Source: Campylobacter ureolyticus ACS-301-V-Sch3b (GTDB taxonomy: Bacteria; Campylobacterota; Campylobacteria; Campylobacterales; Campylobacteraceae). Taken from it: DNA of 64,000 bases. The notes below the pieces were generated by a model. It did not search any database. It was given only the letters and a program-made list of their open reading frames with translations, and was not told the DNA's origin. Location: positions 675,216 through 739,215 of the forward strand of contig NZ_KE340326.1 of assembly GCF_000413435.1 (NCBI RefSeq). The letters are read 5' to 3'. Shown here piece after piece: positions 1-64,000 of this stretch (positions within the stretch are counted from its first letter, which is position 1; each line of letters opens with the position of its first letter). A program made the translations under genes and the position numbers.

Positions 1-1646
1 GATGCTATAAATGAAGGAAGTGGCTCAAACTCGCTATCTTCTTTTACTGTTTTACTTAAAATTTGATTAAAATTAAAGGCGTTTTCCCACTTTATTTCAT
101 CACTGACAAGTGGTATTGCTAAATTTAAATCTTTTTGGTATTCAAAATCTTTTGTTTTGTATATTACTTTTGCACTTGCTAAAAGATGTGGTATTAAATT
201 TGATGAGTTTTCATAATAAAAATACTCATCAATATTTGGTGAAACTACAGGTTTTGTTTTTGATAATGTTAAATTTAATGGTTTGAAATTTTCTTTTTTA
301 TCAGCCATTAAATTTGAAATTTGATCACTACTTAATGGGCCTTTTAGATAACTTAATGCAAATCTTGAAGAAATTATTTCTAAATTTGATTCATTTATAT
401 TTTTAACTAAAAAACTTCTTTTTTTAAGATTTGAAATTTGCTCCAACAATTTATTTTTATCACTTTCTCCAACGCCAGTTAGCCCGCTTATTACTCTGTT
501 TTTATCCTGAGCTGTTTGAAGTCTTCCAATAAACCAAGTGCCTATGTTAGAAAGACCTTTGTAGTCTAGATCTATTGGGTTTTGCGTTGATAAAACACAT
601 CCAATACCAAAAGCTCTTGCTTGTTTTAAAAGTGTTAGCATTGGTGTTTTTGATGGAGGGTTTGAAGTTGGTGGGAAAAAGCCAAAAATTTCATCCATAT
701 ATAAAATCATTCTTAAACTACTTGTGCCATCAGTTGTTCGCATCCATCTTATGATTTCATTTAAAAGCAAGGTTACAAAAAACATTCTTTCATCATCATT
801 TAGATGTGAAATTGTAAAGATATTGCATCTTGCTTTTCCACTATCATTAAAAAGCATTTTTGAAATATCAAGTTTTTCGCCTTTGCACCACTGTGAAAAT
901 GACGGACTTGCGATTAAGGAGTTTAGCTTCATCGCAAATTCCATTCTTTTATTTGCCGGATAAAGAGTTTCTACATCAAAAACTCCAAGCTTTAAAAATG
1001 GCGGAGTTACTATTTGATGAATTAAATCTGCAATACTTAAATTTATATTTTTTTTGAAATTTTCTAAAAATATATTTTGTAAAAAAAGCTCTTTTGAATT
1101 GTCATTTTCTCCTATTAGCGATAATACTGAGTTTGATAAAGACAGTGTGTATTCATTTAGGCTTTCTTCATCTAAATTTAGAGGTGCTTCAAAATTACTT
1201 AAAAGACTTACACCAAGTCCAGAGCTACTTTTTGGAGTAAATATCTTAAACTCAGCACTGTTTTTTAATAAATTTACTCTATCTAAACTTTGAAATGACC
1301 CCTCAATACCATTTTTCCAAATTTCAGCTGTTTTTTCTGCCAACTCTTTTGTTGTCATACCTTTGCTTTTTGCCTCATTTTCATCAATATATGGTAAAAA
1401 GTCATCTGCTTGCATTTTTGGAAAAGCAAGAGCTAAATTTGTCATATCGCCTTTTGGATCGATTACAATTGAAGGGATATTATCAATAGCAGCTTCTTCT
1501 AAAAGCGTAATTCCAAGACCAGTTTTTCCACTTCCAGTCATTCCAATAATTGCTGCGTGAGTTGTTAAGTCTTTGTTTTTATACAAAAATGGCTCACCGT
1601 TTTCTTTAAGTCCTAAATAAAATAATTTTAAATTTTCTTGTAGCAT
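1..1646 (-). CDS. HerA-like ATP-binding protein (DUF853 type), 3' end beyond window
   Basis: Read on the minus strand from ATG at 1646 (GAGGCG about 5 nt upstream) to the window edge; about 548 residues are visible with no stop. A Walker A motif GMTGSGKT lies at residues 35-42, a DPKGD box at 63-67, and a Walker-B-like strand ending LYMDEIFGF follows about 240 residues later. This order is typical of the HerA/FtsK-like DUF853 ATPases, which are usually near 800 aa in bacteria, so part of the C-terminus is missing here. These cytosolic P-loop ATPases are presumed DNA translocases, but their role is not established. It is divergent from the metF-like gene. The family call is secure; the function is not. 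Confidence 0.8.
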   Translation of the reverse strand, partial: MLQENLKLFYLGLKENGEPFLYKNKDLTTHAAIIGMTGSGKTGLGITLLEEAAIDNIPSIVIDPKGDMTNLALAFPKMQADDFLPYIDENEAKSKGMTTKELAEKTAEIWKNGIEGSFQSLDRVNLLKNSAEFKIFTPKSSSGLGVSLLSNFEAPLNLDEESLNEYTLSLSNSVLSLIGENDNSKELFLQNIFLENFKKNINLSIADLIHQIVTPPFLKLGVFDVETLYPANKRMEFAMKLNSLIASPSFSQWCKGEKLDISKMLFNDSGKARCNIFTISHLNDDERMFFVTLLLNEIIRWMRTTDGTSSLRMILYMDEIFGFFPPTSNPPSKTPMLTLLKQARAFGIGCVLSTQNPIDLDYKGLSNIGTWFIGRLQTAQDKNRVISGLTGVGESDKNKLLEQISNLKKRSFLVKNINESNLEIISSRFALSYLKGPLSSDQISNLMADKKENFKPLNLTLSKTKPVVSPNIDEYFYYENSSNLIPHLLASAKVIYKTKDFEYQKDLNLAIPLVSDEIKWENAFNFNQILSKTVKEDSEFEPLPSFIA

Positions 1647-1665
1647 TTTCGCCTCTTTTTAAAAG

Positions 1666-1732
1666 TTTTTTGTATGATACCATATCAAGGTTTAAGAAAA
1701 AGCAAAATTTTAATTTGTTATCATACAAAAAA
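1666..1732. promoter_or_regulatory. mirrored divergent promoter region
   Basis: A perfect 14-bp inverted repeat (arms 1666-1679 and 1719-1732, 39 nt apart) places the same -10-like sequence TATCAT plus ACAAAAAA in front of both divergent genes: 1719-1724 on plus and 1674-1679 on minus. Campylobacter promoters need little beyond the -10, so I infer back-to-back promoters. A shared repressor site is also possible. Confidence 0.4.
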
Positions 1733-1749
1733 ATAATTTAAGGAAAAAT

Positions 1750-2643
1750 ATGTTTTTTGAAAAACTTAAAAACAATGAAAGTGGAATTTTGCTTTATGGA
1801 CAAACACCACCAAAGCAAAATCATCAAAACTTAGAAAATTTACTTGAACTTAGAAAAAAAAGACTTAACTTGCTTGATGTTGATGGTATCGTTATATATG
1901 ATCTGCAAGATGAGGGCGATAGAAATGATGAAAAAAGAACTTTTGAGTTTGTAAAAACTATAGATCCGTACGAATATTATAAGTCTTTAGAGCTTAAATT
2001 TCCAGGTATTATTTATAAATCAGTAGGAAAATACAGCCAAGATGAGTTTATAAAAAGTTTAAAATTTGATAAAAATATAGCAAATGTTTTTGTTGGAGCT
2101 AGTTCAAAAGATCAAAAAATAAAACTTAGTTTAAAAAAAGCTTATGAGATCAAAAAAGAATTTGCAAAAGATATCCCACTTGGTGGAATTTGCATACCTG
2201 AAAGACATGAGGCAAAACACAATGAGCACTTAAAAGTGGCAAATAAAACATTAAATGGTTGTGAGTTTTTTATAACTCAAGCGGTTTATAATGCGATAAA
2301 TGCCAAGAATTTTATAGATGATTATGCAAAATTAAATATAAAAAAAGTTCCCATTATTTTTACTTTCACGCCATGTGGAAGCTTAAAAACACTTGAGTTT
2401 ATGAAGTGGCTTGGTATTTCAATTCCGCCATTTTTGGAAAATAGGCTAAAAAATAGTATTGATATTTTACAAAGTTCAGTTTCGCTTAGTTTTGAAATGT
2501 TTGAGTTTATATATAGATATGCTAAAAATAAAGGCGTTGTTGTTGGGGCAAATGTTGAAAGTATTTCAACTAGAAAAGTTGAAATAGAAGCATCTATTAA
2601 GCTATTGCAAGATATAAAAAGAAGTATTGATAGAAAAGTTTGA
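1750..2643 (+). CDS. methylenetetrahydrofolate reductase-like protein
   Basis: 297 residues; ATG preceded by AAGGA at 1739-1743. It resembles the divergent branch of the MetF/MTHFR TIM-barrel superfamily: a GGICIPERH segment (about residues 148-156), CEFFITQAVYN (about 173-183), and PIIFTFTPCGS followed by MKWLGISIP (about 202-228) match positions conserved among MTHFR-like proteins. Classical MetF reduces 5,10-methylene-THF to 5-methyl-THF for methionine synthesis. Whether this divergent form does so or acts on another folate-linked step cannot be told from sequence. It is monocistronic, with a strong terminator directly after the stop. Confidence 0.65.
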   Translation: MFFEKLKNNESGILLYGQTPPKQNHQNLENLLELRKKRLNLLDVDGIVIYDLQDEGDRNDEKRTFEFVKTIDPYEYYKSLELKFPGIIYKSVGKYSQDEFIKSLKFDKNIANVFVGASSKDQKIKLSLKKAYEIKKEFAKDIPLGGICIPERHEAKHNEHLKVANKTLNGCEFFITQAVYNAINAKNFIDDYAKLNIKKVPIIFTFTPCGSLKTLEFMKWLGISIPPFLENRLKNSIDILQSSVSLSFEMFEFIYRYAKNKGVVVGANVESISTRKVEIEASIKLLQDIKRSIDRKV

Positions 2644-2672
2644 AAAATCAAGCCCAATTGCTTGATTTTTTT
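2644..2672 (+). terminator. Rho-independent terminator after the metF-like gene
   Basis: A 10-bp perfect stem (2644-2653 pairs with 2660-2669), a 6-nt loop and a run of T residues. It begins one base after the metF-like stop codon. Confidence 0.85.
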
Positions 2673-2680
2673 AGATTCTA

Positions 2681-2838
2681 TTTAAAAAATCTATCAAAAA
2701 GGTTGAAAATATCAGCTATAACACTTATAAATGTTAAAATTGTTATGGTTGCTGCAATAAGTCTTTATGCTCTTTTTTATGGCTGATTTGAAGATATTTT
2801 TTTTGATAATTTAAAATAATCACTTAAATTTTAGAATT
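2681..2838 (-). pseudogene. possible frameshifted small membrane-protein remnant
   Basis: Between the terminator and dxr, the minus strand has two short open stretches in different frames that would join into one peptide of about 48 residues: a basic N-terminal part (includes YLQISHKKEHKD) and a hydrophobic end (AATITILTFISVIADIF, then LFDRFFK and stop TAG near 2681). A single indel near 2760 would fuse them. I do not recognise a family. It may be a decayed small gene or chance. Confidence 0.2.
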
Positions 2839-3915
2839 TTATACTAATTTTTTAGCAAATTCTCTTACTTTTTTATCCATTTCAAAAATTTCATCCAAAT
2901 TTAAAGGCTTAAAAGAGGCAAATTTATCTAAACTTTCAAAAATTATTTTTTTAATATCTAAAAATTTGCACTCATTATTTAAAAATTTATTAACATAAAT
3001 TTCATTTGCAGCATTTATTATCACTCCTAAATCAGGGTTTTTTATAACTTCATCTTTTAGTGAAAAAACTGGATATTTTTCTAAATTAATTTTTTCAAAT
3101 TTAAGCCCTTTTTCTAAACTCAACAAATCAAAATGCTCTAAAATAGGCTCATTTATCTCATCTAAAACGGCATTTGCAATTGCAAGTTTCATATCTGTTT
3201 TTGAGATATGAGCCGTGGTTGAGCCATCAATAAACTCAATTAATGCGTGAATCGTTGAGGTTCTTTCAATGAATGCATCTAAATTTGAAACTTTATAAAG
3301 ATGAAACGCTTCCATTATTTCAAAAAGTTTATTCATCATAGTTGCACTATCGATTGTTATTTTTGCTCCCATGCTCCAATTTGGATGCTTTAGTGCATCT
3401 TTTGGAGTTGCATTTTTAAGCGTATTTAAATTGGTATCTCTAAATGCTCCTCCACTTGCAGTGATTATCATCTTATGAATTTTCATCTCTTTTAGTAGAA
3501 ATTTAAGCCCAAAATGCTCACTATCAATTGGAATTATTTTTTTTGTATCAAGAAATTTCCCAGCCACAACCAAGCTTTCTTTATTTGCAAGGCATAAAGT
3601 TTTATTTAAATTTTGTGTTTTAATACTTGGCTTTAGTCCAGCAAAACCAACAAGGGCGTTTATTATCTTCTTGCTTTTACAGTTTTCAAGCATTTTTAAA
3701 AGTCCATTTTCACCAACAAAAACGGTTTTGTGATTTACTGATTTAACTAAACTCTCATCACCAACACAAACAAATTTTGGTTTAAATTTTGAAATTTGTA
3801 AATTTAGCAAATCTACATTTTTATTACAGCTTAATGCTTCAACTTCAATGTTAAATTTATTGGCTATAAGAAGCGAATTTACGCCAATTGATCCAGTTGA
3901 GCCTAAAACTACCAT
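2839..3915 (-). CDS. dxr: 1-deoxy-D-xylulose 5-phosphate reductoisomerase
   Basis: 358 residues, normal for Dxr. Converts DXP to 2-C-methyl-D-erythritol 4-phosphate with NADPH, the committed step of the MEP isoprenoid pathway in the cytosol. The N-terminal Rossmann motif reads LGSTGSIG; further marks are ALVGFAG, CLANKESLVVAG, the metal/substrate segment IPIDSEH, ITASGGAF and the SMGAKITIDSATMMNK block. The ATG overlaps the cdsA stop (ATGGTAG), with no separate Shine-Dalgarno, so translation is probably coupled to cdsA. cdsA-dxr order is common in bacteria because both feed membrane and lipid synthesis. Confidence 0.97.
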   Translation of the reverse strand: MVVLGSTGSIGVNSLLIANKFNIEVEALSCNKNVDLLNLQISKFKPKFVCVGDESLVKSVNHKTVFVGENGLLKMLENCKSKKIINALVGFAGLKPSIKTQNLNKTLCLANKESLVVAGKFLDTKKIIPIDSEHFGLKFLLKEMKIHKMIITASGGAFRDTNLNTLKNATPKDALKHPNWSMGAKITIDSATMMNKLFEIMEAFHLYKVSNLDAFIERTSTIHALIEFIDGSTTAHISKTDMKLAIANAVLDEINEPILEHFDLLSLEKGLKFEKINLEKYPVFSLKDEVIKNPDLGVIINAANEIYVNKFLNNECKFLDIKKIIFESLDKFASFKPLNLDEIFEMDKKVREFAKKLV

Positions 3916-4664
3916 ATATAAATTAAACTCATAGCAATAGCGCCAAAAAAGTAGCTGTCTATTCTATCAAGCATTCCACCATGTCCTGGGAATATCTCAC
4001 CACTATCTTTAACTCCAGCTTTTCTTTTTAGATAGCTTTCAAACAAATCCCCAAAAATTCCAGCAACAACGATAAAAATAGTTGAAATTAAAGGATTTGG
4101 CAGTGTTCCTGCATCCATGAAAAATGCGTAATAAGCCCCACCTACAAATACAGCACAAACTACACCACCAAGAAGTCCTTCAAGTGTTTTGTTAGGCGAT
4201 GTTTGACAAAAACCGTGTGAGCCAAAAGCTTTGCCGATAAAATATGCACCACTATCTGCACAGGCAATTATCACAAGTAGATAAACAAGGCAAGTAATGC
4301 CTAAAACTTGATATATGCTAAACATTATAAATATTGGAGCTAGCGGATAGATAAGCACTTTTAAAGAATTTAAATTTTCACTATTTTTATAGGCTAAAAA
4401 TGAGCTTGCAACAAGTAAAGTAAGTGCTATAAATTTATAAACATGTGAAAAGCTATTTCCTGAAAAAATTGCAAATATTATAAAAAGTCCAACGCCAAGT
4501 GGGATGATAGTTTCATCATCGATTTTATAAAGCTTTAAAGCCTCACTTAAAGATAATGCTAAAACAGCTGCAAATATTAAAAAGTTGAGCAAATACAAGT
4601 CTAGCCAAACAAGCACAAGTAGTGCTAAAATGAGTATCCCTGCTGTTTTTAAGCGAGTTTTCAT
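3909..4664 (-). CDS. cdsA: phosphatidate cytidylyltransferase
   Basis: Makes CDP-diacylglycerol from phosphatidate and CTP at the inner membrane, the branch point to phospholipids. I place the start at ATG 4664, giving 251 residues beginning MKTRLKTAG, because AAAGGA lies 8 nt upstream; an in-frame upstream ATG at 4694 has no such site. Several hydrophobic segments precede the C-terminal CdsA signature (KRKAGVKDSGEIFPGHGG followed by LDRIDS). The stop overlaps the start of dxr, so the two are co-translated. Confidence 0.96.
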   Translation of the reverse strand: MKTRLKTAGILILALLVLVWLDLYLLNFLIFAAVLALSLSEALKLYKIDDETIIPLGVGLFIIFAIFSGNSFSHVYKFIALTLLVASSFLAYKNSENLNSLKVLIYPLAPIFIMFSIYQVLGITCLVYLLVIIACADSGAYFIGKAFGSHGFCQTSPNKTLEGLLGGVVCAVFVGGAYYAFFMDAGTLPNPLISTIFIVVAGIFGDLFESYLKRKAGVKDSGEIFPGHGGMLDRIDSYFFGAIAMSLIYIW

Positions 4665-4715
4665 AATGCATCCTTTTGTAGAAATTTTAAACACATTTTA
4701 TCTAAATTTACTTAT

Positions 4716-6032
4716 TTAAGTCTTTAAAATAGTAATTGTTTTGTAGTTTATGTAATTTACAAATGCTCCATCAACCACTTTTACATTTGCTCTTTTTGTG
4801 TAATCAACTTCAAAATTTCCACTATTTTTAACGCTAAAATTAACACAAATTTTTGCTGCTATTTTAATTATTTCATCGCTTAAGTTTTGTTTATTTGTTT
4901 TAACTATCACATGAGTTGATGGGATATCTTTTAGATGAAACCAAAAATCATCTTTTTTTGAGTTTTTAAGTAGACTTATATTTCCTTTTTCATTTTTTCC
5001 AACAGAGATTTTAAAATCACCTATATAAAAATTTTCTATTATCTCGCTTTCCTTATTTAAAGGAAGTTTTTTACTTTTTTTAGGAAACAAAGCTTCAATT
5101 TCATCTAAATTTGAGACATTTTTGACTAATTCTTTCAAATTTTGAAAAAACTCTATTTTTTCATTTAAATTTGCTTTTTCAAATTTAACTCCACTAGCTT
5201 TTTGCCTTAGTTTTTTACTCTCATCAAAGAGTCTTTTTGCTTCAAGTTTTGGGCTTTTTTCACATTTAAAAAAAACATCATTTCCGTCAAAATCTTTTAA
5301 AACAAACTCTTTTTGAAAATCATTTAAAAGATGTAAGTTTGCTGTTAAAATTTCACCTTTTTTATTCAAATTTATTGATTTTTCAAGTAAATTTTCTTGG
5401 CTTTCTAGCTCAGTTAAATTTTTAGTTAAACTATCTATTTTTTTATCTAAAATTGCTATTTTTGAATTTTTTATATCAAAAAGCTTTTTTGAGTTTATTT
5501 TTTCAAACTCACTTTTTAAAAACTCATCAAAATTTACAATTATTTGGCTTGGCTTTTCTTTTATTGTGATTTGGCTTAAATGTTTTAAAGTTTTTCCAGG
5601 TTTTATTCTTCTATTTGCATTTTCATAATGACTTAAAGCTTCTAGTATATTATCATTTTCATCTGTTATTATGATATTTGTAAATCGCCCTGTAAATTCA
5701 AAATATAAATTTGAAACTATCTCTTTGTAGCTTCCACTTTTTTTTGCTTTTATAAAAAGTATTCTATTGTTTTCTAAAACTTCTAAATTTATTAAATTTG
5801 ACGCATTAAATCTTTTACTTAAAACTACATCAAAAGGTGCTTTATAGCTTTTAAAATGTTTGTAATCATCGTTTTTATAAATAGCTGAGTTTTGCTTATC
5901 CATATCAAAAAAAATGGAATTTTGTTTATCAAATTCTATCAAAACAACTCTATCGCCAACTCTTTTTATACTGTTTATTTTTTCAAATTTTTTTAAAAAA
6001 TCCGCAATTTGCATTAATATTTTATACTTCAT
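4716..6032 (-). CDS. rqcH: RqcH/NFACT-family ribosome quality control protein
   Basis: 438 residues. An NFACT-N-like region (about 1-150, including FTGRFTNIIITDENDNILEA) is followed by a charged coiled-coil middle (about 190-310) and an NFACT-R (DUF814) domain near 340-430 with FWFHLKDIPSTHVIV. Bacterial RqcH binds stalled 50S-peptidyl-tRNA complexes and adds alanine tails. Older annotations call such proteins fibronectin-binding (FbpA). It is shorter than the B. subtilis protein (about 570 aa), as seen in other epsilonproteobacteria. It stands alone, divergent from leuC. ATG 6032 has a weak AGAG just upstream; a second Met at residue 7 is an alternative start. Confidence 0.85.
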   Translation of the reverse strand: MKYKILMQIADFLKKFEKINSIKRVGDRVVLIEFDKQNSIFFDMDKQNSAIYKNDDYKHFKSYKAPFDVVLSKRFNASNLINLEVLENNRILFIKAKKSGSYKEIVSNLYFEFTGRFTNIIITDENDNILEALSHYENANRRIKPGKTLKHLSQITIKEKPSQIIVNFDEFLKSEFEKINSKKLFDIKNSKIAILDKKIDSLTKNLTELESQENLLEKSINLNKKGEILTANLHLLNDFQKEFVLKDFDGNDVFFKCEKSPKLEAKRLFDESKKLRQKASGVKFEKANLNEKIEFFQNLKELVKNVSNLDEIEALFPKKSKKLPLNKESEIIENFYIGDFKISVGKNEKGNISLLKNSKKDDFWFHLKDIPSTHVIVKTNKQNLSDEIIKIAAKICVNFSVKNSGNFEVDYTKRANVKVVDGAFVNYINYKTITILKT

Positions 6033-6100
6033 AACTCTAATTTTAGCAAAATTTAGATAAAATCTTTCAGTTTAAATAAAAATTAATTAAAAGGGATTTG

Positions 6101-7366
6101 ATGAAACAAACAATTACTGAAAAAATTTTCAGCAATCACGTAGGACATGAGGTAAAAGCTGGGCAAATAATAGATAGTAAAATTGATATGGTTATAGGAA
6201 ATGATATAACAACACCAATTTCCATAAAAGCTTTTAAAGAAAGCGGTGCAAAAAGCCTTGCGAACCCAGATGGTTTTGCCATTGTTATGGATCACTACAT
6301 CCCAGCCAAAGATATTTTAAGTGCAAATCAAGCAAAAATTTCAAGAGATTTTGCGTATGAGCATAACTTAAAAAACTATTTTGATGAAAAAGATATGGGA
6401 ATTGAGCATGCACTTTTGCCTGAAAAAGGACTTGTAATTCCAGGAGATGTGATAATAGGAGCTGACTCTCACACCTGTACTCACGGAGCTTTAGGAGCTT
6501 TTGCAACAGGTATGGGAAGTACTGATTTAGCTTATGCGATGATAACTGGAAAAAACTGGTTTAAAGTACCTGAAACAATAAAAATTGTTTTTAAGAAAAA
6601 ACCTGCACAGTATGTTTATGGAAAAGATTTAATTTTAGAAGTAATTAGACAAATTGGCGTTGATGGAGCACTTTATAAAGCTTTGGAATTTACAGGCGAG
6701 AGCGTTCAGTATTTGGATATGGATTCAAGATTTAGTCTTTGTAATATGGCCATAGAAGCAGGCGGAAAAAGCGGTATAATCGCAGTTGATGAAATAACAA
6801 AAGAGTTTTTAAAAGATAAAAATTTAAGAGATGAGCCAAAGTATTTTTACTCAGATGAGGGAGCAAATTATACAAAAGTTATAGAAATAGATACCTCAAA
6901 GCTAGATCCAGTAATTGCATATCCATTTTTACCAAGTAATGGAAAAAGCGTAAGAGAGGCTGTTAAAGACGATATCGCAATTGATCAAGCTTTTATAGGA
7001 AGTTGCACAAATGGAAGATTGAGTGATTTAAGAATTGCAGCAAGTATTTTAAAAGGTAAAAAAGTAGCTCGCAAAACTCGTCTTATAATAACACCAGCTA
7101 CACAAAAAATAGCCCTACAAGCGCAAAAAGAGGGACTTATTGATATTTTTATACAAGCTGGTGCAGTTGTAAGTAATCCAACCTGTGGAGCTTGTCTTGG
7201 TGGATATATGGGAATTTTAGGAGCAGGAGAAAGATGCATCTCTACAACAAATAGAAATTTTGTAGGTAGGATGGGCGATAGAAGTAGCGAGGTTTATCTT
7301 GCAAACTCAGCTGTTGCAGCAGCTTCAGCTATAGCTGGAAAAATTGCTGATCCAAGGGATTTATAA
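6101..7366 (+). CDS. leuC: 3-isopropylmalate dehydratase large subunit
   Basis: 421 residues from ATG 6101 (AAGGG five nt upstream; a TTG directly before it is in frame but unlikely to be used). An aconitase-superfamily enzyme isomerising 2- to 3-isopropylmalate in leucine synthesis. The [4Fe-4S] cysteines are visible in [17 protein letters not shown] and PTCGACLGG. The length of about 420 fits the archaeal/LeuC2-type subfamily rather than the 470-aa enterobacterial form, so homoaconitase-like activity is a formal alternative. The small subunit LeuD is not next to it in this window, which is unusual since leuCD are often paired. Confidence 0.92.
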
Positions 7367-7375
7367 AGATTTAAA

Positions 7376-7939
7376 ATGTATGAAAATTGCGTTATTTTAG
7401 CTGGTGGGAAAAGCTCTAGAATGGGAAGAGACAAATCACTTTTGCCATTTGAAAATTTTCACACTTTAACGCATTTTCAAGTTTTTAAATTTAGTAAAAT
7501 CTTTAAAAATGTTTTTGTAAGTTCTAAATTTGATAAATTTAACGGTGAATTTAAACTTATTAAAGATACTTTTGATGATTTTTCGCCAATGGGCGGACTT
7601 TACTCAGTTCTATCAAATTTTAAAAATCAAAATGTTTTTATAATAGCTGTTGATATGCCTTTTGTAAAATTTGAAACTATAAATTTACTTTATGAAAACT
7701 TAGATAAAAACGAAATTTGCGTTGCAAAAGATAAAGAGCATATTCATAGTTTGTGCGGATTTTACAATTCAAATTTGAGTGATTTAGCCTTGTCTTTATA
7801 TGAAGAAAACATTCATAAAATAAAAGCTTTATTTCAAAAGTCCAAATTTAAAAGCGTTTTTTTTGATGATGAAAAAGAGTTTTTAAATTTGAACTACTTT
7901 AACGAATATGAAAAAGCAATAAAAAAAGGAAATTTATGA
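7376..7939 (+). CDS. mobA: molybdenum cofactor guanylyltransferase
   Basis: 187 residues. Transfers GMP from GTP to molybdopterin to form the MGD cofactor used by DMSO-reductase-family enzymes such as formate dehydrogenase and nitrate reductase. The nucleotide-binding signature LAGGKSSRMGRDKSLLPF sits at residues 8-25, and VDMPF (about 104-108) supplies the metal-binding aspartate. It overlaps pldA by 4 nt (ATGA). mobA-pldA adjacency is also known in C. jejuni, which supports both calls. Confidence 0.93.
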   Translation: MYENCVILAGGKSSRMGRDKSLLPFENFHTLTHFQVFKFSKIFKNVFVSSKFDKFNGEFKLIKDTFDDFSPMGGLYSVLSNFKNQNVFIIAVDMPFVKFETINLLYENLDKNEICVAKDKEHIHSLCGFYNSNLSDLALSLYEENIHKIKALFQKSKFKSVFFDDEKEFLNLNYFNEYEKAIKKGNL

Positions 7940-8994
7940 AAAAAATAGTCTATTTATCACTAATAGCAACTTTGTCTTTGGCAAATAATTTTAGTGATGA
8001 AGTGTATCAAAAATCACTTAAAAAAGCTATGGAGTTTGAAAAAAAGGGTGATTATAAAAATGCAATGCTTGAGTATAAAAAGCTTGCTGAGTTTTCAAAA
8101 ACACAAAATGAAATTTTACAAAAAGAAGTGGTTAAAGAAAACATTAATACCTTAAATAAATCGCAAGATGAGGCAAAGCCCCACTATGTAGATTTAAATT
8201 CTCAAAACCTAGATGAGCCAAAAACTGCTTTAAGCAGTGAAGAAATTACACCTAAAATCTCACAAAAATCAAAATCCTTATATCCAAAAGCAGATGAAGA
8301 AAATCCTCAGTGGCTTTATATGTATGAGCTAACTTATGTAGGTTATGCGTATGATTTTGGCAAAAAGCCAGATAGAAAAAAAGGTGAAGCTAAATTTCAA
8401 ATAAGTTTTCAAAAACCAATTGTTGATGATATTTTAGGTCTTGATGAAACTTGGAGCGTGGCTTATACTCAAAAATCTTTTTGGCAAATTTCACAAGATT
8501 CAGCTCCGTTTAGAACAACTGATTATGAGCCTGAAATTTTTGTAACTATACCAACTGATTTCTTAGGGCTTGATTATTTTAGAGTTGGATTTAATCATCA
8601 CTCAAACGGTGAAGCAGAAGAAACTTCAAGATCTTGGAATAGGATTTTTGCAAGCACTAGCTTTAATTTAGGAAATTTACGCATAACTCCAAGAGTTTGG
8701 CACTCATTTACCTTCGATAAAACCAATGATGATATAAGACAGTATTTAGGCTATGGAGATATTAAATTTAACTATGATATTGGAAATCATCACTTAACAG
8801 CTTTGTGGAGAAATAACTTAAGATTTGATAAGGAAAACCGCGGAGCGATAGAATTAAATTATTATTTCCCACTTCCATTTTTTAAAGAACTTCACGGATT
8901 TGTGCAGTATTTTAGTGGATATGGTGAGAGCTTGATTGATTATAATAAACATGTGGATAAGGTAATGCTAGGCATCGCGTTTTATGAAAACTAA
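7936..8994 (+). CDS. pldA: outer membrane phospholipase A
   Basis: 352 residues with a signal peptide (MKKIVYLSLIATLSLA). OMPLA is a beta-barrel lipase of the outer membrane that degrades mislocalised phospholipids. The catalytic triad can be placed: His221 and Ser223 in NHHSNG (220-225) and Asn235 in SRSWNR (231-236), matching His142/Ser144/Asn156 of the E. coli enzyme. Before the barrel lies a hydrophilic extension of about 100 residues (about 20-120) with a TPR-like charged helix, longer than in E. coli. It overlaps mobA; the GntP gene follows 18 nt on with its own strong ribosome site. Confidence 0.93.
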   Translation: MKKIVYLSLIATLSLANNFSDEVYQKSLKKAMEFEKKGDYKNAMLEYKKLAEFSKTQNEILQKEVVKENINTLNKSQDEAKPHYVDLNSQNLDEPKTALSSEEITPKISQKSKSLYPKADEENPQWLYMYELTYVGYAYDFGKKPDRKKGEAKFQISFQKPIVDDILGLDETWSVAYTQKSFWQISQDSAPFRTTDYEPEIFVTIPTDFLGLDYFRVGFNHHSNGEAEETSRSWNRIFASTSFNLGNLRITPRVWHSFTFDKTNDDIRQYLGYGDIKFNYDIGNHHLTALWRNNLRFDKENRGAIELNYYFPLPFFKELHGFVQYFSGYGESLIDYNKHVDKVMLGIAFYEN

Positions 8995-9012
8995 GCTTTA
9001 AGGAGGCTTATT

Positions 9013-10386
9013 ATGAGTGGAATTTGGCTTATTGTGGCTTTAGTTATAGCCATTATTTTAGTTATTTATATGATAGCAAAACTAAAAATTCATGCATTTT
9101 TGTCTTTAATGAGTGTTTCTTTGCTTTTGGCAATTGTGGTAGGAATTCCGCTTGTAAAAATTCCTACAATTATTGGAGAAGGTTTTAGCTCCATTTTTAA
9201 AAATATTGGAATAGTTATTATTTTAGGTGCATTAATTGGAGCCATTTTGGAAAAAACTGGAGCCGCGCTTAAGCTAGCAGATATGGTTGTAAGTGCTGTT
9301 GGTGAAAAAAGACCAAATTTAGCAATGATGGTAATGGGTTGGGTTGTAGGAATTCCGGTATTTTGCGATAGTGGATATGTTGTCTTAAATCCAATTAGAA
9401 AAGCTCTTGCCCAAAAAATATCATCAGCAAATCCTATGGCAATGGCAGTCTCACTAAGTGGAGGACTTTTTATATCACATAATTTAATCCCACCAACCCC
9501 AGGACCAATTGCAGCTGCTGGAGCTTTGGGCGTTGGAGAAAATCTTTTTTTAGTGATTATGCTTGGCGTTATTATAAGTATCCCAATTTTAATATCTTTG
9601 TGTTTTATCTCTAAATTTATGGATAAAAAAGAGATTTCTAAAAATGAAAAAGATGAAATTTTTAAAACTTATGATGAGTTAAAGGCTGAGTTTGGAACTC
9701 TTCCGTCTGGTTTTAATGCCATTATGCCAATTTTAGCTCCAATTATTTTTATGGCACTTGGCTCAATCAGCTCTATTTTAAAATTTGGTGGTTTTTTTGG
9801 AAATTTATGCACATTTTTAGGAGCTCCAATTATTGCTTTAAGTATCGGTGTGTTATTTGGAATTTATCAGCTTTATAGTTCAAATAAATTGGGTGAGTTT
9901 TATGAGCTTTGTGAAAGTTCATTAAAAGTTGTTGGTCCAATTATTTTTATAACTGCTGCGGGTGGTGTTTTAGGTAAAGTTATAACTGAGGCGGGTTTTG
10001 TGAGTTTTATGAAAGAAAATGCTAGTGTTGTTTCAAGTGTTGGCATATTTTTCCCATTTATTATTGCAGCTGTTTTAAAAACAGCTCAAGGCTCATCAAC
10101 AGTTGCCATTGTAACAACCGCTTCTATTTTGGGAGCTTATGCAGATCCAAACTCTTTAATGGCAGTTTTGGGACTCAATACTTCACTTGCTGCAGCACTT
10201 TGTGTTATGGCGATAGGTTGCGGTGCTATGTGCGTATCTCATGCAAATGATAGTTATTTTTGGGTTGTAACAAATTTTAGTGGATTATCAGCTGAACTTG
10301 GCTATAAAACTCAAACATTAATGACGCTTGTAATCTCAGTTGTAGGCATAATAAGCGTGTTTATATTGTCTGTAATATTGCTATGA
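9013..10386 (+). CDS. GntP-family permease, probable glycerate transporter
   Basis: 457 residues, almost entirely hydrophobic with about 12-14 membrane segments. An excellent ribosome site (AAGGAGG, 9000-9006) precedes ATG 9013. GntP-family marks include GALIGAILEKTGAA, GIPVFCDSGYVVL, the HNLIPPTPGP loop, KTAQGSSTVAIVTTAS and ANDSYFWVVTNFS. The family imports gluconate and other sugar acids with protons. Because the next gene, overlapping by ATGA, is a glycerate kinase, I infer that D-glycerate is the substrate, but gluconate or a ketoacid cannot be excluded. Confidence 0.85.
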   Translation: MSGIWLIVALVIAIILVIYMIAKLKIHAFLSLMSVSLLLAIVVGIPLVKIPTIIGEGFSSIFKNIGIVIILGALIGAILEKTGAALKLADMVVSAVGEKRPNLAMMVMGWVVGIPVFCDSGYVVLNPIRKALAQKISSANPMAMAVSLSGGLFISHNLIPPTPGPIAAAGALGVGENLFLVIMLGVIISIPILISLCFISKFMDKKEISKNEKDEIFKTYDELKAEFGTLPSGFNAIMPILAPIIFMALGSISSILKFGGFFGNLCTFLGAPIIALSIGVLFGIYQLYSSNKLGEFYELCESSLKVVGPIIFITAAGGVLGKVITEAGFVSFMKENASVVSSVGIFFPFIIAAVLKTAQGSSTVAIVTTASILGAYADPNSLMAVLGLNTSLAAALCVMAIGCGAMCVSHANDSYFWVVTNFSGLSAELGYKTQTLMTLVISVVGIISVFILSVILL

Positions 10387-11492
10387 AAGTTTTAGTGGCA
10401 ATTGACTCTTTTAAGGGTAGTTTAACTTCTATTGAGGCTGGAAATGCTGTAAAAAATGGTATTTCTAGCCTTTGTGATGAGGTTGATGTGATTGGAATTG
10501 CTGATGGAGGTGAGGGTAGTTTAGATACTATTGCAAATTTTCTTGGAGCAAATTTTGATGAAATTTTAACTTTTGATCCGCTTTTTAGACAAATAAAGGC
10601 AAAATATGCTTATAAAGATGATTTAGCAATTTTAGAAATGTCTCAAAGTTCTGGATTAAATTTATTAAAAAAAGATGAGCAAAATCCATATCTTACTTCG
10701 ACTTATGGACTTGGAATTATGATAAAAGATGCTATTTTAAAAGGTAGAAGAAATTTTATCATAGGAATTGGTGGAAGCGCAACAAATGATGCAGGAACTG
10801 GAATGCTTGAAGCTTTGGGGTTTAGCTTTTTTGATGAAAATGATAATTTAATAAAAGCAAATGGTCAAAATTTGATAAAAATTTCTAAAATTTCAGATAA
10901 AAACATCTTAAAAGAATTAAAAGAGTGCAAATTTAAAATAGCTTGCGATGTAAATAATCCCCTATATGGCAAGAATGGAGCCGCTTATGTATATGCTGCA
11001 CAAAAAGGCGCTAGTAATGAAATGATAAAAAAACTTGACTTAGGACTTATAAATTTTAGTAAAGTAGTTCATAAATTTACAGGCATTGATAATTCTAATA
11101 TTGCTGGAAGTGGGGCAGCTGGTGGGCTTGGGTTTGGATTTATGAGTTTTTTAAATGCTAAACTTTTAAGAGGATTTGAAATAATTTCAAAAATTATTAA
11201 TTTAGAAGAAAAGATAAAAAATGCTGATTTGATTATAACTGGCGAGGGAAAACTAGATGTTCAAAGTTCTATGGGAAAAGTTCCTAGCGAGGTGGCAAAA
11301 CTAGCCAAAAAGTATTCCAAAAAAGTAGTGGCTTTAGGTGGTGCGGTTGATGAGAGTTTTGATGATGAGCTTTTTAATGGAGCGTTTTGTATTTTAAACT
11401 CACCAATTAGCCTTGAAGATGCTATGAAAAAAGAGATTGCAAAAGCAAATTTAACTAAAATTTCAAAACAGATTTTAAAACTTTTAAAGTAA
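10383..11492 (+). CDS. glxK: glycerate kinase
   Basis: 369 residues, full length for the GlxK/GarK family (usually about 375-380). Phosphorylates D-glycerate, sending it into lower glycolysis/gluconeogenesis. Conserved stretches are the N-terminal DSFKGS, GIADGGEG, ILEMSQSSGL, IGIGGSATNDAGTGML (near 129-144), GSGAAGGLGFG and ITGEGKLDVQS (about 283-293). It is translationally coupled to the upstream permease. Together they would let this organism use glycerate although Campylobacters usually cannot use hexoses. The symbol glxK versus garK is a naming choice. Confidence 0.92.
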   Translation: MKVLVAIDSFKGSLTSIEAGNAVKNGISSLCDEVDVIGIADGGEGSLDTIANFLGANFDEILTFDPLFRQIKAKYAYKDDLAILEMSQSSGLNLLKKDEQNPYLTSTYGLGIMIKDAILKGRRNFIIGIGGSATNDAGTGMLEALGFSFFDENDNLIKANGQNLIKISKISDKNILKELKECKFKIACDVNNPLYGKNGAAYVYAAQKGASNEMIKKLDLGLINFSKVVHKFTGIDNSNIAGSGAAGGLGFGFMSFLNAKLLRGFEIISKIINLEEKIKNADLIITGEGKLDVQSSMGKVPSEVAKLAKKYSKKVVALGGAVDESFDDELFNGAFCILNSPISLEDAMKKEIAKANLTKISKQILKLLK

Positions 11493-11680
11493 AATTTTAA
11501 AAAAAGAAAAATATTTTAAATATACAATTAAGCACTTATTTATATGTATTGGTTTTTTGTTGGGTGATATGTAAAAATAGATTTTTTGCTAATGTCTTAA
11601 TTTTGTTCAAATGGATGAGGAAAAAGCCAAAAAAGACTTAAAAGAAGATGATTATAAACTGATGGAGTTTAAAAAATAAA
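11493..11680 (+). other. intergenic region with a short ORF fragment
   Basis: Largely featureless AT-rich sequence. It contains a 22-codon ORF at 11611-11679 (MDEEKAKKDLKEDDYKLMEF, then KK and stop) that looks like the charged tail of a protein. No ribosome site is visible before it. It may be a gene remnant. The terminator hairpin follows at once. Confidence 0.3.
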
Positions 11681-11706
11681 ATTTTAGGGCAAAATTGCCC
11701 TAAAAT
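11681..11706. terminator. bidirectional terminator between glxK and the NosL-like gene
   Basis: A perfect 12-bp palindromic stem with a 2-nt loop (11681-11692 with 11695-11706) between two convergent genes, with A/T-rich flanks on both sides. The centre GGGCAA/TTGCCC is the only GC-rich patch nearby. Confidence 0.8.
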
Positions 11707-12428
11707 TATCTTCTTTTTAGATAATGTGCAACTTGGGAAAGTTCTTTTGGATTCAAATCGCCGCAAGGTTTATGCTTAATTAGATAAGCTTTTGCTCTTC
11801 CTGATGTGCTAAATGTTTCTTTTATATCTGCACAACTTGCTTTGTAGATTTCTTCACCTTTTAATGCTGCCATTTTTTGTCTTTTGTCGATTAAGGCTAT
11901 ATCATCAGCCAAACTTTCTTCAACTTTTTTTGAAATTTCGCCAAAGCTTAAAATTTCTCCACCAAAGTTGTTTTTAAACTCTTTTGCATCATCTTCATTT
12001 TCAAATGCGTATGAACTTACAGTTGCCATTGTGGCTGGTTTATTTGAGCCATAAACATAAAAAGCATTTTTTGAATCTATAAATTTTAAAGTTTTAGCAT
12101 CAACTACTTTTGGATTTTTAATTTCCACTTTTTCGCTCATTGCCTCTTCAAACATGCAGTGAATTGAGCAGTATTGATGAGTCTCATCTTTGCCATTTAC
12201 ATCATAATCACTTGCGTGAGAAGTTTTATAAAACTTAATTAAACTCATACCACAAACTATGCAAAACTCTTTACCATCTCCATCTTGTAAAAGAATGGCT
12301 TCCTCGGGTTTTACCTCTCTAAAATCAACCTCACTCATATCCATTTTTGCAAAAAGATTTGGACTAAAACCAATACTTCCTGCTAAAAAAACTAATCCAG
12401 TTGCTTTTAAGAAATTTCTTCTTTCCAT
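11706..12428 (-). CDS. NosL-like protein with Tat signal and degenerate cytochrome-like tail
   Basis: 240 residues. Starts with a twin-arginine signal (MERRNFLKATG, then a hydrophobic stretch), so it is exported folded. The mature part carries the NosL copper-site pattern CIVCGM (about residues 56-61) and HQYCSIHCM (about 84-92). NosL delivers copper to nitrous oxide reductase. The last 50 residues (EEIYKASC..., KPCGDLNPKELSQVAHYL) look like a class I cytochrome c domain that has lost its CxxCH haem site. No nos genes lie nearby, so delivery to N2O reductase is inference; a more general periplasmic copper/redox chaperone is possible. Confidence 0.75.
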   Translation of the reverse strand: MERRNFLKATGLVFLAGSIGFSPNLFAKMDMSEVDFREVKPEEAILLQDGDGKEFCIVCGMSLIKFYKTSHASDYDVNGKDETHQYCSIHCMFEEAMSEKVEIKNPKVVDAKTLKFIDSKNAFYVYGSNKPATMATVSSYAFENEDDAKEFKNNFGGEILSFGEISKKVEESLADDIALIDKRQKMAALKGEEIYKASCADIKETFSTSGRAKAYLIKHKPCGDLNPKELSQVAHYLKRR

Positions 12429-12589
12429 TTGTATACTCCTAAGAAAAAAATAATAAAGTTAATTTTATCACAGAAATATTAAATTTGTGTTAAGTAAATT
12501 GTTATGAAAAAAACACAAAATTCAAATTTTCAGTTTATTTTATTAAAAATTTGATAAAATTGTAAATAATTACATAAAAGGAAATCATA

Positions 12590-13360
12590 ATGGCTTTTTT
12601 AAAACGAAATTTAAGAAATTTTTATACGGTTTTTTTTGACGATGGTTCATGTAAGATTAAATTTAGAAATCTTAACTCACAAAAAGTGATATTAAAAGAG
12701 TATTTTAATACAGTAAGACCAAAAGATGGTGACTTGTTTAAAAGTGTAAATGAGTATTTAAAAGATGCTAAAAAAGATAAAAAAAGTTATGTTTCCGTGA
12801 TAGATGGATCTTTAAAACACTCTTTAGTTATGGAAAATAGCGACAATCTAAAAGATAAACTTACACAAAAAATAGATAAAAATATAATAGCTATTTTAGA
12901 TGAAGATAAATTTCAAATATATAAAGAAAATCTAGAAGCAAATGAATTTGAATATATAAGTCCTTTTAAAGTGCTTTATTTCTTATATAAAAATTGCAAA
13001 CTAGATGGCGTTAATCTATTTTTAATAAAATTTCATCAAACTATTGCAGTAATGGTTGCTAGTAAAGATAAAGTAATTGATGCAAAAATGATATCTTTAG
13101 AAGAAAGTTATGAAAAAATGATTTCAGAAAATTTAGATTTAGATATAAATAGTGATGAAATTTTTTGCGCAGCTATTGAAAAGTATTTAAAACAATTCTA
13201 TAAAAAACATGATGATTTTATAGAAAAAATTATGATTTACGGAAGTATAGGACCTGAGATTGGATATTATATTTTTACTAAAATTTTCATAAAAACAGAA
13301 GTTGGCATGGAAAATATAATAGACTTTGCAAACAAGATAAATATAAAAGAAAACTTTTAA
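12590..13360 (+). CDS. conserved hypothetical protein
   Basis: 256 residues, no signal peptide or membrane segment. ATG has AAAGGA about 7 nt upstream, and a GATAAAAT -10-like element lies near 12553-12560, so it is independently transcribed. The N-terminal part (FYTVFFDDGSCKIKFRN, then SYVSVIDGSLKHSLV) and the later block near 125-170 recall actin-like pilus or secretion assembly proteins such as PilM, but no nucleotide-binding motif is convincing. It is acidic/basic mixed and Lys/Asp-rich. It converges on tilS with a 4-nt overlap. I do not recognise a defined family. Confidence 0.8.
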   Translation: MAFLKRNLRNFYTVFFDDGSCKIKFRNLNSQKVILKEYFNTVRPKDGDLFKSVNEYLKDAKKDKKSYVSVIDGSLKHSLVMENSDNLKDKLTQKIDKNIIAILDEDKFQIYKENLEANEFEYISPFKVLYFLYKNCKLDGVNLFLIKFHQTIAVMVASKDKVIDAKMISLEESYEKMISENLDLDINSDEIFCAAIEKYLKQFYKKHDDFIEKIMIYGSIGPEIGYYIFTKIFIKTEVGMENIIDFANKINIKENF

Positions 13361-14322
13361 AAATATTTAAGCAAATTTTGATGAGTAAAAATATAGCCTC
13401 TAATTAATTTAGGGACTTTTTTTACTCTACAAATTTCTTTAAATTTTTTAGTCATAATTTCTTTTTTATATGGCGCTATATAGATTTTATCATCTTTATA
13501 AGAAATTGTTATTTTGCCACTTATAACAGTGTCTTTTATTGCTTCATTTCTTTGTTTTTGGCTCATTACAATACCAAATCTTTTTAAAATTTTATCTAGT
13601 AAATTTATGGAGTTTGGCTGGTTTTTTATAACGAAAAACTCTAAATTTTCATATATTAAACCATATTGTAAAATTTCTTTATCTTTTTGCATAAATTTCA
13701 AGCTGTTTTCTAAGCCATTTTTATAAAGTTTTACAAACTCATTGCTAAAATTTTCTCTTATAAAATTTCTTTGAAATTTAGTGTTTTTATTTGAGCTATC
13801 TATAAAGTATTTTAGATGATTTTCATTTAAGAAATTTAGTATTTCATCTCTTGAAGTATATAATAAAGGTCTTATTATATTTAAATTTTCTTTTTTATCG
13901 CAAATACTCATTCCAAGGGCATTACAAAGTCCAGCGCCTTTTGAAATTCTCATTAAAAACCATTCAAAAAGATCATTTAAATTATGAGCTGTAATTAGAA
14001 ATTTATAATCAAATTTAGAAAAAATTTCATTAAAAAACTCATATCTTAAATCTCTTGCTATTTTTTCAAAATTTGAACTTTTTTCAAGATTTAAATTTAC
14101 TTTTTTAACAAATATTTTTTTATTGAATTTTTTTGCCAAATTTATAGCTTCATTTTCTTCTAAAATACTTTCTTTTCTTGTGTTGTAGTTTACAAATGCC
14201 AAATCAAAATCAATATTTTGATTAGCCAAAAGATAAAATAAAGCTGTGCTATCAACTCCGTGGGAAAATGCTAAAATCGAACTTTTATCTTTTAATAAAT
14301 TTAAAGCATTTTGGTTAAGCAA
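13357..14322 (-). CDS. tilS: tRNA(Ile)-lysidine synthase
   Basis: Modifies C34 of the AUA-reading tRNA-Ile to lysidine with ATP and lysine, fixing both amino acid and codon identity. I place the start at TTG 14322 (321 residues), which overlaps the rimO stop and has GGAG six nt upstream; an in-frame TTG at 14352 lies deeper inside rimO without a good site. The PP-loop reads [12 protein letters not shown], with His where SGGxDS normally has its first Gly. [16 protein letters not shown] and [10 protein letters not shown] match TilS positions. The C-terminal region is short, as in other epsilonproteobacteria. Confidence 0.92.
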
Positions 14323-15610
14323 TAATTTCTCCAACCAGCTTATCACCAGCAATTGAAGTTATAAGACATTTATAGACTTTGCCAATTTCAAGATTTTTAA
14401 CTTCACTATCATTTATTAAAATCTCTCCATCAATATCTTTATCCCAAATTACATTTTTTGTACCATAAAACATTTCACCTTCACTGCTAATGCCATTAAT
14501 TTCACAAAATATTGTTTTTCCTACTTCTTTTTCAAGGCTATTTTTAAGTGAGTTTAAAGTTATTTTTTCTATTAAATTTAATCTTTTTGTAACTACTTTT
14601 GAAGGAATTTGTTCCATTTCAAACGATGCTGTATCTTCTTCTTTTGAGTAGGCAAAAACACTAACTCTATCAAAACTAAACTCTTTTAAAAAATTGCAAA
14701 GCTCATCAAAATCTTCTTGGCTTTCTCCTGGATGTCCCACGATAAACCCACTTCTTAAAAATGAATTAGGTGCTTTTCTCATCATTTCTAAAAGTTTAAA
14801 TTCATTGCCATTTGGGCGTTTCATAAGTTTTAGCATTTTTTGACTGATATGTTGTAAAGGCATATCAAAATAGTTTAAAAATACTTTTGAATCAATTATT
14901 TTTTGAATTAAATTTGTGGAAGTTGTAGCAGGATAAAGGTATAAAATTCTAGCAAATTTAACACCATCAATTTTTTCAATTTCATTAATTAAGCTTATAA
15001 GTCCATCTTTTATGCCTAAATCTCTTAAATAACTTGAGCTATCTTGAGAGATAAAACTAAAATCATAAAAGCCTTGCTTGACTAGACTTTTTACCTCTTT
15101 GACAATGTCTTTTAAATCTCTACTTTTTAGTTTTCCCTTAAAAGTTGGAATCGCACAAAAACTACATTTTTGATTACAGCCTTCTGAAATTTTAATATAA
15201 GCATGATAGTTTGAGCCTGTTATAACTCTTTTTTCATTTTTTTGCAGATAAGTTTTTGGACTAAATAAATTTTGTTTTTTTAAAATCATCTCATCTATTT
15301 TGTCATAATCCCCAACTCCACTAAAAATATCAACCTCTGGAAGTTCACGCATAAGTTCATCTTTATAGCGCTGCATCAAGCATCCAGTTACTACTAAAAC
15401 CGAGTTTTCTTTTTTGTAGTTTGCTAATTCTAAGATTGTTTTTATGCTTTCTTCTTTTGCAGAAGCTATAAATCCACATGTATTTACTATCATAACATCA
15501 GCGTCATCTGGAGAGTTTACAACTTCGTAGTTTTGCAGTCTTCCAAGCATTATTTCACTATCAACTAAATTTTTATTACAGCCTAAAGAGCAAAGATAAA
15601 GTTTTGGCAT
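14315..15610 (-). CDS. rimO: ribosomal protein S12 methylthiotransferase
   Basis: 431 residues, full length. A radical-SAM enzyme adding a methylthio group to Asp88 of ribosomal protein S12. The UPF0004 domain has [14 protein letters not shown] (Cys7 and Cys11 region), NTCGFI and TGCLMQRY; the radical-SAM cluster motif is [11 protein letters not shown] (about 140-150). A TRAM domain closes the protein (about 370-431). NLVDSE and the P-x-GD-type features separate it from MiaB. It is two bases downstream of panC and overlaps tilS; rimO-tilS order is also known from C. jejuni. Confidence 0.96.
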
Positions 15611-15611
15611 T

Positions 15612-16433
15612 TTAAATCCAAATGTTATCGATCAATCTTGTTTTATCAACAAATGCTGCTATTAAAATTATTGTATTTCCTAGTTCGATTTTTTCTATTT
15701 CGTTAAAATTTTGATCCACAACTGCTACATAATCAACTTTTAATGGCTCAAGCGTTTCTTTTATAGAAGCAATAATTTGTTTTGATTCGGTTTCACCTTT
15801 TTTTACTAAATTTGAAGCTTTCAAAAGAGATCTAGATAGTTTTAAAGCATCTAGTTTTTGCTCTTCATTTAGGTAAGTATTTCTTGAGCTAAGTGCCAAG
15901 CCATCAGCTTCTCTAACTATTTCACAAGGATTTATTTTAACATCTAAAAAAAATGAATCAACCATATTTTTTACAACTGCGATTTGTTGAGCATCTTTTT
16001 TTCCAAAATATGCATTATTTGGTTTTATAAGATTAAAAAATTTATTTAAAACTCTGCAAACACCATCAAAGTGTCCTGGTCTAAAAGCACCCTCTAAAAT
16101 GGAGTTTAATTTTTCATTTGCTTTTATAGTTGTTTCACTTTTTTTATAAATTTCATCCACGCTTGGTAAAAATAGCAAATCAACTCCCGCAACTTCACAT
16201 ATTCTTGTATCGGCTTCTTGATTTTTAGGATACTTTTCAAAGTCCTCATCTGGTAAAAATTGTGTTGGATTTACAAAAATTGAAACAACTGTAAAATCAT
16301 TATCTTTTTTTGAACTTTCTATTAAGCTTAGATGTCCTCTATGTAAAGCTCCCATTGTAGGGACATATCCAATTGTTCCATTAAATTCTTTTAAATTCTC
16401 TTTTAATTCGCTAATTGTGCGAGCTATTTTCAT
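15612..16433 (-). CDS. panC: pantothenate synthetase
   Basis: 273 residues. Joins pantoate and beta-alanine using ATP, the last step to pantothenate (vitamin B5) for CoA. Signatures: [14 protein letters not shown] (about 25-38), [33 protein letters not shown] and a KMSKS-like [10 protein letters not shown]. First gene of a panC-rimO-tilS transcript with a clear -10 at 16469-16474. panB and panD are not in the window. The type III pantothenate kinase at 28.7 kb acts directly downstream of this step. Confidence 0.96.
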
Positions 16434-16468
16434 AATAAAACTTTCCTATTTAGTGTAAAATATTCGCA

Positions 16469-16474
16469 ATTATA
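16469..16474 (-). promoter_or_regulatory. -10 element for panC-rimO-tilS
   Basis: TATAAT on the minus strand 36 nt before the panC start codon, in an AT-rich spacer, as expected for a Campylobacter housekeeping promoter. No -35 is needed or seen. Confidence 0.5.
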
Positions 16475-16534
16475 ACTTAAATTTTCTAAATTACTCTTAA
16501 TCTATACTAGATTTAAAGATTTTTAGATAGAATG

Positions 16535-16540
16535 TATAAT
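16535..16540 (+). promoter_or_regulatory. -10 element for nhaA-prfB
   Basis: TATAAT on the plus strand 39 nt before the chosen nhaA start. Transcription would begin near 16547, which leaves room for the AAAGGG ribosome site and favours the GTG at 16579. Confidence 0.5.
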
Positions 16541-16578
16541 TAAATTTTTGTCATGTAAAAGTGCAAGAAAGGGTGCAA

Positions 16579-17838
16579 GTGGAAAGACTAGGGAGATTTT
16601 TAAAACACGAATCAATCGGTGGAATTTTGATAATTATGGCCACTTTTTTAGCTCTTATTTGTCAAAATACAATTTTAACTGAATTTTATAATGATTTTTT
16701 AAGATTAAAAGCCGGAATTATGGTAGAGGATTTTAAAATAGTTAAGCCAATCATTTTATGGGTAAATGATGGCTTAATGTCGCTTTTTTTCTTTTATATT
16801 GGACTTGAAGTTAAAAGAGAGATACTAGTTGGTGAGTTAAGTTCTCCTGATAGAGTTGCGCTTCCATTGGTTGGAGGACTAGGTGGTGTTATAGTTCCTG
16901 CACTTGCTTTTGTAGCTTTTACTTATGGTGATAGTTTTGCTATGCGTGGCTGGGCGATACCTACTGTTAGCGATACTGCTTTTGCTGTTGGAGTGTTGCT
17001 ACTACTTGGATCAAAAGTACCACCATCTTTAAGAATTTTTCTACTTCTTTTAGCAATCATTGATGATATTTGTGCTGTTGTTATAATCGCTATTTTTTAT
17101 ACAAGTGAGCTTTCTAATTATGCTCTTATAATGGCTGGAGTTTTGGTTGGAATTTTAATTATTTTAAATTTGCTTAAGGTAAATAAAAAGTTTTTTTATA
17201 TTGTAACTGGACTTTTGCTTTGGACAGCGTTTTTGCAATCAGGCGTTCACACTACAATAGCTGGGATAATAGCCGCTATTTTCATTCCTTTAAAGCCAAT
17301 TCATGGATATTCTATGCTTAGAGATATTGAAAATAAATTGGGTGGGTTTATAACTTATTTTGTAATGCCACTATTTGCTTTTGTAAATGCTGGTATACCG
17401 CTAACTTCAGATGCGTTTAATCATTTAATTCACCCTGTTTCTTTAGGAATTATTGTAGGACTTGTTATAGCAAAACCTCTTGGAATTTATGGATTTTCTT
17501 ATGTTATTATAAAATTTGGAGTTTCAAAACTTCCATCTGGTGCAAATTTAATGCAGTTTTTTGGGCTTTGTGTTTTAACAGGAATTGGCGCAAGTATGAG
17601 TTTATTTATCTGCTCAATTGCTTATCATGATAGTAACATATTCCATTATGCTGAAAAATTTGCTATACTTATAGCATCATTTATTGCAGCAATTGCTGGA
17701 TATTTTGTCATGAAAATAGGCTATAAATATCAAAAAGAAAGAGAAATTTTAAAAGAAGATGATTATTTATTAGCCCAAAAGGCAAAAGAAGCACAAAAAG
17801 TCTTAGAAGAGCAGAAATTAAAGGAAAGCATTGGATAG
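16579..17838 (+). CDS. nhaA: Na+/H+ antiporter NhaA
   Basis: Exports Na+ in exchange for protons at the inner membrane, controlling pH and salt. The frame is open from GTG 16561; I prefer GTG 16579 (419 residues, [12 protein letters not shown]) because AAAGGG lies 5 nt before it. About 11-12 membrane segments are visible. The paired aspartates of the ion site are in [12 protein letters not shown], and the family motifs [12 protein letters not shown] and [10 protein letters not shown] are present. A hydrophilic tail of about 35 residues rich in Lys/Glu ends the protein, longer than in E. coli NhaA. Overlaps prfB by 8 nt. Confidence 0.95.
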
Positions 17839-18937
17839 TTACGAATACGGTGAATTATTAAAAAAACTAAAAACTAAAGTTGATAATATAAGCCTTATAA
17901 TAAAGCCAGATTTATTGCAAAAAAGAGTTGATGACATAGCAGTAGAGCAAACAGATCCTAGCTTTTGGAGTGATGCAGTAAATGCGGCAAAAATAAATAA
18001 AGAAAAAACTCAAATTTCATCTATGTTGGCTAAATTTAAATCAGCAAAACAAGCAGTTAAAGATGCGTTTGATATGTTTAAGTTAGCAAGTGATGAAAAC
18101 GATAATGAACTTTTAGAAAGTCTTTTTGAAGATGCCAATGAACTAGAGGAAAAAATTACAAATTTAGAAATTTCAATGCTTTTAAGTAGTGAAAATGACT
18201 CTAAAAATGCAATTGTAACAATTCATCCAGGAGCTGGTGGAACAGAGAGTAATGACTGGGCAAGTATGTTATATAGAATGTATTTGAGATTTTGTGAGAG
18301 AGAAAACTATAAAGTTGATGTTTTGGACTTTCAAGAAGGTGATGAGGCTGGATTAAAAGATGTAAGCTTTATAGTAAAAGGTGAAAATGCCTACGGATAT
18401 TTAAAAGCTGAAAATGGCATCCACAGACTTGTTAGAGTAAGTCCATTTGATAGTGCTGGAAGACGCCACACAAGCTTTACAAGCGTTATGGTAAGTCCTG
18501 AGCTTGATGATGATATAAATATAGAAATAGAAGAAAAAGATATAAGAATAGATGTTTATAGAGCAAGTGGAGCAGGTGGTCAGCATGTAAATAAAACAGA
18601 AAGTGCAGTTAGGATAACTCACTATGAAACTGGCATTGTTGTGCAGTGTCAAAATGACAGAAGCCAACATAAAAACAAAGCAACCGCAATGAAAATGCTT
18701 AAATCAAGACTTTATGAGTTAGAGCTTCAAAAACAAAATGAAGCACATAATAATGTCGATAAAAGCGAAATTGGATGGGGACATCAAGTAAGAAGTTATG
18801 TGTTGTTTCCATATCAACAAGTTAAAGACAATAGATCAAATTTAAGTTATTCAAATGTTGATGCGGTATTAGATGGTGATATTAAAAAAATCATTGAGGG
18901 AGTTTTAATCTCTCAATCTGATAAAAAACAATTTTAA
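17831..18937 (+). CDS. prfB: peptide chain release factor 2
   Basis: 368 residues from TTG 17831, with AAGGA 5 nt upstream. Recognises UGA/UAA and triggers peptide release on the ribosome. The stop-codon-reading tripeptide SPF is in [15 protein letters not shown] and the catalytic GGQ in [15 protein letters not shown]. The ORF is continuous from the start: there is no in-frame UGA with a CUU slippery site near codon 25, so this copy is not autoregulated by the programmed +1 shift known from E. coli. Coupled to nhaA by overlap; a small conserved gene follows 15 nt later. Confidence 0.96.
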
Positions 18938-18952
18938 ATAAAAGGATTTAGT

Positions 18953-19276
18953 ATGAACGAAGAAGGAATTTTAGTAAGTTTGGGTTATGTTTTAAACGAC
19001 TCTACTTTGGAGCAGTTAAGAGGTATATTATCAAAATGTGATTTTAATCAAAGCGAACTTGATGATATTATCAATTTAAATAATAAACTTAAAATTTATG
19101 GTGCTTATATAGCTATGTCAAATTCAAACCCATATTTTAAAATTAAAAATGAGCCTGATAGCGAGAGAGAAAGAAAAGTTGTAAGAGATATGATATTTGA
19201 GTGGGCAGATAAATATAAGATGAATTTAGAAAAGGTTAGCGGTAAGGAAACTTACTATATTAAAGGAAGGTTATAA
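18953..19276 (+). CDS. conserved hypothetical protein downstream of prfB
   Basis: 107 residues, soluble, no signal peptide. AAAGGA precedes ATG. A short protein with an N-terminal ILVSLGYVLND segment and a middle GAYIAMSNSNPYFKIKN segment; the C-terminal half is charged. A protein of similar size follows prfB in C. jejuni as well (recalled as Cj1456c), so this is a genus-conserved gene. No domain is recognised. It lies between prfB and a lipoprotein gene (4-nt gap), probably one transcript. Confidence 0.75.
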   Translation: MNEEGILVSLGYVLNDSTLEQLRGILSKCDFNQSELDDIINLNNKLKIYGAYIAMSNSNPYFKIKNEPDSERERKVVRDMIFEWADKYKMNLEKVSGKETYYIKGRL

Positions 19277-19280
19277 TAAA

Positions 19281-19736
19281 ATGAGAAATAAAATTTTAAG
19301 TAGTTTGGCTATATTTACTGCTTTAATTTTGGCTGGTTGTTCTCAAACTACTCCAAAAACTTCAGTAGCAAGTACCCCATCTAATGGTGGTGGCGCGGTG
19401 ATTCCAGCAGCACCAAAAGGTGTTGTAGTTGTGAACTCACCTGCAAACTCAAGTCAAGCAGCCGATTTATATAATAGGCTAAATCAACTAAGCCTAGAGC
19501 AGTGTATTTCAGTAGCTGATGGATATTATCATAATGCCAATTTTGTGAATGCACTTTTAGCGTATGATTATACTTGCGTAAGATTTCAAGATATTCCAAC
19601 TTGCATGAAACTTGGCAAGATGTTTGAAAAAGGCGAGGGATCAGCAGTTGATAAAGTAAAAGCTTTAGATATTTATCAAAGAGCTTGCTTTGGCGGCTAT
19701 GATCCAGGATGTAAGGAAATGAAAAGACTTCAATAG
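19281..19736 (+). CDS. Sel1-repeat-type lipoprotein
   Basis: 151 residues with a lipoprotein signal ending LILAGCS (lipobox LAGC, Cys20). After a Ser/Thr/Pro-rich linker (about 25-60), the C-terminal 80 residues hold one to two Sel1/TPR-like helical repeats with cysteines (YTCVRF, IPTCMKLGKMFEKGEG, ALDIYQRACFGGYDPGC), the same style as the Helicobacter cysteine-rich Hcp proteins. Likely anchored in a membrane facing the periplasm. Partner unknown. The last gene before a hairpin that overlaps the convergent aroE end. Confidence 0.8.
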   Translation: MRNKILSSLAIFTALILAGCSQTTPKTSVASTPSNGGGAVIPAAPKGVVVVNSPANSSQAADLYNRLNQLSLEQCISVADGYYHNANFVNALLAYDYTCVRFQDIPTCMKLGKMFEKGEGSAVDKVKALDIYQRACFGGYDPGCKEMKRLQ

Positions 19737-19753
19737 CTTGAAGTTTTAATTTT

Positions 19754-19796
19754 GGCTTGCAAATTTAAATATATTAATTTAGATTTGCAGCCTTTC
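19754..19796. terminator. bidirectional hairpin between the lipoprotein gene and aroE
   Basis: Inverted repeat GGCTTGCAAATTTAAAT (19754-19770) against ATTTAGATTTGCAGCC (19777-19792), with one mismatch and one bulge, followed by TTTC. It extends into the last codons of aroE, which converges here. Confidence 0.5.
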
Positions 19797-20547
19797 TCAT
19801 ATAAAACTCTATTTTTTTCTCATCAAGCTTATTATTAAAAAATAAATTTAGTGCTAAAACTGCTTGATAAATAAGCATATCAAGACCATCTTTATATTTT
19901 ATATTTAAACTACTAGCCAAGTTTAAAAAAGGTGTTTTTTTACCATATATAACATCAAAAGCATATTTATAAAAACAATCTTTTAAAATTTCTTCTGGAA
20001 GTGGCAAAGTATCATCTTTTAATCCAGCTGAGGTTGAGTTAATAACTAAATCAAATTTTCTTGGTTTAAAATTTTGATAAGTAAAAAAATTAAACTCTTT
20101 AAAATCTAAAGATCTATCGCTTCTATTTACTATTTCTAAATCCAAATTTGATAAAGCATTTGCCAAGGCTTTTGCAGTGCCTCCTGCTCCAATTATTAAA
20201 GCTGATTTAACATCTTTAAATTCATTTATAGCTTTTAAAAAACCAGGTGCATCTGTGTTATAGCCAAAAAGCTTATTTTTATTTTTTACTATTGTATTTA
20301 AAGAGCCTATTTTTTGGGCATAAGGATCTATTTCATCGCAAATTTGAAGTGCTGTTTGTTTATGTGGAATTGTTATGTTTGCACCGCTTAAATCTAAATT
20401 TAAAAAAGTTTCTTTTAATAAATTTCCATCTTTTAAACAAACTCTGCCATAAAAGGCATCTAAATTTAGCTCTTTTATGGCGAGATTGTGAAGTCTTGGC
20501 GATATTGAATGAGATATTGGATCGCCAAAGACTGCAAATTTTTTCAT
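19774..20547 (-). CDS. aroE: shikimate dehydrogenase
   Basis: 257 residues. Reduces 3-dehydroshikimate to shikimate with NADPH in aromatic amino acid synthesis. Substrate-site motifs: FGDPISHSISPRLHN (about 6-20) and NITIPHKQ (catalytic Lys, about 57-64). The nucleotide-binding loop is IGAGGTAKALANAL (about 120-133), and GLDMLIYQA lies near the C-terminus. The ATG shares bases with the stop of the SPOR gene (TAATG), so the two are coupled. SPOR-aroE order downstream of glyA is shared with C. jejuni. Confidence 0.95.
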   Translation of the reverse strand: MKKFAVFGDPISHSISPRLHNLAIKELNLDAFYGRVCLKDGNLLKETFLNLDLSGANITIPHKQTALQICDEIDPYAQKIGSLNTIVKNKNKLFGYNTDAPGFLKAINEFKDVKSALIIGAGGTAKALANALSNLDLEIVNRSDRSLDFKEFNFFTYQNFKPRKFDLVINSTSAGLKDDTLPLPEEILKDCFYKYAFDVIYGKKTPFLNLASSLNIKYKDGLDMLIYQAVLALNLFFNNKLDEKKIEFYMRKAANLN

Positions 20548-21413
20548 TATTTTACTCTAAAGACAAAAGCATCTTTGTTTATGGTCGCTCTTATATTTGG
20601 CATCTCGCTATTAAGTTTTGCCTCATCAAATGGTCCTACTAAAACTTTAATATATTCTTTGCCTTTTACTGTGGTTTTATAAAGAGTATATGAGTATCCT
20701 TTACTCTTTAATTTTTTTATGTAATCAGCATCTGGCTTAAAGTCAGCGGTTGCTAAAACCTGTATATAGCTACCTTTTTGTAAAGTTGTCTGTGCGACAT
20801 TGCTTTGCGCTGGGGTTTGGTCTTTGCTCTCTTGCTTTTGGGCTTTAGGAGCTTGCTTTTTAACCTCTTGTTTTGGAGCTTCTTTTTTAACCTTTTCTTC
20901 TTTTACAGCTTTTTTAGGCTCTTGTTTTGGAGTATCTTTTTTAGATGTTACAACTACAACTTCTTGTTTTGGTTTAGCTATTTCAGCTTTTGGCTCTTGT
21001 TTTACTTCTTCCTTTGGGCTGCTTTTTGCTATAGTTTGTTTAACTTCATCTTTAGTTTCTATAGTGTTTTCGATTTTCTTTGGAGCCTCTTCTATTTTAA
21101 TTGGTCTAATTTCAACAACTTGTGGCTCTAATTTTTTAGTTTCCACATTTTTGCTTGAAGCTTCATCAATTTCTCTTATTGGCTGACTTGGTTTTTTAGC
21201 TTTAGGCTTAAATATTGTCTCTTCGCTTGGCATAACAAGTGGTTTTGGCTCCTCCATATTTCCACTATTTATAAATTTCATAATTATTAAAACTATTAAA
21301 AAAAGCACTACTAAAATAGCAATGCCAGTTAAAATTTTTTTAATATTATTTGTTTTTGCAGTTTTAGGGTCTAAGACAATATTGTCATCTATACTAAATC
21401 TATCATCACTCAT
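20547..21413 (-). CDS. SPOR-domain membrane protein
   Basis: 288 residues. A cytosolic N-terminus of about 25 residues, one membrane helix (about 28-48, ILTGIAILVVLFLIVLIIMKF), then a long periplasmic linker very rich in Lys, Pro, Glu and Gln (about 55-205), and a SPOR domain at about 215-288 (GSYIQVLATAD, then YTLYKTTVKGKEYIKVLVGPF). SPOR domains bind glycan strands lacking stem peptides at the division septum, so a cell-division role is likely, as for FtsN/DedD. Strong ribosome site AGGAG. Sits between glyA and aroE. Confidence 0.88.
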   Translation of the reverse strand: MSDDRFSIDDNIVLDPKTAKTNNIKKILTGIAILVVLFLIVLIIMKFINSGNMEEPKPLVMPSEETIFKPKAKKPSQPIREIDEASSKNVETKKLEPQVVEIRPIKIEEAPKKIENTIETKDEVKQTIAKSSPKEEVKQEPKAEIAKPKQEVVVVTSKKDTPKQEPKKAVKEEKVKKEAPKQEVKKQAPKAQKQESKDQTPAQSNVAQTTLQKGSYIQVLATADFKPDADYIKKLKSKGYSYTLYKTTVKGKEYIKVLVGPFDEAKLNSEMPNIRATINKDAFVFRVK

Positions 21414-21421
21414 TTTTTCTC

Positions 21422-22666
21422 CTAGAACATAGCTTTATCATAAATTATAAATTTATGTGCTAATGCTTTTACCTCTTCTTTTATTTTAGCATGAAGGTCT
21501 TTATTGTTTATATCATCTAAAACATCAGCGATTTTATTTGCTATAAACTCAAACTCAGCTTCTTTCATACCTCTTGCAGTTAGTGCTGGACTTCCAATTC
21601 TTACACCACTTGTTACAAAAGGACTTCTTTTTTCTCCAGGAACTGTGTTTTTATTTGTTGTTATGCCAGCATCTTCTAGTGCAGCTGATGCATCTTTTCC
21701 ACTATATTCTTTTTTTGATAGATCCATCAAAACAAGATGATTGTCAGTTCCACCACTTACTAAATCATATCCTCTTTTTATCAAAACCTCACCAAGTTTT
21801 TTAGCATTTGCTTTAACTTGTTTTGCATAAACTTTCCATTCAGGGCTTAAATTGTGTTTAAATCCAACTGCTTTTGCAGCAATTACATGCATTAAAGGTC
21901 CACCTTGAATTCCAGGAAATATACTTGAGTTTATTTTTTTAGCAATTTCCTCATCATTTGTCATTATAATTCCACCTCTTGGACCTCTTAAGGTTTTGTG
22001 AGTTGTAGAGCTAACTACATGGCAATGTGGAAATGGACTTGGGTGCTCACCTGCTACAACTAAACCAGCGATGTGTGCAACATCAGCAAAAAGGTAAGCT
22101 CCAACAGCATCAGCTATTTCTCTAAATTTTGCAAAATCTATCTCTCTTGCGTATGCACTTGCGCCACAAACTATAAGTTTTGGTTGAACTGTTTTAGCAA
22201 TTTCTAATACTTTATCATAGTTTATTCTTCCATCTAGCTCAACACCATAAAAAAAGCTATCATAGTTTTTGCCACTAGCATTTACCTTTGCACCGTGAGT
22301 TAAGTGTCCACCATGGCTTAAATCCATGCCTAAAATTCTATCACCTGGTTTTAAAAGTGCCCCATAAACACCTTGATTTGCTTGGCTTCCTGAGTTTGGT
22401 TGAACATTTGCAAATTTGCAGTTAAAAAGTTTTTTACATCTTTCAATGGCAATTTCCTCGATTCCATCTACAAACTCGCAACCTCCGTAATATCTTTTAT
22501 GCGGATATCCTTCGGCATATTTGTTTGTCAAAATTGACCCCATAACTTCCATAACATCAGGATAGGTGAAATTTTCACTTGCGATCATTTCTAGATAATC
22601 GCACTGTCTTTTTAGTTCCTTGTTTGTTAAATCAAAAATTTCTTTATCGTAATTTTCTAAACTCAT
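21422..22666 (-). CDS. glyA: serine hydroxymethyltransferase
   Basis: 414 residues, full length. Interconverts serine and glycine with tetrahydrofolate, the main source of one-carbon units; PLP-dependent, cytosolic. The PLP lysine is in [16 protein letters not shown] (about 223-238). Also [23 protein letters not shown] and the [12 protein letters not shown] block. It starts two bases after the lysS stop and is read with it. It could supply methylene-THF to the MetF-like protein at 1.75 kb. Confidence 0.98.
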
Positions 22667-22668
22667 TT

Positions 22669-24180
22669 TTACTCCTTATCTTCATTGGTTTGTGTTGTTT
22701 TTAGTGGTCTCATAGCCGGAAATAAAATAACATCTCTAATTGATTTTTTATTAGTTAAAAGCATTGCAAGTCTATCGATTCCAAGTCCCCAACCAACAGT
22801 TGGTGGCATAGCATAGCCAAGAGCTTTTACATAATCCTCATCCATTTCATGAGCTTCATCATCTCCTGCATTTTTTGCCTCAATTTGTGCTTTAAATCTT
22901 TCATATTGATCAAGTGGATCATTTAGTTCATTAAATGCGTTTGCTAGTTCATTTCCTGCAATAAATAGCTCAAATCTTTCAGCAATATTTGGATTTTCAT
23001 CACTTCTTCTTGAAAGTGGGCTTATTGAAATTGGAAAATCAACTATAAAAGTTGGGTTTATTAATTTTTCTTCCACATAATTGTCAAAAAGCTCAGCTTG
23101 TAAATGTCCAAGGTCCAAATTTTCTTTTGCTTCAAAGCCATCATTTTTTAATTTTTCTAAAATTTTATCTCTATCATTTATGATATCTTTTGAAAGTTCG
23201 CCTATTTCAACAAGAGCATCTAAATATTTAACTCTTGCAAATGGTTTTGAAAAATCAATCTTTTTATCATCATATTCTAAAATTTCAGGCAAATTAAGTC
23301 CCTTTAATAGCACCTTAAAAAGCTCTTCTGTTAGATCCATAGCTTCGTTGTAATTATGCCATGCCCAGTAAAACTCAATGGAGGTAAATTCCGGATTATG
23401 AGTTAAGTCCATTCCCTCATTTCTAAAATTTCTATTTATTTCAAAAACAGCTTCCATTCCACCAACAACTAGTCGTTTTAAATAAAGCTCTGGTGCAATT
23501 CTAAGATATCTATTTACATCAAGTGCGTTATGATAAGTTACAAATGGTTTTGCATTTGCTCCACCAGGAATTGGGTGCATCATCGGAGTTTCAACCTCCA
23601 TAAAGCCTTTTTCTTCAAAAAAATGTCTAATTAGTGAGATGATTTTTGATCTTTTTTTAAAGTCGTTTCTAACTTCTGGGTTCATTATCATATCAAGATA
23701 TCTTTGTCGGTAACGCATCTCAATATCTACAAGTCCATGAAATTTCTCAGGAAGTTGTGAAATTGCTTTTGAGGCTAGAGTTAGGTTTGTAGCATGCATA
23801 GAAAATTCCCCTGTTTGAGTTACAAAAGGAAAACCTTTTACTAAAACTACATCTCCAACTTCAAGATTTTTTTTAAAAACTTTATATAAATCTTCACCTA
23901 TACTATCTCTAGAGTAATAAATTTGAACATTTCCACTTTCATCTTCAATATTTGCAAATGTTGATTTACCAGCCACTCTTTTTAGCATAAGACGTCCTGA
24001 AATTGTGACTTCATCGCTAACTCTTTTTTCATCGAGTTCTTTTATATACTCAAATTTATCTCTAAATTCTTTTATATCCATATCTTTTTTTAGAAAATGC
24101 GGATATGGATTTATGCCTAAGTTTCTTAATTCTTCTTTTTTTTCTATTCTTTGAATTTCTAATTGATTATCAAATACCAC
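22669..24180 (-). CDS. lysS: lysyl-tRNA synthetase, class II
   Basis: 503 residues from GTG 24180, which has AAGGAG about 9 nt upstream and lies 3 nt after the fur stop. An N-terminal OB-fold anticodon-binding domain (about 55-150) and a class II catalytic core follow: motif 1 around [17 protein letters not shown], motif 2 [18 protein letters not shown], motif 3 [13 protein letters not shown] near the C-terminus. Aminoacylates tRNA-Lys in the cytosol. fur-lysS-glyA order matches C. jejuni. Confidence 0.98.
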
Positions 24181-24183
24181 TTA

Positions 24184-24666
24184 TTATGACTCCTTTTTAT
24201 TACAATCTTTGCAAATTCCATAAAGTTGCATTAAATGTCCTGTTAAAACAAAACCATTCTTTTTTGCTATTTCTTCTTGCTTTTTTTCAACCGAAGGATC
24301 TTCAAATTCCACTATTTTACCACAGTTTTTACAAATCAAATGATCATGATGTGGTTTTGTTGCAAGTTCAAATTTCTTACCTTGCGTGCCAAAAGAAATA
24401 GATGTAACCATACCTGAATCTTCAAGCAAATTTAAAGTTCTATAAACGGTTGCAATACCTATATTTAGCTCAGGTTGTTCCTCTCTTATTTCTAGATAAA
24501 GCTCTTCTGGAGTAAAGTGATGATCACTGTTATAAAGCATTTTGATAACAGACTCTCTTTGTTTTGTATATTTAAGCTTGTTTTTTCTTAAGATTTCTCT
24601 AAACTCATGTAAAATTGCATCAAATTCTAAATTTTCAATTCTCGTAGTTTTGTTTTTCTGTTTCAT
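24184..24666 (-). CDS. fur: ferric uptake regulator Fur
   Basis: 160 residues from ATG 24666 (GGAGAG just upstream); the frame stays open 45 nt further but without a good site. Iron-sensing repressor. The N-terminal winged helix includes [13 protein letters not shown] and [17 protein letters not shown]; the metal-binding C-terminal domain has [21 protein letters not shown] and the second CxxC in GICKDCN, so both structural zinc cysteine pairs are intact. Overlaps the cvpA end by about 30 nt. Probably controls iron uptake and oxidative-stress genes; no Fur box was sought rigorously here. Confidence 0.96.
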
Positions 24667-25279
24667 TGCTCTCTCCATCTGTAAAATTTTCATCAAAATT
24701 ACTTTTTTCATAAATTACATTTGTTTGATTTGCTTCTTGGCTTTTTTCGTCTTCAACAACAGGAATAATATCATTTAATTTTAGTCCCATCATCCAAGCA
24801 CCTGTATTTATAAGGTATGGATAAGTAAAGCTGTTTTCAAAAAAAGGTCTTGCTTGCTTGTTTAAAAAAGCCGATGATCTTATAAAAACAGCAATTATTG
24901 CAAAAATTAAAAATATTTTTGCCCCGCCAAATATAAATCCGCCAATTCTATCAACTATACCAAGACCACTAAGGCTTAACATTTTAGTTAAAAGCTCACC
25001 CAAAATTAAAGCTATAAACCAAATACCAAAAAGTGCAGCTACAAAACCTACTATAATTTCAGTTCCATTTGAGTCCATAAGTCCTAATTTATTTAAATCA
25101 TAAACATTTGCACTTATCCAAGCTCCAACTTCTGCTTTAAATTTTATTGCAATTATAAATCCACCAATCATACCTATAATTCCAAAAATTTCTCTTACAA
25201 GACCAGAGCTAAGTCCTTTTAGCGCAAAAATTAAAGTAAAAGCTATTACTATTAAATCAAGCCAGTTTATGCCACTCAT
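24635..25279 (-). CDS. cvpA: CvpA-family membrane protein
   Basis: 214 residues with four hydrophobic segments (about 8-30, 33-50, 75-98, 110-135) and a typical CvpA beginning ([26 protein letters not shown]) spread over the first helix and loop. Then a charged Glu/Asn-rich tail of about 45 residues, which is variable. CvpA-type proteins have been linked to envelope and bile-salt stress, and in E. coli to colicin V production; biochemical function is unclear. Its stop lies within the fur 5' region. Same position next to fur as in C. jejuni. Confidence 0.88.
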
Positions 25280-26362
25280 CTACTCACCCCCTAAAGCTTT
25301 AACTAATTCTTGTCTATTTGTAGTATAAGCAAGAGCGCTTTCTTTTGAAATGAGTCTTTTATTAAGTGCTTGTAATAGTGCTTGAGTTTGAGTTACCATG
25401 CCTGTTTCTTGTTGATTTAACTGCATTTGAGAATAAATTTGTTGAGTTTTATCCTCTCTTATTAGGTTGGCAATGGCGTGATTATTTACCAAAATTTCAT
25501 GAACTGCAAGTCGTCCTTTTCCAATTTTTGGAAGTAGAGATTGTGAAATTATCGCACTTAATGAAACTGATAGCATATTTCTTATTTGGGTTTGTTCACT
25601 TCCATCAAAACTATCAACTATACGGCTGATTGTTTGCATAGCTGAGTTTGTGTGAAGTGTAGCAAAAACTAAGTGTCCTGTTTCAGCTGCTGTAATGGCG
25701 ATTGAAATAGTTTCTTTATCTCTCATCTCACCAATTAGTATAATATCAGGGTCTTCACGAAGAGCATATTTTAAAGCATTTGCATAAGAGTGAGTATCGG
25801 TTCCTATATTTCTATGAGAAAAAAGACATTTTTTGTTGTCATGAACAAACTCAACTGGGTCTTCAACTGTTATAATGTGTTTTCTTTCATTTAAATTTAT
25901 TTCATTTAGCATTGCAGCCAAAGTAGTTGATTTACCACTTCCTGTAGGACCAGTTACTAAAATCATTCCTTTTTCTCTTTTAACTAGCTCTTTAAAAATA
26001 CTTGGAGCTCTTAAATCATCAAGGGAAGGAATATCAACAGGAATTTTTCTAAATGCAGCTGCTAAATCACCATTCATAGTATAATAATAGTTGCCTCTAA
26101 ATCTTCCTATGTTTGGAATTTCCACAGCAAAGTCAAGCTCTTTTTTCTCTTCGAGTTCGCTTTTTTGAGCATCTGTAATAATCGCATAGCAAAGATGTTC
26201 GATGTCTGTTCCTGTTAAATTTGGCATATCAAGAGGAACTAATTTTCCATCAATTCTAATTTGTGGAGCACTTCTGCTTACCATGTGAAGGTCACTTGCG
26301 TCGTTGTTTATTTGTACCCTTAAAAGGGTTTGAATGTCGGTTTTTATATTGCTTTTTTCCAT
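25280..26362 (-). CDS. pilT: PilT-type retraction ATPase
   Basis: 360 residues. A hexameric cytosolic ATPase that retracts type IV pili or pseudopili. N-terminal PAS-like domain (LLRVQINNDASDLHM), Walker A GPTGSGKST (about 136-144), Asp box ITVEDPVEFVH, Walker B DPDIILIGEMRD and His box TGHLVFATLHTNSA. It lacks the tetracysteine zinc site of PilB-type assembly ATPases, supporting PilT rather than CtsE/PilB. It lies between gatC and cvpA, genes that are adjacent in C. jejuni, so it seems inserted into a conserved cluster. No pilin or other pilus genes occur in the window. Confidence 0.92.
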   Translation of the reverse strand: MEKSNIKTDIQTLLRVQINNDASDLHMVSRSAPQIRIDGKLVPLDMPNLTGTDIEHLCYAIITDAQKSELEEKKELDFAVEIPNIGRFRGNYYYTMNGDLAAAFRKIPVDIPSLDDLRAPSIFKELVKREKGMILVTGPTGSGKSTTLAAMLNEINLNERKHIITVEDPVEFVHDNKKCLFSHRNIGTDTHSYANALKYALREDPDIILIGEMRDKETISIAITAAETGHLVFATLHTNSAMQTISRIVDSFDGSEQTQIRNMLSVSLSAIISQSLLPKIGKGRLAVHEILVNNHAIANLIREDKTQQIYSQMQLNQQETGMVTQTQALLQALNKRLISKESALAYTTNRQELVKALGGE

Positions 26363-26374
26363 TATGGCATCCTT

Positions 26375-26656
26375 TTATTCTATAATTTTTGGAACTACAA
26401 AGAAATGATCTTCACTTGCTGGAGCTGATTTTAAAATCATATCAACAACTTCTTGATCTTGATGTGGTACATCCTCTCTTAATGGGGTGAAATTTTGGTT
26501 TTTAATTTCCAAATTTTTACTATCAACTTCATCTAAAATTTTAACAAAATCTATAATTTTTTCAAGCTGTGATTTCATCTGACTTCTTTTGTTTTCTGGT
26601 ATTTTTAAGGCACTTAGTTTTTCGAGTTTATTTAATAATTCATCATCAATTAACAT
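26375..26656 (-). CDS. gatC: Asp/Glu-tRNA amidotransferase subunit C
   Basis: 93 residues from ATG 26656, with AAAGGA at good spacing; the longer frame from 26704 starts upstream of the predicted transcription start and is rejected. GatC holds GatA and GatB together in the complex that converts Glu-tRNA-Gln (and Asp-tRNA-Asn) to the amide form. Typical pattern: LLNKLEKLSALKI at the start, DFVKILDEVDSKN in the middle and PLREDVPH near residue 55-65. First gene of the gatC-pilT-cvpA-fur-lysS-glyA run. Confidence 0.93.
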   Translation of the reverse strand: MLIDDELLNKLEKLSALKIPENKRSQMKSQLEKIIDFVKILDEVDSKNLEIKNQNFTPLREDVPHQDQEVVDMILKSAPASEDHFFVVPKIIE

Positions 26657-26692
26657 AAAATTTTTCCTTTTTTGCAAATAATAAGTGTTGGT

Positions 26693-26698
26693 ATTATA
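26693..26698 (-). promoter_or_regulatory. extended -10 for the gatC operon
   Basis: TGTTATAAT on the minus strand (hexamer 26693-26698 preceded by TGT), about 37 nt before the gatC ATG. Perfect hexamer with an extended TGn; good match to Campylobacter sigma-70 promoters. Confidence 0.6.
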
Positions 26699-26742
26699 AC
26701 ACATTTTATCTTACATTAGGCGTTATTTAAAAGATTTTATGA

Positions 26743-26748
26743 TACAAT
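26743..26748 (+). promoter_or_regulatory. -10 element for the YfgM-like/bamB-like operon
   Basis: TACAAT on the plus strand, 31 nt before the TTG start at 26780, divergent from the gatC promoter. Confidence 0.4.
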
Positions 26749-26779
26749 ACACGAAAATTTTATTTAAAAGGGAATAAGT

Positions 26780-27358
26780 TTGGCTATAAAAGACGATATT
26801 AAAGATGTCAAAGAGAGGATGGACTCTCAAGGACAATTTTTAGAAAATATTATAAAAAGTGAGTTGTTTGTCAAAAAATACAAAAAGCCAATCGTTGGTG
26901 CTTTTATTGTGGCACTTTTGGCTGTTGTTGTGTATTTGGTGGTTGATTATCAAAAAGAAACAAAATTTAAAAAAGCAAATGAAAGTTATAGTGAGCTTAT
27001 TTTAAATCCAAATGATAAAGAAGCAGCCAAAAAGTTAAAAAGTTTGGATAAAAACCTTTTTACTCTTTTTGAATTTAGACAAGCCTTGGATAATAATGAC
27101 AGTAAAAAAATTGACGAGTTGTCAAATTTAGAAGGTATTGATAAGCTTTTAAAAGATATTATAAGTTATGAAGCTGGGAAACAAAGTGGTGAGATTTTAA
27201 GTTCATATAGTGCTTTTATGAATGGATACGCTTATTTAAAAGATGGAAAAGTAGAAGAGGCTAATAAAGAATTTATTAAGATTTCTCCAAACTCAGGACT
27301 AACTCAAATAGTTAAAAATTTAAGACATTATAATGGAAATAAAAATGAAAAAAATTAA
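26780..27358 (+). CDS. YfgM-like membrane-anchored TPR protein
   Basis: 192 residues from TTG 26780 (AAAAGGG upstream). A short cytosolic N-terminus, one membrane helix (about 37-57, PIVGAFIVALLAVVVYLVVDY), and a soluble helical C-terminal domain of about 130 residues with TPR-like character (KANESYSELILNPND, MNGYAYLKDGKVEEANKEF). In E. coli, yfgM sits directly before bamB and its product works with the periplasmic chaperone PpiD at the SecYEG exit. Here the next gene is a BamB-like lipoprotein overlapping by 14 nt, so the same pairing is inferred; sequence similarity alone would be weak. Confidence 0.65.
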   Translation: MAIKDDIKDVKERMDSQGQFLENIIKSELFVKKYKKPIVGAFIVALLAVVVYLVVDYQKETKFKKANESYSELILNPNDKEAAKKLKSLDKNLFTLFEFRQALDNNDSKKIDELSNLEGIDKLLKDIISYEAGKQSGEILSSYSAFMNGYAYLKDGKVEEANKEFIKISPNSGLTQIVKNLRHYNGNKNEKN

Positions 27359-28352
27359 TTTATTAAGCATAGTTTTATTATCTATTTTTTTAGTTGGTTG
27401 TTCAACAAAAAGAGAGTATTTTTCACCACAAAAAGAGGAAATTTTAGGAAAAGCTTCTTTTGACAATAAAACAGGAAGTGAAATTTTATATGTAACAAAA
27501 AGTGGAATTACTCTTAAAAATGGCAAGGTTATAACAAAAGATGAAAGGTCTTTTAATTTAAATTTAGAAAAAAAAGAGAAATTTCTAAACTATAATGATG
27601 AAAAAATAATAACCTCAACTGTCGATGGAAGGTTAAAAATACTAGATACAAACTCAAATCTTATTTTTGATGAAAAATTTCCATCTCAGCCTGTTAGTGC
27701 AAGTTTAATCGGAACAAAACTAGCAGTTGTTTGTGCTGATAACTCTATTTGGATGATAGATATAAATAGTAAAAATGTTATTTTAAGTGATAAATTTGAT
27801 ACTACTTTTACGCTTGATTCAAGGATCGCATCTCCTTTGTTTGCTGGAAATGGAGTTGTTGTTTTTCCAACACTTGATGGAAGAGTTGTAATTACGGTAA
27901 ATGGAATGAAAGCGCAAGATATTTTTGTAAGTGCTGAGCCATTTTTTAACAACATCATGTATTTAGATGTTTTAGGCGATAAGATGTTTGCAGCTACAAA
28001 TTCAACTTTAATTTTAATTTCACCAAGTGGAAATAAAAGATTACTTCAAAATATAAGAGATATTTTTAGATATGAAGATAGAATTTATCTATTTAGAAAA
28101 GATGGAATAGCTCAAATTTATGATTTAAATTTAAATGAGATAAAAGAAAGTAAGTTTAAATTTGCAATTTTTTCAGGAGTTATGCCACATGAAAATAGCA
28201 TTTATATATTTGAAAAAACAGGATATCTTATAAAAACAGATTTAAATTTAGAAAATGCTCAAATTTATAAACTAAATGATGAGCTTGATAAACTTAGCTT
28301 TGCAAGTATAGAAAATTTTTATCATAAAGATAAATTTATAGAGTTAAAATAA
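27345..28352 (+). CDS. BamB-like beta-propeller lipoprotein
   Basis: 335 residues from ATG 27345, chosen because it gives a clean lipoprotein signal (MKKINLLSIVLLSIFLVGCS, lipobox LVGC); an in-frame ATG at 27333 adds four residues. The rest is beta-rich with repeated blade-like units (STVDGRLKILDTNSNLIFDE, CADNSIWMIDINSKNVIL, PTLDGRVVITV), like the PQQ-type propeller of BamB, the outer-membrane assembly lipoprotein. Overlaps the YfgM-like gene as in enterobacteria. Shorter and more divergent than E. coli BamB (392 aa), so the name is provisional. Confidence 0.7.
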   Translation: MKKINLLSIVLLSIFLVGCSTKREYFSPQKEEILGKASFDNKTGSEILYVTKSGITLKNGKVITKDERSFNLNLEKKEKFLNYNDEKIITSTVDGRLKILDTNSNLIFDEKFPSQPVSASLIGTKLAVVCADNSIWMIDINSKNVILSDKFDTTFTLDSRIASPLFAGNGVVVFPTLDGRVVITVNGMKAQDIFVSAEPFFNNIMYLDVLGDKMFAATNSTLILISPSGNKRLLQNIRDIFRYEDRIYLFRKDGIAQIYDLNLNEIKESKFKFAIFSGVMPHENSIYIFEKTGYLIKTDLNLENAQIYKLNDELDKLSFASIENFYHKDKFIELK

Positions 28353-28364
28353 AGTCGTATTGAA

Positions 28365-28682
28365 ATGGATGAGCTTTTAGTAAAGCACAATATAATACTT
28401 CAAAAAAGCAAAAATTTAAGCCTTAAAGAGTTTAAAACAAGATCTTATAAGGCTTTATTTGGCGTTGATTTAAATTCAAATAATACAATTTTATTTTTTA
28501 GAGATGCTAAGAGTAGGTTTTTGCAAAAAGATAGCTTAAAGCTTATTGAGATGTCAGAAACTTTAGCAAAAAAAGAAAATAGAATCATCAAAAAAAAGAT
28601 ATTTTTTTATAACTCACAAATTTGTTCAAAAGCGTTGGAACTTTTGAAAAAGAATGGTTGGAAATGTTACTTTGTGATGTAG
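28365..28682 (+). CDS. conserved hypothetical protein upstream of coaX
   Basis: 105 residues, soluble, strongly basic with Lys-rich helices (LQKSKNLSLKEFKTRSYKALF). No motif recognised. Lies 12 nt after the bamB-like gene and overlaps the start of coaX by about 22 nt, so it is in the operon. A small unassigned gene occupies the same place between the lipoprotein and coaX in C. jejuni as I recall it (Cj0395c), which argues it is real. Confidence 0.65.
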   Translation: MDELLVKHNIILQKSKNLSLKEFKTRSYKALFGVDLNSNNTILFFRDAKSRFLQKDSLKLIEMSETLAKKENRIIKKKIFFYNSQICSKALELLKKNGWKCYFVM

Positions 28683-29296
28683 GAAATTGTAGTGCTAAGT
28701 TTTGGGATGATGGCAGGCTTTTTAGTCTAAGCATTGATGAGCTTAATAAATTTAACCCAAAAGAAGATGTTTATTATATAAGTGTAAATTCCAAATTTGT
28801 TCCAAAAAGCAGTAGATTTATAGATATAAAAGATTATTTTAAATTTGATACTATTTATAAAGGTCTTGGCATAGATAGGATTGCAGGGTGTTATACTATA
28901 GAAAACGGGGTTATTGTAGATGCAGGAAGTGCAATAACTATTGATTTGATGATTTCAAATACTCATCAAGGCGGATTTATTACCCCAGGCATCGGAGCTT
29001 ATCTAAATGCTTATAAAAGTATCTCGCCAGTTTTAGATATTGTATTTAACTCACAAATTGAGCTTGATTGTTTTCCACAAAAAACAAATGATGCTGTTGC
29101 TTATGGGATTGTAAAACCTCTAGTTTTAGCTATAAATGAAATGGCAAAAAACAAAGAGATTTATTTTACAGGTGGGGACGGGAGCTTTTTTGTCAAATTT
29201 TTTGAAAAAGCTATTTTTGATAAGAATTTGGTTTTTAGGGGCATGCTTAAAGCTATAAATGAACACAATAGTAAAGTTACTAAGGATAATAAATGA
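28661..29296 (+). CDS. coaX: type III pantothenate kinase
   Basis: 211 residues from ATG 28661, chosen because CoaX proteins begin with the phosphate-binding strand (here MLLCDVGNCSAKFWDDG); the frame is open 39 nt further. First step of CoA synthesis. Further motifs: GLGIDRIAGCY (about 82-92), VDAGSAITIDLM (catalytic Asp region) and GGFITPG. Type III enzymes are not inhibited by CoA and need a monovalent cation. Overlaps hisG by ATGA. Uses the product of panC (15.6 kb). Confidence 0.9.
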   Translation, partial: EMLLCDVGNCSAKFWDDGRLFSLSIDELNKFNPKEDVYYISVNSKFVPKSSRFIDIKDYFKFDTIYKGLGIDRIAGCYTIENGVIVDAGSAITIDLMISNTHQGGFITPGIGAYLNAYKSISPVLDIVFNSQIELDCFPQKTNDAVAYGIVKPLVLAINEMAKNKEIYFTGGDGSFFVKFFEKAIFDKNLVFRGMLKAINEHNSKVTKDNK

Positions 29297-29901
29297 TAAC
29301 AATAGCTCTTCCAAAAGGAAGAATAGCAAATGAAACTTTAGAAATTTTTGAAAAAGTTTTTAAAAAAGAGTTTGTTTTTGAAGATAGAAAGCTTATATTG
29401 AATGTAGAAAATTTTAAATTTTTAGCTATTAGAAGCCAGGATGTGCCTACTTATGTAGAAAATGGTGCTGCTGATGTAGGTGTAGTTGGACTTGATGTTT
29501 TGGAAGAGCATAAGCCAAATGTTCTAAGACTGCTTGATTTAGGGATTGGTAAATGCAAAGTATGTGTTGGCATACAAAAAAATAAGATTTTAAATTACGA
29601 TAAGCCAAATTTAACAGTTGCAACAAAAATGACAAATATAACAAAAGAATTTTTTGCCAAAAAAGCTACTCCAGTTTCTATTATAAAACTATATGGTTCC
29701 ATTGAGCTTGCTCCGTTAATAGGACTAAGTGATTTAATAGTTGATAATGTTGAAACCGGAACAACAATGAAACAAAACGGACTAAAAGTAGCTGAAACTA
29801 TCATGGATAGTTCAGCTTTTTTAATATCTAACAAAAATAGTTTCATAAATAAAAAAATTGAAATTTTAGAAATTTATGATAAAATCTCAGCTGTTTTGTG
29901 A
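29293..29901 (+). CDS. hisG: ATP phosphoribosyltransferase, short form
   Basis: 202 residues. First enzyme of histidine synthesis (ATP + PRPP). Matches the short HisG_S type: ITIALPKGRI at the start, RSQDVPTYVENGAADVGVVGLDVL (about 39-62, in two halves), and the PRPP loop DLIVDNVETGTTMK. It lacks the C-terminal regulatory domain of the about 300-aa long form found in C. jejuni. Short forms normally need HisZ for activity and feedback control; HisZ is not in the window. Coupled to coaX; converges with a lysR gene, overlapping it by 15 nt. Confidence 0.93.
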   Translation: MITIALPKGRIANETLEIFEKVFKKEFVFEDRKLILNVENFKFLAIRSQDVPTYVENGAADVGVVGLDVLEEHKPNVLRLLDLGIGKCKVCVGIQKNKILNYDKPNLTVATKMTNITKEFFAKKATPVSIIKLYGSIELAPLIGLSDLIVDNVETGTTMKQNGLKVAETIMDSSAFLISNKNSFINKKIEILEIYDKISAVL

Positions 29902-29910
29902 TGAGATTTT
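29881..29910. terminator. possible bidirectional terminator between hisG and lysR
   Basis: Inverted repeat AAAATCTCA (29881-29889) and TGAGATTTT (29902-29910) with a 12-nt loop, spanning the overlapping 3' ends of two convergent genes. AT-rich, no long T run. Confidence 0.35.
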
Positions 29911-30792
29911 CTTGTGAAATTTTCTTATATTTTCAATAATTTCATTTATTATATTCATAAAAGTTTCGCTATTTTTCTTGTCTTTTGAGTAAATTGCATA
30001 TAGATTTCTTATAAACTTTTTACCTTTCATATTCACTTTATAAAGTCCATTTCCAAGTTCATTATGTATTGCAAAATAAGGCAAACAGGTAAATAATGGT
30101 CTGTTCCTAATAGAGTTTTTTATTACTTCTGATGTTGGAAGCTCTAAGATTATATTTAAATTTGGATTTTCTTTAATATTATTAAAAAAGACTTCTCTTG
30201 TGCCAGAGCCAACTTCTCTCATAACCCAACCATAGTCTTTTAAAGAGCTTATGTTCCAAGATTTTTGCGCGAGATCTTTATCTCCAGTTACTATAAAAAG
30301 CTCATCTTCACATATTGTTATAGTACTTACTTCACTGTTTTTTAAGCTGCCTTCAATAAGACCAATATCGCATTGATTATTTAAAATACTTTGCAATATA
30401 GCTTCAGTATTTTCAATTTTTATATCTAAGTGAATTTTTGATTTATCGTTTTTATTTTCCAATATTTCGCTTACTGCTTCTGGCAAAAGATAACTTCCGA
30501 TATTTTTACTCGATGTAATTGCAATATCAAACATACCTCCATTTAGCATATTTTTTCTAATTTCTAAAACTCGGTTATAAATTGGAGTAATTGATTTTAA
30601 AAAAGCTTTTCCTCTTTCGTTGATTACAAGACTTTTGCCTATTCGATCAAACAGCTCACCGCCAAGCGAGTTCTCAAGATTTTTAATAGCAATTGACATT
30701 GCTGATTGTGAAATACCAAAAAATTTTGAACACTCACTAATTTGCTTTAATTCACAAACCTTGATAAAATACTCAATCTGCTTTAATGTCAT
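29887..30792 (-). CDS. LysR-family transcriptional regulator
   Basis: 301 residues. N-terminal winged helix-turn-helix (TLKQIEYFIKVCEL, then ISQSAMSIAIKNLENSLGG near 28-46, LFDRIGKSLVINERGKAFL) and a substrate-binding effector domain from about 90. Divergent from the yeiH-type gene with a 175-nt spacer, the classic LysR arrangement, and E. coli pairs YeiE with YeiH the same way; I therefore expect it to control yeiH and perhaps sense sulfite or another small anion. The spacer is AT-rich with several TATA-like repeats, so no T-N11-A operator can be singled out. Confidence 0.9.
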   Translation of the reverse strand: MTLKQIEYFIKVCELKQISECSKFFGISQSAMSIAIKNLENSLGGELFDRIGKSLVINERGKAFLKSITPIYNRVLEIRKNMLNGGMFDIAITSSKNIGSYLLPEAVSEILENKNDKSKIHLDIKIENTEAILQSILNNQCDIGLIEGSLKNSEVSTITICEDELFIVTGDKDLAQKSWNISSLKDYGWVMREVGSGTREVFFNNIKENPNLNIILELPTSEVIKNSIRNRPLFTCLPYFAIHNELGNGLYKVNMKGKKFIRNLYAIYSKDKKNSETFMNIINEIIENIRKFHKKISSQNS

Positions 30793-30967
30793 AGAAGATC
30801 CTTTTTGATTATGAAATTTATAACATTATATCTAAATAATTAAAAATATATTATATAAAATATTTTAGTATATAAATTTTTTAAATGTTTTGTGAATTTA
30901 TGTAATAATTTAGTTTTATTTGATAAAATATCAAAATTAATATAAAAATTAATATAAAGGAAATTTT

Positions 30968-32059
30968 TTGAAAAATTCCACTTTAAGCAAAAAAAACTTT
31001 AAAAAAGAACTTAATAAAGAAAAATTATCTCATAAATCAATATATAAAAAAAGAAGAGTAAAAGCTTGGATTTTTATTTTAACAAGCGCGCTTTGTGCTT
31101 ATTCTTTGTCGCTTCTTGCGCCAATTAAGGCTTTGGCAATAAGCCCTTTGATAATTGCTGTTATTTTAGGAGCTGTTTTGTCAAATACTTTTTATGGTGC
31201 TTCATTTTTTTTAGAAAAAACAGGCGTTATAAAAATTGCAACAAAACAAATTTTAAGACTTGGAATAGTTTTATATGGCTTTAAAATAACATTAAATGAT
31301 ATTGGTCATGTTGGATTTAGCGGCGTTTTAATGGCATTTTTTATAGTTTTTTCTACATTCTTTATAGGATATTTTTTAGGACTTTTCTTAGGACTTGATA
31401 AAAAAAGTTCTATTTTGATAAGCTCAGGAAGTTCTATTTGTGGTGCAGCAGCAGTTTTAGCAACAAGCAGTGTTATAAAAGCAAAGAGCGATAAAATAGG
31501 AGTTGCGGTTTGTACTGTTGTGGTTTATGGGACTATTTTTATGTTTTTATATCCAGTTTTATTTAGACTTGGAGTTTTGGATTTATCAAAAACACAAATG
31601 GGATATTTAATGGGACTTTCTCTTCATGAAGTAGCTCACGCAGTTGGTGCTGGAGCAGCTGTTGGCCAGGAGGCAAATGATTTAAGTGTTATAATGAAAA
31701 TGCTTAGGGTTTTAATGCTTGTGCCATTTTTATTTATGATAAGTTTTTTAAATTTTGAAAAAAGTAGTGATAAAAATAGTGAAAAAATGAGTAAAAAAGT
31801 AACTATTCCTTGGTTTGGACTTTGGTTTTTGGCTATGGTTTTTATTGGGTCATTTTTGCCATTAAATTTGCGTGATATTTTACTTCCAGTTGTAAATTTT
31901 ATAGACATTATGCTTTTAACAACAGCTATGTTTGCTCTTGGTGTTACAATTAGAAAAGATATGTTAAAAAAATCAGGTAAAAAGCCATTTATCCTAGCTA
32001 CTTTTTTAGCTATATGGCTTTTTATGATTTGTTTTGTGATCGCTAAATTTTTAGTTTAA
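30968..32059 (+). CDS. YeiH-family putative sulfate/anion exporter
   Basis: 363 residues from TTG 30968, with AAAGGAAA about 7 nt upstream. A Lys-rich cytosolic N-terminus of about 38 residues is followed by about 10 membrane helices. Family marks: SPLIIAVILGAVLSN, the GSSICGAAAVLATSSVIKAK block (about 157-176) and GLSLHEVAHAVGAGAAVG (about 218-235) with its His pair. The UPF0324/YeiH family is annotated as putative sulfate exporters; the substrate is not firmly known. Divergent from its likely LysR regulator, and its stop overlaps that of the convergent 63-residue gene. Confidence 0.88.
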   Translation: MKNSTLSKKNFKKELNKEKLSHKSIYKKRRVKAWIFILTSALCAYSLSLLAPIKALAISPLIIAVILGAVLSNTFYGASFFLEKTGVIKIATKQILRLGIVLYGFKITLNDIGHVGFSGVLMAFFIVFSTFFIGYFLGLFLGLDKKSSILISSGSSICGAAAVLATSSVIKAKSDKIGVAVCTVVVYGTIFMFLYPVLFRLGVLDLSKTQMGYLMGLSLHEVAHAVGAGAAVGQEANDLSVIMKMLRVLMLVPFLFMISFLNFEKSSDKNSEKMSKKVTIPWFGLWFLAMVFIGSFLPLNLRDILLPVVNFIDIMLLTTAMFALGVTIRKDMLKKSGKKPFILATFLAIWLFMICFVIAKFLV

Positions 32060-32247
32060 GCAGGTCTTACTGAAATTTGACGACCTTTTTCATCATAGGT
32101 ATATATCATGGTTCTTGTTTTTACGGTAACTGTTGTGGAGGTATTGCTGACTGACAATGCTCCACTTACCGGACGAGAGTATAGAAGTCTCCCACCAGCT
32201 CCATAAACTCTTAAAGTTTGACCTTGAAGTGAAGCGTAAGATATCAT
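32056..32247 (-). CDS. small beta-rich protein with YD-like motif
   Basis: 63 residues, no signal or membrane segment. Two similar halves can be seen: LRVYGAGGRLLYSRPV and IYTYDEKGRQISVRPA share Y-x3-GR-x3-SRP-type spacing. The second resembles the YD/RHS repeat unit (YxYDxxGR). GC is about 40% by hand count, well above its neighbours, suggesting separate origin. It overlaps the 144-residue gene by ATGA, so it is the last gene of the dynamin-like operon, and its stop overlaps yeiH. Function unknown; a small accessory, effector or immunity-type partner is only a guess. Confidence 0.65.
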   Translation of the reverse strand: MISYASLQGQTLRVYGAGGRLLYSRPVSGALSVSNTSTTVTVKTRTMIYTYDEKGRQISVRPA

Positions 32248-32678
32248 TTTAAATCCTTTATTTTGGTTTTTATAGAATTTAGCTCATCTTCGTAGCTTTC
32301 TTGTAAAAAATAAATATATCTATCTACAATAGTTAAATTTTGATGTTTATCCCAGTTTTTTAAAATCTCTTCTAACTCTTTATGTCTTCCTGTAAAAGTA
32401 GCCCAGTCTATTCGTGCCATTAAATTTGTATGCTGAAATTTAGGATAAATTTCTTTTACTTTTTCAAAATTTATATTTTTTGTTAATGCAAAATCGCTTA
32501 ATTTTTCATTGAAATAATCATCTTTGAATTTGTCGCTTAATTCTTTTAAATTTGATGGCTTTATGTCATCTTTTTTTAAATGATTTCCTTTTTCTTTTTG
32601 ATTTTTTTGAGAGTATATAACTCCACCTACTACAACTGCACCGATTAAAAGTGCTATGGCTATTTGACTGCTATTCAT
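32244..32678 (-). CDS. small membrane-anchored protein of the dynamin-like operon
   Basis: 144 residues: an N-terminal membrane helix (about 5-23, QIAIALLIGAVVVGGVIY) then a charged helical domain (about 30-144), most likely cytosolic or periplasmic depending on orientation, with one anchored end. No family recognised. It overlaps the upstream dynamin-like gene by 8 nt and the 63-residue gene by 4 nt, so all three are co-translated. It may tether or recruit the GTPases to the membrane; that is inference from position and topology only. Confidence 0.7.
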   Translation of the reverse strand: MNSSQIAIALLIGAVVVGGVIYSQKNQKEKGNHLKKDDIKPSNLKELSDKFKDDYFNEKLSDFALTKNINFEKVKEIYPKFQHTNLMARIDWATFTGRHKELEEILKNWDKHQNLTIVDRYIYFLQESYEDELNSIKTKIKDLK

Positions 32679-34635
32679 AAATTTCCCCTTTCATATTTTC
32701 AAGTTTTTTCATAAAATTTTCTTTAATTTCTTTAAATTTATTTATGTTATTTTCTTTTTGATTTAAATTTAAAATAAGTTCGTTTAATTCTTTTTCATTT
32801 AAACTTCCTTTTTCTTTTATATTTTCTAAATCCTTTTGATTGTTAAGCAATACATTTTTTATAGAATTAGGCACTTGTGCACATAATTTTTCTCCAAAAC
32901 TATGAATATTATTTAAAATTTTTTCTTGCAATTCTTTTTTACTTTCATCAACCTTTTCAATTGCGAAATCTCTAACTTTTGGTATGTAGGTTTTAGCTCC
33001 CTTGAAGGCTAATCTTTTAAATAAATTAAAATTTCCAAAAGCAATATCCTCTAAAATATCGCTATTTATAAAACCAGCATCAAAAAACTCACTAAAATCT
33101 CTATATATGTCAAAAGTATCATATCTAAGAGTTTGTCTTAAAGACTCTGAGTCAAAAGCTTCAAATTTACTCATCTCATTTATAAACTTTCCAGTTTCAT
33201 TTTTTGTATCTTGTTTGATATCTTGCATTTCTTGACTTATTAGGTCATCCATTTTTAACTTTTCACTTTCAAGAGCATTTTTAATATCCCATATGATATT
33301 GTTTTTTAATTCTGTAATCCTTCTGTAGTTATTGATTTTTGAGGCTAGAGTATTTTTAATGTCATTAAATTCTCTATCTATATTTTTATTTAAATTTTTA
33401 ATTTTTTGAGCTAAATTATTTCTGATGCTATAAATAAATTTTTTTTGCACTTCATCAAGCTTTATTCTAAAATTTGTCACTTCACCAAGTGCTTTACTTA
33501 TCTCATCTTTGCTTTTTTGGTTTTGAGATATTTTCGTTTCAAGAGCGTTTATTTCTGTATTTAAAAATACCTCTTTTTTCTCAAAAGCATTTTTTATAAA
33601 ATTGATATGCGAAACAAGTAAATCTTTACCTTTATTTTGGATAATCTTATCGCTTATTAAATTTTTTAGCTCATTAAGCCCGTTGTTTTGCCAAAACTCA
33701 GCATTTGCTTCATCTTTATACCAAAGCTCATCTTCATTTAGCGAAAATCCATTTTTTTCTTTTTCATCCAAAAGTGCATAAAGTCCGGCTGTAAAGACAA
33801 ATGAACTAGCTTCATTAAATACCGTTTTTTGATAGGTTTCATTTTTTTTATTATTTTCAAGCAGTTCTTTTGCCTCATCAAAATTTCTTAAAACATCTAT
33901 TTTATTTATAGCAACTATTCTTTTTGAGTTTTCAAGACTTAGTAGATATTCATTTATAAATTTTATATCACTTTCATCAAAGGCTCTTCCGGCATATGTC
34001 GCATATATGGCAGCGTCACATCTTTTTATCCAATCAAGTGTAATTTTACTTCTAAAGATATTTGGATCATTTGTCCCTGGGGTATCAACTACAACTAAGC
34101 TTTTTAAAATTTCAGCTGGATAGTAAATTTCCACACTTTTTACAAATGGTGTATAAACTCCGCCTTTTGCGACATATTCTTTTAAGTTTGATATATTATC
34201 TTCTTTTGTCTGATTTAGAAATTTTATATAAGAGCTGTTTTTAATATCAGGTTCTATAAAATTTTTAAAATAATTTACCTTTTTATCATCAATTTCGGTA
34301 ATTTCATTTTTTAGCTCTTGCCACTCATCTTTTGTATAAAAGATGGCTTTTAGTTTTTTATCACTTCCATATCTTATCTCTGTGATTTTAGCAGTATATG
34401 GCGTATCATCACTTGGGAGTATGTCATTACCAAAAATCAATGCATTTAAAAGTGTTGATTTACCAGCTTTTATTTGGCCTGCAACGGCTAGGATAAATTC
34501 TTCTTTTTGTAAATTTAAAGATTTTTCTTTAAGAGTTTCTTCGTTTATATTATTTAAATTTATGGCTTTGTTTTCAATAAGTTCGCCATAAATCTTAATT
34601 AATTCATCTTTGTTTTTTTCAAAAATTTCAAGCAT
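32671..34635 (-). CDS. dynamin-like GTPase (654 aa)
   Basis: G domain about 46-290: P-loop GQIKAGKST (53-61), switch region SDDTPYTAKITEI, G3 VVVDTPGTNDPN and G4 AINKIDVLR. Then long coiled-coil helices (about 340-500, with ETKISQNQKSKDEISK), a less polar stretch near 540-570 (DIAFGNFNLFKRLAFKGAKTY split across it), and more coils to the end. This is the bacterial dynamin-like/LeoA-type architecture; such proteins bind and remodel membranes, and C. jejuni has a studied pair (Cj0411/Cj0412). It follows the 622-residue paralogue by 17 nt with its own ribosome site (AAAGGA) and overlaps the small membrane protein. Confidence 0.9.
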   Translation of the reverse strand: MLEIFEKNKDELIKIYGELIENKAINLNNINEETLKEKSLNLQKEEFILAVAGQIKAGKSTLLNALIFGNDILPSDDTPYTAKITEIRYGSDKKLKAIFYTKDEWQELKNEITEIDDKKVNYFKNFIEPDIKNSSYIKFLNQTKEDNISNLKEYVAKGGVYTPFVKSVEIYYPAEILKSLVVVDTPGTNDPNIFRSKITLDWIKRCDAAIYATYAGRAFDESDIKFINEYLLSLENSKRIVAINKIDVLRNFDEAKELLENNKKNETYQKTVFNEASSFVFTAGLYALLDEKEKNGFSLNEDELWYKDEANAEFWQNNGLNELKNLISDKIIQNKGKDLLVSHINFIKNAFEKKEVFLNTEINALETKISQNQKSKDEISKALGEVTNFRIKLDEVQKKFIYSIRNNLAQKIKNLNKNIDREFNDIKNTLASKINNYRRITELKNNIIWDIKNALESEKLKMDDLISQEMQDIKQDTKNETGKFINEMSKFEAFDSESLRQTLRYDTFDIYRDFSEFFDAGFINSDILEDIAFGNFNLFKRLAFKGAKTYIPKVRDFAIEKVDESKKELQEKILNNIHSFGEKLCAQVPNSIKNVLLNNQKDLENIKEKGSLNEKELNELILNLNQKENNINKFKEIKENFMKKLENMKGEIYE

Positions 34636-34652
34636 TTTTAGTCCTTTCTTTT

Positions 34653-36521
34653 TTAATTATTTATTGTAAGAGCAAAATTTTGTTTCAATTCATTTTTAAA
34701 ATTCATAAAAAAATGACGAGTTATACAAGCTTTAAACTGACCTTCATCACTTTTTATTGAATCACTTGATAGCTTTTGCTCTAAATCGTTTAAAGAGTTG
34801 TCGATGCATTTTTTTAAAGAGTTTTTATCATATGAGTAATTCTCCAATATAATCTTTGCCCCATCAAGAATATTTTGTGCAAAATATTCTTTATCAAAAA
34901 TGATATATCCATTTTTATCACAAAGTATTTCTATATTCTCTTGTTTTACAAAAAAAGAAAAACATAAGGATAAGTAATTAGCTATTGCATTGTCAAATAA
35001 AAAATCAGCTATTTTAAACAGCGTTGTGACCAGTTCATCATCTATTTTATTAATTATTTGTATATTTTCATCGTTGTACTCACGAATTGAATTATTTATA
35101 CAACTTTCAAAAAATTCAGTGCTTTGCATGAAAAAGTCAAGATAGCCATTTTGAATTTCTTCTATTATTTCTAGTTTTTCATTTCCATGCTCGTCGTAAT
35201 ACTCTATTGCTTGAATACAATATGGGTCTTTGCTTGAATTTATAATCATTTTATTTGCAAAAAAATTTAAATTTCTATCAATGGTAGCATTTAAATTTTC
35301 CATATTTATATCTGAATAATGATTTATATTTTGTATAGCATGTATTGTTAAATTTTTAAAATTTTGAAGTTCGTTTTGTAGTGCTTCTTCTTTTATATAG
35401 TAATACTCATCATGCCATTTTTTATCAGTTCCAAAAAGACCATCCCAAAACCCCTCACCTCTTTCAGCATAAGTTTCTTTTCTTATAGTTTCTAAATTTT
35501 CACATACCTTTTTTGATATTTTTTCAAAACTGGCTCTCATTTCGTAGAAATCATTTTCTTCTAAGTTTTTTAATAAATTCGCAGCATTGTTATGTATTTG
35601 GTTGATTATATCATCACTCACAACATCTAAAGTAATACTTAAATTATCCATAAAATCTTGTTTTTCATTTTTAAAACGATCTTTTATAAATTTGTCTTTA
35701 TTTTTGCTGATTTGATTAAAAAATGAAAGCATTTTGCTTTTTTCATTTATAAACTCATCTTTGTCTGATTTTATACTACTATAAATGAAAATTTCTCTAA
35801 ATTCAAAGTTTTTTAGAATTTCTTCTTTTATTTTTTCTCTTGCTGTTGGTGATTTTTTATCAGCTTTATTTAAAACAGCTATAAAATACGCATCTTTATT
35901 TTGATTTTTTATTTCCAAAAGTCTTTTTTTAAGCTCATCTGTAATTGAGCCTTGATGTATATCAATAACCACTAAAAGCACATCAACAGCTTTTGCTTTT
36001 TCCATAGTAAGTTTTGTATCGCCGTTTTTACCATTATCCAAATTTCCTGCATTTGAAAATCCTGGAGTATCATAAAGAACCACATTTCTAAAACTTTCAA
36101 ATGGATAAAAATATTTTATATCATAAGCTTTGCTTTTTGTGTTTGGGTCGTTATGTTTGGCTAAATTTTCATATTCGCTTTGAGAAATTTCATCCCCATT
36201 TATTAAAATTTTAACCTCATCTGAGTAGTTAAATGTAGTAATCGATGAAGTTGTCGCACCGGCTCCAACAGGGCACAAATTTTTGCCAATAATTGAGTTT
36301 ATGAAGCTTGATTTTCCAGATGAGAAGTCACCTATGACGGCAACTTCTGCTTTTGCTATTTGGTTTGAGTGGATTACTTCTTTTGCGATTAATTCTTTTG
36401 CACCATTTTTTAACATTTCAATGTAGTCATATTGGTCGCTAACACCAGCATCATTTGATAGATCGTGTAAAAATGAAATATAATCAATATATTTTTTAAA
36501 ATCATCACTTAAATTTATCAT
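34653..36521 (-). CDS. dynamin-like GTPase (622 aa)
   Basis: An N-terminal helical segment (1-57), a G domain about 58-285 with P-loop GDFSSGKSS (64-72), a threonine switch (GAGATTSSITTF), G3 LYDTPGFSNAG and G4 VLNKADKKS, then a helical stalk to the end. The stalk and N-terminal segment are clearly homologous to the 391-residue neighbour upstream, which lacks the G domain. The ATG overlaps that neighbour's stop (TAATG), so the two are made together, consistent with a complex. Probably a membrane-acting bacterial dynamin; role unproven. Confidence 0.9.
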   Translation of the reverse strand: MINLSDDFKKYIDYISFLHDLSNDAGVSDQYDYIEMLKNGAKELIAKEVIHSNQIAKAEVAVIGDFSSGKSSFINSIIGKNLCPVGAGATTSSITTFNYSDEVKILINGDEISQSEYENLAKHNDPNTKSKAYDIKYFYPFESFRNVVLYDTPGFSNAGNLDNGKNGDTKLTMEKAKAVDVLLVVIDIHQGSITDELKKRLLEIKNQNKDAYFIAVLNKADKKSPTAREKIKEEILKNFEFREIFIYSSIKSDKDEFINEKSKMLSFFNQISKNKDKFIKDRFKNEKQDFMDNLSITLDVVSDDIINQIHNNAANLLKNLEENDFYEMRASFEKISKKVCENLETIRKETYAERGEGFWDGLFGTDKKWHDEYYYIKEEALQNELQNFKNLTIHAIQNINHYSDINMENLNATIDRNLNFFANKMIINSSKDPYCIQAIEYYDEHGNEKLEIIEEIQNGYLDFFMQSTEFFESCINNSIREYNDENIQIINKIDDELVTTLFKIADFLFDNAIANYLSLCFSFFVKQENIEILCDKNGYIIFDKEYFAQNILDGAKIILENYSYDKNSLKKCIDNSLNDLEQKLSSDSIKSDEGQFKACITRHFFMNFKNELKQNFALTINN

Positions 36522-37696
36522 TATTTCTCCTCATTGTTTTTGGCTTTATTTTCAGCAACTTTTCTAAACTCAAATTTGTTTATTAGTGCATATCTAAAAT
36601 GTGTAATGCTTCGCATCAAAATAAAAAAATAAAAAATTTCGTAGTTATTTGTTGGATTTTCACAGATTTCTTTTTTTAAATTTGCTAAAAAATCTTCAAT
36701 TATTTGTTTTAAAATTTTCTCATCATATGAACAATTTTTAAGTATCATTTTTGCTGTTTCAAAAAGAGATTTTGAGTGATATTTTGCATTGAAAATATAG
36801 TCTTTGTCATCTTTTCTCATTGGTTTGTAAAACCTCTCACAAGCGATACTTAAAGCCATATAACTTGGCATTAGGGCTAGTTTTTCATTATTAAGCATAA
36901 AATATGTTATTTTTAGCAAAGTATCATCAAGTTTATAGTCTTCATCGCTGATTAAATTTGAAACGATATTGTTATAATCATCAATTGCGTGATTTATAAT
37001 ATCTTCAAAATGTGCTAAATTTGAAACGATATAATCGATATAATTTTCCTTAATTTCACTTATATATTCTTTTCTTTCTTCTTTGCTGTAATGCTTTGGG
37101 ATATGGCGTGCGTATTTGTTTGATATCTGCACAGTGTCAACTGCAAAAAACTCAAAAGCTCTAGAAAGTGTTATATAAAGGATTTGTGTATTGATATTTT
37201 CATACTTGCTTTGGATAAAATTTATTAGAAAACCCTTGAGGCTATTAAGCTCTTCATCAAACTTTTCAATTTTTATGTAGAAATAATCATTAAAGCACTC
37301 TTTATTTTCCAAAACATAAATTTCTTTACTTACAACTTCTAAATCATCACATACTTTTTTTGCTAAATTTTCAAACTCAGGTCTTAGCTTTTTAAAGTCA
37401 TCTTCATTTAAAAAAAATAGAAATTTTTTATCGTTATTAAATTTTTGCTGGTCTATATCATCTGCTATGATATCTAAACATACGCTTAATTTTTCTAAGA
37501 ATTTTTCTTTTTCTAACTCCAAATTTTTGGCTGTATTTGCCAAGGGAGAAATTTCTTTGGCAATTATATCTTTTGCTTCATTTATCAAATTTTCAAGTAA
37601 ATTTGTAACCTCATCAGCCTTTACATCATCTGATAAATCATATAAAAAAGAGATACAATCAATGTATCTCTCTAAATTTTTGCTTAAGTTTTCCAA
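36521..37696 (-). CDS. dynamin-like paralogue lacking the GTPase domain
   Basis: 391 residues. The first 57 match the first 57 or so of the next protein (both have NLS...YIDxISFLxDLSxD and AKxxIAKE), and from residue 58 (LELEKEKFLEKLSVCLDIIADDI) it resumes homology with that protein at about 285 (KNEKQDFMDNLSITLDVVSDDI) and keeps it to the end (AKMILKNCSYDEKILKQ against AKIILENYSYDKNSLKK). So the whole G domain of about 230 residues is missing while stalk and bundle remain. No P-loop, no DTPG. The reading frame is intact and coupled to the GTPase partner, arguing for a functional stalk-only subunit. Confidence 0.85.
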   Translation of the reverse strand: MENLSKNLERYIDCISFLYDLSDDVKADEVTNLLENLINEAKDIIAKEISPLANTAKNLELEKEKFLEKLSVCLDIIADDIDQQKFNNDKKFLFFLNEDDFKKLRPEFENLAKKVCDDLEVVSKEIYVLENKECFNDYFYIKIEKFDEELNSLKGFLINFIQSKYENINTQILYITLSRAFEFFAVDTVQISNKYARHIPKHYSKEERKEYISEIKENYIDYIVSNLAHFEDIINHAIDDYNNIVSNLISDEDYKLDDTLLKITYFMLNNEKLALMPSYMALSIACERFYKPMRKDDKDYIFNAKYHSKSLFETAKMILKNCSYDEKILKQIIEDFLANLKKEICENPTNNYEIFYFFILMRSITHFRYALINKFEFRKVAENKAKNNEEK

Positions 37697-37712
37697 TTTT
37701 TACCCTTTAGGC

Positions 37713-39264
<1,552 letters not shown>

Positions 39265-39299
39265 TTTTTCTCCTTATGTGAAATGTATTTATTAGTTTC

Positions 39300-40178
39300 T
39301 TAATTCTCTTTTTTCTTAAGTTTTGCTAAAAGTTCTTCAATATCATACTTTGCTCTATGGCTTTCACTCATTAGATGAATGATCACATCGCCTAAGTCTA
39401 TTACGCTCCATTCATCACTTGCTTCAACGCCTAAAAACTCTTCACCCAAAGGCTTTAAAGCTGCGTCTAAATCATCAGTTAAAGATAGTCCATGTTTTCC
39501 TGTAAGAGTTGTAGCAATTACTACATATTTGGCGATATAGTCCTCATTTCTCATATCGATTATTTCGACATTTTCAGCCTTTTTATCCTCTAAGACTTTT
39601 TTAATAATTTCAAGTTTTTTTTCCATTTTTTTATCCTTATAAAATTTCATAACTTCATTTTTTATAGAATTTGGTATGAAGTCTTTGTTTAAATTTTGTC
39701 TAAATTCTGTAGATGAAATATTAACATTAATGTCTAACTTTTTCAAGGGTAAAATTTGTTTTAAGTTTTTTATTTCATCTTCATTTCTTGAAGCCACTAT
39801 AAATTCTACCAAATTACACAACTCATCAAATTTATGCCACTTATTTAAATCCTTTAAATTATCTTCGCCAATAATTAAATAAAATTTATCAATTTCAAAT
39901 TTAGAATATAAAAATTTAACACTTTGTATCGTGGAAACTGGATGATTTTGTAAAATTTCATAATCACTTATTAAAACATTATCTAAATTTTGCCAAAGTT
40001 TTTTACACCAATTAAGCCTTAAATTTGGTGGGGCAAAAAAACCATTTTTAAATGGATTTATAAAAGTTGGCATTACGATAAGTTTGTCTAAATTTAGAAC
40101 TTTTAAAGCTTTTTTTACAATTTTATCATGTCCTAAATGTGGGGGATCAAAGCTCCCACCAAAAAGTGCTATTTTCAT
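39300..40178 (-). CDS. nadD: NadD-RsfS fusion: nicotinate-nucleotide adenylyltransferase / ribosome silencing factor
   Basis: 292 residues in one frame. Residues 1 to about 180 are NadD (GGSFDPPHLGH at 7-17, LIIGEDNL, and ISSTEFRQNL of the C-terminal nucleotide motif), making deamido-NAD+. From Met184 the sequence is a complete RsfS (about 109 aa: NEDYIAKYVVIATTLTGKHG, EWSVIDLGDVIIHLM), which binds L14 and blocks subunit joining in starvation. The join FYKDKK-MEKK has no stop, yet an AAGGAT ribosome site sits just before Met184, so free RsfS may also be made. In C. jejuni the two are adjacent separate genes, likewise divergent from gapA. Confidence 0.92.
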   Translation of the reverse strand: MKIALFGGSFDPPHLGHDKIVKKALKVLNLDKLIVMPTFINPFKNGFFAPPNLRLNWCKKLWQNLDNVLISDYEILQNHPVSTIQSVKFLYSKFEIDKFYLIIGEDNLKDLNKWHKFDELCNLVEFIVASRNEDEIKNLKQILPLKKLDINVNISSTEFRQNLNKDFIPNSIKNEVMKFYKDKKMEKKLEIIKKVLEDKKAENVEIIDMRNEDYIAKYVVIATTLTGKHGLSLTDDLDAALKPLGEEFLGVEASDEWSVIDLGDVIIHLMSESHRAKYDIEELLAKLKKKEN

Positions 40179-40219
40179 TTTAATTAGTTTTAACCTTAAA
40201 TTGAGTAAAATAAGCTTTG

Positions 40220-40225
40220 ATTATA
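40220..40225 (-). promoter_or_regulatory. extended -10 for nadD-rsfS and possibly the dynamin-like operon
   Basis: TGGTATAAT on the minus strand (hexamer 40220-40225), 42 nt before the nadD ATG. No terminator is evident in the 35 nt between rsfS and the first dynamin-like gene, so transcription may continue into the array. Confidence 0.55.
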
Positions 40226-40244
40226 CCAAATAAAAGGAAAATAT

Positions 40245-41249
40245 ATGGCACTTAAATTTGCAATAAACGGTTTTGGACGCATCGGAAGATGTGCTGCTAG
40301 AATTTTATTAAACAGACCTGATGCTGAACTTGTTGCGATAAATGATACAGCTAAAAGAGATATTACAAGATATTTATTAGAACATGATTCAGTTCATGGT
40401 AAATTTAACAAAAAAGTTGAAGTAATAAATGATGATTATATCGCTGTTGATGGTAAAAAAATAAGGGTTTTTTCAACACGCGATCCAAATGAATTAGAAT
40501 TTAAAGATTTTGGCGCAGAAGTTGTGCTTGAATGTACAGGAGCTTTTCTAACAACTCAAAGTTGTGAAGTTTATATTAAAAACGGGCTTGATTTAGTTGT
40601 GATGAGTGCCCCTGCTAAAGATGATACGCCAACTTTTGTAATGGGCGTAAATAATGAAAACTATAAAGGCGAAAAAATCATTTCAAATGCAAGTTGTACA
40701 ACAAACTGTCTTGGACCTATTGCAAAAGTACTTGATGCTGAGTTCGGTATACAAAAGGGACTTATGAATACAACTCACGCTTATACAAGTAGTCAAAACT
40801 TGCTTGATGTAAAAAGCAAAGATTATAGAAGAAGTAGAGCAGGAGCTATTAATATCATTCCAACAACCACAGGCGCTGCAAAAGCTATAAGTTTAGTGTT
40901 GCCAAACTTAAAAGATAAAATGCACGGACTTAGTCTTAGAGTTCCAGTGCCAAATGTCTCAATGCTTGATTTAACTGTTTTACTTGAAAAAAATACTACT
41001 GCTGACGAGGTAAATGCAAAATTTAAAGAGTATGCAAACTCTTCAATGAAGGGAATTTTAAGCGTCGATGAAGATTATTGTGTTTCAAGTGATTTTATAG
41101 GAAGTAGCTTTTCAAGTATTGTTGCAGCTGATATGACACAAGTTGTAGATAAAAATATGCTTAAAGTTTTGAGTTGGTATGATAATGAATGGGGTTATTC
41201 AAACAGACTTATTGACTTGGCTATTTATGCAAAAAACAAGATGAAATAA
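40245..41249 (+). CDS. gap: glyceraldehyde-3-phosphate dehydrogenase
   Basis: 334 residues, class I GAPDH. N-terminal Rossmann motif INGFGRIGR (8-16), the catalytic Cys151 in [11 protein letters not shown], the His-containing [10 protein letters not shown] and the C-terminal [11 protein letters not shown]. Interconverts GAP and 1,3-bisphosphoglycerate; in Campylobacter mainly gluconeogenic because phosphofructokinase is absent in most species. Heads a gap-pgk-tpiA-fabI operon divergent from nadD, the same arrangement as in C. jejuni. Confidence 0.97.
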
Positions 41250-41259
41250 AAGGGCTAAA

Positions 41260-42471
41260 ATGAGTGAAAATTTACTGTTTATAAAAGATGTTAAGTTTGA
41301 AAAAGGTAAAAAAGTTTTTATAAGATGCGATTTTAATGTGCCAATGGATGAGTATCAAAATATAACTGATGACAGAAGGATTAGATCAGCGCTTTCTACT
41401 ATAAAGTACTGCTTAGATGAAGGTATGGCAGTTATTTTAGCTAGTCACTTGGGTCGTCCAAAAAATGGTTTTGAGGAGAAATTTAGTCTAAGTCCAGTTG
41501 CAAAAAGACTAAGCAGACTTTTAAAAAAAGATGTAAAATTTGTAAATGATATAACAGGCGAAAATGCTCAAAATGCAGTAAATGAACTGGGCGAAAATGA
41601 AATTTTACTTTTAGATAATTTGAGATTTGAAAAAGGTGAAACTAAAAATGATGATGAGTTTGCCAAAAAATTGGCTGGATTTGCCGATTTTTATATAAAT
41701 GATGCTTTTGGCGTTTGTCATAGGGCTCATGCATCAGTTCATGCAATAACTAAGTTTTTTGATGAAAATCATAAAGCAGCTGGCTTTTTGCTACAAAAAG
41801 AGATAAATTTTGCTCAAAATTTGATTAAACATCCTGCTCGTCCTTTTGTTGCGATAGTTGGAGGGAGCAAAGTTAGTGGGAAGCTTCAAGCTTTAAAAAA
41901 TCTTCTTCCAAAAGTTGATAAGCTGATAATTGGTGGAGGAATGGCATTTACATTTTTAAAATCAATTGGTTTTGAAATAGGAAATTCACTTTTAGAAGAA
42001 GAGCTTTTAGAAGATGCAAAGAAAATTCTAGACAGTGCAAAAGAGCTTGGAGTTAAAATTTATCTTCCAGTTGATGCCATTGTAGCGCCTTATTTTTCAG
42101 CAGATAGTGTTATGAAGTATGTTACAACTCAAGAAATTCCAAAAGATTGGATGGGTTTAGATATCGGACCTGCTACGGTTACTTTATTTAAAGAAGCAAT
42201 TGAAGATGCAGGAACTATATGGTGGAATGGGCCAATGGGTGTTTTTGAAATGGATAAATTTGCAAGAGGAAGCTTAAGGATAAGCCACGCAGTTGCTGAA
42301 AGTAATGCAACTACAGTAGTTGGAGGTGGCGATACGGCTGATGTTGTAGCAAGAGCAGGCGATCAAGATGAAATAACATTTATCTCAACAGGCGGTGGAG
42401 CAAGTTTGGAGTTAATCGAAGGAAAAGAACTTCCCGGAGTTAAGGTTTTATTAAGAAAGGAAGATTTGTGA
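41260..42471 (+). CDS. pgk: phosphoglycerate kinase
   Basis: 403 residues, full length. Begins with the PGK signature [14 protein letters not shown] (about 18-31); other blocks are [17 protein letters not shown], the [13 protein letters not shown] segment, [10 protein letters not shown] and the C-terminal nucleotide loop GGGDTADVV, with [14 protein letters not shown]. Reversible transfer between 1,3-bisphosphoglycerate and ADP. AAAAGGG lies shortly before ATG. Eleven nt after gap and overlapping tpiA by 4 nt. Glycerate kinase (10.4 kb) could feed this gluconeogenic route. Confidence 0.97.
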
Positions 42472-43166
42472 TATTTGCTGCAAATTTAAAGTGCAATCAC
42501 ACAAGAAGTAGCTTTTTAGAATATGCAAGCGTTTTAAATAACTTTTTAAAAAATCGCAAAAGCTGTGAAAATAGTGATGAAATTTTTGTTTTTCCTACAA
42601 GTTCAGCATTTTTAGAGGGCGACTTTGTTTTTAACCAAGGTGCTCAAAATTTTTATCCTGTAAAAAATGGAAGCTTTACAGGTGAAATTGGAAGTGAGAT
42701 TTTAGATGAGTTTGGCATAAAAACAGTTTTGATAGGACATAGCGAAAGAAGAGCTTTAGGTGAAAGTAATGAATTTTTAAAAGCTAAATTTGAGTTTGCT
42801 AAAAAAAATGGATATAAAATAATTTTTTGCATTGGTGAAAGTGATATAACCTATATGAATGCTTCAACTAAAAGATTTTTAAAATCACAGCTTGAAGGAC
42901 TTGATTTAGAGTATGAAAATTTAAACCTAGCTTACGAACCGATTTGGGCTATAGGAACTGGAAGAAGTGCAAAAATAAGCGAGATAAGTGAGGTTTTAGA
43001 TTTTTTAAGAACTTTTACAGATGCTCCACTTCTTTATGGTGGAAGTGTAAATTTAAGTAATATTAGTGAAATTTTAAGCGTTAAAAACTGCGATGGTGTT
43101 TTAGTTGGAAGTGCAAGCTTAGATGTAAATAATTTTATAAATTTAATAAATTACAAAAAAGGATAA
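42468..43166 (+). CDS. tpiA: triosephosphate isomerase
   Basis: 232 residues, slightly short of the usual 250 as in other Campylobacter. TIM-barrel enzyme with AANLKCNHT (catalytic-site Lys), VLIGHSERR (catalytic His) and [12 protein letters not shown] (catalytic Glu), plus LYGGSVN and [10 protein letters not shown] for phosphate binding. Start GTG at 42468 sits in GTGATATTT and overlaps the pgk stop (TGA), giving coupling. Confidence 0.96.
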
Positions 43167-43991
<825 letters not shown>

Positions 43992-44000
43992 GGATATTTT

Positions 44001-44855
44001 ATGAAAGAAAGCTTATGTGTATTTGACTGTGAGACAATTCCTTGTGTTGAAAGTCTTAAAAAAGCTTTTCCAAGCGAGTATGAAAGCATTTTAAAAAACT
44101 ATGAAAATAATGCGGATGAAAATAAGATAAATTATGAGTTTTCAAATCTTATACAAAATTTGCGTCTTGAAAAAACAGGAAGTAGTTTTTTGCCAGTAAA
44201 TTTTCATAAAATTGTTGCAATTAGTGTTGTTTTTGCCGATGAATACGGAAATTTTGTAAGAGTTGCACAAATTCCAGGAAATGAAAAAGAGATGATTAAA
44301 AATTTCTTTATGATAATGGAAAAAAATATGCGACTAATTAGCTTTAATGGGCGTGGGTTTGACTTACCGATGATGATGATAAGAGCAATGCGTTATAATT
44401 TAAGCATTCCAGCTTATTTTGAGATTGAAAATAAAGAATTAAATAAAAGCAAATGGGATGGGAATTATAAAAGCAGATATGATGGCAAATTTCATCTTGA
44501 TTTAATGGACCATATAAGCGAATTTGGCTCAGTTAGAGGACTAAATTTAAACTCGCTTTGCCTTAGTTTAAATTTACCTGGTAAATTTGACACTCACGGC
44601 GATGAAGTTATGGAGCTTTTTTATAACGATGAGCTTGAAAAAATTCAAATTTATTGCCAAAGTGATGTTTTAAATACATATTTGCTTTTTTTAAAATATG
44701 AGCTTTTAAAAGGAAATATAAATTTAGAAGATTATGCAAGTTCTATCTTAGAAACAAAAGAATATTTAAGCTCTGAAAAACAAGGCATTAACTACACGCC
44801 TGTTTTTACAAAATGCATTGATGAAGAGATAAAAAGGTGCGAAAGTGAAATTTAA
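44001..44855 (+). CDS. PolB-like 3'-5' exonuclease domain protein
   Basis: 284 residues. A DEDD-type exonuclease fold related to the proofreading domain of DNA polymerase B: motif I FDCETIP (about 8-14), motif II RLISFNGRGFDLPMMMIRAM (about 113-132) and motif III with YCQSDVLNTYLLFLKY (about 218-233). No polymerase domain. Probably a cytosolic nuclease in DNA repair or RNA processing; substrate unknown. It overlaps the exported DNA ligase gene by 11 nt, a pairing of nuclease and ligase that may or may not be functional, since the ligase appears to leave the cytosol. Confidence 0.85.
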   Translation: MKESLCVFDCETIPCVESLKKAFPSEYESILKNYENNADENKINYEFSNLIQNLRLEKTGSSFLPVNFHKIVAISVVFADEYGNFVRVAQIPGNEKEMIKNFFMIMEKNMRLISFNGRGFDLPMMMIRAMRYNLSIPAYFEIENKELNKSKWDGNYKSRYDGKFHLDLMDHISEFGSVRGLNLNSLCLSLNLPGKFDTHGDEVMELFYNDELEKIQIYCQSDVLNTYLLFLKYELLKGNINLEDYASSILETKEYLSSEKQGINYTPVFTKCIDEEIKRCESEI

Positions 44856-45645
44856 ATGGCTTTTGGTCTGCTTAATCTTTGCAAATTTAAATGCTGTGAT
44901 GCTTTTAAGCGAGTATAAGGACGAGAATTTAAGCGGCTGGTTTATGAGTGAAAAACTTGATGGCGTTCGTGCCACATGGGATGGTAAAAATTTAATTTCA
45001 AGAAAAGGAAATAAATTTGCCGCTCCTAAGTTTTTTACAAAGGATTTTCCTAAAACCAAGCTTGATGGAGAGCTTTATACAAAAAGAGATGATTTTGAAA
45101 ACATTGCTTCAATTACTTCAAAACTAACTCCAAGCGATGAGTGGAAAGAGCTTAAATTTTATATTTTTGATATGCCTGAATATAGAGAAAATTTCAGCAT
45201 AAAATATGAAAAAATGAAAGAAATTTCTAAAAATTCTAAATTTATTGAGGTGATTTCACAAACTAGAGTTAAAAACAATGATGAAGTTTTTAAGTTTTTA
45301 GATGAGGTTGTTGCTGGTGGTGGAGAGGGCGTTGTTGTGCGTGATCCAAATTTGATTTATGAAAACAAAAGAAGCACTAAAATTTTAAAAATTAAAAAAT
45401 TTAAAGATGCAGAGTGTGAAGTGGTAAAAATAAATCCTGGAAAAGGCAAATTTGAAGGATTAATGGGTTCGATTGATTGCAAAATGCCAAATTCAAAAGT
45501 TTTTAAAATTGGAAGTGGCTTTAAAGAAAGTGATCGAAAAAATCCACCAAAAATAGGGCAAATTATTACTTATAAATACCAAAATTTAACTACAAATGAA
45601 GTGCCAAGATTTCCAGTATTTTTAAGAATCAGAGATGAAATTTAA
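44845..45645 (+). CDS. exported ATP-dependent DNA ligase
   Basis: 266 residues from GTG 44845. N-terminal signal peptide (about 1-18, KFKWLLVCLIFANLNA), then a minimal ATP-type ligase: adenylation motif EKLDGVR (Lys37), DGELY (motif III region), GGGEGVVVRDP (motif IV) and KILKIKKFKDAEC (motif V), with a small OB domain at the end. It has no extra DNA-binding domain. Similar periplasmic ligases occur in Haemophilus, Neisseria and C. jejuni, where they are suspected to repair DNA taken up by competence. Main replication ligase would be the NAD type, not in this window. Confidence 0.9.
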   Translation: MKFKWLLVCLIFANLNAVMLLSEYKDENLSGWFMSEKLDGVRATWDGKNLISRKGNKFAAPKFFTKDFPKTKLDGELYTKRDDFENIASITSKLTPSDEWKELKFYIFDMPEYRENFSIKYEKMKEISKNSKFIEVISQTRVKNNDEVFKFLDEVVAGGGEGVVVRDPNLIYENKRSTKILKIKKFKDAECEVVKINPGKGKFEGLMGSIDCKMPNSKVFKIGSGFKESDRKNPPKIGQIITYKYQNLTTNEVPRFPVFLRIRDEI

Positions 45646-45679
45646 CAAATTTAATGTAAAATAACAAAAAGGATAAAAA

Positions 45680-46693
45680 ATGAAAATTCTAATTACCGGT
45701 GGTGCTGGATATATCGGCTCACATGTTACAAAACAGCTAATTGAAAGCAAAAATTATGAAATAGTTGTAATAGATAATTTTTGCAAGGGGTCGAATTTAG
45801 CTATACAGACTTTAAAAGATGTTGCGAAAAAAAATGAGGTAAAATTTGAGTTTATAAATTTAAGCCTAGAAAATATAAATGAGCTTGAAGATGTTTTTAA
45901 AGAGCATAAATTTGAAGCTATTATTCACTTTGCGGCATTTATAGAGGTTTTTGAAAGTACTCAAAAGCCACTTAAATACTACCGAAATAACTCAGCAAAT
46001 GCTTTAAATTTAATAACTTTATGTGCTAAATATAATGTTAATAAATTTATTTTTAGCTCAACAGCTGCTGTTTATGGAGAGCCTAAAGACGGAATAGTAA
46101 AAGAGGTAACTCCTTTGAATCCAATAAATCCTTATGGTAGAAGCAAGATCGTTACAGAGTGGATTTTAAAAGACTATGCGTTGTCAAATCCAAATTTTAA
46201 ATATGGAATTTTAAGATATTTTAATGTTGCAGGTGCAAGCAATGATGGACTTTTAGGGCAAAATTATCCAAACGCAACACATCTAATAAAAGTAGCAACC
46301 CAAACAATACTCGGAAAAAGAGAAAAAATGAGTATTTTTGGTGAGGATTATGAAACAGAGGATGGAAGTTGCATAAGAGACTATATTCATATCGAAGATT
46401 TAGCTGCTGCACATTTATCGGTTTTAAAATACCTAAATGATGGTGGAAAAAGTGAGATTTTTAATGTTGGATATGGCAAAGGATATAGCGTAAAAGAAGT
46501 TGTTAAAAAAGCCAAAGAAGTTAGTGGGGTTGACTTTAAAGCTGAAGTTAGTGGAAGAAGAGATGGCGATCCTGCAAGACTTGTGGCGGATTCAACAAAG
46601 CTTAGAAGCTTAACAAACTGGAAACCAAAAAATGATGATTTAGGCTTAATTATAAGCTCAGCTTTAAAGTGGGAAAAGAAAATAAAAGGCTAA
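45680..46693 (+). CDS. galE: UDP-glucose/UDP-GlcNAc 4-epimerase
   Basis: 337 residues, SDR-extended family. Rossmann motif ITGGAGYIGSH (about 4-14), active-site Ser in FSSTAAVYGEP and the YxxxK motif YGRSKIVTEW (about 149-158), then LRYFNVAGA. Interconverts UDP-Glc/UDP-Gal and, in C. jejuni, where it is called Gne, UDP-GlcNAc/UDP-GalNAc, giving GalNAc for N-glycan and lipooligosaccharide. Its place at the head of the pgl locus matches C. jejuni, so Gne activity is likely. AAGGAT lies before the ATG. Confidence 0.93.
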   Translation: MKILITGGAGYIGSHVTKQLIESKNYEIVVIDNFCKGSNLAIQTLKDVAKKNEVKFEFINLSLENINELEDVFKEHKFEAIIHFAAFIEVFESTQKPLKYYRNNSANALNLITLCAKYNVNKFIFSSTAAVYGEPKDGIVKEVTPLNPINPYGRSKIVTEWILKDYALSNPNFKYGILRYFNVAGASNDGLLGQNYPNATHLIKVATQTILGKREKMSIFGEDYETEDGSCIRDYIHIEDLAAAHLSVLKYLNDGGKSEIFNVGYGKGYSVKEVVKKAKEVSGVDFKAEVSGRRDGDPARLVADSTKLRSLTNWKPKNDDLGLIISSALKWEKKIKG

Positions 46694-46697
46694 AAAA

Positions 46698-47138
46698 ATG
46701 AGATTTATTTTAGGATTTTTAATCATGACAAGTACAATATTTGGTTTTGATACTAGCATTTTTCCAAAGACTGAAAATGGAGAAAAGCAAGTTATTTTAA
46801 CACTTAAGTCTTTAGAAAATGAAGATGAGTATTTAGTAAAAGTGTTTTTTGGAAAAGAGATGATGTTAGATTGCAACGCTCACTCTTTTATGGGGCTTAA
46901 TTTAGAAAAAAAAATACTTCAAGGCTATGGATATGAGTATTTTAAACTTAGTGGAAGTGATGAGATAGCCTCAACTATGATGCTTTGCAGCGAGCCAAAA
47001 AAGCTTAGTTTTTTAAGCTTTGATCCAAATTTGATAGTTCGTTATAACTCAAATTATCCACTTGTATTTTATGTGCCGATAGATTTTAGTGTAAAATATG
47101 AAGTATTTAAAAAAGTAGAAAGTAAAATACTTAATTAA
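46698..47138 (+). CDS. eco: ecotin-family serine protease inhibitor
   Basis: 146 residues with signal peptide (about 1-17). The mature part aligns with E. coli ecotin: EYLVKVFFGKEMMLDCNAH (first Cys59), the reactive loop IASTMMLCSEP (91-100; P1 Met95 as in E. coli STMMACP, Cys97 for the loop disulfide), and VRYNSNYPLVFYVP with VKYEVFK near the end. Ecotin is a periplasmic dimer that blocks trypsin-fold proteases such as neutrophil elastase. Four nt after galE and 17 nt before wzx, so it is embedded in the glycan operon, which is unexpected. Confidence 0.9.
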   Translation: MRFILGFLIMTSTIFGFDTSIFPKTENGEKQVILTLKSLENEDEYLVKVFFGKEMMLDCNAHSFMGLNLEKKILQGYGYEYFKLSGSDEIASTMMLCSEPKKLSFLSFDPNLIVRYNSNYPLVFYVPIDFSVKYEVFKKVESKILN

Positions 47139-47155
47139 TTCTAGGTGATTAAAAA

Positions 47156-48652
47156 TTGCAAAGAAAACAAGGTGCTATTTTAACGTATATAAATATTTTT
47201 ATAAGCACCGTTGTGATGATTTTTTACACACCTTTTGTTATTAAAATGCTTGGGCAAAGCGAATTTGGACTTTATTCGCTTGCTTTAAGCATAATGGGTT
47301 ACATTGCTATATTTGATTTTGGTTTAGGAAATGCGATTATTGTTTTTACTTCTAAATTTTTGATAAAAAACCAAACAAATAAGCAAAAAATACTATATTC
47401 AACTGTTTTTAGTTTTTATATTTTTATGAGTTTTTTAGTTGTTGTTTTTGGTGTTGTTTTTTTGAATAATATTGATATTATTTTTAAAAATTCCTTTGAT
47501 GCTTATGAGATAAAAACTTTAAAAAATATCATTTTACTTCTTATATTTAATATGGCTTTTTTACTTCCTTGCAGCATTTTTTCATCTATATTAAATGCTT
47601 ATGAAAAATTTATATTTATGAAAAAAATGGGAATTTTAAGATCGCTATTAACACCTGTTATCATTGCTTTTGTGCTATTTGCTGGTTTTAAATCAACACA
47701 AATAATAATCTCAATAACAATTTTAAATATATTATATACTTTTTTTATAATACTTTATTATAGAAAAAATATTGGTATAAAAATAGATATTTTTAATTTT
47801 AAATTCAAAGCTTTAAAAATAATTTTGAGCTATTCTGTTTTTGTTTTTATTGCAGCTATTGTTGATCAGATTAATTGGAATTTTGGACAGCTTATAGTAG
47901 GGTCTGCTCTTGGTGCCAAAGAAGTTGGTATTTTTGCCATATCTATACTTTTTAATGGTATGTTTATAATGCTTTCAACTGCAATTAGCAGTGTTTTTTT
48001 ACCAAAAATTTCTCAAATGGTTTCAAGTGGCGTAAGCAATGACATTTTAACTGATGAGATGATAAAGATAGGAAGACTTCAAGGGTATATTATTTTTTGT
48101 ATGCTTTTTGGATTTATTTTATTTGGTAAAAAATTTATTGAAATTTGGGCTGGTAAAGAGTATCAAGATGCCTATTATTTAACCGTTATTATAATGATTC
48201 CTCTTGCTATTCCTCTTGTGCAGAATTTAGGTATTAGTATTTTACAAGCTAAAAATAAGTATGCATTTAGATCTTTATCTGCTTTAGTAGGTGCTATTTT
48301 AAGCATTATCTCTTCTATTTATTTTGTAAAAATATATGGTTATTATGGTGTTGCTTTTAGTATTTGTATGTCTTTTTTAATGGTAAATGGAGTTATTGTT
48401 AATTGGTATTATAAAAAAATTGGTCTAAATATTTTTAAATTTTGGAAAAATATATTTTATAATTTTTTTCCACAGCTCGTTTTATTTATTTTATTTAATC
48501 TATTTTTTAAATTTATGGATGAAAAGTTATTTTTCATAAGTATGATATTTTTTATTATTTTATACACTTTAATAAGTTATTTTATATCTATGAATGAATA
48601 TGAAAAAAGTCTAATAAGGTCTTTAGTTGTAAAAAATAAAGGCAATATATGA
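47156..48652 (+). CDS. wzx: Wzx-type oligosaccharide flippase
   Basis: 498 residues from TTG 47156, with AGGTGAT upstream. About 12-14 membrane helices of the polysaccharide transporter (PST/MVF) type: YTPFVIKMLGQSEFGLYSLA near the start, FDFGLGNAI, and GSALGAKEVGIFAISILF near 240. Moves lipid-linked glycans across the inner membrane. There is no ATP-binding domain, so this is not the ABC flippase PglK that occupies this area in C. jejuni. It probably flips the N-glycan made by this locus, or a second glycan. Confidence 0.88.
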   Translation: MQRKQGAILTYINIFISTVVMIFYTPFVIKMLGQSEFGLYSLALSIMGYIAIFDFGLGNAIIVFTSKFLIKNQTNKQKILYSTVFSFYIFMSFLVVVFGVVFLNNIDIIFKNSFDAYEIKTLKNIILLLIFNMAFLLPCSIFSSILNAYEKFIFMKKMGILRSLLTPVIIAFVLFAGFKSTQIIISITILNILYTFFIILYYRKNIGIKIDIFNFKFKALKIILSYSVFVFIAAIVDQINWNFGQLIVGSALGAKEVGIFAISILFNGMFIMLSTAISSVFLPKISQMVSSGVSNDILTDEMIKIGRLQGYIIFCMLFGFILFGKKFIEIWAGKEYQDAYYLTVIIMIPLAIPLVQNLGISILQAKNKYAFRSLSALVGAILSIISSIYFVKIYGYYGVAFSICMSFLMVNGVIVNWYYKKIGLNIFKFWKNIFYNFFPQLVLFILFNLFFKFMDEKLFFISMIFFIILYTLISYFISMNEYEKSLIRSLVVKNKGNI

Positions 48653-49929
48653 AACCAAATATTATAGAACTCGTAGTAAAAGAAAATAGATGCATAGGTT
48701 GTGGAGCTTGTGTTTCGATATGTCCTGTAAATGTTTTATCTATGGATTTCAATAGTAGTGGTTTATATGAACCAAAAGAAATTTCAGGATGTTTAAAAAA
48801 GTGTTCGTTGTGTTTAAAAGTGTGTCCTTTTTACGAAAAAGAACAGTATGAGGACATTTTATCAAAAGAGTTATTTTATGAATCAGAATATAAGCAACAC
48901 ATTGGATATTTTATAAACACATACGAGTTTTCAAAATTAAATTTAAAAGAAAAACTCTGCTCGGCAAGTGGTGGAGCGGGAAATTATTTGCTTAAAAAAC
49001 TTTTAGAGCTTGATTTAGTTGATGAAATTTTAACAGTTAAGCCAAATGATGATCCAAATAAACTATTTAAATTTAATGTTTTTAAGAATGAAGATGAGAT
49101 AGATGAAAGTAGAGGTTCAGTTTATTACCCAGTCTCTATGGATGAGGTTTTAGAATACGTTTTAAAAAACGATAAAAGATACGCAATAACAGCACTTCCA
49201 TGTTTTGCAAAAGCCATAAGACTTTTTCAAAAAAACAATCATAAAGCTAAAAATAGAATAAAATTTATAGTAGGCTTGGTTTGCGGTCAAATGAAGAGTA
49301 AAGATTTTGCACAGCAAATTGCAGATGAGACTTTTAAAAATAAAACTTTGATTAAAAGTGTAAATTTTAGAAAAAAGATTCCACATAAAACAGCGTATGG
49401 GTTTGCTTTTGAGTTTGAAGATATAAATGGCGATTTAGCGATTGATTATAGGGATAAATCAGCTTTTAAGTATTGGACAAGTAGGGCTTTTACGCCACTT
49501 GCTTGTAATAACTGCATAGATGTTTTTGCAAAATGTGCGGATGTAACTTTAATGGATGCTTGGCTTGATGAAAAGATAAAAGATTATTCAGGACACTCTT
49601 TGCTAATTGTGAGAAATAAAATTTTTGATGAAATTTTAAAAAATGTTGATAAAAATGATGTTTTTTATAAAAAAATAGATCCAAATTTAGTGGTAAAATC
49701 ACAAAACGGTGCTATAAATGAAAAAAATAGCTTTTATTTTTATGATAAACAAAATATTTTAAATAAAAAAATAGTAAGAATAAAAAAAGATATTCAAAAA
49801 CAAAGTTTAAAAGATAAAAAAATGGATGAAATAAAGCTTAAAAAATTAAAAAAACAGATAAAATTAAAAGCAAGAAAAGATACCATTATTTATCTTTTTA
49901 AAAAGCATATTTTAAGGAAAACAGTTTGA
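48649..49929 (+). CDS. FrhB-like iron-sulfur protein of a polysaccharide locus
   Basis: 426 residues. N-terminal ferredoxin-type [4Fe-4S] pair: CIGCGACVSICPVNV (about 15-29) and CLKKCSLCLKVCPFYE (about 43-58), then an FrhB/FdhB (F420-hydrogenase beta subunit) C-terminal domain with SASGGAGNYLLKKL and ALPCFAKAIRLF. The tail (about 380-426) is very Lys-rich. In many capsule and O-antigen clusters such proteins sit beside polysaccharide pyruvyl transferases, as here (overlap with the next gene by 4 nt). A redox or cofactor-related role in glycan modification is inferred; the reaction is not known to me. Confidence 0.85.
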   Translation: MKPNIIELVVKENRCIGCGACVSICPVNVLSMDFNSSGLYEPKEISGCLKKCSLCLKVCPFYEKEQYEDILSKELFYESEYKQHIGYFINTYEFSKLNLKEKLCSASGGAGNYLLKKLLELDLVDEILTVKPNDDPNKLFKFNVFKNEDEIDESRGSVYYPVSMDEVLEYVLKNDKRYAITALPCFAKAIRLFQKNNHKAKNRIKFIVGLVCGQMKSKDFAQQIADETFKNKTLIKSVNFRKKIPHKTAYGFAFEFEDINGDLAIDYRDKSAFKYWTSRAFTPLACNNCIDVFAKCADVTLMDAWLDEKIKDYSGHSLLIVRNKIFDEILKNVDKNDVFYKKIDPNLVVKSQNGAINEKNSFYFYDKQNILNKKIVRIKKDIQKQSLKDKKMDEIKLKKLKKQIKLKARKDTIIYLFKKHILRKTV

Positions 49930-51005
49930 AAATAGCAGTTTTTACACTTCCGCTTTTAAATAATTACGGTGGAATTTTGCAAGCTTTTGCTTTAGTGAAA
50001 TTTTTAAATGAGTGTGGATTTAGTGCGAAGTTATTAAATTTAGAGCCAAATGAGAGCAGATTTAGTCTTAATTATTTAAAATTTTTAATAGCAAAAATTA
50101 TATATTATAAAAAATATAAAAATGTGGTTTTTAAAAAGAAACAATATAAAAAATTTGAAAGGTTTATTTTAGAAAACATACCTTTAACATCAAAAATAAA
50201 TAGCGCTAAGCAATTAAATAAAGTCTTTAAAAGATATAAATTTGATGCTTGTATAGTAGGAAGCGATCAGGTTTTTAGACCAGAATATTTTTGGCTTTAT
50301 AAAGATAGTTTTTCATTGGGGTTTTTAAATGACAATGTTATAAAGCTTTCATACGCTGCTTCTTTTGGAGGAGCAAAATATAGTGGCTATAAAGAGGAAT
50401 TTCATGCAAAGAATTTTAAAAAATTTAGAGCCATTTCTGTTAGAGAAAAAAGTGGCATAAAGGTATGTAAAGAAACTTTTGGAGTTGATGCAACTTGGGT
50501 TTTAGATCCAACTATGATGCTTGAAATAGATGAGTACAAAAAACTTTTTAAATATATAAAAACATCAAATTCAAAAGGTAAGGTTTTTGCCTATGTATTA
50601 GACAAAAGTTTAGAAAAACAAACACTTATCACTGATTTTGCAAAAGATAAGAACTTAGAAATTTATGAGATAAATGATGGAAATTTATCCAGTGATATTA
50701 TATCTATTAAAGAGTGGCTAAAAAGCATTTATGAAGCAGATACCGTAATAACAGATTCTTTTCATGGATGTGTTTTTTCGATTTTGTTTAATAAACCATT
50801 TTATACTTTCATAAATAAAGAAAGAGGGGCTGATAGATTTTATTCTTTATTTGAAATGTTTGATTTATTTGATAGAATTATAGATTATAATAATTTTAGT
50901 CAAAAAAATATAAATTATAAAAAAGTTAATGAAATTATTAAAGAGCAAAGAGAGCTTTCTAAGAATTTTTTGATATCAAATTTAAAGGTTGATAATGCAA
51001 AATAA
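49926..51005 (+). CDS. polysaccharide pyruvyl transferase family protein
   Basis: 359 residues. Begins AVFTLPLLNNYGGILQAFAL (about 4-23), then CIVGSDQVFRP (about 105-115), SYAASFGG and the C-terminal ADTVITDSFHGCVFSILFNKPF (about 272-293) with its conserved DSFHG. These are the marks of the CsaB/WcaK (PS_pyruv_trans) family, which adds ketal-linked pyruvate to sugars; some members act as glycosyl transferases instead. It is coupled to the FrhB-like gene upstream and overlaps the GT2 gene downstream. Confidence 0.88.
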   Translation: MKIAVFTLPLLNNYGGILQAFALVKFLNECGFSAKLLNLEPNESRFSLNYLKFLIAKIIYYKKYKNVVFKKKQYKKFERFILENIPLTSKINSAKQLNKVFKRYKFDACIVGSDQVFRPEYFWLYKDSFSLGFLNDNVIKLSYAASFGGAKYSGYKEEFHAKNFKKFRAISVREKSGIKVCKETFGVDATWVLDPTMMLEIDEYKKLFKYIKTSNSKGKVFAYVLDKSLEKQTLITDFAKDKNLEIYEINDGNLSSDIISIKEWLKSIYEADTVITDSFHGCVFSILFNKPFYTFINKERGADRFYSLFEMFDLFDRIIDYNNFSQKNINYKKVNEIIKEQRELSKNFLISNLKVDNAK

Positions 51006-52023
51006 TCCTTTAATTTCTATAGTAGTTCCAGTCTATAATGTAGAAAAATATCTTAAAAAATGCATCCAAAGCATTGTAGATCAAACTTATAAAAATTTAG
51101 AAATTATCTTAGTTGATGATGGCAGTAGTGATAACTCAGGTAAAATTTGTGATGAGTTTGCCCAAAAAGATAACCGTATAAAAGTTATTCATAAAACAAA
51201 TGGCGGTCAAGCAGATGCTAGAAACAAAGCCTTGGATATTATGAATGGAGAGTGGGTGAGTTTTGTTGATAGTGATGATTTTGTAAGTCCTTACTATATA
51301 GAAAATTTGCACTATTTAGTAAACAAATATGATGTAGATATAGCTATAACTTCATTTGTTAGATTTTTTAATGAAAATACCAAATTATCATCAAGTAAAA
51401 TATCAAATCAAGAAGTGTTACTTCATAATCCAGATGAAGCCGTAAAAAATATGCTTTATGGAAAGTACTACTCTGTAAGCCCATGGTCAAAAATATATAA
51501 AAAAGATTTATTTTACAATAACAGATTTACAAAAGGTAAAATTTATGAAGATTTTGAATTGATGCCAATTATCACTAGTCAATCAAAAAAAGTGGCATTT
51601 TGTAATGTGGTAGATTATTTTTATTATTGTAGGCAAAATTCAACAACAAAGTCAGGTTTTTCTAAGAAAAATATGCAAGGATATGAGGCTTTAGATAGTC
51701 TAGATAGATACTTTTGTAATAATTTATCTATAAAAAATGTTTTAAAAGATATTAAAGCTCTATCGCCTTTGACAGATTTACCTAAAATAAAGATTTCTTC
51801 AGATAATGAAAGGATTTTGTTTAATGAAGTAAGTAAAAATATAAATAATAAAAGATTATTTGTTTTACTTTTTAATAAAAATATAAATTTAAAATTAAAG
51901 ATAAAAATTATATTTTTTATCTGTTTTGGTTGTCATGCTTATGCCAAATTTGAAAGAATGCGTTTAAAAAGACGCATCAACAAAATGATCAATAATGAAA
52001 AAAATGGTGCAGTATATGAATAG
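50995..52023 (+). CDS. glycosyltransferase family 2 (first copy)
   Basis: 342 residues from ATG 50995, chosen over an upstream TTG because AAAGG lies 6 nt before. GT-A fold: ISIVVPVYNVEKYLKKCI (about 7-24), VDDGSSDNSGK (about 40-50), FVDSDDF (about 88-94, the DxD). The C-terminal half is Lys/Asn-rich. Its first 100 residues are close to those of the second GT2 at 56.3 kb, even at the DNA level, while the C-terminal halves differ, so acceptors probably differ. Adds one sugar to the lipid-linked oligosaccharide by inference. Confidence 0.9.
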   Translation: MQNNPLISIVVPVYNVEKYLKKCIQSIVDQTYKNLEIILVDDGSSDNSGKICDEFAQKDNRIKVIHKTNGGQADARNKALDIMNGEWVSFVDSDDFVSPYYIENLHYLVNKYDVDIAITSFVRFFNENTKLSSSKISNQEVLLHNPDEAVKNMLYGKYYSVSPWSKIYKKDLFYNNRFTKGKIYEDFELMPIITSQSKKVAFCNVVDYFYYCRQNSTTKSGFSKKNMQGYEALDSLDRYFCNNLSIKNVLKDIKALSPLTDLPKIKISSDNERILFNEVSKNINNKRLFVLLFNKNINLKLKIKIIFFICFGCHAYAKFERMRLKRRINKMINNEKNGAVYE

Positions 52024-52897
52024 TGTTAAAATAGAGCAAAAATTCAAAGAGATTTTTACAGATTGCAAAGTTAATAAAATTATTTTTATCGGAGGAATGA
52101 CCAATAAAAACTATCTTGTTGTTTGCGACAATGATAAATTTGTTTTTAGAATTCCTGGAAAAAATGCAAATAGCATAATAAATAGAATAAATGAAAAAAA
52201 CAATCAAATTTTAAGTTTTAAGAGTGGGTTTAATGTAGAAACAGTTTATTTTAATGACAAATCAGGAATAAAAATAACTAAATTTTTAGAAGAGGCAAAA
52301 ACTTTAAGTCCACAAACCGCAAGAGAGTATATAAAAGAAATTGGTAAAGATATTAAAAACATCCATAGCTCAAACATGCTATTTACAAATCATTTTGATG
52401 CATTTAAAGAGATGGATAAATATCTATCTTTGCTTTCTAGTGAGTATAAAAATCATAAATTTTTAAAAGATGGACTTATTTTATTTGAAAAGTTAAAAAA
52501 CAAATTAATTGAAATAAATATGGATTTATACAATAAAAGCTTTATTTATACTCCAACTCATGGGGATATAGTGCCTGAAAATATTTTAGCTATAAAAAAT
52601 CCTGATAATAGTATAAAAAAACTCTATTTTATAGACTGGGAATACTCAGGTTTAAATGATCCTATTTGGGATGTTGCTTTTATATCAGTTGAGAGCAATT
52701 TTAACAAACAAGAAGATGAAAAGCTTATAAAAAGCTATGGTTTAAAAAATGATGAAGTTATCAAGATTGATATTTTTAAAAGCATTCAAGATATTTTATG
52801 GTCTGTATGGGGACTTGCAAAAATGAGCGCGGGAGAAGATTTGACATCATATGTTGATAATAGGTTTAAACAAGCCTTTGATAGGAAAATATTTTGA
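52016..52897 (+). CDS. licA: choline kinase, LicA type
   Basis: 293 residues from ATG 52016 (GGTG six nt before); an in-frame ATG at 51995 adds seven residues. Phosphorylates choline to phosphocholine. Kinase fold with GGMTNKNYLVV (about 26-36), the Brenner-type catalytic motif THGDIVPENIL (about 182-192, Asp and Asn) and FIDWEYSGLNDPIWDVA (about 203-220, metal Asp). Order licA-licB-licC-licD follows H. influenzae lic1. No CAAT-type tetranucleotide repeat is present, so unlike H. influenzae it is not phase-variable by that means. Confidence 0.92.
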   Translation: MNSVKIEQKFKEIFTDCKVNKIIFIGGMTNKNYLVVCDNDKFVFRIPGKNANSIINRINEKNNQILSFKSGFNVETVYFNDKSGIKITKFLEEAKTLSPQTAREYIKEIGKDIKNIHSSNMLFTNHFDAFKEMDKYLSLLSSEYKNHKFLKDGLILFEKLKNKLIEINMDLYNKSFIYTPTHGDIVPENILAIKNPDNSIKKLYFIDWEYSGLNDPIWDVAFISVESNFNKQEDEKLIKSYGLKNDEVIKIDIFKSIQDILWSVWGLAKMSAGEDLTSYVDNRFKQAFDRKIF

Positions 52898-53766
52898 GTG
52901 GATTTTTATTAGGTCTTTTTAGTGGTATATTTTGGAGTATAGATACAGTATTATTATCTTATTCAACTTTACTTATCTTACTTACAGCTTTTATACATGA
53001 TGGTTTTGGATTTTTATTATTATCCATAAAATCATCTTTTTCAAAAACTTCAAATTTTAAAAACATAGTTAAAAGTGATAGTTTTAAAATAGTAATTTTT
53101 GCTGGTCTTATTGGCGGACCTATTGGAATGGGTTCATATATCATTGCTATATCTTTGATAGGACCAGCTTTAGCTACTTGCATTAGTATAACTTATCCAG
53201 TAATTGCAGCACTATTAGCAAGGTTTTTATTAAAAGAAAAGTTAAATTTAATAGGCAAGATAGGTCTTTTTATAGCTATTGTTTCTACAATTTTACTTTA
53301 TTCTTTAAATATTAAATTTAATATTAGTATATTAGGATTTGTTTTTGCACTTATAACAGCTCTTTCTTGGGGAAGTGAATGTGTTATTATAAAAAAAGCT
53401 TTTATTAAAGATAGCTCACTTAGTGAATTTTCTGCACTTTGTATAAGGCAAGGTATTAGTTTTACTACATATTGTTTTATAGCCTTTATCTATTTTTTAT
53501 ATACAGATTTTAACACTAGCTTTCAAGCCAAAGATTTTAATATAGTTTTTTTAGCTTCTATTTTTGGAACTATCTCATACTTGTTTTATTATGCCGCAAT
53601 AAAAAAAATAGGTGTGCTTAAAGCTATGGGATTAAATATATCATACTCTGCTTGGACTGTTTTAATAATGTTTTTTATAAGTGGACAATTTATGCTAACA
53701 ACTTTTATACTTGCTTTATTTATAATAACAGGAAGTATGCTTACAAATATAAATAATAAAGGATAG
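52894..53766 (+). CDS. licB: choline permease, LicB type (DMT superfamily)
   Basis: 290 residues, 10 hydrophobic segments of the EamA/DMT kind. Starts GTG/TTG-like at the licA stop (overlap 4 nt): FLLGLFSGIFWSIDTVLLSY, AGLIGGPIGMGSYIIAISLIG and a second repeat with SWGSECVIIKKAF. In Haemophilus and Streptococcus, LicB takes up choline for phosphocholine decoration. Its identity rests on both the family and position between licA and licC. Confidence 0.87.
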   Translation: MSGFLLGLFSGIFWSIDTVLLSYSTLLILLTAFIHDGFGFLLLSIKSSFSKTSNFKNIVKSDSFKIVIFAGLIGGPIGMGSYIIAISLIGPALATCISITYPVIAALLARFLLKEKLNLIGKIGLFIAIVSTILLYSLNIKFNISILGFVFALITALSWGSECVIIKKAFIKDSSLSEFSALCIRQGISFTTYCFIAFIYFLYTDFNTSFQAKDFNIVFLASIFGTISYLFYYAAIKKIGVLKAMGLNISYSAWTVLIMFFISGQFMLTTFILALFIITGSMLTNINNKG

Positions 53767-53769
53767 CTA

Positions 53770-54477
53770 GTGAGTAATGCAATAATAATGGCAGCTGGTC
53801 TTGGATCAAGATTAAAAGAGTATACAAAAACTACACATAAATCTCTTTTTTTAGTTGATAATGTACCAAATTTAGAAAGAACTATAAGATATTTAAATGA
53901 AATAGGCATAGATGAAATACATATAGTTATAGGTTATTTAAGTGAGCAATTTTTATATTTAAAAGATAAGTATAAAAATATAAATTTAATCTTTAATTCA
54001 GATTTTGCAACTAAAAATAATGCTTATTCTTTTAAATTGGCAATAGATTATTTTTCAGATAGTTTTATTATAGATGCTGATGTTGTATTGTTAAAAAATA
54101 TATTTAGTTTAGAAACCAGATCTACATACTACACAACATTAAGAAGAAAAACACAAAAAGCTGAATGGATTGTTTGCGCAGATGAAAAAGATAGAGTTTT
54201 TGATATAAAAATATGCACAGATGAAAAGCCAAGCTTACTTGGGATTAGCTATTTTACAAAAGAAGATGCAAAGATAATAAAAGATGAGATATATAATTTA
54301 GATGATGATTATTTTTTAGATTCTAAGCTATATTATGATAATGTTATTGCTAAATTAATAGATAAAATATCTATATACTCTAAGTTTATAGATCCAAATT
54401 ATGTATGCGAATTAGATGATATAAAAGATATAGATGAATTAAAGGAAAAGCTAAATGGAAAATTTAGTAGAAATTAG
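53770..54477 (+). CDS. licC: CTP:phosphocholine cytidylyltransferase, LicC type
   Basis: 235 residues from GTG 53770. Nucleotidyltransferase fold: IIMAAGLGSRLKEYTKTTHKSL (about 5-26, split by the basic loop), VIGYLSEQF, then FNSDFATKNNAYSF and the metal site IIDADVVLL (about 97-105). Makes CDP-choline for LicD. Typical LicC length. Three nt after licB and overlapping licD by 23 nt, so all are co-translated. Confidence 0.9.
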   Translation: MSNAIIMAAGLGSRLKEYTKTTHKSLFLVDNVPNLERTIRYLNEIGIDEIHIVIGYLSEQFLYLKDKYKNINLIFNSDFATKNNAYSFKLAIDYFSDSFIIDADVVLLKNIFSLETRSTYYTTLRRKTQKAEWIVCADEKDRVFDIKICTDEKPSLLGISYFTKEDAKIIKDEIYNLDDDYFLDSKLYYDNVIAKLIDKISIYSKFIDPNYVCELDDIKDIDELKEKLNGKFSRN

Positions 54478-55276
54478 CCTTGATGAGGCAAAAGAAAAAA
54501 TGCTTGAAATGATGTGCTATATAGATAAAGTTTGTAGAGAAAACAATATAAAGTATTCTTTAGCTTATGGCACATTAATAGGAGCTATTAGGCATAAAGG
54601 ATTTATTCCATGGGATGATGACATGGATATAATGCTAACAAGAGACAATTACGACAAGCTCATAGAAATCATTAAAAAAGATGATAAGTATGATTTATTG
54701 GATTTTGATAGTGGCTTTATCTTAAATTTTTCCAAAATTTGCTATAAGAATACTTTGGCTATAGAAAAAGACAAATATCGCTTAAAGTGCAATTTGTTTG
54801 GTGTGTTTGTTGATATTTTTCCCATTGATAATTTGCCAGAAAAAGAGCCAAAAAGACATTTAAGAAAAATATCTTTAATACAACATTTGCTTATATATAG
54901 AAATTTTAATATGATTTTATCACCAGGAAGCTTTTTGAAAAAAATAGCTAAATTTTCTTTGTTTTTTCCGTTATTTTGCATTTCAAGAGTGTTTTTTACA
55001 AAAAAATATCTAATAAGAATTTTAAAAGAAACAATATTAAAATATAAAAATATAACTACAAAAAAATGTGGTATTTTCTCAGATGGGCTAAAGGAGATTT
55101 ATGATAAGAATGATTTTAAAAACTATATTGATGTGAGCTTTGAAAATTTTAAACTAATGGCTGTTCAAAACTATGATACTATTTTAAGAATTTATTATGG
55201 TGATTATATGAAATTGCCACCAGAAGAAAAAAGGATTAACACGCATACTTATAAATACTATGAAAGCAGGGTATAA
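54455..55276 (+). CDS. licD: phosphocholine transferase, LicD family
   Basis: 273 residues. LicD signature in the first 80: YSLAYGTLIGAIRHKG (about 36-51) and FIPWDDDMDIMLTRDNYDKL (about 52-71), with the acidic cluster that binds metal and nucleotide. Transfers phosphocholine from CDP-choline to a sugar hydroxyl of a membrane glycan on the cytosolic side. In H. influenzae the acceptor is lipooligosaccharide; here the nearest assembly line is the Pgl N-glycan, so that is my inferred acceptor. A segment with hydrophobic residues (about 150-190) may dock at the membrane. Confidence 0.92.
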   Translation: MENLVEISLDEAKEKMLEMMCYIDKVCRENNIKYSLAYGTLIGAIRHKGFIPWDDDMDIMLTRDNYDKLIEIIKKDDKYDLLDFDSGFILNFSKICYKNTLAIEKDKYRLKCNLFGVFVDIFPIDNLPEKEPKRHLRKISLIQHLLIYRNFNMILSPGSFLKKIAKFSLFFPLFCISRVFFTKKYLIRILKETILKYKNITTKKCGIFSDGLKEIYDKNDFKNYIDVSFENFKLMAVQNYDTILRIYYGDYMKLPPEEKRINTHTYKYYESRV

Positions 55277-55277
55277 A

Positions 55278-56345
55278 ATGGAAAAAACTACAATAATATT
55301 TTTCATAGGTCTTATGAATGGTGGAGGAGTGGAGAAGATAATATTAAGCTATTGTGAAAACCTAGATAAAAATAAGTTTAATTTTATATTTGTAACCAGT
55401 AAAAGCTCTATGCAAATACCATACGATAAGATTAAATATTTAAATGCAAAGCTAGTATTAACACCTGATTATTATAAAGATAAATTATCTTATATAAAAA
55501 CTGTTTTTAAAATTTTAAAAGAAAATAAAAATGGCATTTTTCATTGTAATTATTTATCCCCACTTCCATATTTTATAGCCAAACTTGTTGGTATAAAAAC
55601 CATAATAGCTCATTCTCATGCCTATCAGACTAAAGTAGATTTTAAGCATAGAATAAGAAGGTTTTTAGTTTGTAGTTTTGCTAACACATACTTTGCATGT
55701 GGTAAAAATACTGGAAAATATGTTTTTAAAAATAGAAAATTTACAATAATTCATAACGCCATAAATTTAAATGATTTTGTTTTTGATGAGAATTTCAAAA
55801 AGCATTTTTTTGAAAAAAACAATCTTTTTAATAAAAAAATTATAGGACATATTGGTAGATTTTCAAAAGAGAAAAATCATAAATTTATAATCGATGTATT
55901 TAAAAAGGTTTTAGAAAAAGATCATAACTTTTATCTTTTGTTAGCAGGAGATGGCGAGCTTTTTGACGAGATTAAAAACTATTCTAATGATGTTGGTGTT
56001 TGTGATAATATTATTTTTCTAGGAAACATTGATAATGTAAATAAAATTTATAGTTTATTTGACATTTTTATTTTGCCAAGCCTATTTGAAGGTTTTCCTA
56101 TAGTATTAGTAGAGGCTCAAGCTAATGGATTAAAATGCTTAGTTTCGGACAGGGTTTCAAAAGAGATCAAATTTATAGATAATTGTAGTTTTTTAACTAT
56201 TGAAAATATTGATTTATGGGTAAATGAAATTTTAAATTCCAACTTTCTTAGAGAAAAAAATAGTTTAAAAATTTTAGCAGAAAAAGGATTTGATATAAAA
56301 ACAGAAGCCAAAAAATTAGAAAAAATTTATGAAAGTTTTAAATGA
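55278..56345 (+). CDS. glycosyltransferase family 4
   Basis: 355 residues from ATG 55278; frame open from 55260 but AGGG lies properly before 55278. GT-B fold: GLMNGGGVEKIILSYCENL (about 11-29) in the acceptor half, IGHIGRFSKEKNHKFIIDVF (about 192-211) and the nucleotide-sugar site PSLFEGFPIVLVEAQANGL (about 268-286). Retaining sugar transferase. It could play the part of PglH or PglJ, which I do not otherwise find, but its sequence looks more like capsule-type GT4s. It lies between licD and the second GT2. Confidence 0.88.
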   Translation: MEKTTIIFFIGLMNGGGVEKIILSYCENLDKNKFNFIFVTSKSSMQIPYDKIKYLNAKLVLTPDYYKDKLSYIKTVFKILKENKNGIFHCNYLSPLPYFIAKLVGIKTIIAHSHAYQTKVDFKHRIRRFLVCSFANTYFACGKNTGKYVFKNRKFTIIHNAINLNDFVFDENFKKHFFEKNNLFNKKIIGHIGRFSKEKNHKFIIDVFKKVLEKDHNFYLLLAGDGELFDEIKNYSNDVGVCDNIIFLGNIDNVNKIYSLFDIFILPSLFEGFPIVLVEAQANGLKCLVSDRVSKEIKFIDNCSFLTIENIDLWVNEILNSNFLREKNSLKILAEKGFDIKTEAKKLEKIYESFK

Positions 56346-57307
56346 TTTGCTTAATCTCAGTTATAGTTCCAGTTTATAATGTAGAAAAATATCTTAAAAA
56401 AAGTATTCAAAGTATTATAAAGCAAACTTATGAAAATTTAGAAATTATCTTAGTTGATGATGGAAGTAGTGATAACTCAGGTAAAATTTGTGATGAATTT
56501 GCCCAAAAAGATAACCGTATAAAAGTTATTCATAAAACAAATGGCGGACTTAGTGATGCAAGAAATGCAGGACTTGATGTAATGAGTGGGGAATGGGTAA
56601 GTTTTGTTGATAGTGATGATTTTGTAAGTCCTTACTATATAGAGAATTTATTAAATTTGTCTTTAAGAACCAACTCTGATATATCAATTACAAGCTTTAA
56701 ATATGTTTTTGGAAATAACGAGGATGAAATTTCGGCAAAAATAGATGAAAATGACAGTGTTTTAACTCATGAAAAAGATGAGTTTTTATCACAAATTTTT
56801 TATAGTAAGCTTTATGATATTGGCGCAACTAGAAAACTTTTTAAAAAAGAGCTTTTTAATGGTTTGCGCTTTCCAAAAGGCGAAATTTCAGAAGATTTAG
56901 CAACTATTCCATATATTTTTAAAAATGCAAAGAAAGTAGTATTTTGTGATAAAAAAGATTATTTTTATCTTTTAAGAAGTGATTCTATTTCAAGAACTAA
57001 TGTTTTTAGCCAAAAAAATCTTTTCATGTTTAAGGCTTTAAATGATTTAAAATCTAATTTTATAAATGATAAAAAAACTTTACGTGCTATAAATTTTTAT
57101 GAAAATTTAGTAAATTTAGCAGCAGCAGTTCGATTTGGTGATGATTATAAACCATATAAAAAACCTCTTAAATTTAAAGATTTCATAGAAACTTTATTTA
57201 ATAAAAATGTAAAATTTACTCATAAAATTTACTTTTTGCTTTATTTTTGTTTTGGTTATAAAATTTGTGCTAGAATTTGGAAATTTTACAATAATTTAAG
57301 GAAATAA
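56342..57307 (+). CDS. glycosyltransferase family 2 (second copy)
   Basis: 321 residues. ISVIVPVYNVEKYLKKSI (about 5-22), VDDGSSDNSGK and FVDSDDF are shared with the first GT2; the stretch for SGKICDEFAQKDNRIKVIHK is almost identical at DNA level. It diverges after residue about 105. In C. jejuni a GT2 (PglI) just before pglB adds the glucose branch, so position fits a branching enzyme, though sequence does not prove orthology. Overlaps the GT4 gene by 4 nt and pglB follows immediately. Confidence 0.9.
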   Translation: MICLISVIVPVYNVEKYLKKSIQSIIKQTYENLEIILVDDGSSDNSGKICDEFAQKDNRIKVIHKTNGGLSDARNAGLDVMSGEWVSFVDSDDFVSPYYIENLLNLSLRTNSDISITSFKYVFGNNEDEISAKIDENDSVLTHEKDEFLSQIFYSKLYDIGATRKLFKKELFNGLRFPKGEISEDLATIPYIFKNAKKVVFCDKKDYFYLLRSDSISRTNVFSQKNLFMFKALNDLKSNFINDKKTLRAINFYENLVNLAAAVRFGDDYKPYKKPLKFKDFIETLFNKNVKFTHKIYFLLYFCFGYKICARIWKFYNNLRK

Positions 57308-59392
57308 ATGACTAAATTTGACTTTAATAATAAAACTTGGGTTAGTACTTTTATAATAATAGCTTTTTTATTTGGTGTTGTTTGTAGGCTTTATTGGGTT
57401 TGGTGGGCTGGTGAGTTTAGCGAGATGAAATTTGATGATATTGTTATGATAAATACCAACGATGGATATGCTTTTGCAGAAGGAGCAAGGGATATAATAG
57501 CAGGTTTTCATCAACCAAATGATTTAAGTTATGTAGATCACTCAATGTCTAAATTTACAGCTTTTGTAGCAAAAATTTTACCATTTGAGTTTGAAAGTGT
57601 GATTTTATATATGAGCGTAGTTTTAAGCTCACTTTTAGTAATTCCACTACTTCTTATATCAAAAGAGTTTAAAGCCATCCCCACAGGAATAATTGCTTCT
57701 TTTACAAGCGTTATTGCAAACTCATATTATAACCGCACCATGGCAGGATATTATGATACTGATATGCTAAATATCGTTCTTCCTTGCTTTGTGCTTTGGG
57801 GGCTTATAAGAGCATCATTAAAAGAAAAACCTTGTATAATAGCTCCTTTGTTTGTCTTAATTAGCCTTTGGTGGTATCCATCATCTTTTACTCTAAATTT
57901 GGCTTTATTTGGGACATTTTTTCTTTATACATTAGTTTTTCAAAGAAAGGTTTTAGCAAATTATCAAAATCTTATTTTATATTTAGTCGCACTTATAAAT
58001 ATAGCTATTTTTATAAAATTTATAGCCATTTTAGCACTTTATTTTATATTTAAAAAAGGACTTAGTTTTAAAAAATCAGCCATTATTGGTGGAGTAGTTT
58101 TTGCAATATTTGCTATTTTAGGAGGATTAAACTCTGTATTTTTTAACCTTCAGTTTTATATTTTAAGAGATTTATCAGAGATAAAAACCACAAATTATAT
58201 ATTTTTTAATGTTAATCAAACTATCCAAGAATCAGGCATTATTGATTATGATTATTTTATGGATAGGATTAGTTCAGAAGCGGCGTTATTTTTTTTATCA
58301 GTTTTAGGATATGTTTTATTGTGTTTTAAAAATAGAGCATTTTTACTCTCACTTCCAATTTTAGGACTTGGTTTTTTAGCCTTAAAAGCTGGTCTTAGAT
58401 TTACTATTTATGCAGTACCTATTATGGGGCTAGGGCTAGGATATTTTCTTTATTTTATTGTAAAAAGTTTTAAATTTAAGGATGGCTTGAATATTATAAT
58501 CTCATTTATTTTGGCAATCCTTTGCTCTATTCCTGCAATTTTACATATTAAAGAGTATAAAAGCCCAACAGTGTTTTTTGCTCCAGAGGTTGAGGTTTTA
58601 AACAATCTTAAAAATATTGCCAATAGAGAGGATTATGCACTTGCTTGGTGGGATTATGGCTATCCGATTCGCTATTATAGTGATGTTAAAACTCTAATTG
58701 ATGGTGGAAAACATCTTGGAAATCAAAATTTTCCAGTAAGCTTTGCCCTTTTTAAAGATGAGGTAAGTTCTGCAAATATGGCAAGACTTATTGTAGAATA
58801 CACAGAAAAACAATATAAAGAAAAATTCCCAAACATACTAGATCAAATTTTAAAAGACTATAATCTTAAAGATGCTGATGATTTACTTCTAAGTCTTAGT
58901 TTTAGGGACTTTACTTTGCCTAAAAAAACAAGGGATGTTTATTATTATCTGCCAAAAAGAATGTCAAATATTTTTGATACTGTTGTTTTATTTTCAAATT
59001 TGGATTTAAAAACTGGCAAGAGTAAAAATAAACCATTTTTTAATACCTCTTATGCTGTTTCAGGCTCTGCAGATGGAATTTTACTAAATAATGGCATTGT
59101 TTTATCGCCTGATTTAAAAACTCTAAAATTAGCAGATCAAAGCTTTAATATAAAAACTTTTTATGAAGTTGAAAACAAAGATGGCAAATTTAGTAAAAAT
59201 GTTACTCACTTAAATAAAGATGGATTTTTAAGCTTAATTTTAGTAAAAAATGATGGAACTTTTATAATATTAGATGATGAAGCGCTAAAATCGAGCTATG
59301 TTCAGCTTTTTTATTTAGAAAATTATGATGAAAAGCTTTTTGAACCAGTTATTTTAACGCCACTTGCAAAAGTTTATAAATTAAAAATTTAA
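57308..59392 (+). CDS. pglB: oligosaccharyltransferase PglB
   Basis: 694 residues. Transfers the lipid-linked glycan en bloc to Asn in D/E-x-N-x-S/T sequons on the periplasmic side. About 13 membrane helices (1-430) then a soluble domain. Key sites: VMINTNDGYAFAEGARD (about 46-62, metal Asp), the sequon-binding WWDYG at 447-451 and the MI motif RMSNIFDTVVLFSNL (near 552-566), matching the C. jejuni RMMPTI...FSNL region. Length is close to C. jejuni PglB (713). One base after the GT2; nine before pglA. Confidence 0.97.
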   Translation: MTKFDFNNKTWVSTFIIIAFLFGVVCRLYWVWWAGEFSEMKFDDIVMINTNDGYAFAEGARDIIAGFHQPNDLSYVDHSMSKFTAFVAKILPFEFESVILYMSVVLSSLLVIPLLLISKEFKAIPTGIIASFTSVIANSYYNRTMAGYYDTDMLNIVLPCFVLWGLIRASLKEKPCIIAPLFVLISLWWYPSSFTLNLALFGTFFLYTLVFQRKVLANYQNLILYLVALINIAIFIKFIAILALYFIFKKGLSFKKSAIIGGVVFAIFAILGGLNSVFFNLQFYILRDLSEIKTTNYIFFNVNQTIQESGIIDYDYFMDRISSEAALFFLSVLGYVLLCFKNRAFLLSLPILGLGFLALKAGLRFTIYAVPIMGLGLGYFLYFIVKSFKFKDGLNIIISFILAILCSIPAILHIKEYKSPTVFFAPEVEVLNNLKNIANREDYALAWWDYGYPIRYYSDVKTLIDGGKHLGNQNFPVSFALFKDEVSSANMARLIVEYTEKQYKEKFPNILDQILKDYNLKDADDLLLSLSFRDFTLPKKTRDVYYYLPKRMSNIFDTVVLFSNLDLKTGKSKNKPFFNTSYAVSGSADGILLNNGIVLSPDLKTLKLADQSFNIKTFYEVENKDGKFSKNVTHLNKDGFLSLILVKNDGTFIILDDEALKSSYVQLFYLENYDEKLFEPVILTPLAKVYKLKI

Positions 59393-59401
59393 GGAAAAGT
59401 A

Positions 59402-60517
59402 GTGAAAATTGGTTTTTTATCTCATTCTGATTTAAGCATAGCTTTATTTCGTGCTCCTATAATGAGAGCTTTAAAAGATCTTGGACATGAAGTTTATGCT
59501 ATTTATCCAAAAGGAATTATGGATGAAGTTATAAAATCAGAGTTTAGGGCTATAAATTATGAAATTGATAAGGCTAGCTTAAATCCATTTAAAATAGCAA
59601 AAAACTCACGAGATTTAGCACAAATTTTAAAAAACTTAAATTTAGACATGCTTCAAACTTCAGCTCATAAATCAAATGTTTTTGGAACTTATGCAGCAAA
59701 AAAAGCCGGGATTAGAGTTATTATAAATTTAATCGAAGGACTTGGAAGCTTTTATGTTGATAATAACTTTAAATCACGCTTTGTGCGTTTTACTATGGAA
59801 AGACTTTATAAAAAAAGTTTAAATTTGAGTAATGCATGTATATTTGTAAATGAGGCTGATCCAAGCTACTTTTTAGATAAAAATTTAATTTTAAAACAAA
59901 AAACCTTCATAGTAAAAAGCGTTGGAATTGATTCTTTAAAATTTGATCCACAAAAAGTAAAAGCTTATGATTATAAAAGTGATAAAAAAATAGTTTTAAT
60001 GATAGGGCGAGCTTTGTGGCATAAAGGCATAAGAGAATTTTATGAAGCAGCACAGCTTTTAAAAAACAGAAATGATCTTAAATTTGTCTTTGTGGGAGAT
60101 ACTTATGAGGGAAATAAAAGTAGTGCCGATAAAAAATTTTTGGAAAATAAAAATGTAAGTTGGATAAAATGGAGTGATGAGATTGCCCAGCTTTTAAAAG
60201 GAGCTTATATGTTTGTTTTGCCAAGCTATAAAGAGGGTTTTCCAAGAACTGTTTTAGAAGCTATGAGCATGCAAAAACCTTGTGTTGTAAACAATGTAAC
60301 AGGGTGCAATGAAGCTATAAAAGATGGCTTTAATGGTCTTTTATGCGAGCCAAAAAACTCTAGTGATTTAGCCAAAAAAATTGAAATTTTGGCAAATAAT
60401 GAAAAAATGGCATATGAATTTGGTAAAAACGCACGAGATGAAGTTTTGCAAAAATACGATGAAAAGATTGTTGTTAAAAAATATTTAGAAATTTATAGGA
60501 AATTTATTGATGTATAG
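59402..60517 (+). CDS. pglA: glycosyltransferase PglA
   Basis: 371 residues from GTG 59402 (AAGGAAAA upstream). In C. jejuni PglA adds the first GalNAc to undecaprenyl-PP-diNAcBac. Close match: [19 protein letters not shown] at the start, [61 protein letters not shown] (about 201-218) and [18 protein letters not shown]. Cytosolic, membrane-associated GT4. Overlaps pglC by 8 nt. Together with gne it supplies the GalNAc core. Confidence 0.96.
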
Positions 60518-61115
60518 AGCGTTTTTTAAGCGGTTTTTTGACATTTTAGGAAGTTTAATTTTAATAATTATAACTTTACCTATCATGATAATCTTATATT
60601 TTTTAATCAAAAATAAAATTTCAAAAGAGCCAATTTTTAAGCAAATTCGCCCAGGGCTTAATGAAAAACTTTTTAAAATTTACAAATTTAAAACGATGAG
60701 TGATGAAAAAGATGAAAATGGAAATTTGCTTAGTGATGAACTTAGGCTTGGCAAATTTGGAGCCAAAATACGCTCAACTAGTCTTGATGAGCTTCCTCAA
60801 CTTTTCAATGTCTTAAAAGGAGATATGAGTTTCATAGGTCCAAGGCCTTTGCTTGAAAAATATTTAACTCTTTATTCTCCAAAACAAAGGCTTCGTCACA
60901 GCGTTCGCCCAGGAATTACTGGCTTAGCGCAAGTTAATGGCAGAAATGAGATTTCTTGGAAAAACAAATTTCGTTACGATAGTTTTTATGCATCAAATTT
61001 AAACTTTTTGCTTGATCTAAAAATACTGTTTTTAACTATAAAAAAAGTTATAAAAAAAGAGGGCATTTCGAAAAAAGGTATGGCTACTGCGGAGGAATTT
61101 AATGGTTCAAACTAA
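60510..61115 (+). CDS. pglC: phosphoglycosyl transferase PglC
   Basis: 201 residues from ATG 60510. Moves phospho-diNAcBac from UDP to undecaprenyl phosphate, starting the N-glycan. One re-entrant membrane helix at the N-terminus (about 14-36), [20 protein letters not shown] (about 61-80), catalytic Asp-Glu in [26 protein letters not shown] and [15 protein letters not shown]. Monotopic PGT family. Overlaps pglD by 14 nt. Confidence 0.97.
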
Positions 61116-62055
61116 AAGTATTTATATCTATGGAAGCGGTGGTCATGGAAAAGTTGTAGGCGAAATTGCTAGATTAAACGGATATGAAAATATAATTTTT
61201 TTAGATGATAAAAAAGGGCTTAAATTTAGTAAAAATTTAGCCAAATTTGATATTATAATCGCAGTTGGAGATAACAAAATTAGAGCAAAATTACAAGAAA
61301 AAGTACTTAATTTAGGCTTTAATGTAGTTAGTTTAATTCACCCAAAAGCAGTTATTTCAAAAAGTGCTGTTATAAACCAAGGCGTAGTTGTAATGGCTGG
61401 AGCTATAATAAATCCAGATGCAATAATAAAAGATGGAGTCATTATAAATTCAGCTGCTGTTATAGAGCATGAATGCGTGATTAAAAAATTTGCACACATT
61501 AGTCCAAATTCAGCACTAGCTGGTGGCGTAGTGGTTGGGGAGTTTTGCCATTTGGGCATTGGAAGTTCTGTAATTCAAAATATTAAAATTGGTAAAAACT
61601 CAGTAGTAGGCGCAGGTGCAGTTGTGATAAACAATGTCCCAGCAAATAGCGTTGTTGTTGGAGTTCCAGCAAAAGTAATAAAAAATTTGAAACTAAAAAG
61701 TCTTTTGGATAAAAAAAGTATTTTTATCTATTATGAGTCTTGGGAGTTTGATTGCTGTGGAAAATCTTTTAGTGTCAGAGATAAGATTGACTGGAGTGTA
61801 GATTTAGATGTCGAGTTAAAAATAGATAAGTTTAACATAGAGTTATATTACGATGGGCATTGTAGAGCAATTAATCCATACAGCCTAGTTGGAGTTGTAA
61901 AAAGTATAAACAAACTTTACAAGGATGACAATGGTAATAGGCTTGTAAAATGTTGTATTAATACAAATCGTTTTGAAGAAAATTATAAAGATTATAGATT
62001 TTTTGGCTATATTGTAGAGATTGAAAATTTTACATTAAAAGAATGTAAAGAATAA
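61102..62055 (+). CDS. pglD: acetyltransferase PglD with extra C-terminal domain
   Basis: 317 residues, whereas PglD is usually about 195-205. Residues 1 to about 205 are Pgl[21 protein letters not shown], the left-handed helix repeats, the catalytic His in AVIEHECVI and [13 protein letters not shown]. It N-acetylates UDP-4-amino-sugar made by PglE, giving UDP-diNAcBac. The last 110 residues ([18 protein letters not shown], then [21 protein letters not shown]) form a separate domain with a Cys-Cys pair, resembling small proteins known as DUF6578 in other bacteria. Fusion appears continuous, with no internal stop. Confidence 0.92.
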
Positions 62056-62081
62056 TATAAATTAATAACAAAGGAGAAAAA

Positions 62082-62291
62082 ATGGCAGTTGTTGATGTAA
62101 ATGGAGTTGAGCTTCAAAGTGGAGATAACATAGTTGTTATTAAGGATTTAAAACTAAAAGGTTCTAAAAATAGTGTTAAGCAAGGTACTAAAGCAAAAAT
62201 TCGCTTAACAAAAAATGAAAATGAGGTTGAGTGCAAACTTGATAAGCTTGGAACTGTTGTTTTAAAAACAGAATTTATAAGAAAAGCTTAA
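62082..62291 (+). CDS. PhnA-like C-terminal (KOW-type) protein, zinc ribbon absent
   Basis: 69 residues from ATG 62082 (AAGGAG six nt before). Matches the C-terminal half of the PhnA/YjdM family: ELQSGDNIVVIKDLKLKGS, VKQGTKAKIRLTKNENEVECK and TEFIRKA. The N-terminal zinc ribbon of full-length PhnA (about 110 aa) is missing. PhnA is not clearly tied to phosphonate use despite the name. It lies between pglD and pglE with its own ribosome site; relation to glycan synthesis unknown. Confidence 0.8.
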   Translation: MAVVDVNGVELQSGDNIVVIKDLKLKGSKNSVKQGTKAKIRLTKNENEVECKLDKLGTVVLKTEFIRKA

Positions 62292-62324
62292 TGTTTTTGA
62301 AGTAAAATAACAGTTTTATTTTAA

Positions 62325-64000
<1,676 letters not shown>

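What the first reader, a model, noticed from the sequence alone, without database searches (positions are those of the whole stretch)
52016..55276. Complete licABCD phosphocholine set inside a Campylobacter pgl locus
Seen: choline kinase, DMT permease, cytidylyltransferase and LicD transferase in the lic1 order, overlapping or within 3 nt of each other, between glycosyltransferase genes that run straight into pglB. Known: LicABCD decorates Haemophilus lipooligosaccharide and pneumococcal teichoic acid with phosphocholine, which binds host PAF receptor and C-reactive protein. Inference: the N-linked glycan of this species carries phosphocholine, a modification I do not know for bacterial N-glycans.
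Basis: partly seen in the sequence, partly recalled or inferred. Interest (0 to 1): 0.9.

Follow-up and report, generated by a model that had tools for sequence, protein, structure and literature searches.

The report
Phosphocholine genes inside protein-glycosylation operon
A Campylobacter related to C. ureolyticus has a complete set of genes for importing choline and attaching phosphocholine to sugars built into the middle of its protein-glycosylation operon, so the sugars on its glycoproteins probably carry a host-like phosphocholine tag.

Summary
licA, licB, licC and licD (51995-55276) are intact, in lic1 order, inside a tightly packed run from galE to pglD. The best solved-structure matches of LicA, LicB and LicC are a choline kinase, LicB and CTP:phosphocholine cytidylyltransferase; PglB keeps the known catalytic residues. 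The window belongs to the C. ureolyticus complex. The nearest genome, G001, has the same block at 95% DNA identity under purifying selection, one LicD and one PglB; its only O-antigen-ligase-type gene lies 200 kb away without LicD. G008 has the same pgl flanks but lacks exactly GT2a+licABCD. LicC occurs in 13 of 153 family genomes, near pglB only in G001. Best reading: LicD puts phosphocholine on the lipid-linked oligosaccharide before Wzx flips it and PglB transfers it to protein. The acceptor is inferred, not shown. Nearest known: EptC phosphoethanolamine on the C. jejuni N-glycan. LicD genes with other donor genes sit beside pglB in further genomes of the order. No listed paper reported phosphocholine on a bacterial N-glycan (lists partly capped).

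The parts
50989..52023 (+). GT2a, family 2 glycosyltransferase; present and absent together with the lic genes (absent with them in G008)
   Evidence: Pfam Glycos_transf_2 5e-41; comparison
51995..52897 (+). licA, choline kinase (alternative start 52016)
   Evidence: Pfam Choline_kinase 8e-18; best PDB match choline kinase 4r77, E 6e-42, with the H-x-D-x-VPEN, IDWEYS and WSxW..K..GED segments shared in the alignment
52894..53766 (+). licB, choline importer of the EamA/DMT kind
   Evidence: only PDB match at E 1e-3 is LicB 7b0k/7paf, E 2e-31 over residues 3-281
53770..54477 (+). licC, CTP:phosphocholine cytidylyltransferase
   Evidence: PDB 1jyk E 2e-35 over residues 3-229; next match E 1e-9
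54455..55276 (+). licD, phosphocholine transferase (CDP-choline to glycan)
   Evidence: Pfam LicD 1e-41; in a starred 15-row clade with LicDs of five Campylobacteraceae lic operons
55260..56345 (+). GT4, family 4 glycosyltransferase; a 59% relative lies in the same place in G008
   Evidence: Pfam Glycos_transf_1 9e-28
56342..57307 (+). GT2b, family 2 glycosyltransferase; a 64% relative lies next to pglB in G008
   Evidence: Pfam Glycos_transf_2 3e-40
57308..59392 (+). pglB, oligosaccharyltransferase
   Evidence: NCBIfam PglB 777 bits, below its 1300-bit cut-off; PDB 3rce E 9e-195, with D56, R147, D154, E319, R331 and W463-W464-D465 conserved, counted by eye in the printed alignment (residue roles and the C. 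lari origin of 3rce recalled)
59402..60517 (+). pglA-like glycosyltransferase, predicted to add GalNAc to UndPP-diNAcBac
   Evidence: position after pglB; GT4-type NCBIfam matches, none over cut-off among those shown
60507..61115 (+). pglC, diNAcBac-1-phosphate transferase
   Evidence: PDB 8g1n E 4e-87; 67% identity
61102..62055 (+). pglD, acetyltransferase of diNAcBac synthesis, with a C-terminal DUF6578 domain
   Evidence: NCBIfam TIGR03570 198 bits, over its cut-off; Pfam PglD_N and DUF6578
62334..63440 (+). pglE, aminotransferase of diNAcBac synthesis
   Evidence: NCBIfam TIGR04181 LegC-type aminotransferase 397 bits, below its 420-bit cut-off
63433..63999 (+). start of pglF (runs off the window; 596 aa in G001)
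   Evidence: the G001 gene (L005 3780-5570) is Pfam Polysacc_synt_2, E 7e-111
47156..48652 (+). wzx-type flippase, likely flips the lipid-linked oligosaccharide in place of PglK
   Evidence: Pfam Polysacc_synt_3 9e-14; the two PF00664 ABC exporters of G001 match MsbA and HlyB best
48649..51005 (+). FrhB/FdhB-like iron-sulfur protein (48649-49929) and polysaccharide pyruvyl transferase (49926-51005), probable further glycan decoration; replaced by other genes in G001
   Evidence: Pfam FrhB_FdhB_C 4e-26 and PS_pyruv_trans 1e-32
45680..46693 (+). galE/gne epimerase, first gene of the run
   Evidence: NCBIfam galE 454 bits, over its cut-off

Best explanation
A lic1 phosphocholine cassette has become part of the pgl operon of the C. 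ureolyticus complex. LicB imports choline, LicA phosphorylates it, LicC makes CDP-choline, and LicD, in the cytoplasm, puts phosphocholine on the undecaprenyl-diphosphate oligosaccharide built by PglC (diNAcBac), PglA (GalNAc), GT4, GT2b and GT2a; the likeliest acceptor is the sugar added by GT2a or a GalNAc. The Wzx of the locus flips it and PglB transfers it to asparagines of exported proteins, and probably releases some as free oligosaccharide. Shown from sequence: gene identities, operon structure, conserved catalytic residues of PglB, purifying selection, one LicD and one PglB in G001. Inferred: acceptor sugar, order of steps, presence on protein.
For: Whole pathway present, with choline-pathway proteins as best solved-structure matches of LicA, LicB and LicC. 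Nested with overlaps in the operon. Same arrangement in G001 at 95% DNA identity, dN/dS 0.07-0.18 for lic genes. G008: GT4-GT2b-pglB in the same order, GT2a+licABCD missing exactly there, and no LicC or LicD match in that genome. G001: one LicD, one PglB; its only Wzy_C gene is about 200 kb away in a glycosyltransferase-rich stretch without LicD; no PF00884 (EptC/PptA-type, recalled) match; no PglK recognised. No polymerase recognised among the genes of the run. LicC is near pglB in 1 of the 13 family genomes that have it (of 153 searched). Six other genomes of the order have LicD within 10 kb of pglB. Precedents: P. mirabilis O18, licABCD in the O-antigen locus of a strain with phosphocholine-bearing O antigen (PMC8027243, passages); pneumococcal teichoic acid, phosphocholine-modified on the cytoplasmic side before TacF flips it (PMC13385700, passages).
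Against: No glycan measured. The NCBIfam PglB equivalog cut-off is not met (777 of 1300 bits; nor in any of 14 genus genomes), and no NCBIfam model is over cut-off for the lic proteins. G001 has an O-antigen-ligase-type protein, so the same lipid-linked glycan could go to lipid A-core. In 12 other Campylobacteraceae no pglB was found in the stretch around lic, so LicD there may use another acceptor. Two of seven intact lic-operon LicDs in the tree (G373, G395) fall outside the window's clade. A published survey takes Lic-1 as serving LOS/LPS and teichoic acids and PptA as serving proteins (PMC10434233, passages).
Confidence: 0.74

Rival explanations
1. The pgl lipid-linked oligosaccharide with phosphocholine is shared: an O-antigen ligase also puts it on lipid A-core, so LOS carries the phosphocholine, alone or besides proteins.
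For: G001 has one Wzy_C (O-antigen ligase) protein, at 1302525 in a glycosyltransferase-rich stretch; lic of C. upsaliensis was read as LOS decoration (PMC539331, passages).
Against: That stretch is about 200 kb from pgl and has no LicD; PglB is intact, the only PglB match of G001, and in the same run of genes as lic.
Confidence: 0.14
2. LicD acts directly on the LOS core (as in Haemophilus) and merely sits in the pgl operon.
For: Classic role of lic1; lic genes of 12 other Campylobacteraceae have no pglB in the stretch examined.
Against: GT2a comes and goes with the lic genes, which overlap pgl-run genes on both sides, and the set is missing as a unit from an otherwise matching pgl locus.
Confidence: 0.07
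3. This LicD transfers another phospho-alcohol (phosphoethanolamine, ribitol or glycerol phosphate).
For: LicD genes beside pglB in G094, G120, G150 and G253 sit with CDP-ribitol-type or CDP-glycerol-type genes.
Against: Here the donor genes are licA, licB and licC with choline-pathway best structure matches, and this LicD groups with LicDs of five lic operons, apart from the LicDs beside pglB elsewhere (with long-branch warnings for G120 and G155).
Confidence: 0.04
4. The genes are silent remnants or chance neighbours with no joint product.
For: No expression data were available.
Against: All frames intact, dN/dS 0.07-0.18, same order in two lineages.
Confidence: 0.01

Closest known systems
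Lic-1 (licABCD) phosphocholine pathway of Haemophilus influenzae and Streptococcus pneumoniae
   Same: Four genes in the order A-B-C-D; LicA, LicB and LicC match solved proteins of the pathway
   Different: Placed in an N-glycosylation operon; no repeat tract of the Haemophilus kind in licA; in the lic genes the scan found only A8 in licB (53601) and (TA)4 in licD (54892)
licABCD of Campylobacter upsaliensis RM3195 (PMC539331, passages)
   Same: Same genus name, same four genes
   Different: Reported with a poly-G tract in licA and taken to decorate LOS; in the 12 other lic-bearing Campylobacteraceae examined here no pglB lies within the stretch fetched
EptC phosphoethanolamine on the Campylobacter jejuni N-glycan (Scott 2012; only citations seen)
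   Same: Zwitterionic phospho-group on a PglB-made N-glycan
   Different: Different enzyme family (PF00884, recalled; no match in G001); its donor and place of action (phosphatidylethanolamine, periplasm) are recalled; here CDP-choline and LicD
Proteus mirabilis O18 lic genes in the O-antigen locus (PMC8027243, passages)
   Same: Lic genes embedded in a glycan assembly locus with Wzx; modification proposed before flipping
   Different: O antigen made with Wzy rather than a PglB-transferred N-glycan; licD separated from licABC by wzx
PptA phosphocholine on Neisseria pilin and other proteins (PMC12645811 and PMC10434233, passages)
   Same: Phosphocholine on bacterial proteins that are also glycosylated
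   Different: Transferred by PptA next to or at glycosylation sites, O-linked system; no Lic-1 pathway in those species according to PMC10434233
Phosphocholine on nematode N-glycans (PMC4891362, passages)
   Same: Phosphocholine on an N-linked glycan
   Different: Eukaryotic route; here a bacterial lic1 pathway

Membership tests
Lic-1 phosphocholine pathway | choline kinase LicA | tested here: met
   PDB 4r77 E 6e-42; Pfam Choline_kinase 8e-18
Lic-1 phosphocholine pathway | choline importer LicB | tested here: met
   only PDB match LicB 7b0k, E 2e-31
Lic-1 phosphocholine pathway | CTP:phosphocholine cytidylyltransferase LicC | tested here: met
   PDB 1jyk E 2e-35
Lic-1 phosphocholine pathway | LicD transferase | tested here: met
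   PF04991 143.7 bits, cut-off 22.6; the family also holds other phospho-alcohol transferases
Lic-1 phosphocholine pathway | phosphocholine found on a surface glycan | not testable with these tools
   needs mass spectrometry or antibody
Lic-1 phosphocholine pathway | phase-variable repeat in licA (common, not defining) | tested here: not met
   no A/T tract of 8 or more, no G/C tract of 6 or more, no 2-6-nt unit repeated four times in licA
pgl N-glycosylation system | PglB with catalytic residues | tested here: met
   D56, R147, D154, E319, R331 and WWD conserved against 3rce, by eye; residue roles recalled
pgl N-glycosylation system | NCBIfam PglB equivalog cut-off (1300 bits) | tested here: not met
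   777 bits; 0 of 14 genus genomes and 6 of 298 order genomes meet it, so the cut-off fits a narrow group
pgl N-glycosylation system | diNAcBac genes and PglC | tested here: met
   PglC 67% to 8g1n; PglD-type over cut-off, PglE-type below its cut-off; pglF only from its start and its G001 counterpart
pgl N-glycosylation system | PglK ABC flippase | tested here: not met
   a Wzx-type gene is in the locus; the two PF00664 proteins of G001 match MsbA and HlyB best; own genome not held
pgl N-glycosylation system | glycan on Asn of D/E-X-N-X-S/T | not testable with these tools
   needs glycoproteomics
EptC-type phosphoethanolamine decoration | PF00884 transferase | tested here: not met
   no match at E 1e-3 in G001 or G008; own genome not held

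The most novel reading that the evidence does not exclude
LicD-type phospho-alcohol transferases are a recurring, undescribed part of bacterial N-glycosylation: phosphocholine in the C. ureolyticus complex, and ribitol phosphate or glycerol phosphate in other members of the order, whose LicD genes sit beside pglB with CDP-ribitol-type or CDP-glycerol-type genes. The ribitol kind would be a bacterial counterpart of the ribitol phosphate that fukutin and FKRP (LicD relatives, recalled) add to a human glycoprotein.
Probability: 0.45. Interest if true: 0.85.

Novelty: new variant of a known kind. Interest (0 to 1): 0.7.

Why it matters
It would be a case of the classical Lic-1 pathway serving protein glycosylation; a 2023 survey (PMC10434233, passages) assigns Lic-1 to LOS/LPS and teichoic acids and PptA to proteins, and its main text does not contain the word Campylobacter. 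It would give a species isolated from human gastroenteritis and extra-intestinal infections (PMC10204631, abstract) a host-like tag on its proteins, of a kind known to be recognised by C-reactive protein and anti-phosphocholine antibodies (recalled). It is directly testable: a licD deletion and one glycopeptide run would settle it, and existing mass-spectrometry data may already hold the answer. It also names further pgl loci in which other phospho-decorations are predicted.

Tried and rejected
C. concisus as source: rejected; window G+C is 28.5% and PglC is only 67% identical to the solved PglC 8g1n, whose C. concisus origin is recalled. C. ureolyticus: accepted from the LicD name match at 96%. 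Phase variation of licA as in Haemophilus: no tract found. Internal promoters or terminators: counts not above shuffles (promoter-like 118 against mean 115.7, terminator-like 3 against 5.6), so uninformative. licD newly acquired after the split from G001: rejected; its DNA identity (95.4%) is like that of galE (94.9%) and gapA (96.0%). A LicC scan of genome contigs gave one Delongbacteria fragment of no use. Jervis 2012 and Nothaft 2012 are not held. A general literature search with six broad terms returned mostly unrelated papers. No fold prediction was run: sequence matches to solved structures seemed enough, and LicD has no solved sequence relative at E 1e-3.
Full report
What is there. From galE (45680) to the end of pglD (62055) sixteen genes run on the + strand; 10 of the 15 junctions overlap and the largest gap is 17 nt; a 278-nt gap then precedes pglE. 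In order: galE/gne, an ecotin gene, wzx, an FrhB/FdhB-like iron-sulfur protein, a polysaccharide pyruvyl transferase, glycosyltransferase GT2a, licA, licB, licC, licD, GT4, GT2b, pglB, pglA, pglC, pglD, then pglE and the start of pglF.

Identity of the lic genes. LicA matches a solved choline kinase (4r77, E 6e-42), LicB has LicB 7b0k as its only solved match (E 2e-31), LicC matches CTP:phosphocholine cytidylyltransferase 1jyk over residues 3-229 (E 2e-35, next match 1e-9), and LicD is a PF04991 member at 143.7 bits with cut-off 22.6. That 4r77, 7b0k and 1jyk come from pneumococcus is recalled for 4r77 and 1jyk and not known to me for 7b0k; the calls do not name organisms. LicD has no solved relative at E 1e-3, and NCBIfam gives no model over its cut-off for any of the four. 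In a tree of 36 LicDs (18 of the 120 listed homologues plus 18 from loci) the window LicD lies in a starred 15-row clade with the LicDs of five Campylobacteraceae lic operons, apart from the LicDs found beside pglB elsewhere and from the G010 pair; two lic-operon LicDs (G373, G395) fall outside that clade, and the tree carries long-branch warnings for G120 and G155 rows. So choline is the best-supported substrate.

Identity of the glycosylation genes. PglB aligns to PDB 3rce over nearly its whole length (E 9e-195) and keeps D56, R147, D154, E319, R331 and W463-W464-D465, counted by eye in the printed alignment (residue roles and C. lari origin recalled). It does not reach the NCBIfam equivalog cut-off (777 of 1300 bits); nor does any of the 14 genus genomes, and 6 of 298 order genomes do. 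PglC is 67% identical to 8g1n. The flippase in the locus is Wzx-type; G001 has two PF00664 proteins, best matched to MsbA (492 bits, under its cut-off) and to a type I secretion ATPase (over cut-off), so no PglK was recognised. No polymerase was recognised among the genes of the run, and the only Wzy_C match of G001 lies elsewhere.

Organism. The own genome is not held. The nearest LicD cluster (96%) is named C. ureolyticus, window G+C is 28.5%, and G001 shares 23% of sampled 31-mers and 95-96% DNA identity in the stretches compared. I call the window a member of the C. ureolyticus complex. Bullman 2013 (PMC3758288, passages) described a 30-kb region of the strain DSM 20703 with pgl, flippase and sialic acid genes; choline and lic have no hit in its main text. 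The 2023 paper on the complex (PMC10204631, passages) has no hit for choline, licD or pgl. Supplements could not be read.

Comparison. G001 is collinear with the window from 50975 to 64000 at 95.1% DNA identity and from 43158 to 47138 at 95.7%; between them the window has wzx, FrhB-like and pyruvyl transferase genes and G001 has neuC, a cytidylyltransferase, neuB, wzx and GT52. So the outer module differs between the two lineages while GT2a-licABCD-GT4-GT2b-pglB stays. dN/dS between the two is 0.07 (licA), 0.18 (licB), 0.15 (licC), 0.17 (licD); their neighbours range from 0.04 to 0.23. G008 has NeuC-type, cytidylyltransferase, NeuB, wzx and GT52 genes, then GT4 (59%) and GT2b (64%) next to pglB, with GT2a and licABCD missing exactly between GT52 and GT4, and no LicD or LicC match in its genome. 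GT2a and the lic genes thus look like one cassette, which makes the GT2a sugar a good candidate acceptor (inference).

Where lic sits elsewhere. LicD occurs in 2 of 14 genus genomes, G001 and G010. A LicC search of 153 family genomes gave 64 with E at most 1e-3; I count 13 as LicC (45% identity or more, one of them broken, G043) and dropped the other 51 as other nucleotidyltransferases. In 397 genomes drawn from the phylum LicC at E 1e-25 occurs in 11, all of this family. I fetched the surroundings of all 13, mostly 8-10 kb a side (for G043 only about 1 kb on one side): pglB lies beside lic only in G001. In the other 12 the neighbours, judged by eye and mostly not scanned, look unrelated, except that G273 has sugar-synthesis-like genes (pglE-like 27%, galE-like 25%) about 5 kb away. 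Four of the 12 have licABC without an ordinary adjacent licD (G332, G315, G316, G273).

LicD beside pglB elsewhere. In 298 genomes of the order, 42 have LicD and 223 PglB. I fetched and inspected LicD surroundings for 12 of the 42 (G001, G043, G072, G094, G102, G120, G145, G150, G155, G185, G253, G273); LicD and PglB lie within 10 kb in 7 (G001, G094, G185, G120, G253, G150, G102); in G072 the contig ends just after a LicD and a glycosyltransferase-like ORF. The other 30 were not inspected; several have the two genes on different contigs or far apart. The choice of the 12 was partly guided by coordinates, so 7 of 12 is not a rate. In G094, G185, G150 and G102 one family 2 type glycosyltransferase lies between LicD and PglB, in G120 two GT2b-like ORFs; in G253 LicD adjoins PglB. 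LicD identity by Pfam: for G094, G185, G120, G253 and G102; for G150 the whole-genome search. Donor genes: IspD-SDR fusions over the D-ribitol-5-phosphate cytidylyltransferase cut-off in G094 and G120 (the G094 one also scores over the IspD cut-off), a glycerol-3-phosphate cytidylyltransferase over cut-off in G150 and a relative below cut-off in G253; for G185 and G102 no donor gene was identified, and the G102 contig ends inside LicD. Recurrence of LicD with PglB supports the view that LicD enzymes there act on the PglB glycan.

Mechanism. [quoted passage not shown] In P. mirabilis O18 lic genes sit in the O-antigen locus of a strain with phosphocholine-bearing O antigen (PMC8027243, passages). 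By analogy the pgl lipid-linked oligosaccharide is decorated, flipped by Wzx and transferred by PglB. G001 has no PF00884 match, so neither EptC nor PptA (family recalled) seems available as another route.

What remains open. An O-antigen-ligase-type protein (Wzy_C) exists in G001 in a glycosyltransferase-rich stretch without LicD, so LOS may carry the same glycan. No glycan was seen. Literature: searches for phosphocholine or phosphorylcholine with Campylobacter N-glycans, and for lic with C. ureolyticus, listed no such report (listings, several capped, plus passages of PMC4891362); the library holds open-licence papers only and the two key N-glycan surveys could not be opened.

Verdict. A real and conserved arrangement, best read as a phosphocholine-decorated bacterial N-glycan: a new variant built from two known systems, with a possible wider pattern of LicD in pgl loci behind it.

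Noticed in passing
window 47139-50974; L053 1029-6017: In the nearest genome the wzx-FrhB-pyruvyl transferase module is replaced at the same site by neuC, a cytidylyltransferase, neuB, another wzx and a GT52 gene, so its N-glycan may be sialylated. NeuC is over its NCBIfam cut-off, NeuB just under, the cytidylyltransferase under.
   Followed up: partly
L067, L068, L069, L115, L117, L119: LicD genes within 10 kb of pglB in six other genomes of the order, four of them with CDP-ribitol-type or CDP-glycerol-type cytidylyltransferase genes.
   Followed up: partly
window 46698-47138: An ecotin (serine protease inhibitor) gene lies inside the galE-pgl run in window and G001, with similar ORFs beside galE or wzx in four other genus pgl loci (L055, L056, L059, L066); PMC7773321 (passages) places it upstream of pgl only in C. 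rectus, C. showae and C. curvus.
   Followed up: partly
window 61102-62055: PglD is 317 aa with a C-terminal DUF6578 domain; the PglD-like ORFs of other genus pgl loci are 195-209 aa.
   Followed up: no
window 51031-51210 and 56372-56551: GT2a and GT2b share 166 of 180 nt near their starts and diverge further on; in G001 the first 240 compared positions are identical, which suggests gene conversion inside the locus.
   Followed up: partly
L105, L106, L107, L109: licABC without an ordinary adjacent licD in four genomes; in G315, G316 and G273 a 284-289-aa protein lies nearby whose start looks like a nucleotide-binding motif (by eye). The G273 one matches the end of LicD at 22.8 bits (cut-off 22.6), the G316 one matches no Pfam family.
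   Followed up: partly
L006 (G010): Two tandem licD-like genes with a glycerol-3-phosphate cytidylyltransferase over its NCBIfam cut-off, on another contig than pglB: possible glycerol phosphate decoration.
   Followed up: no
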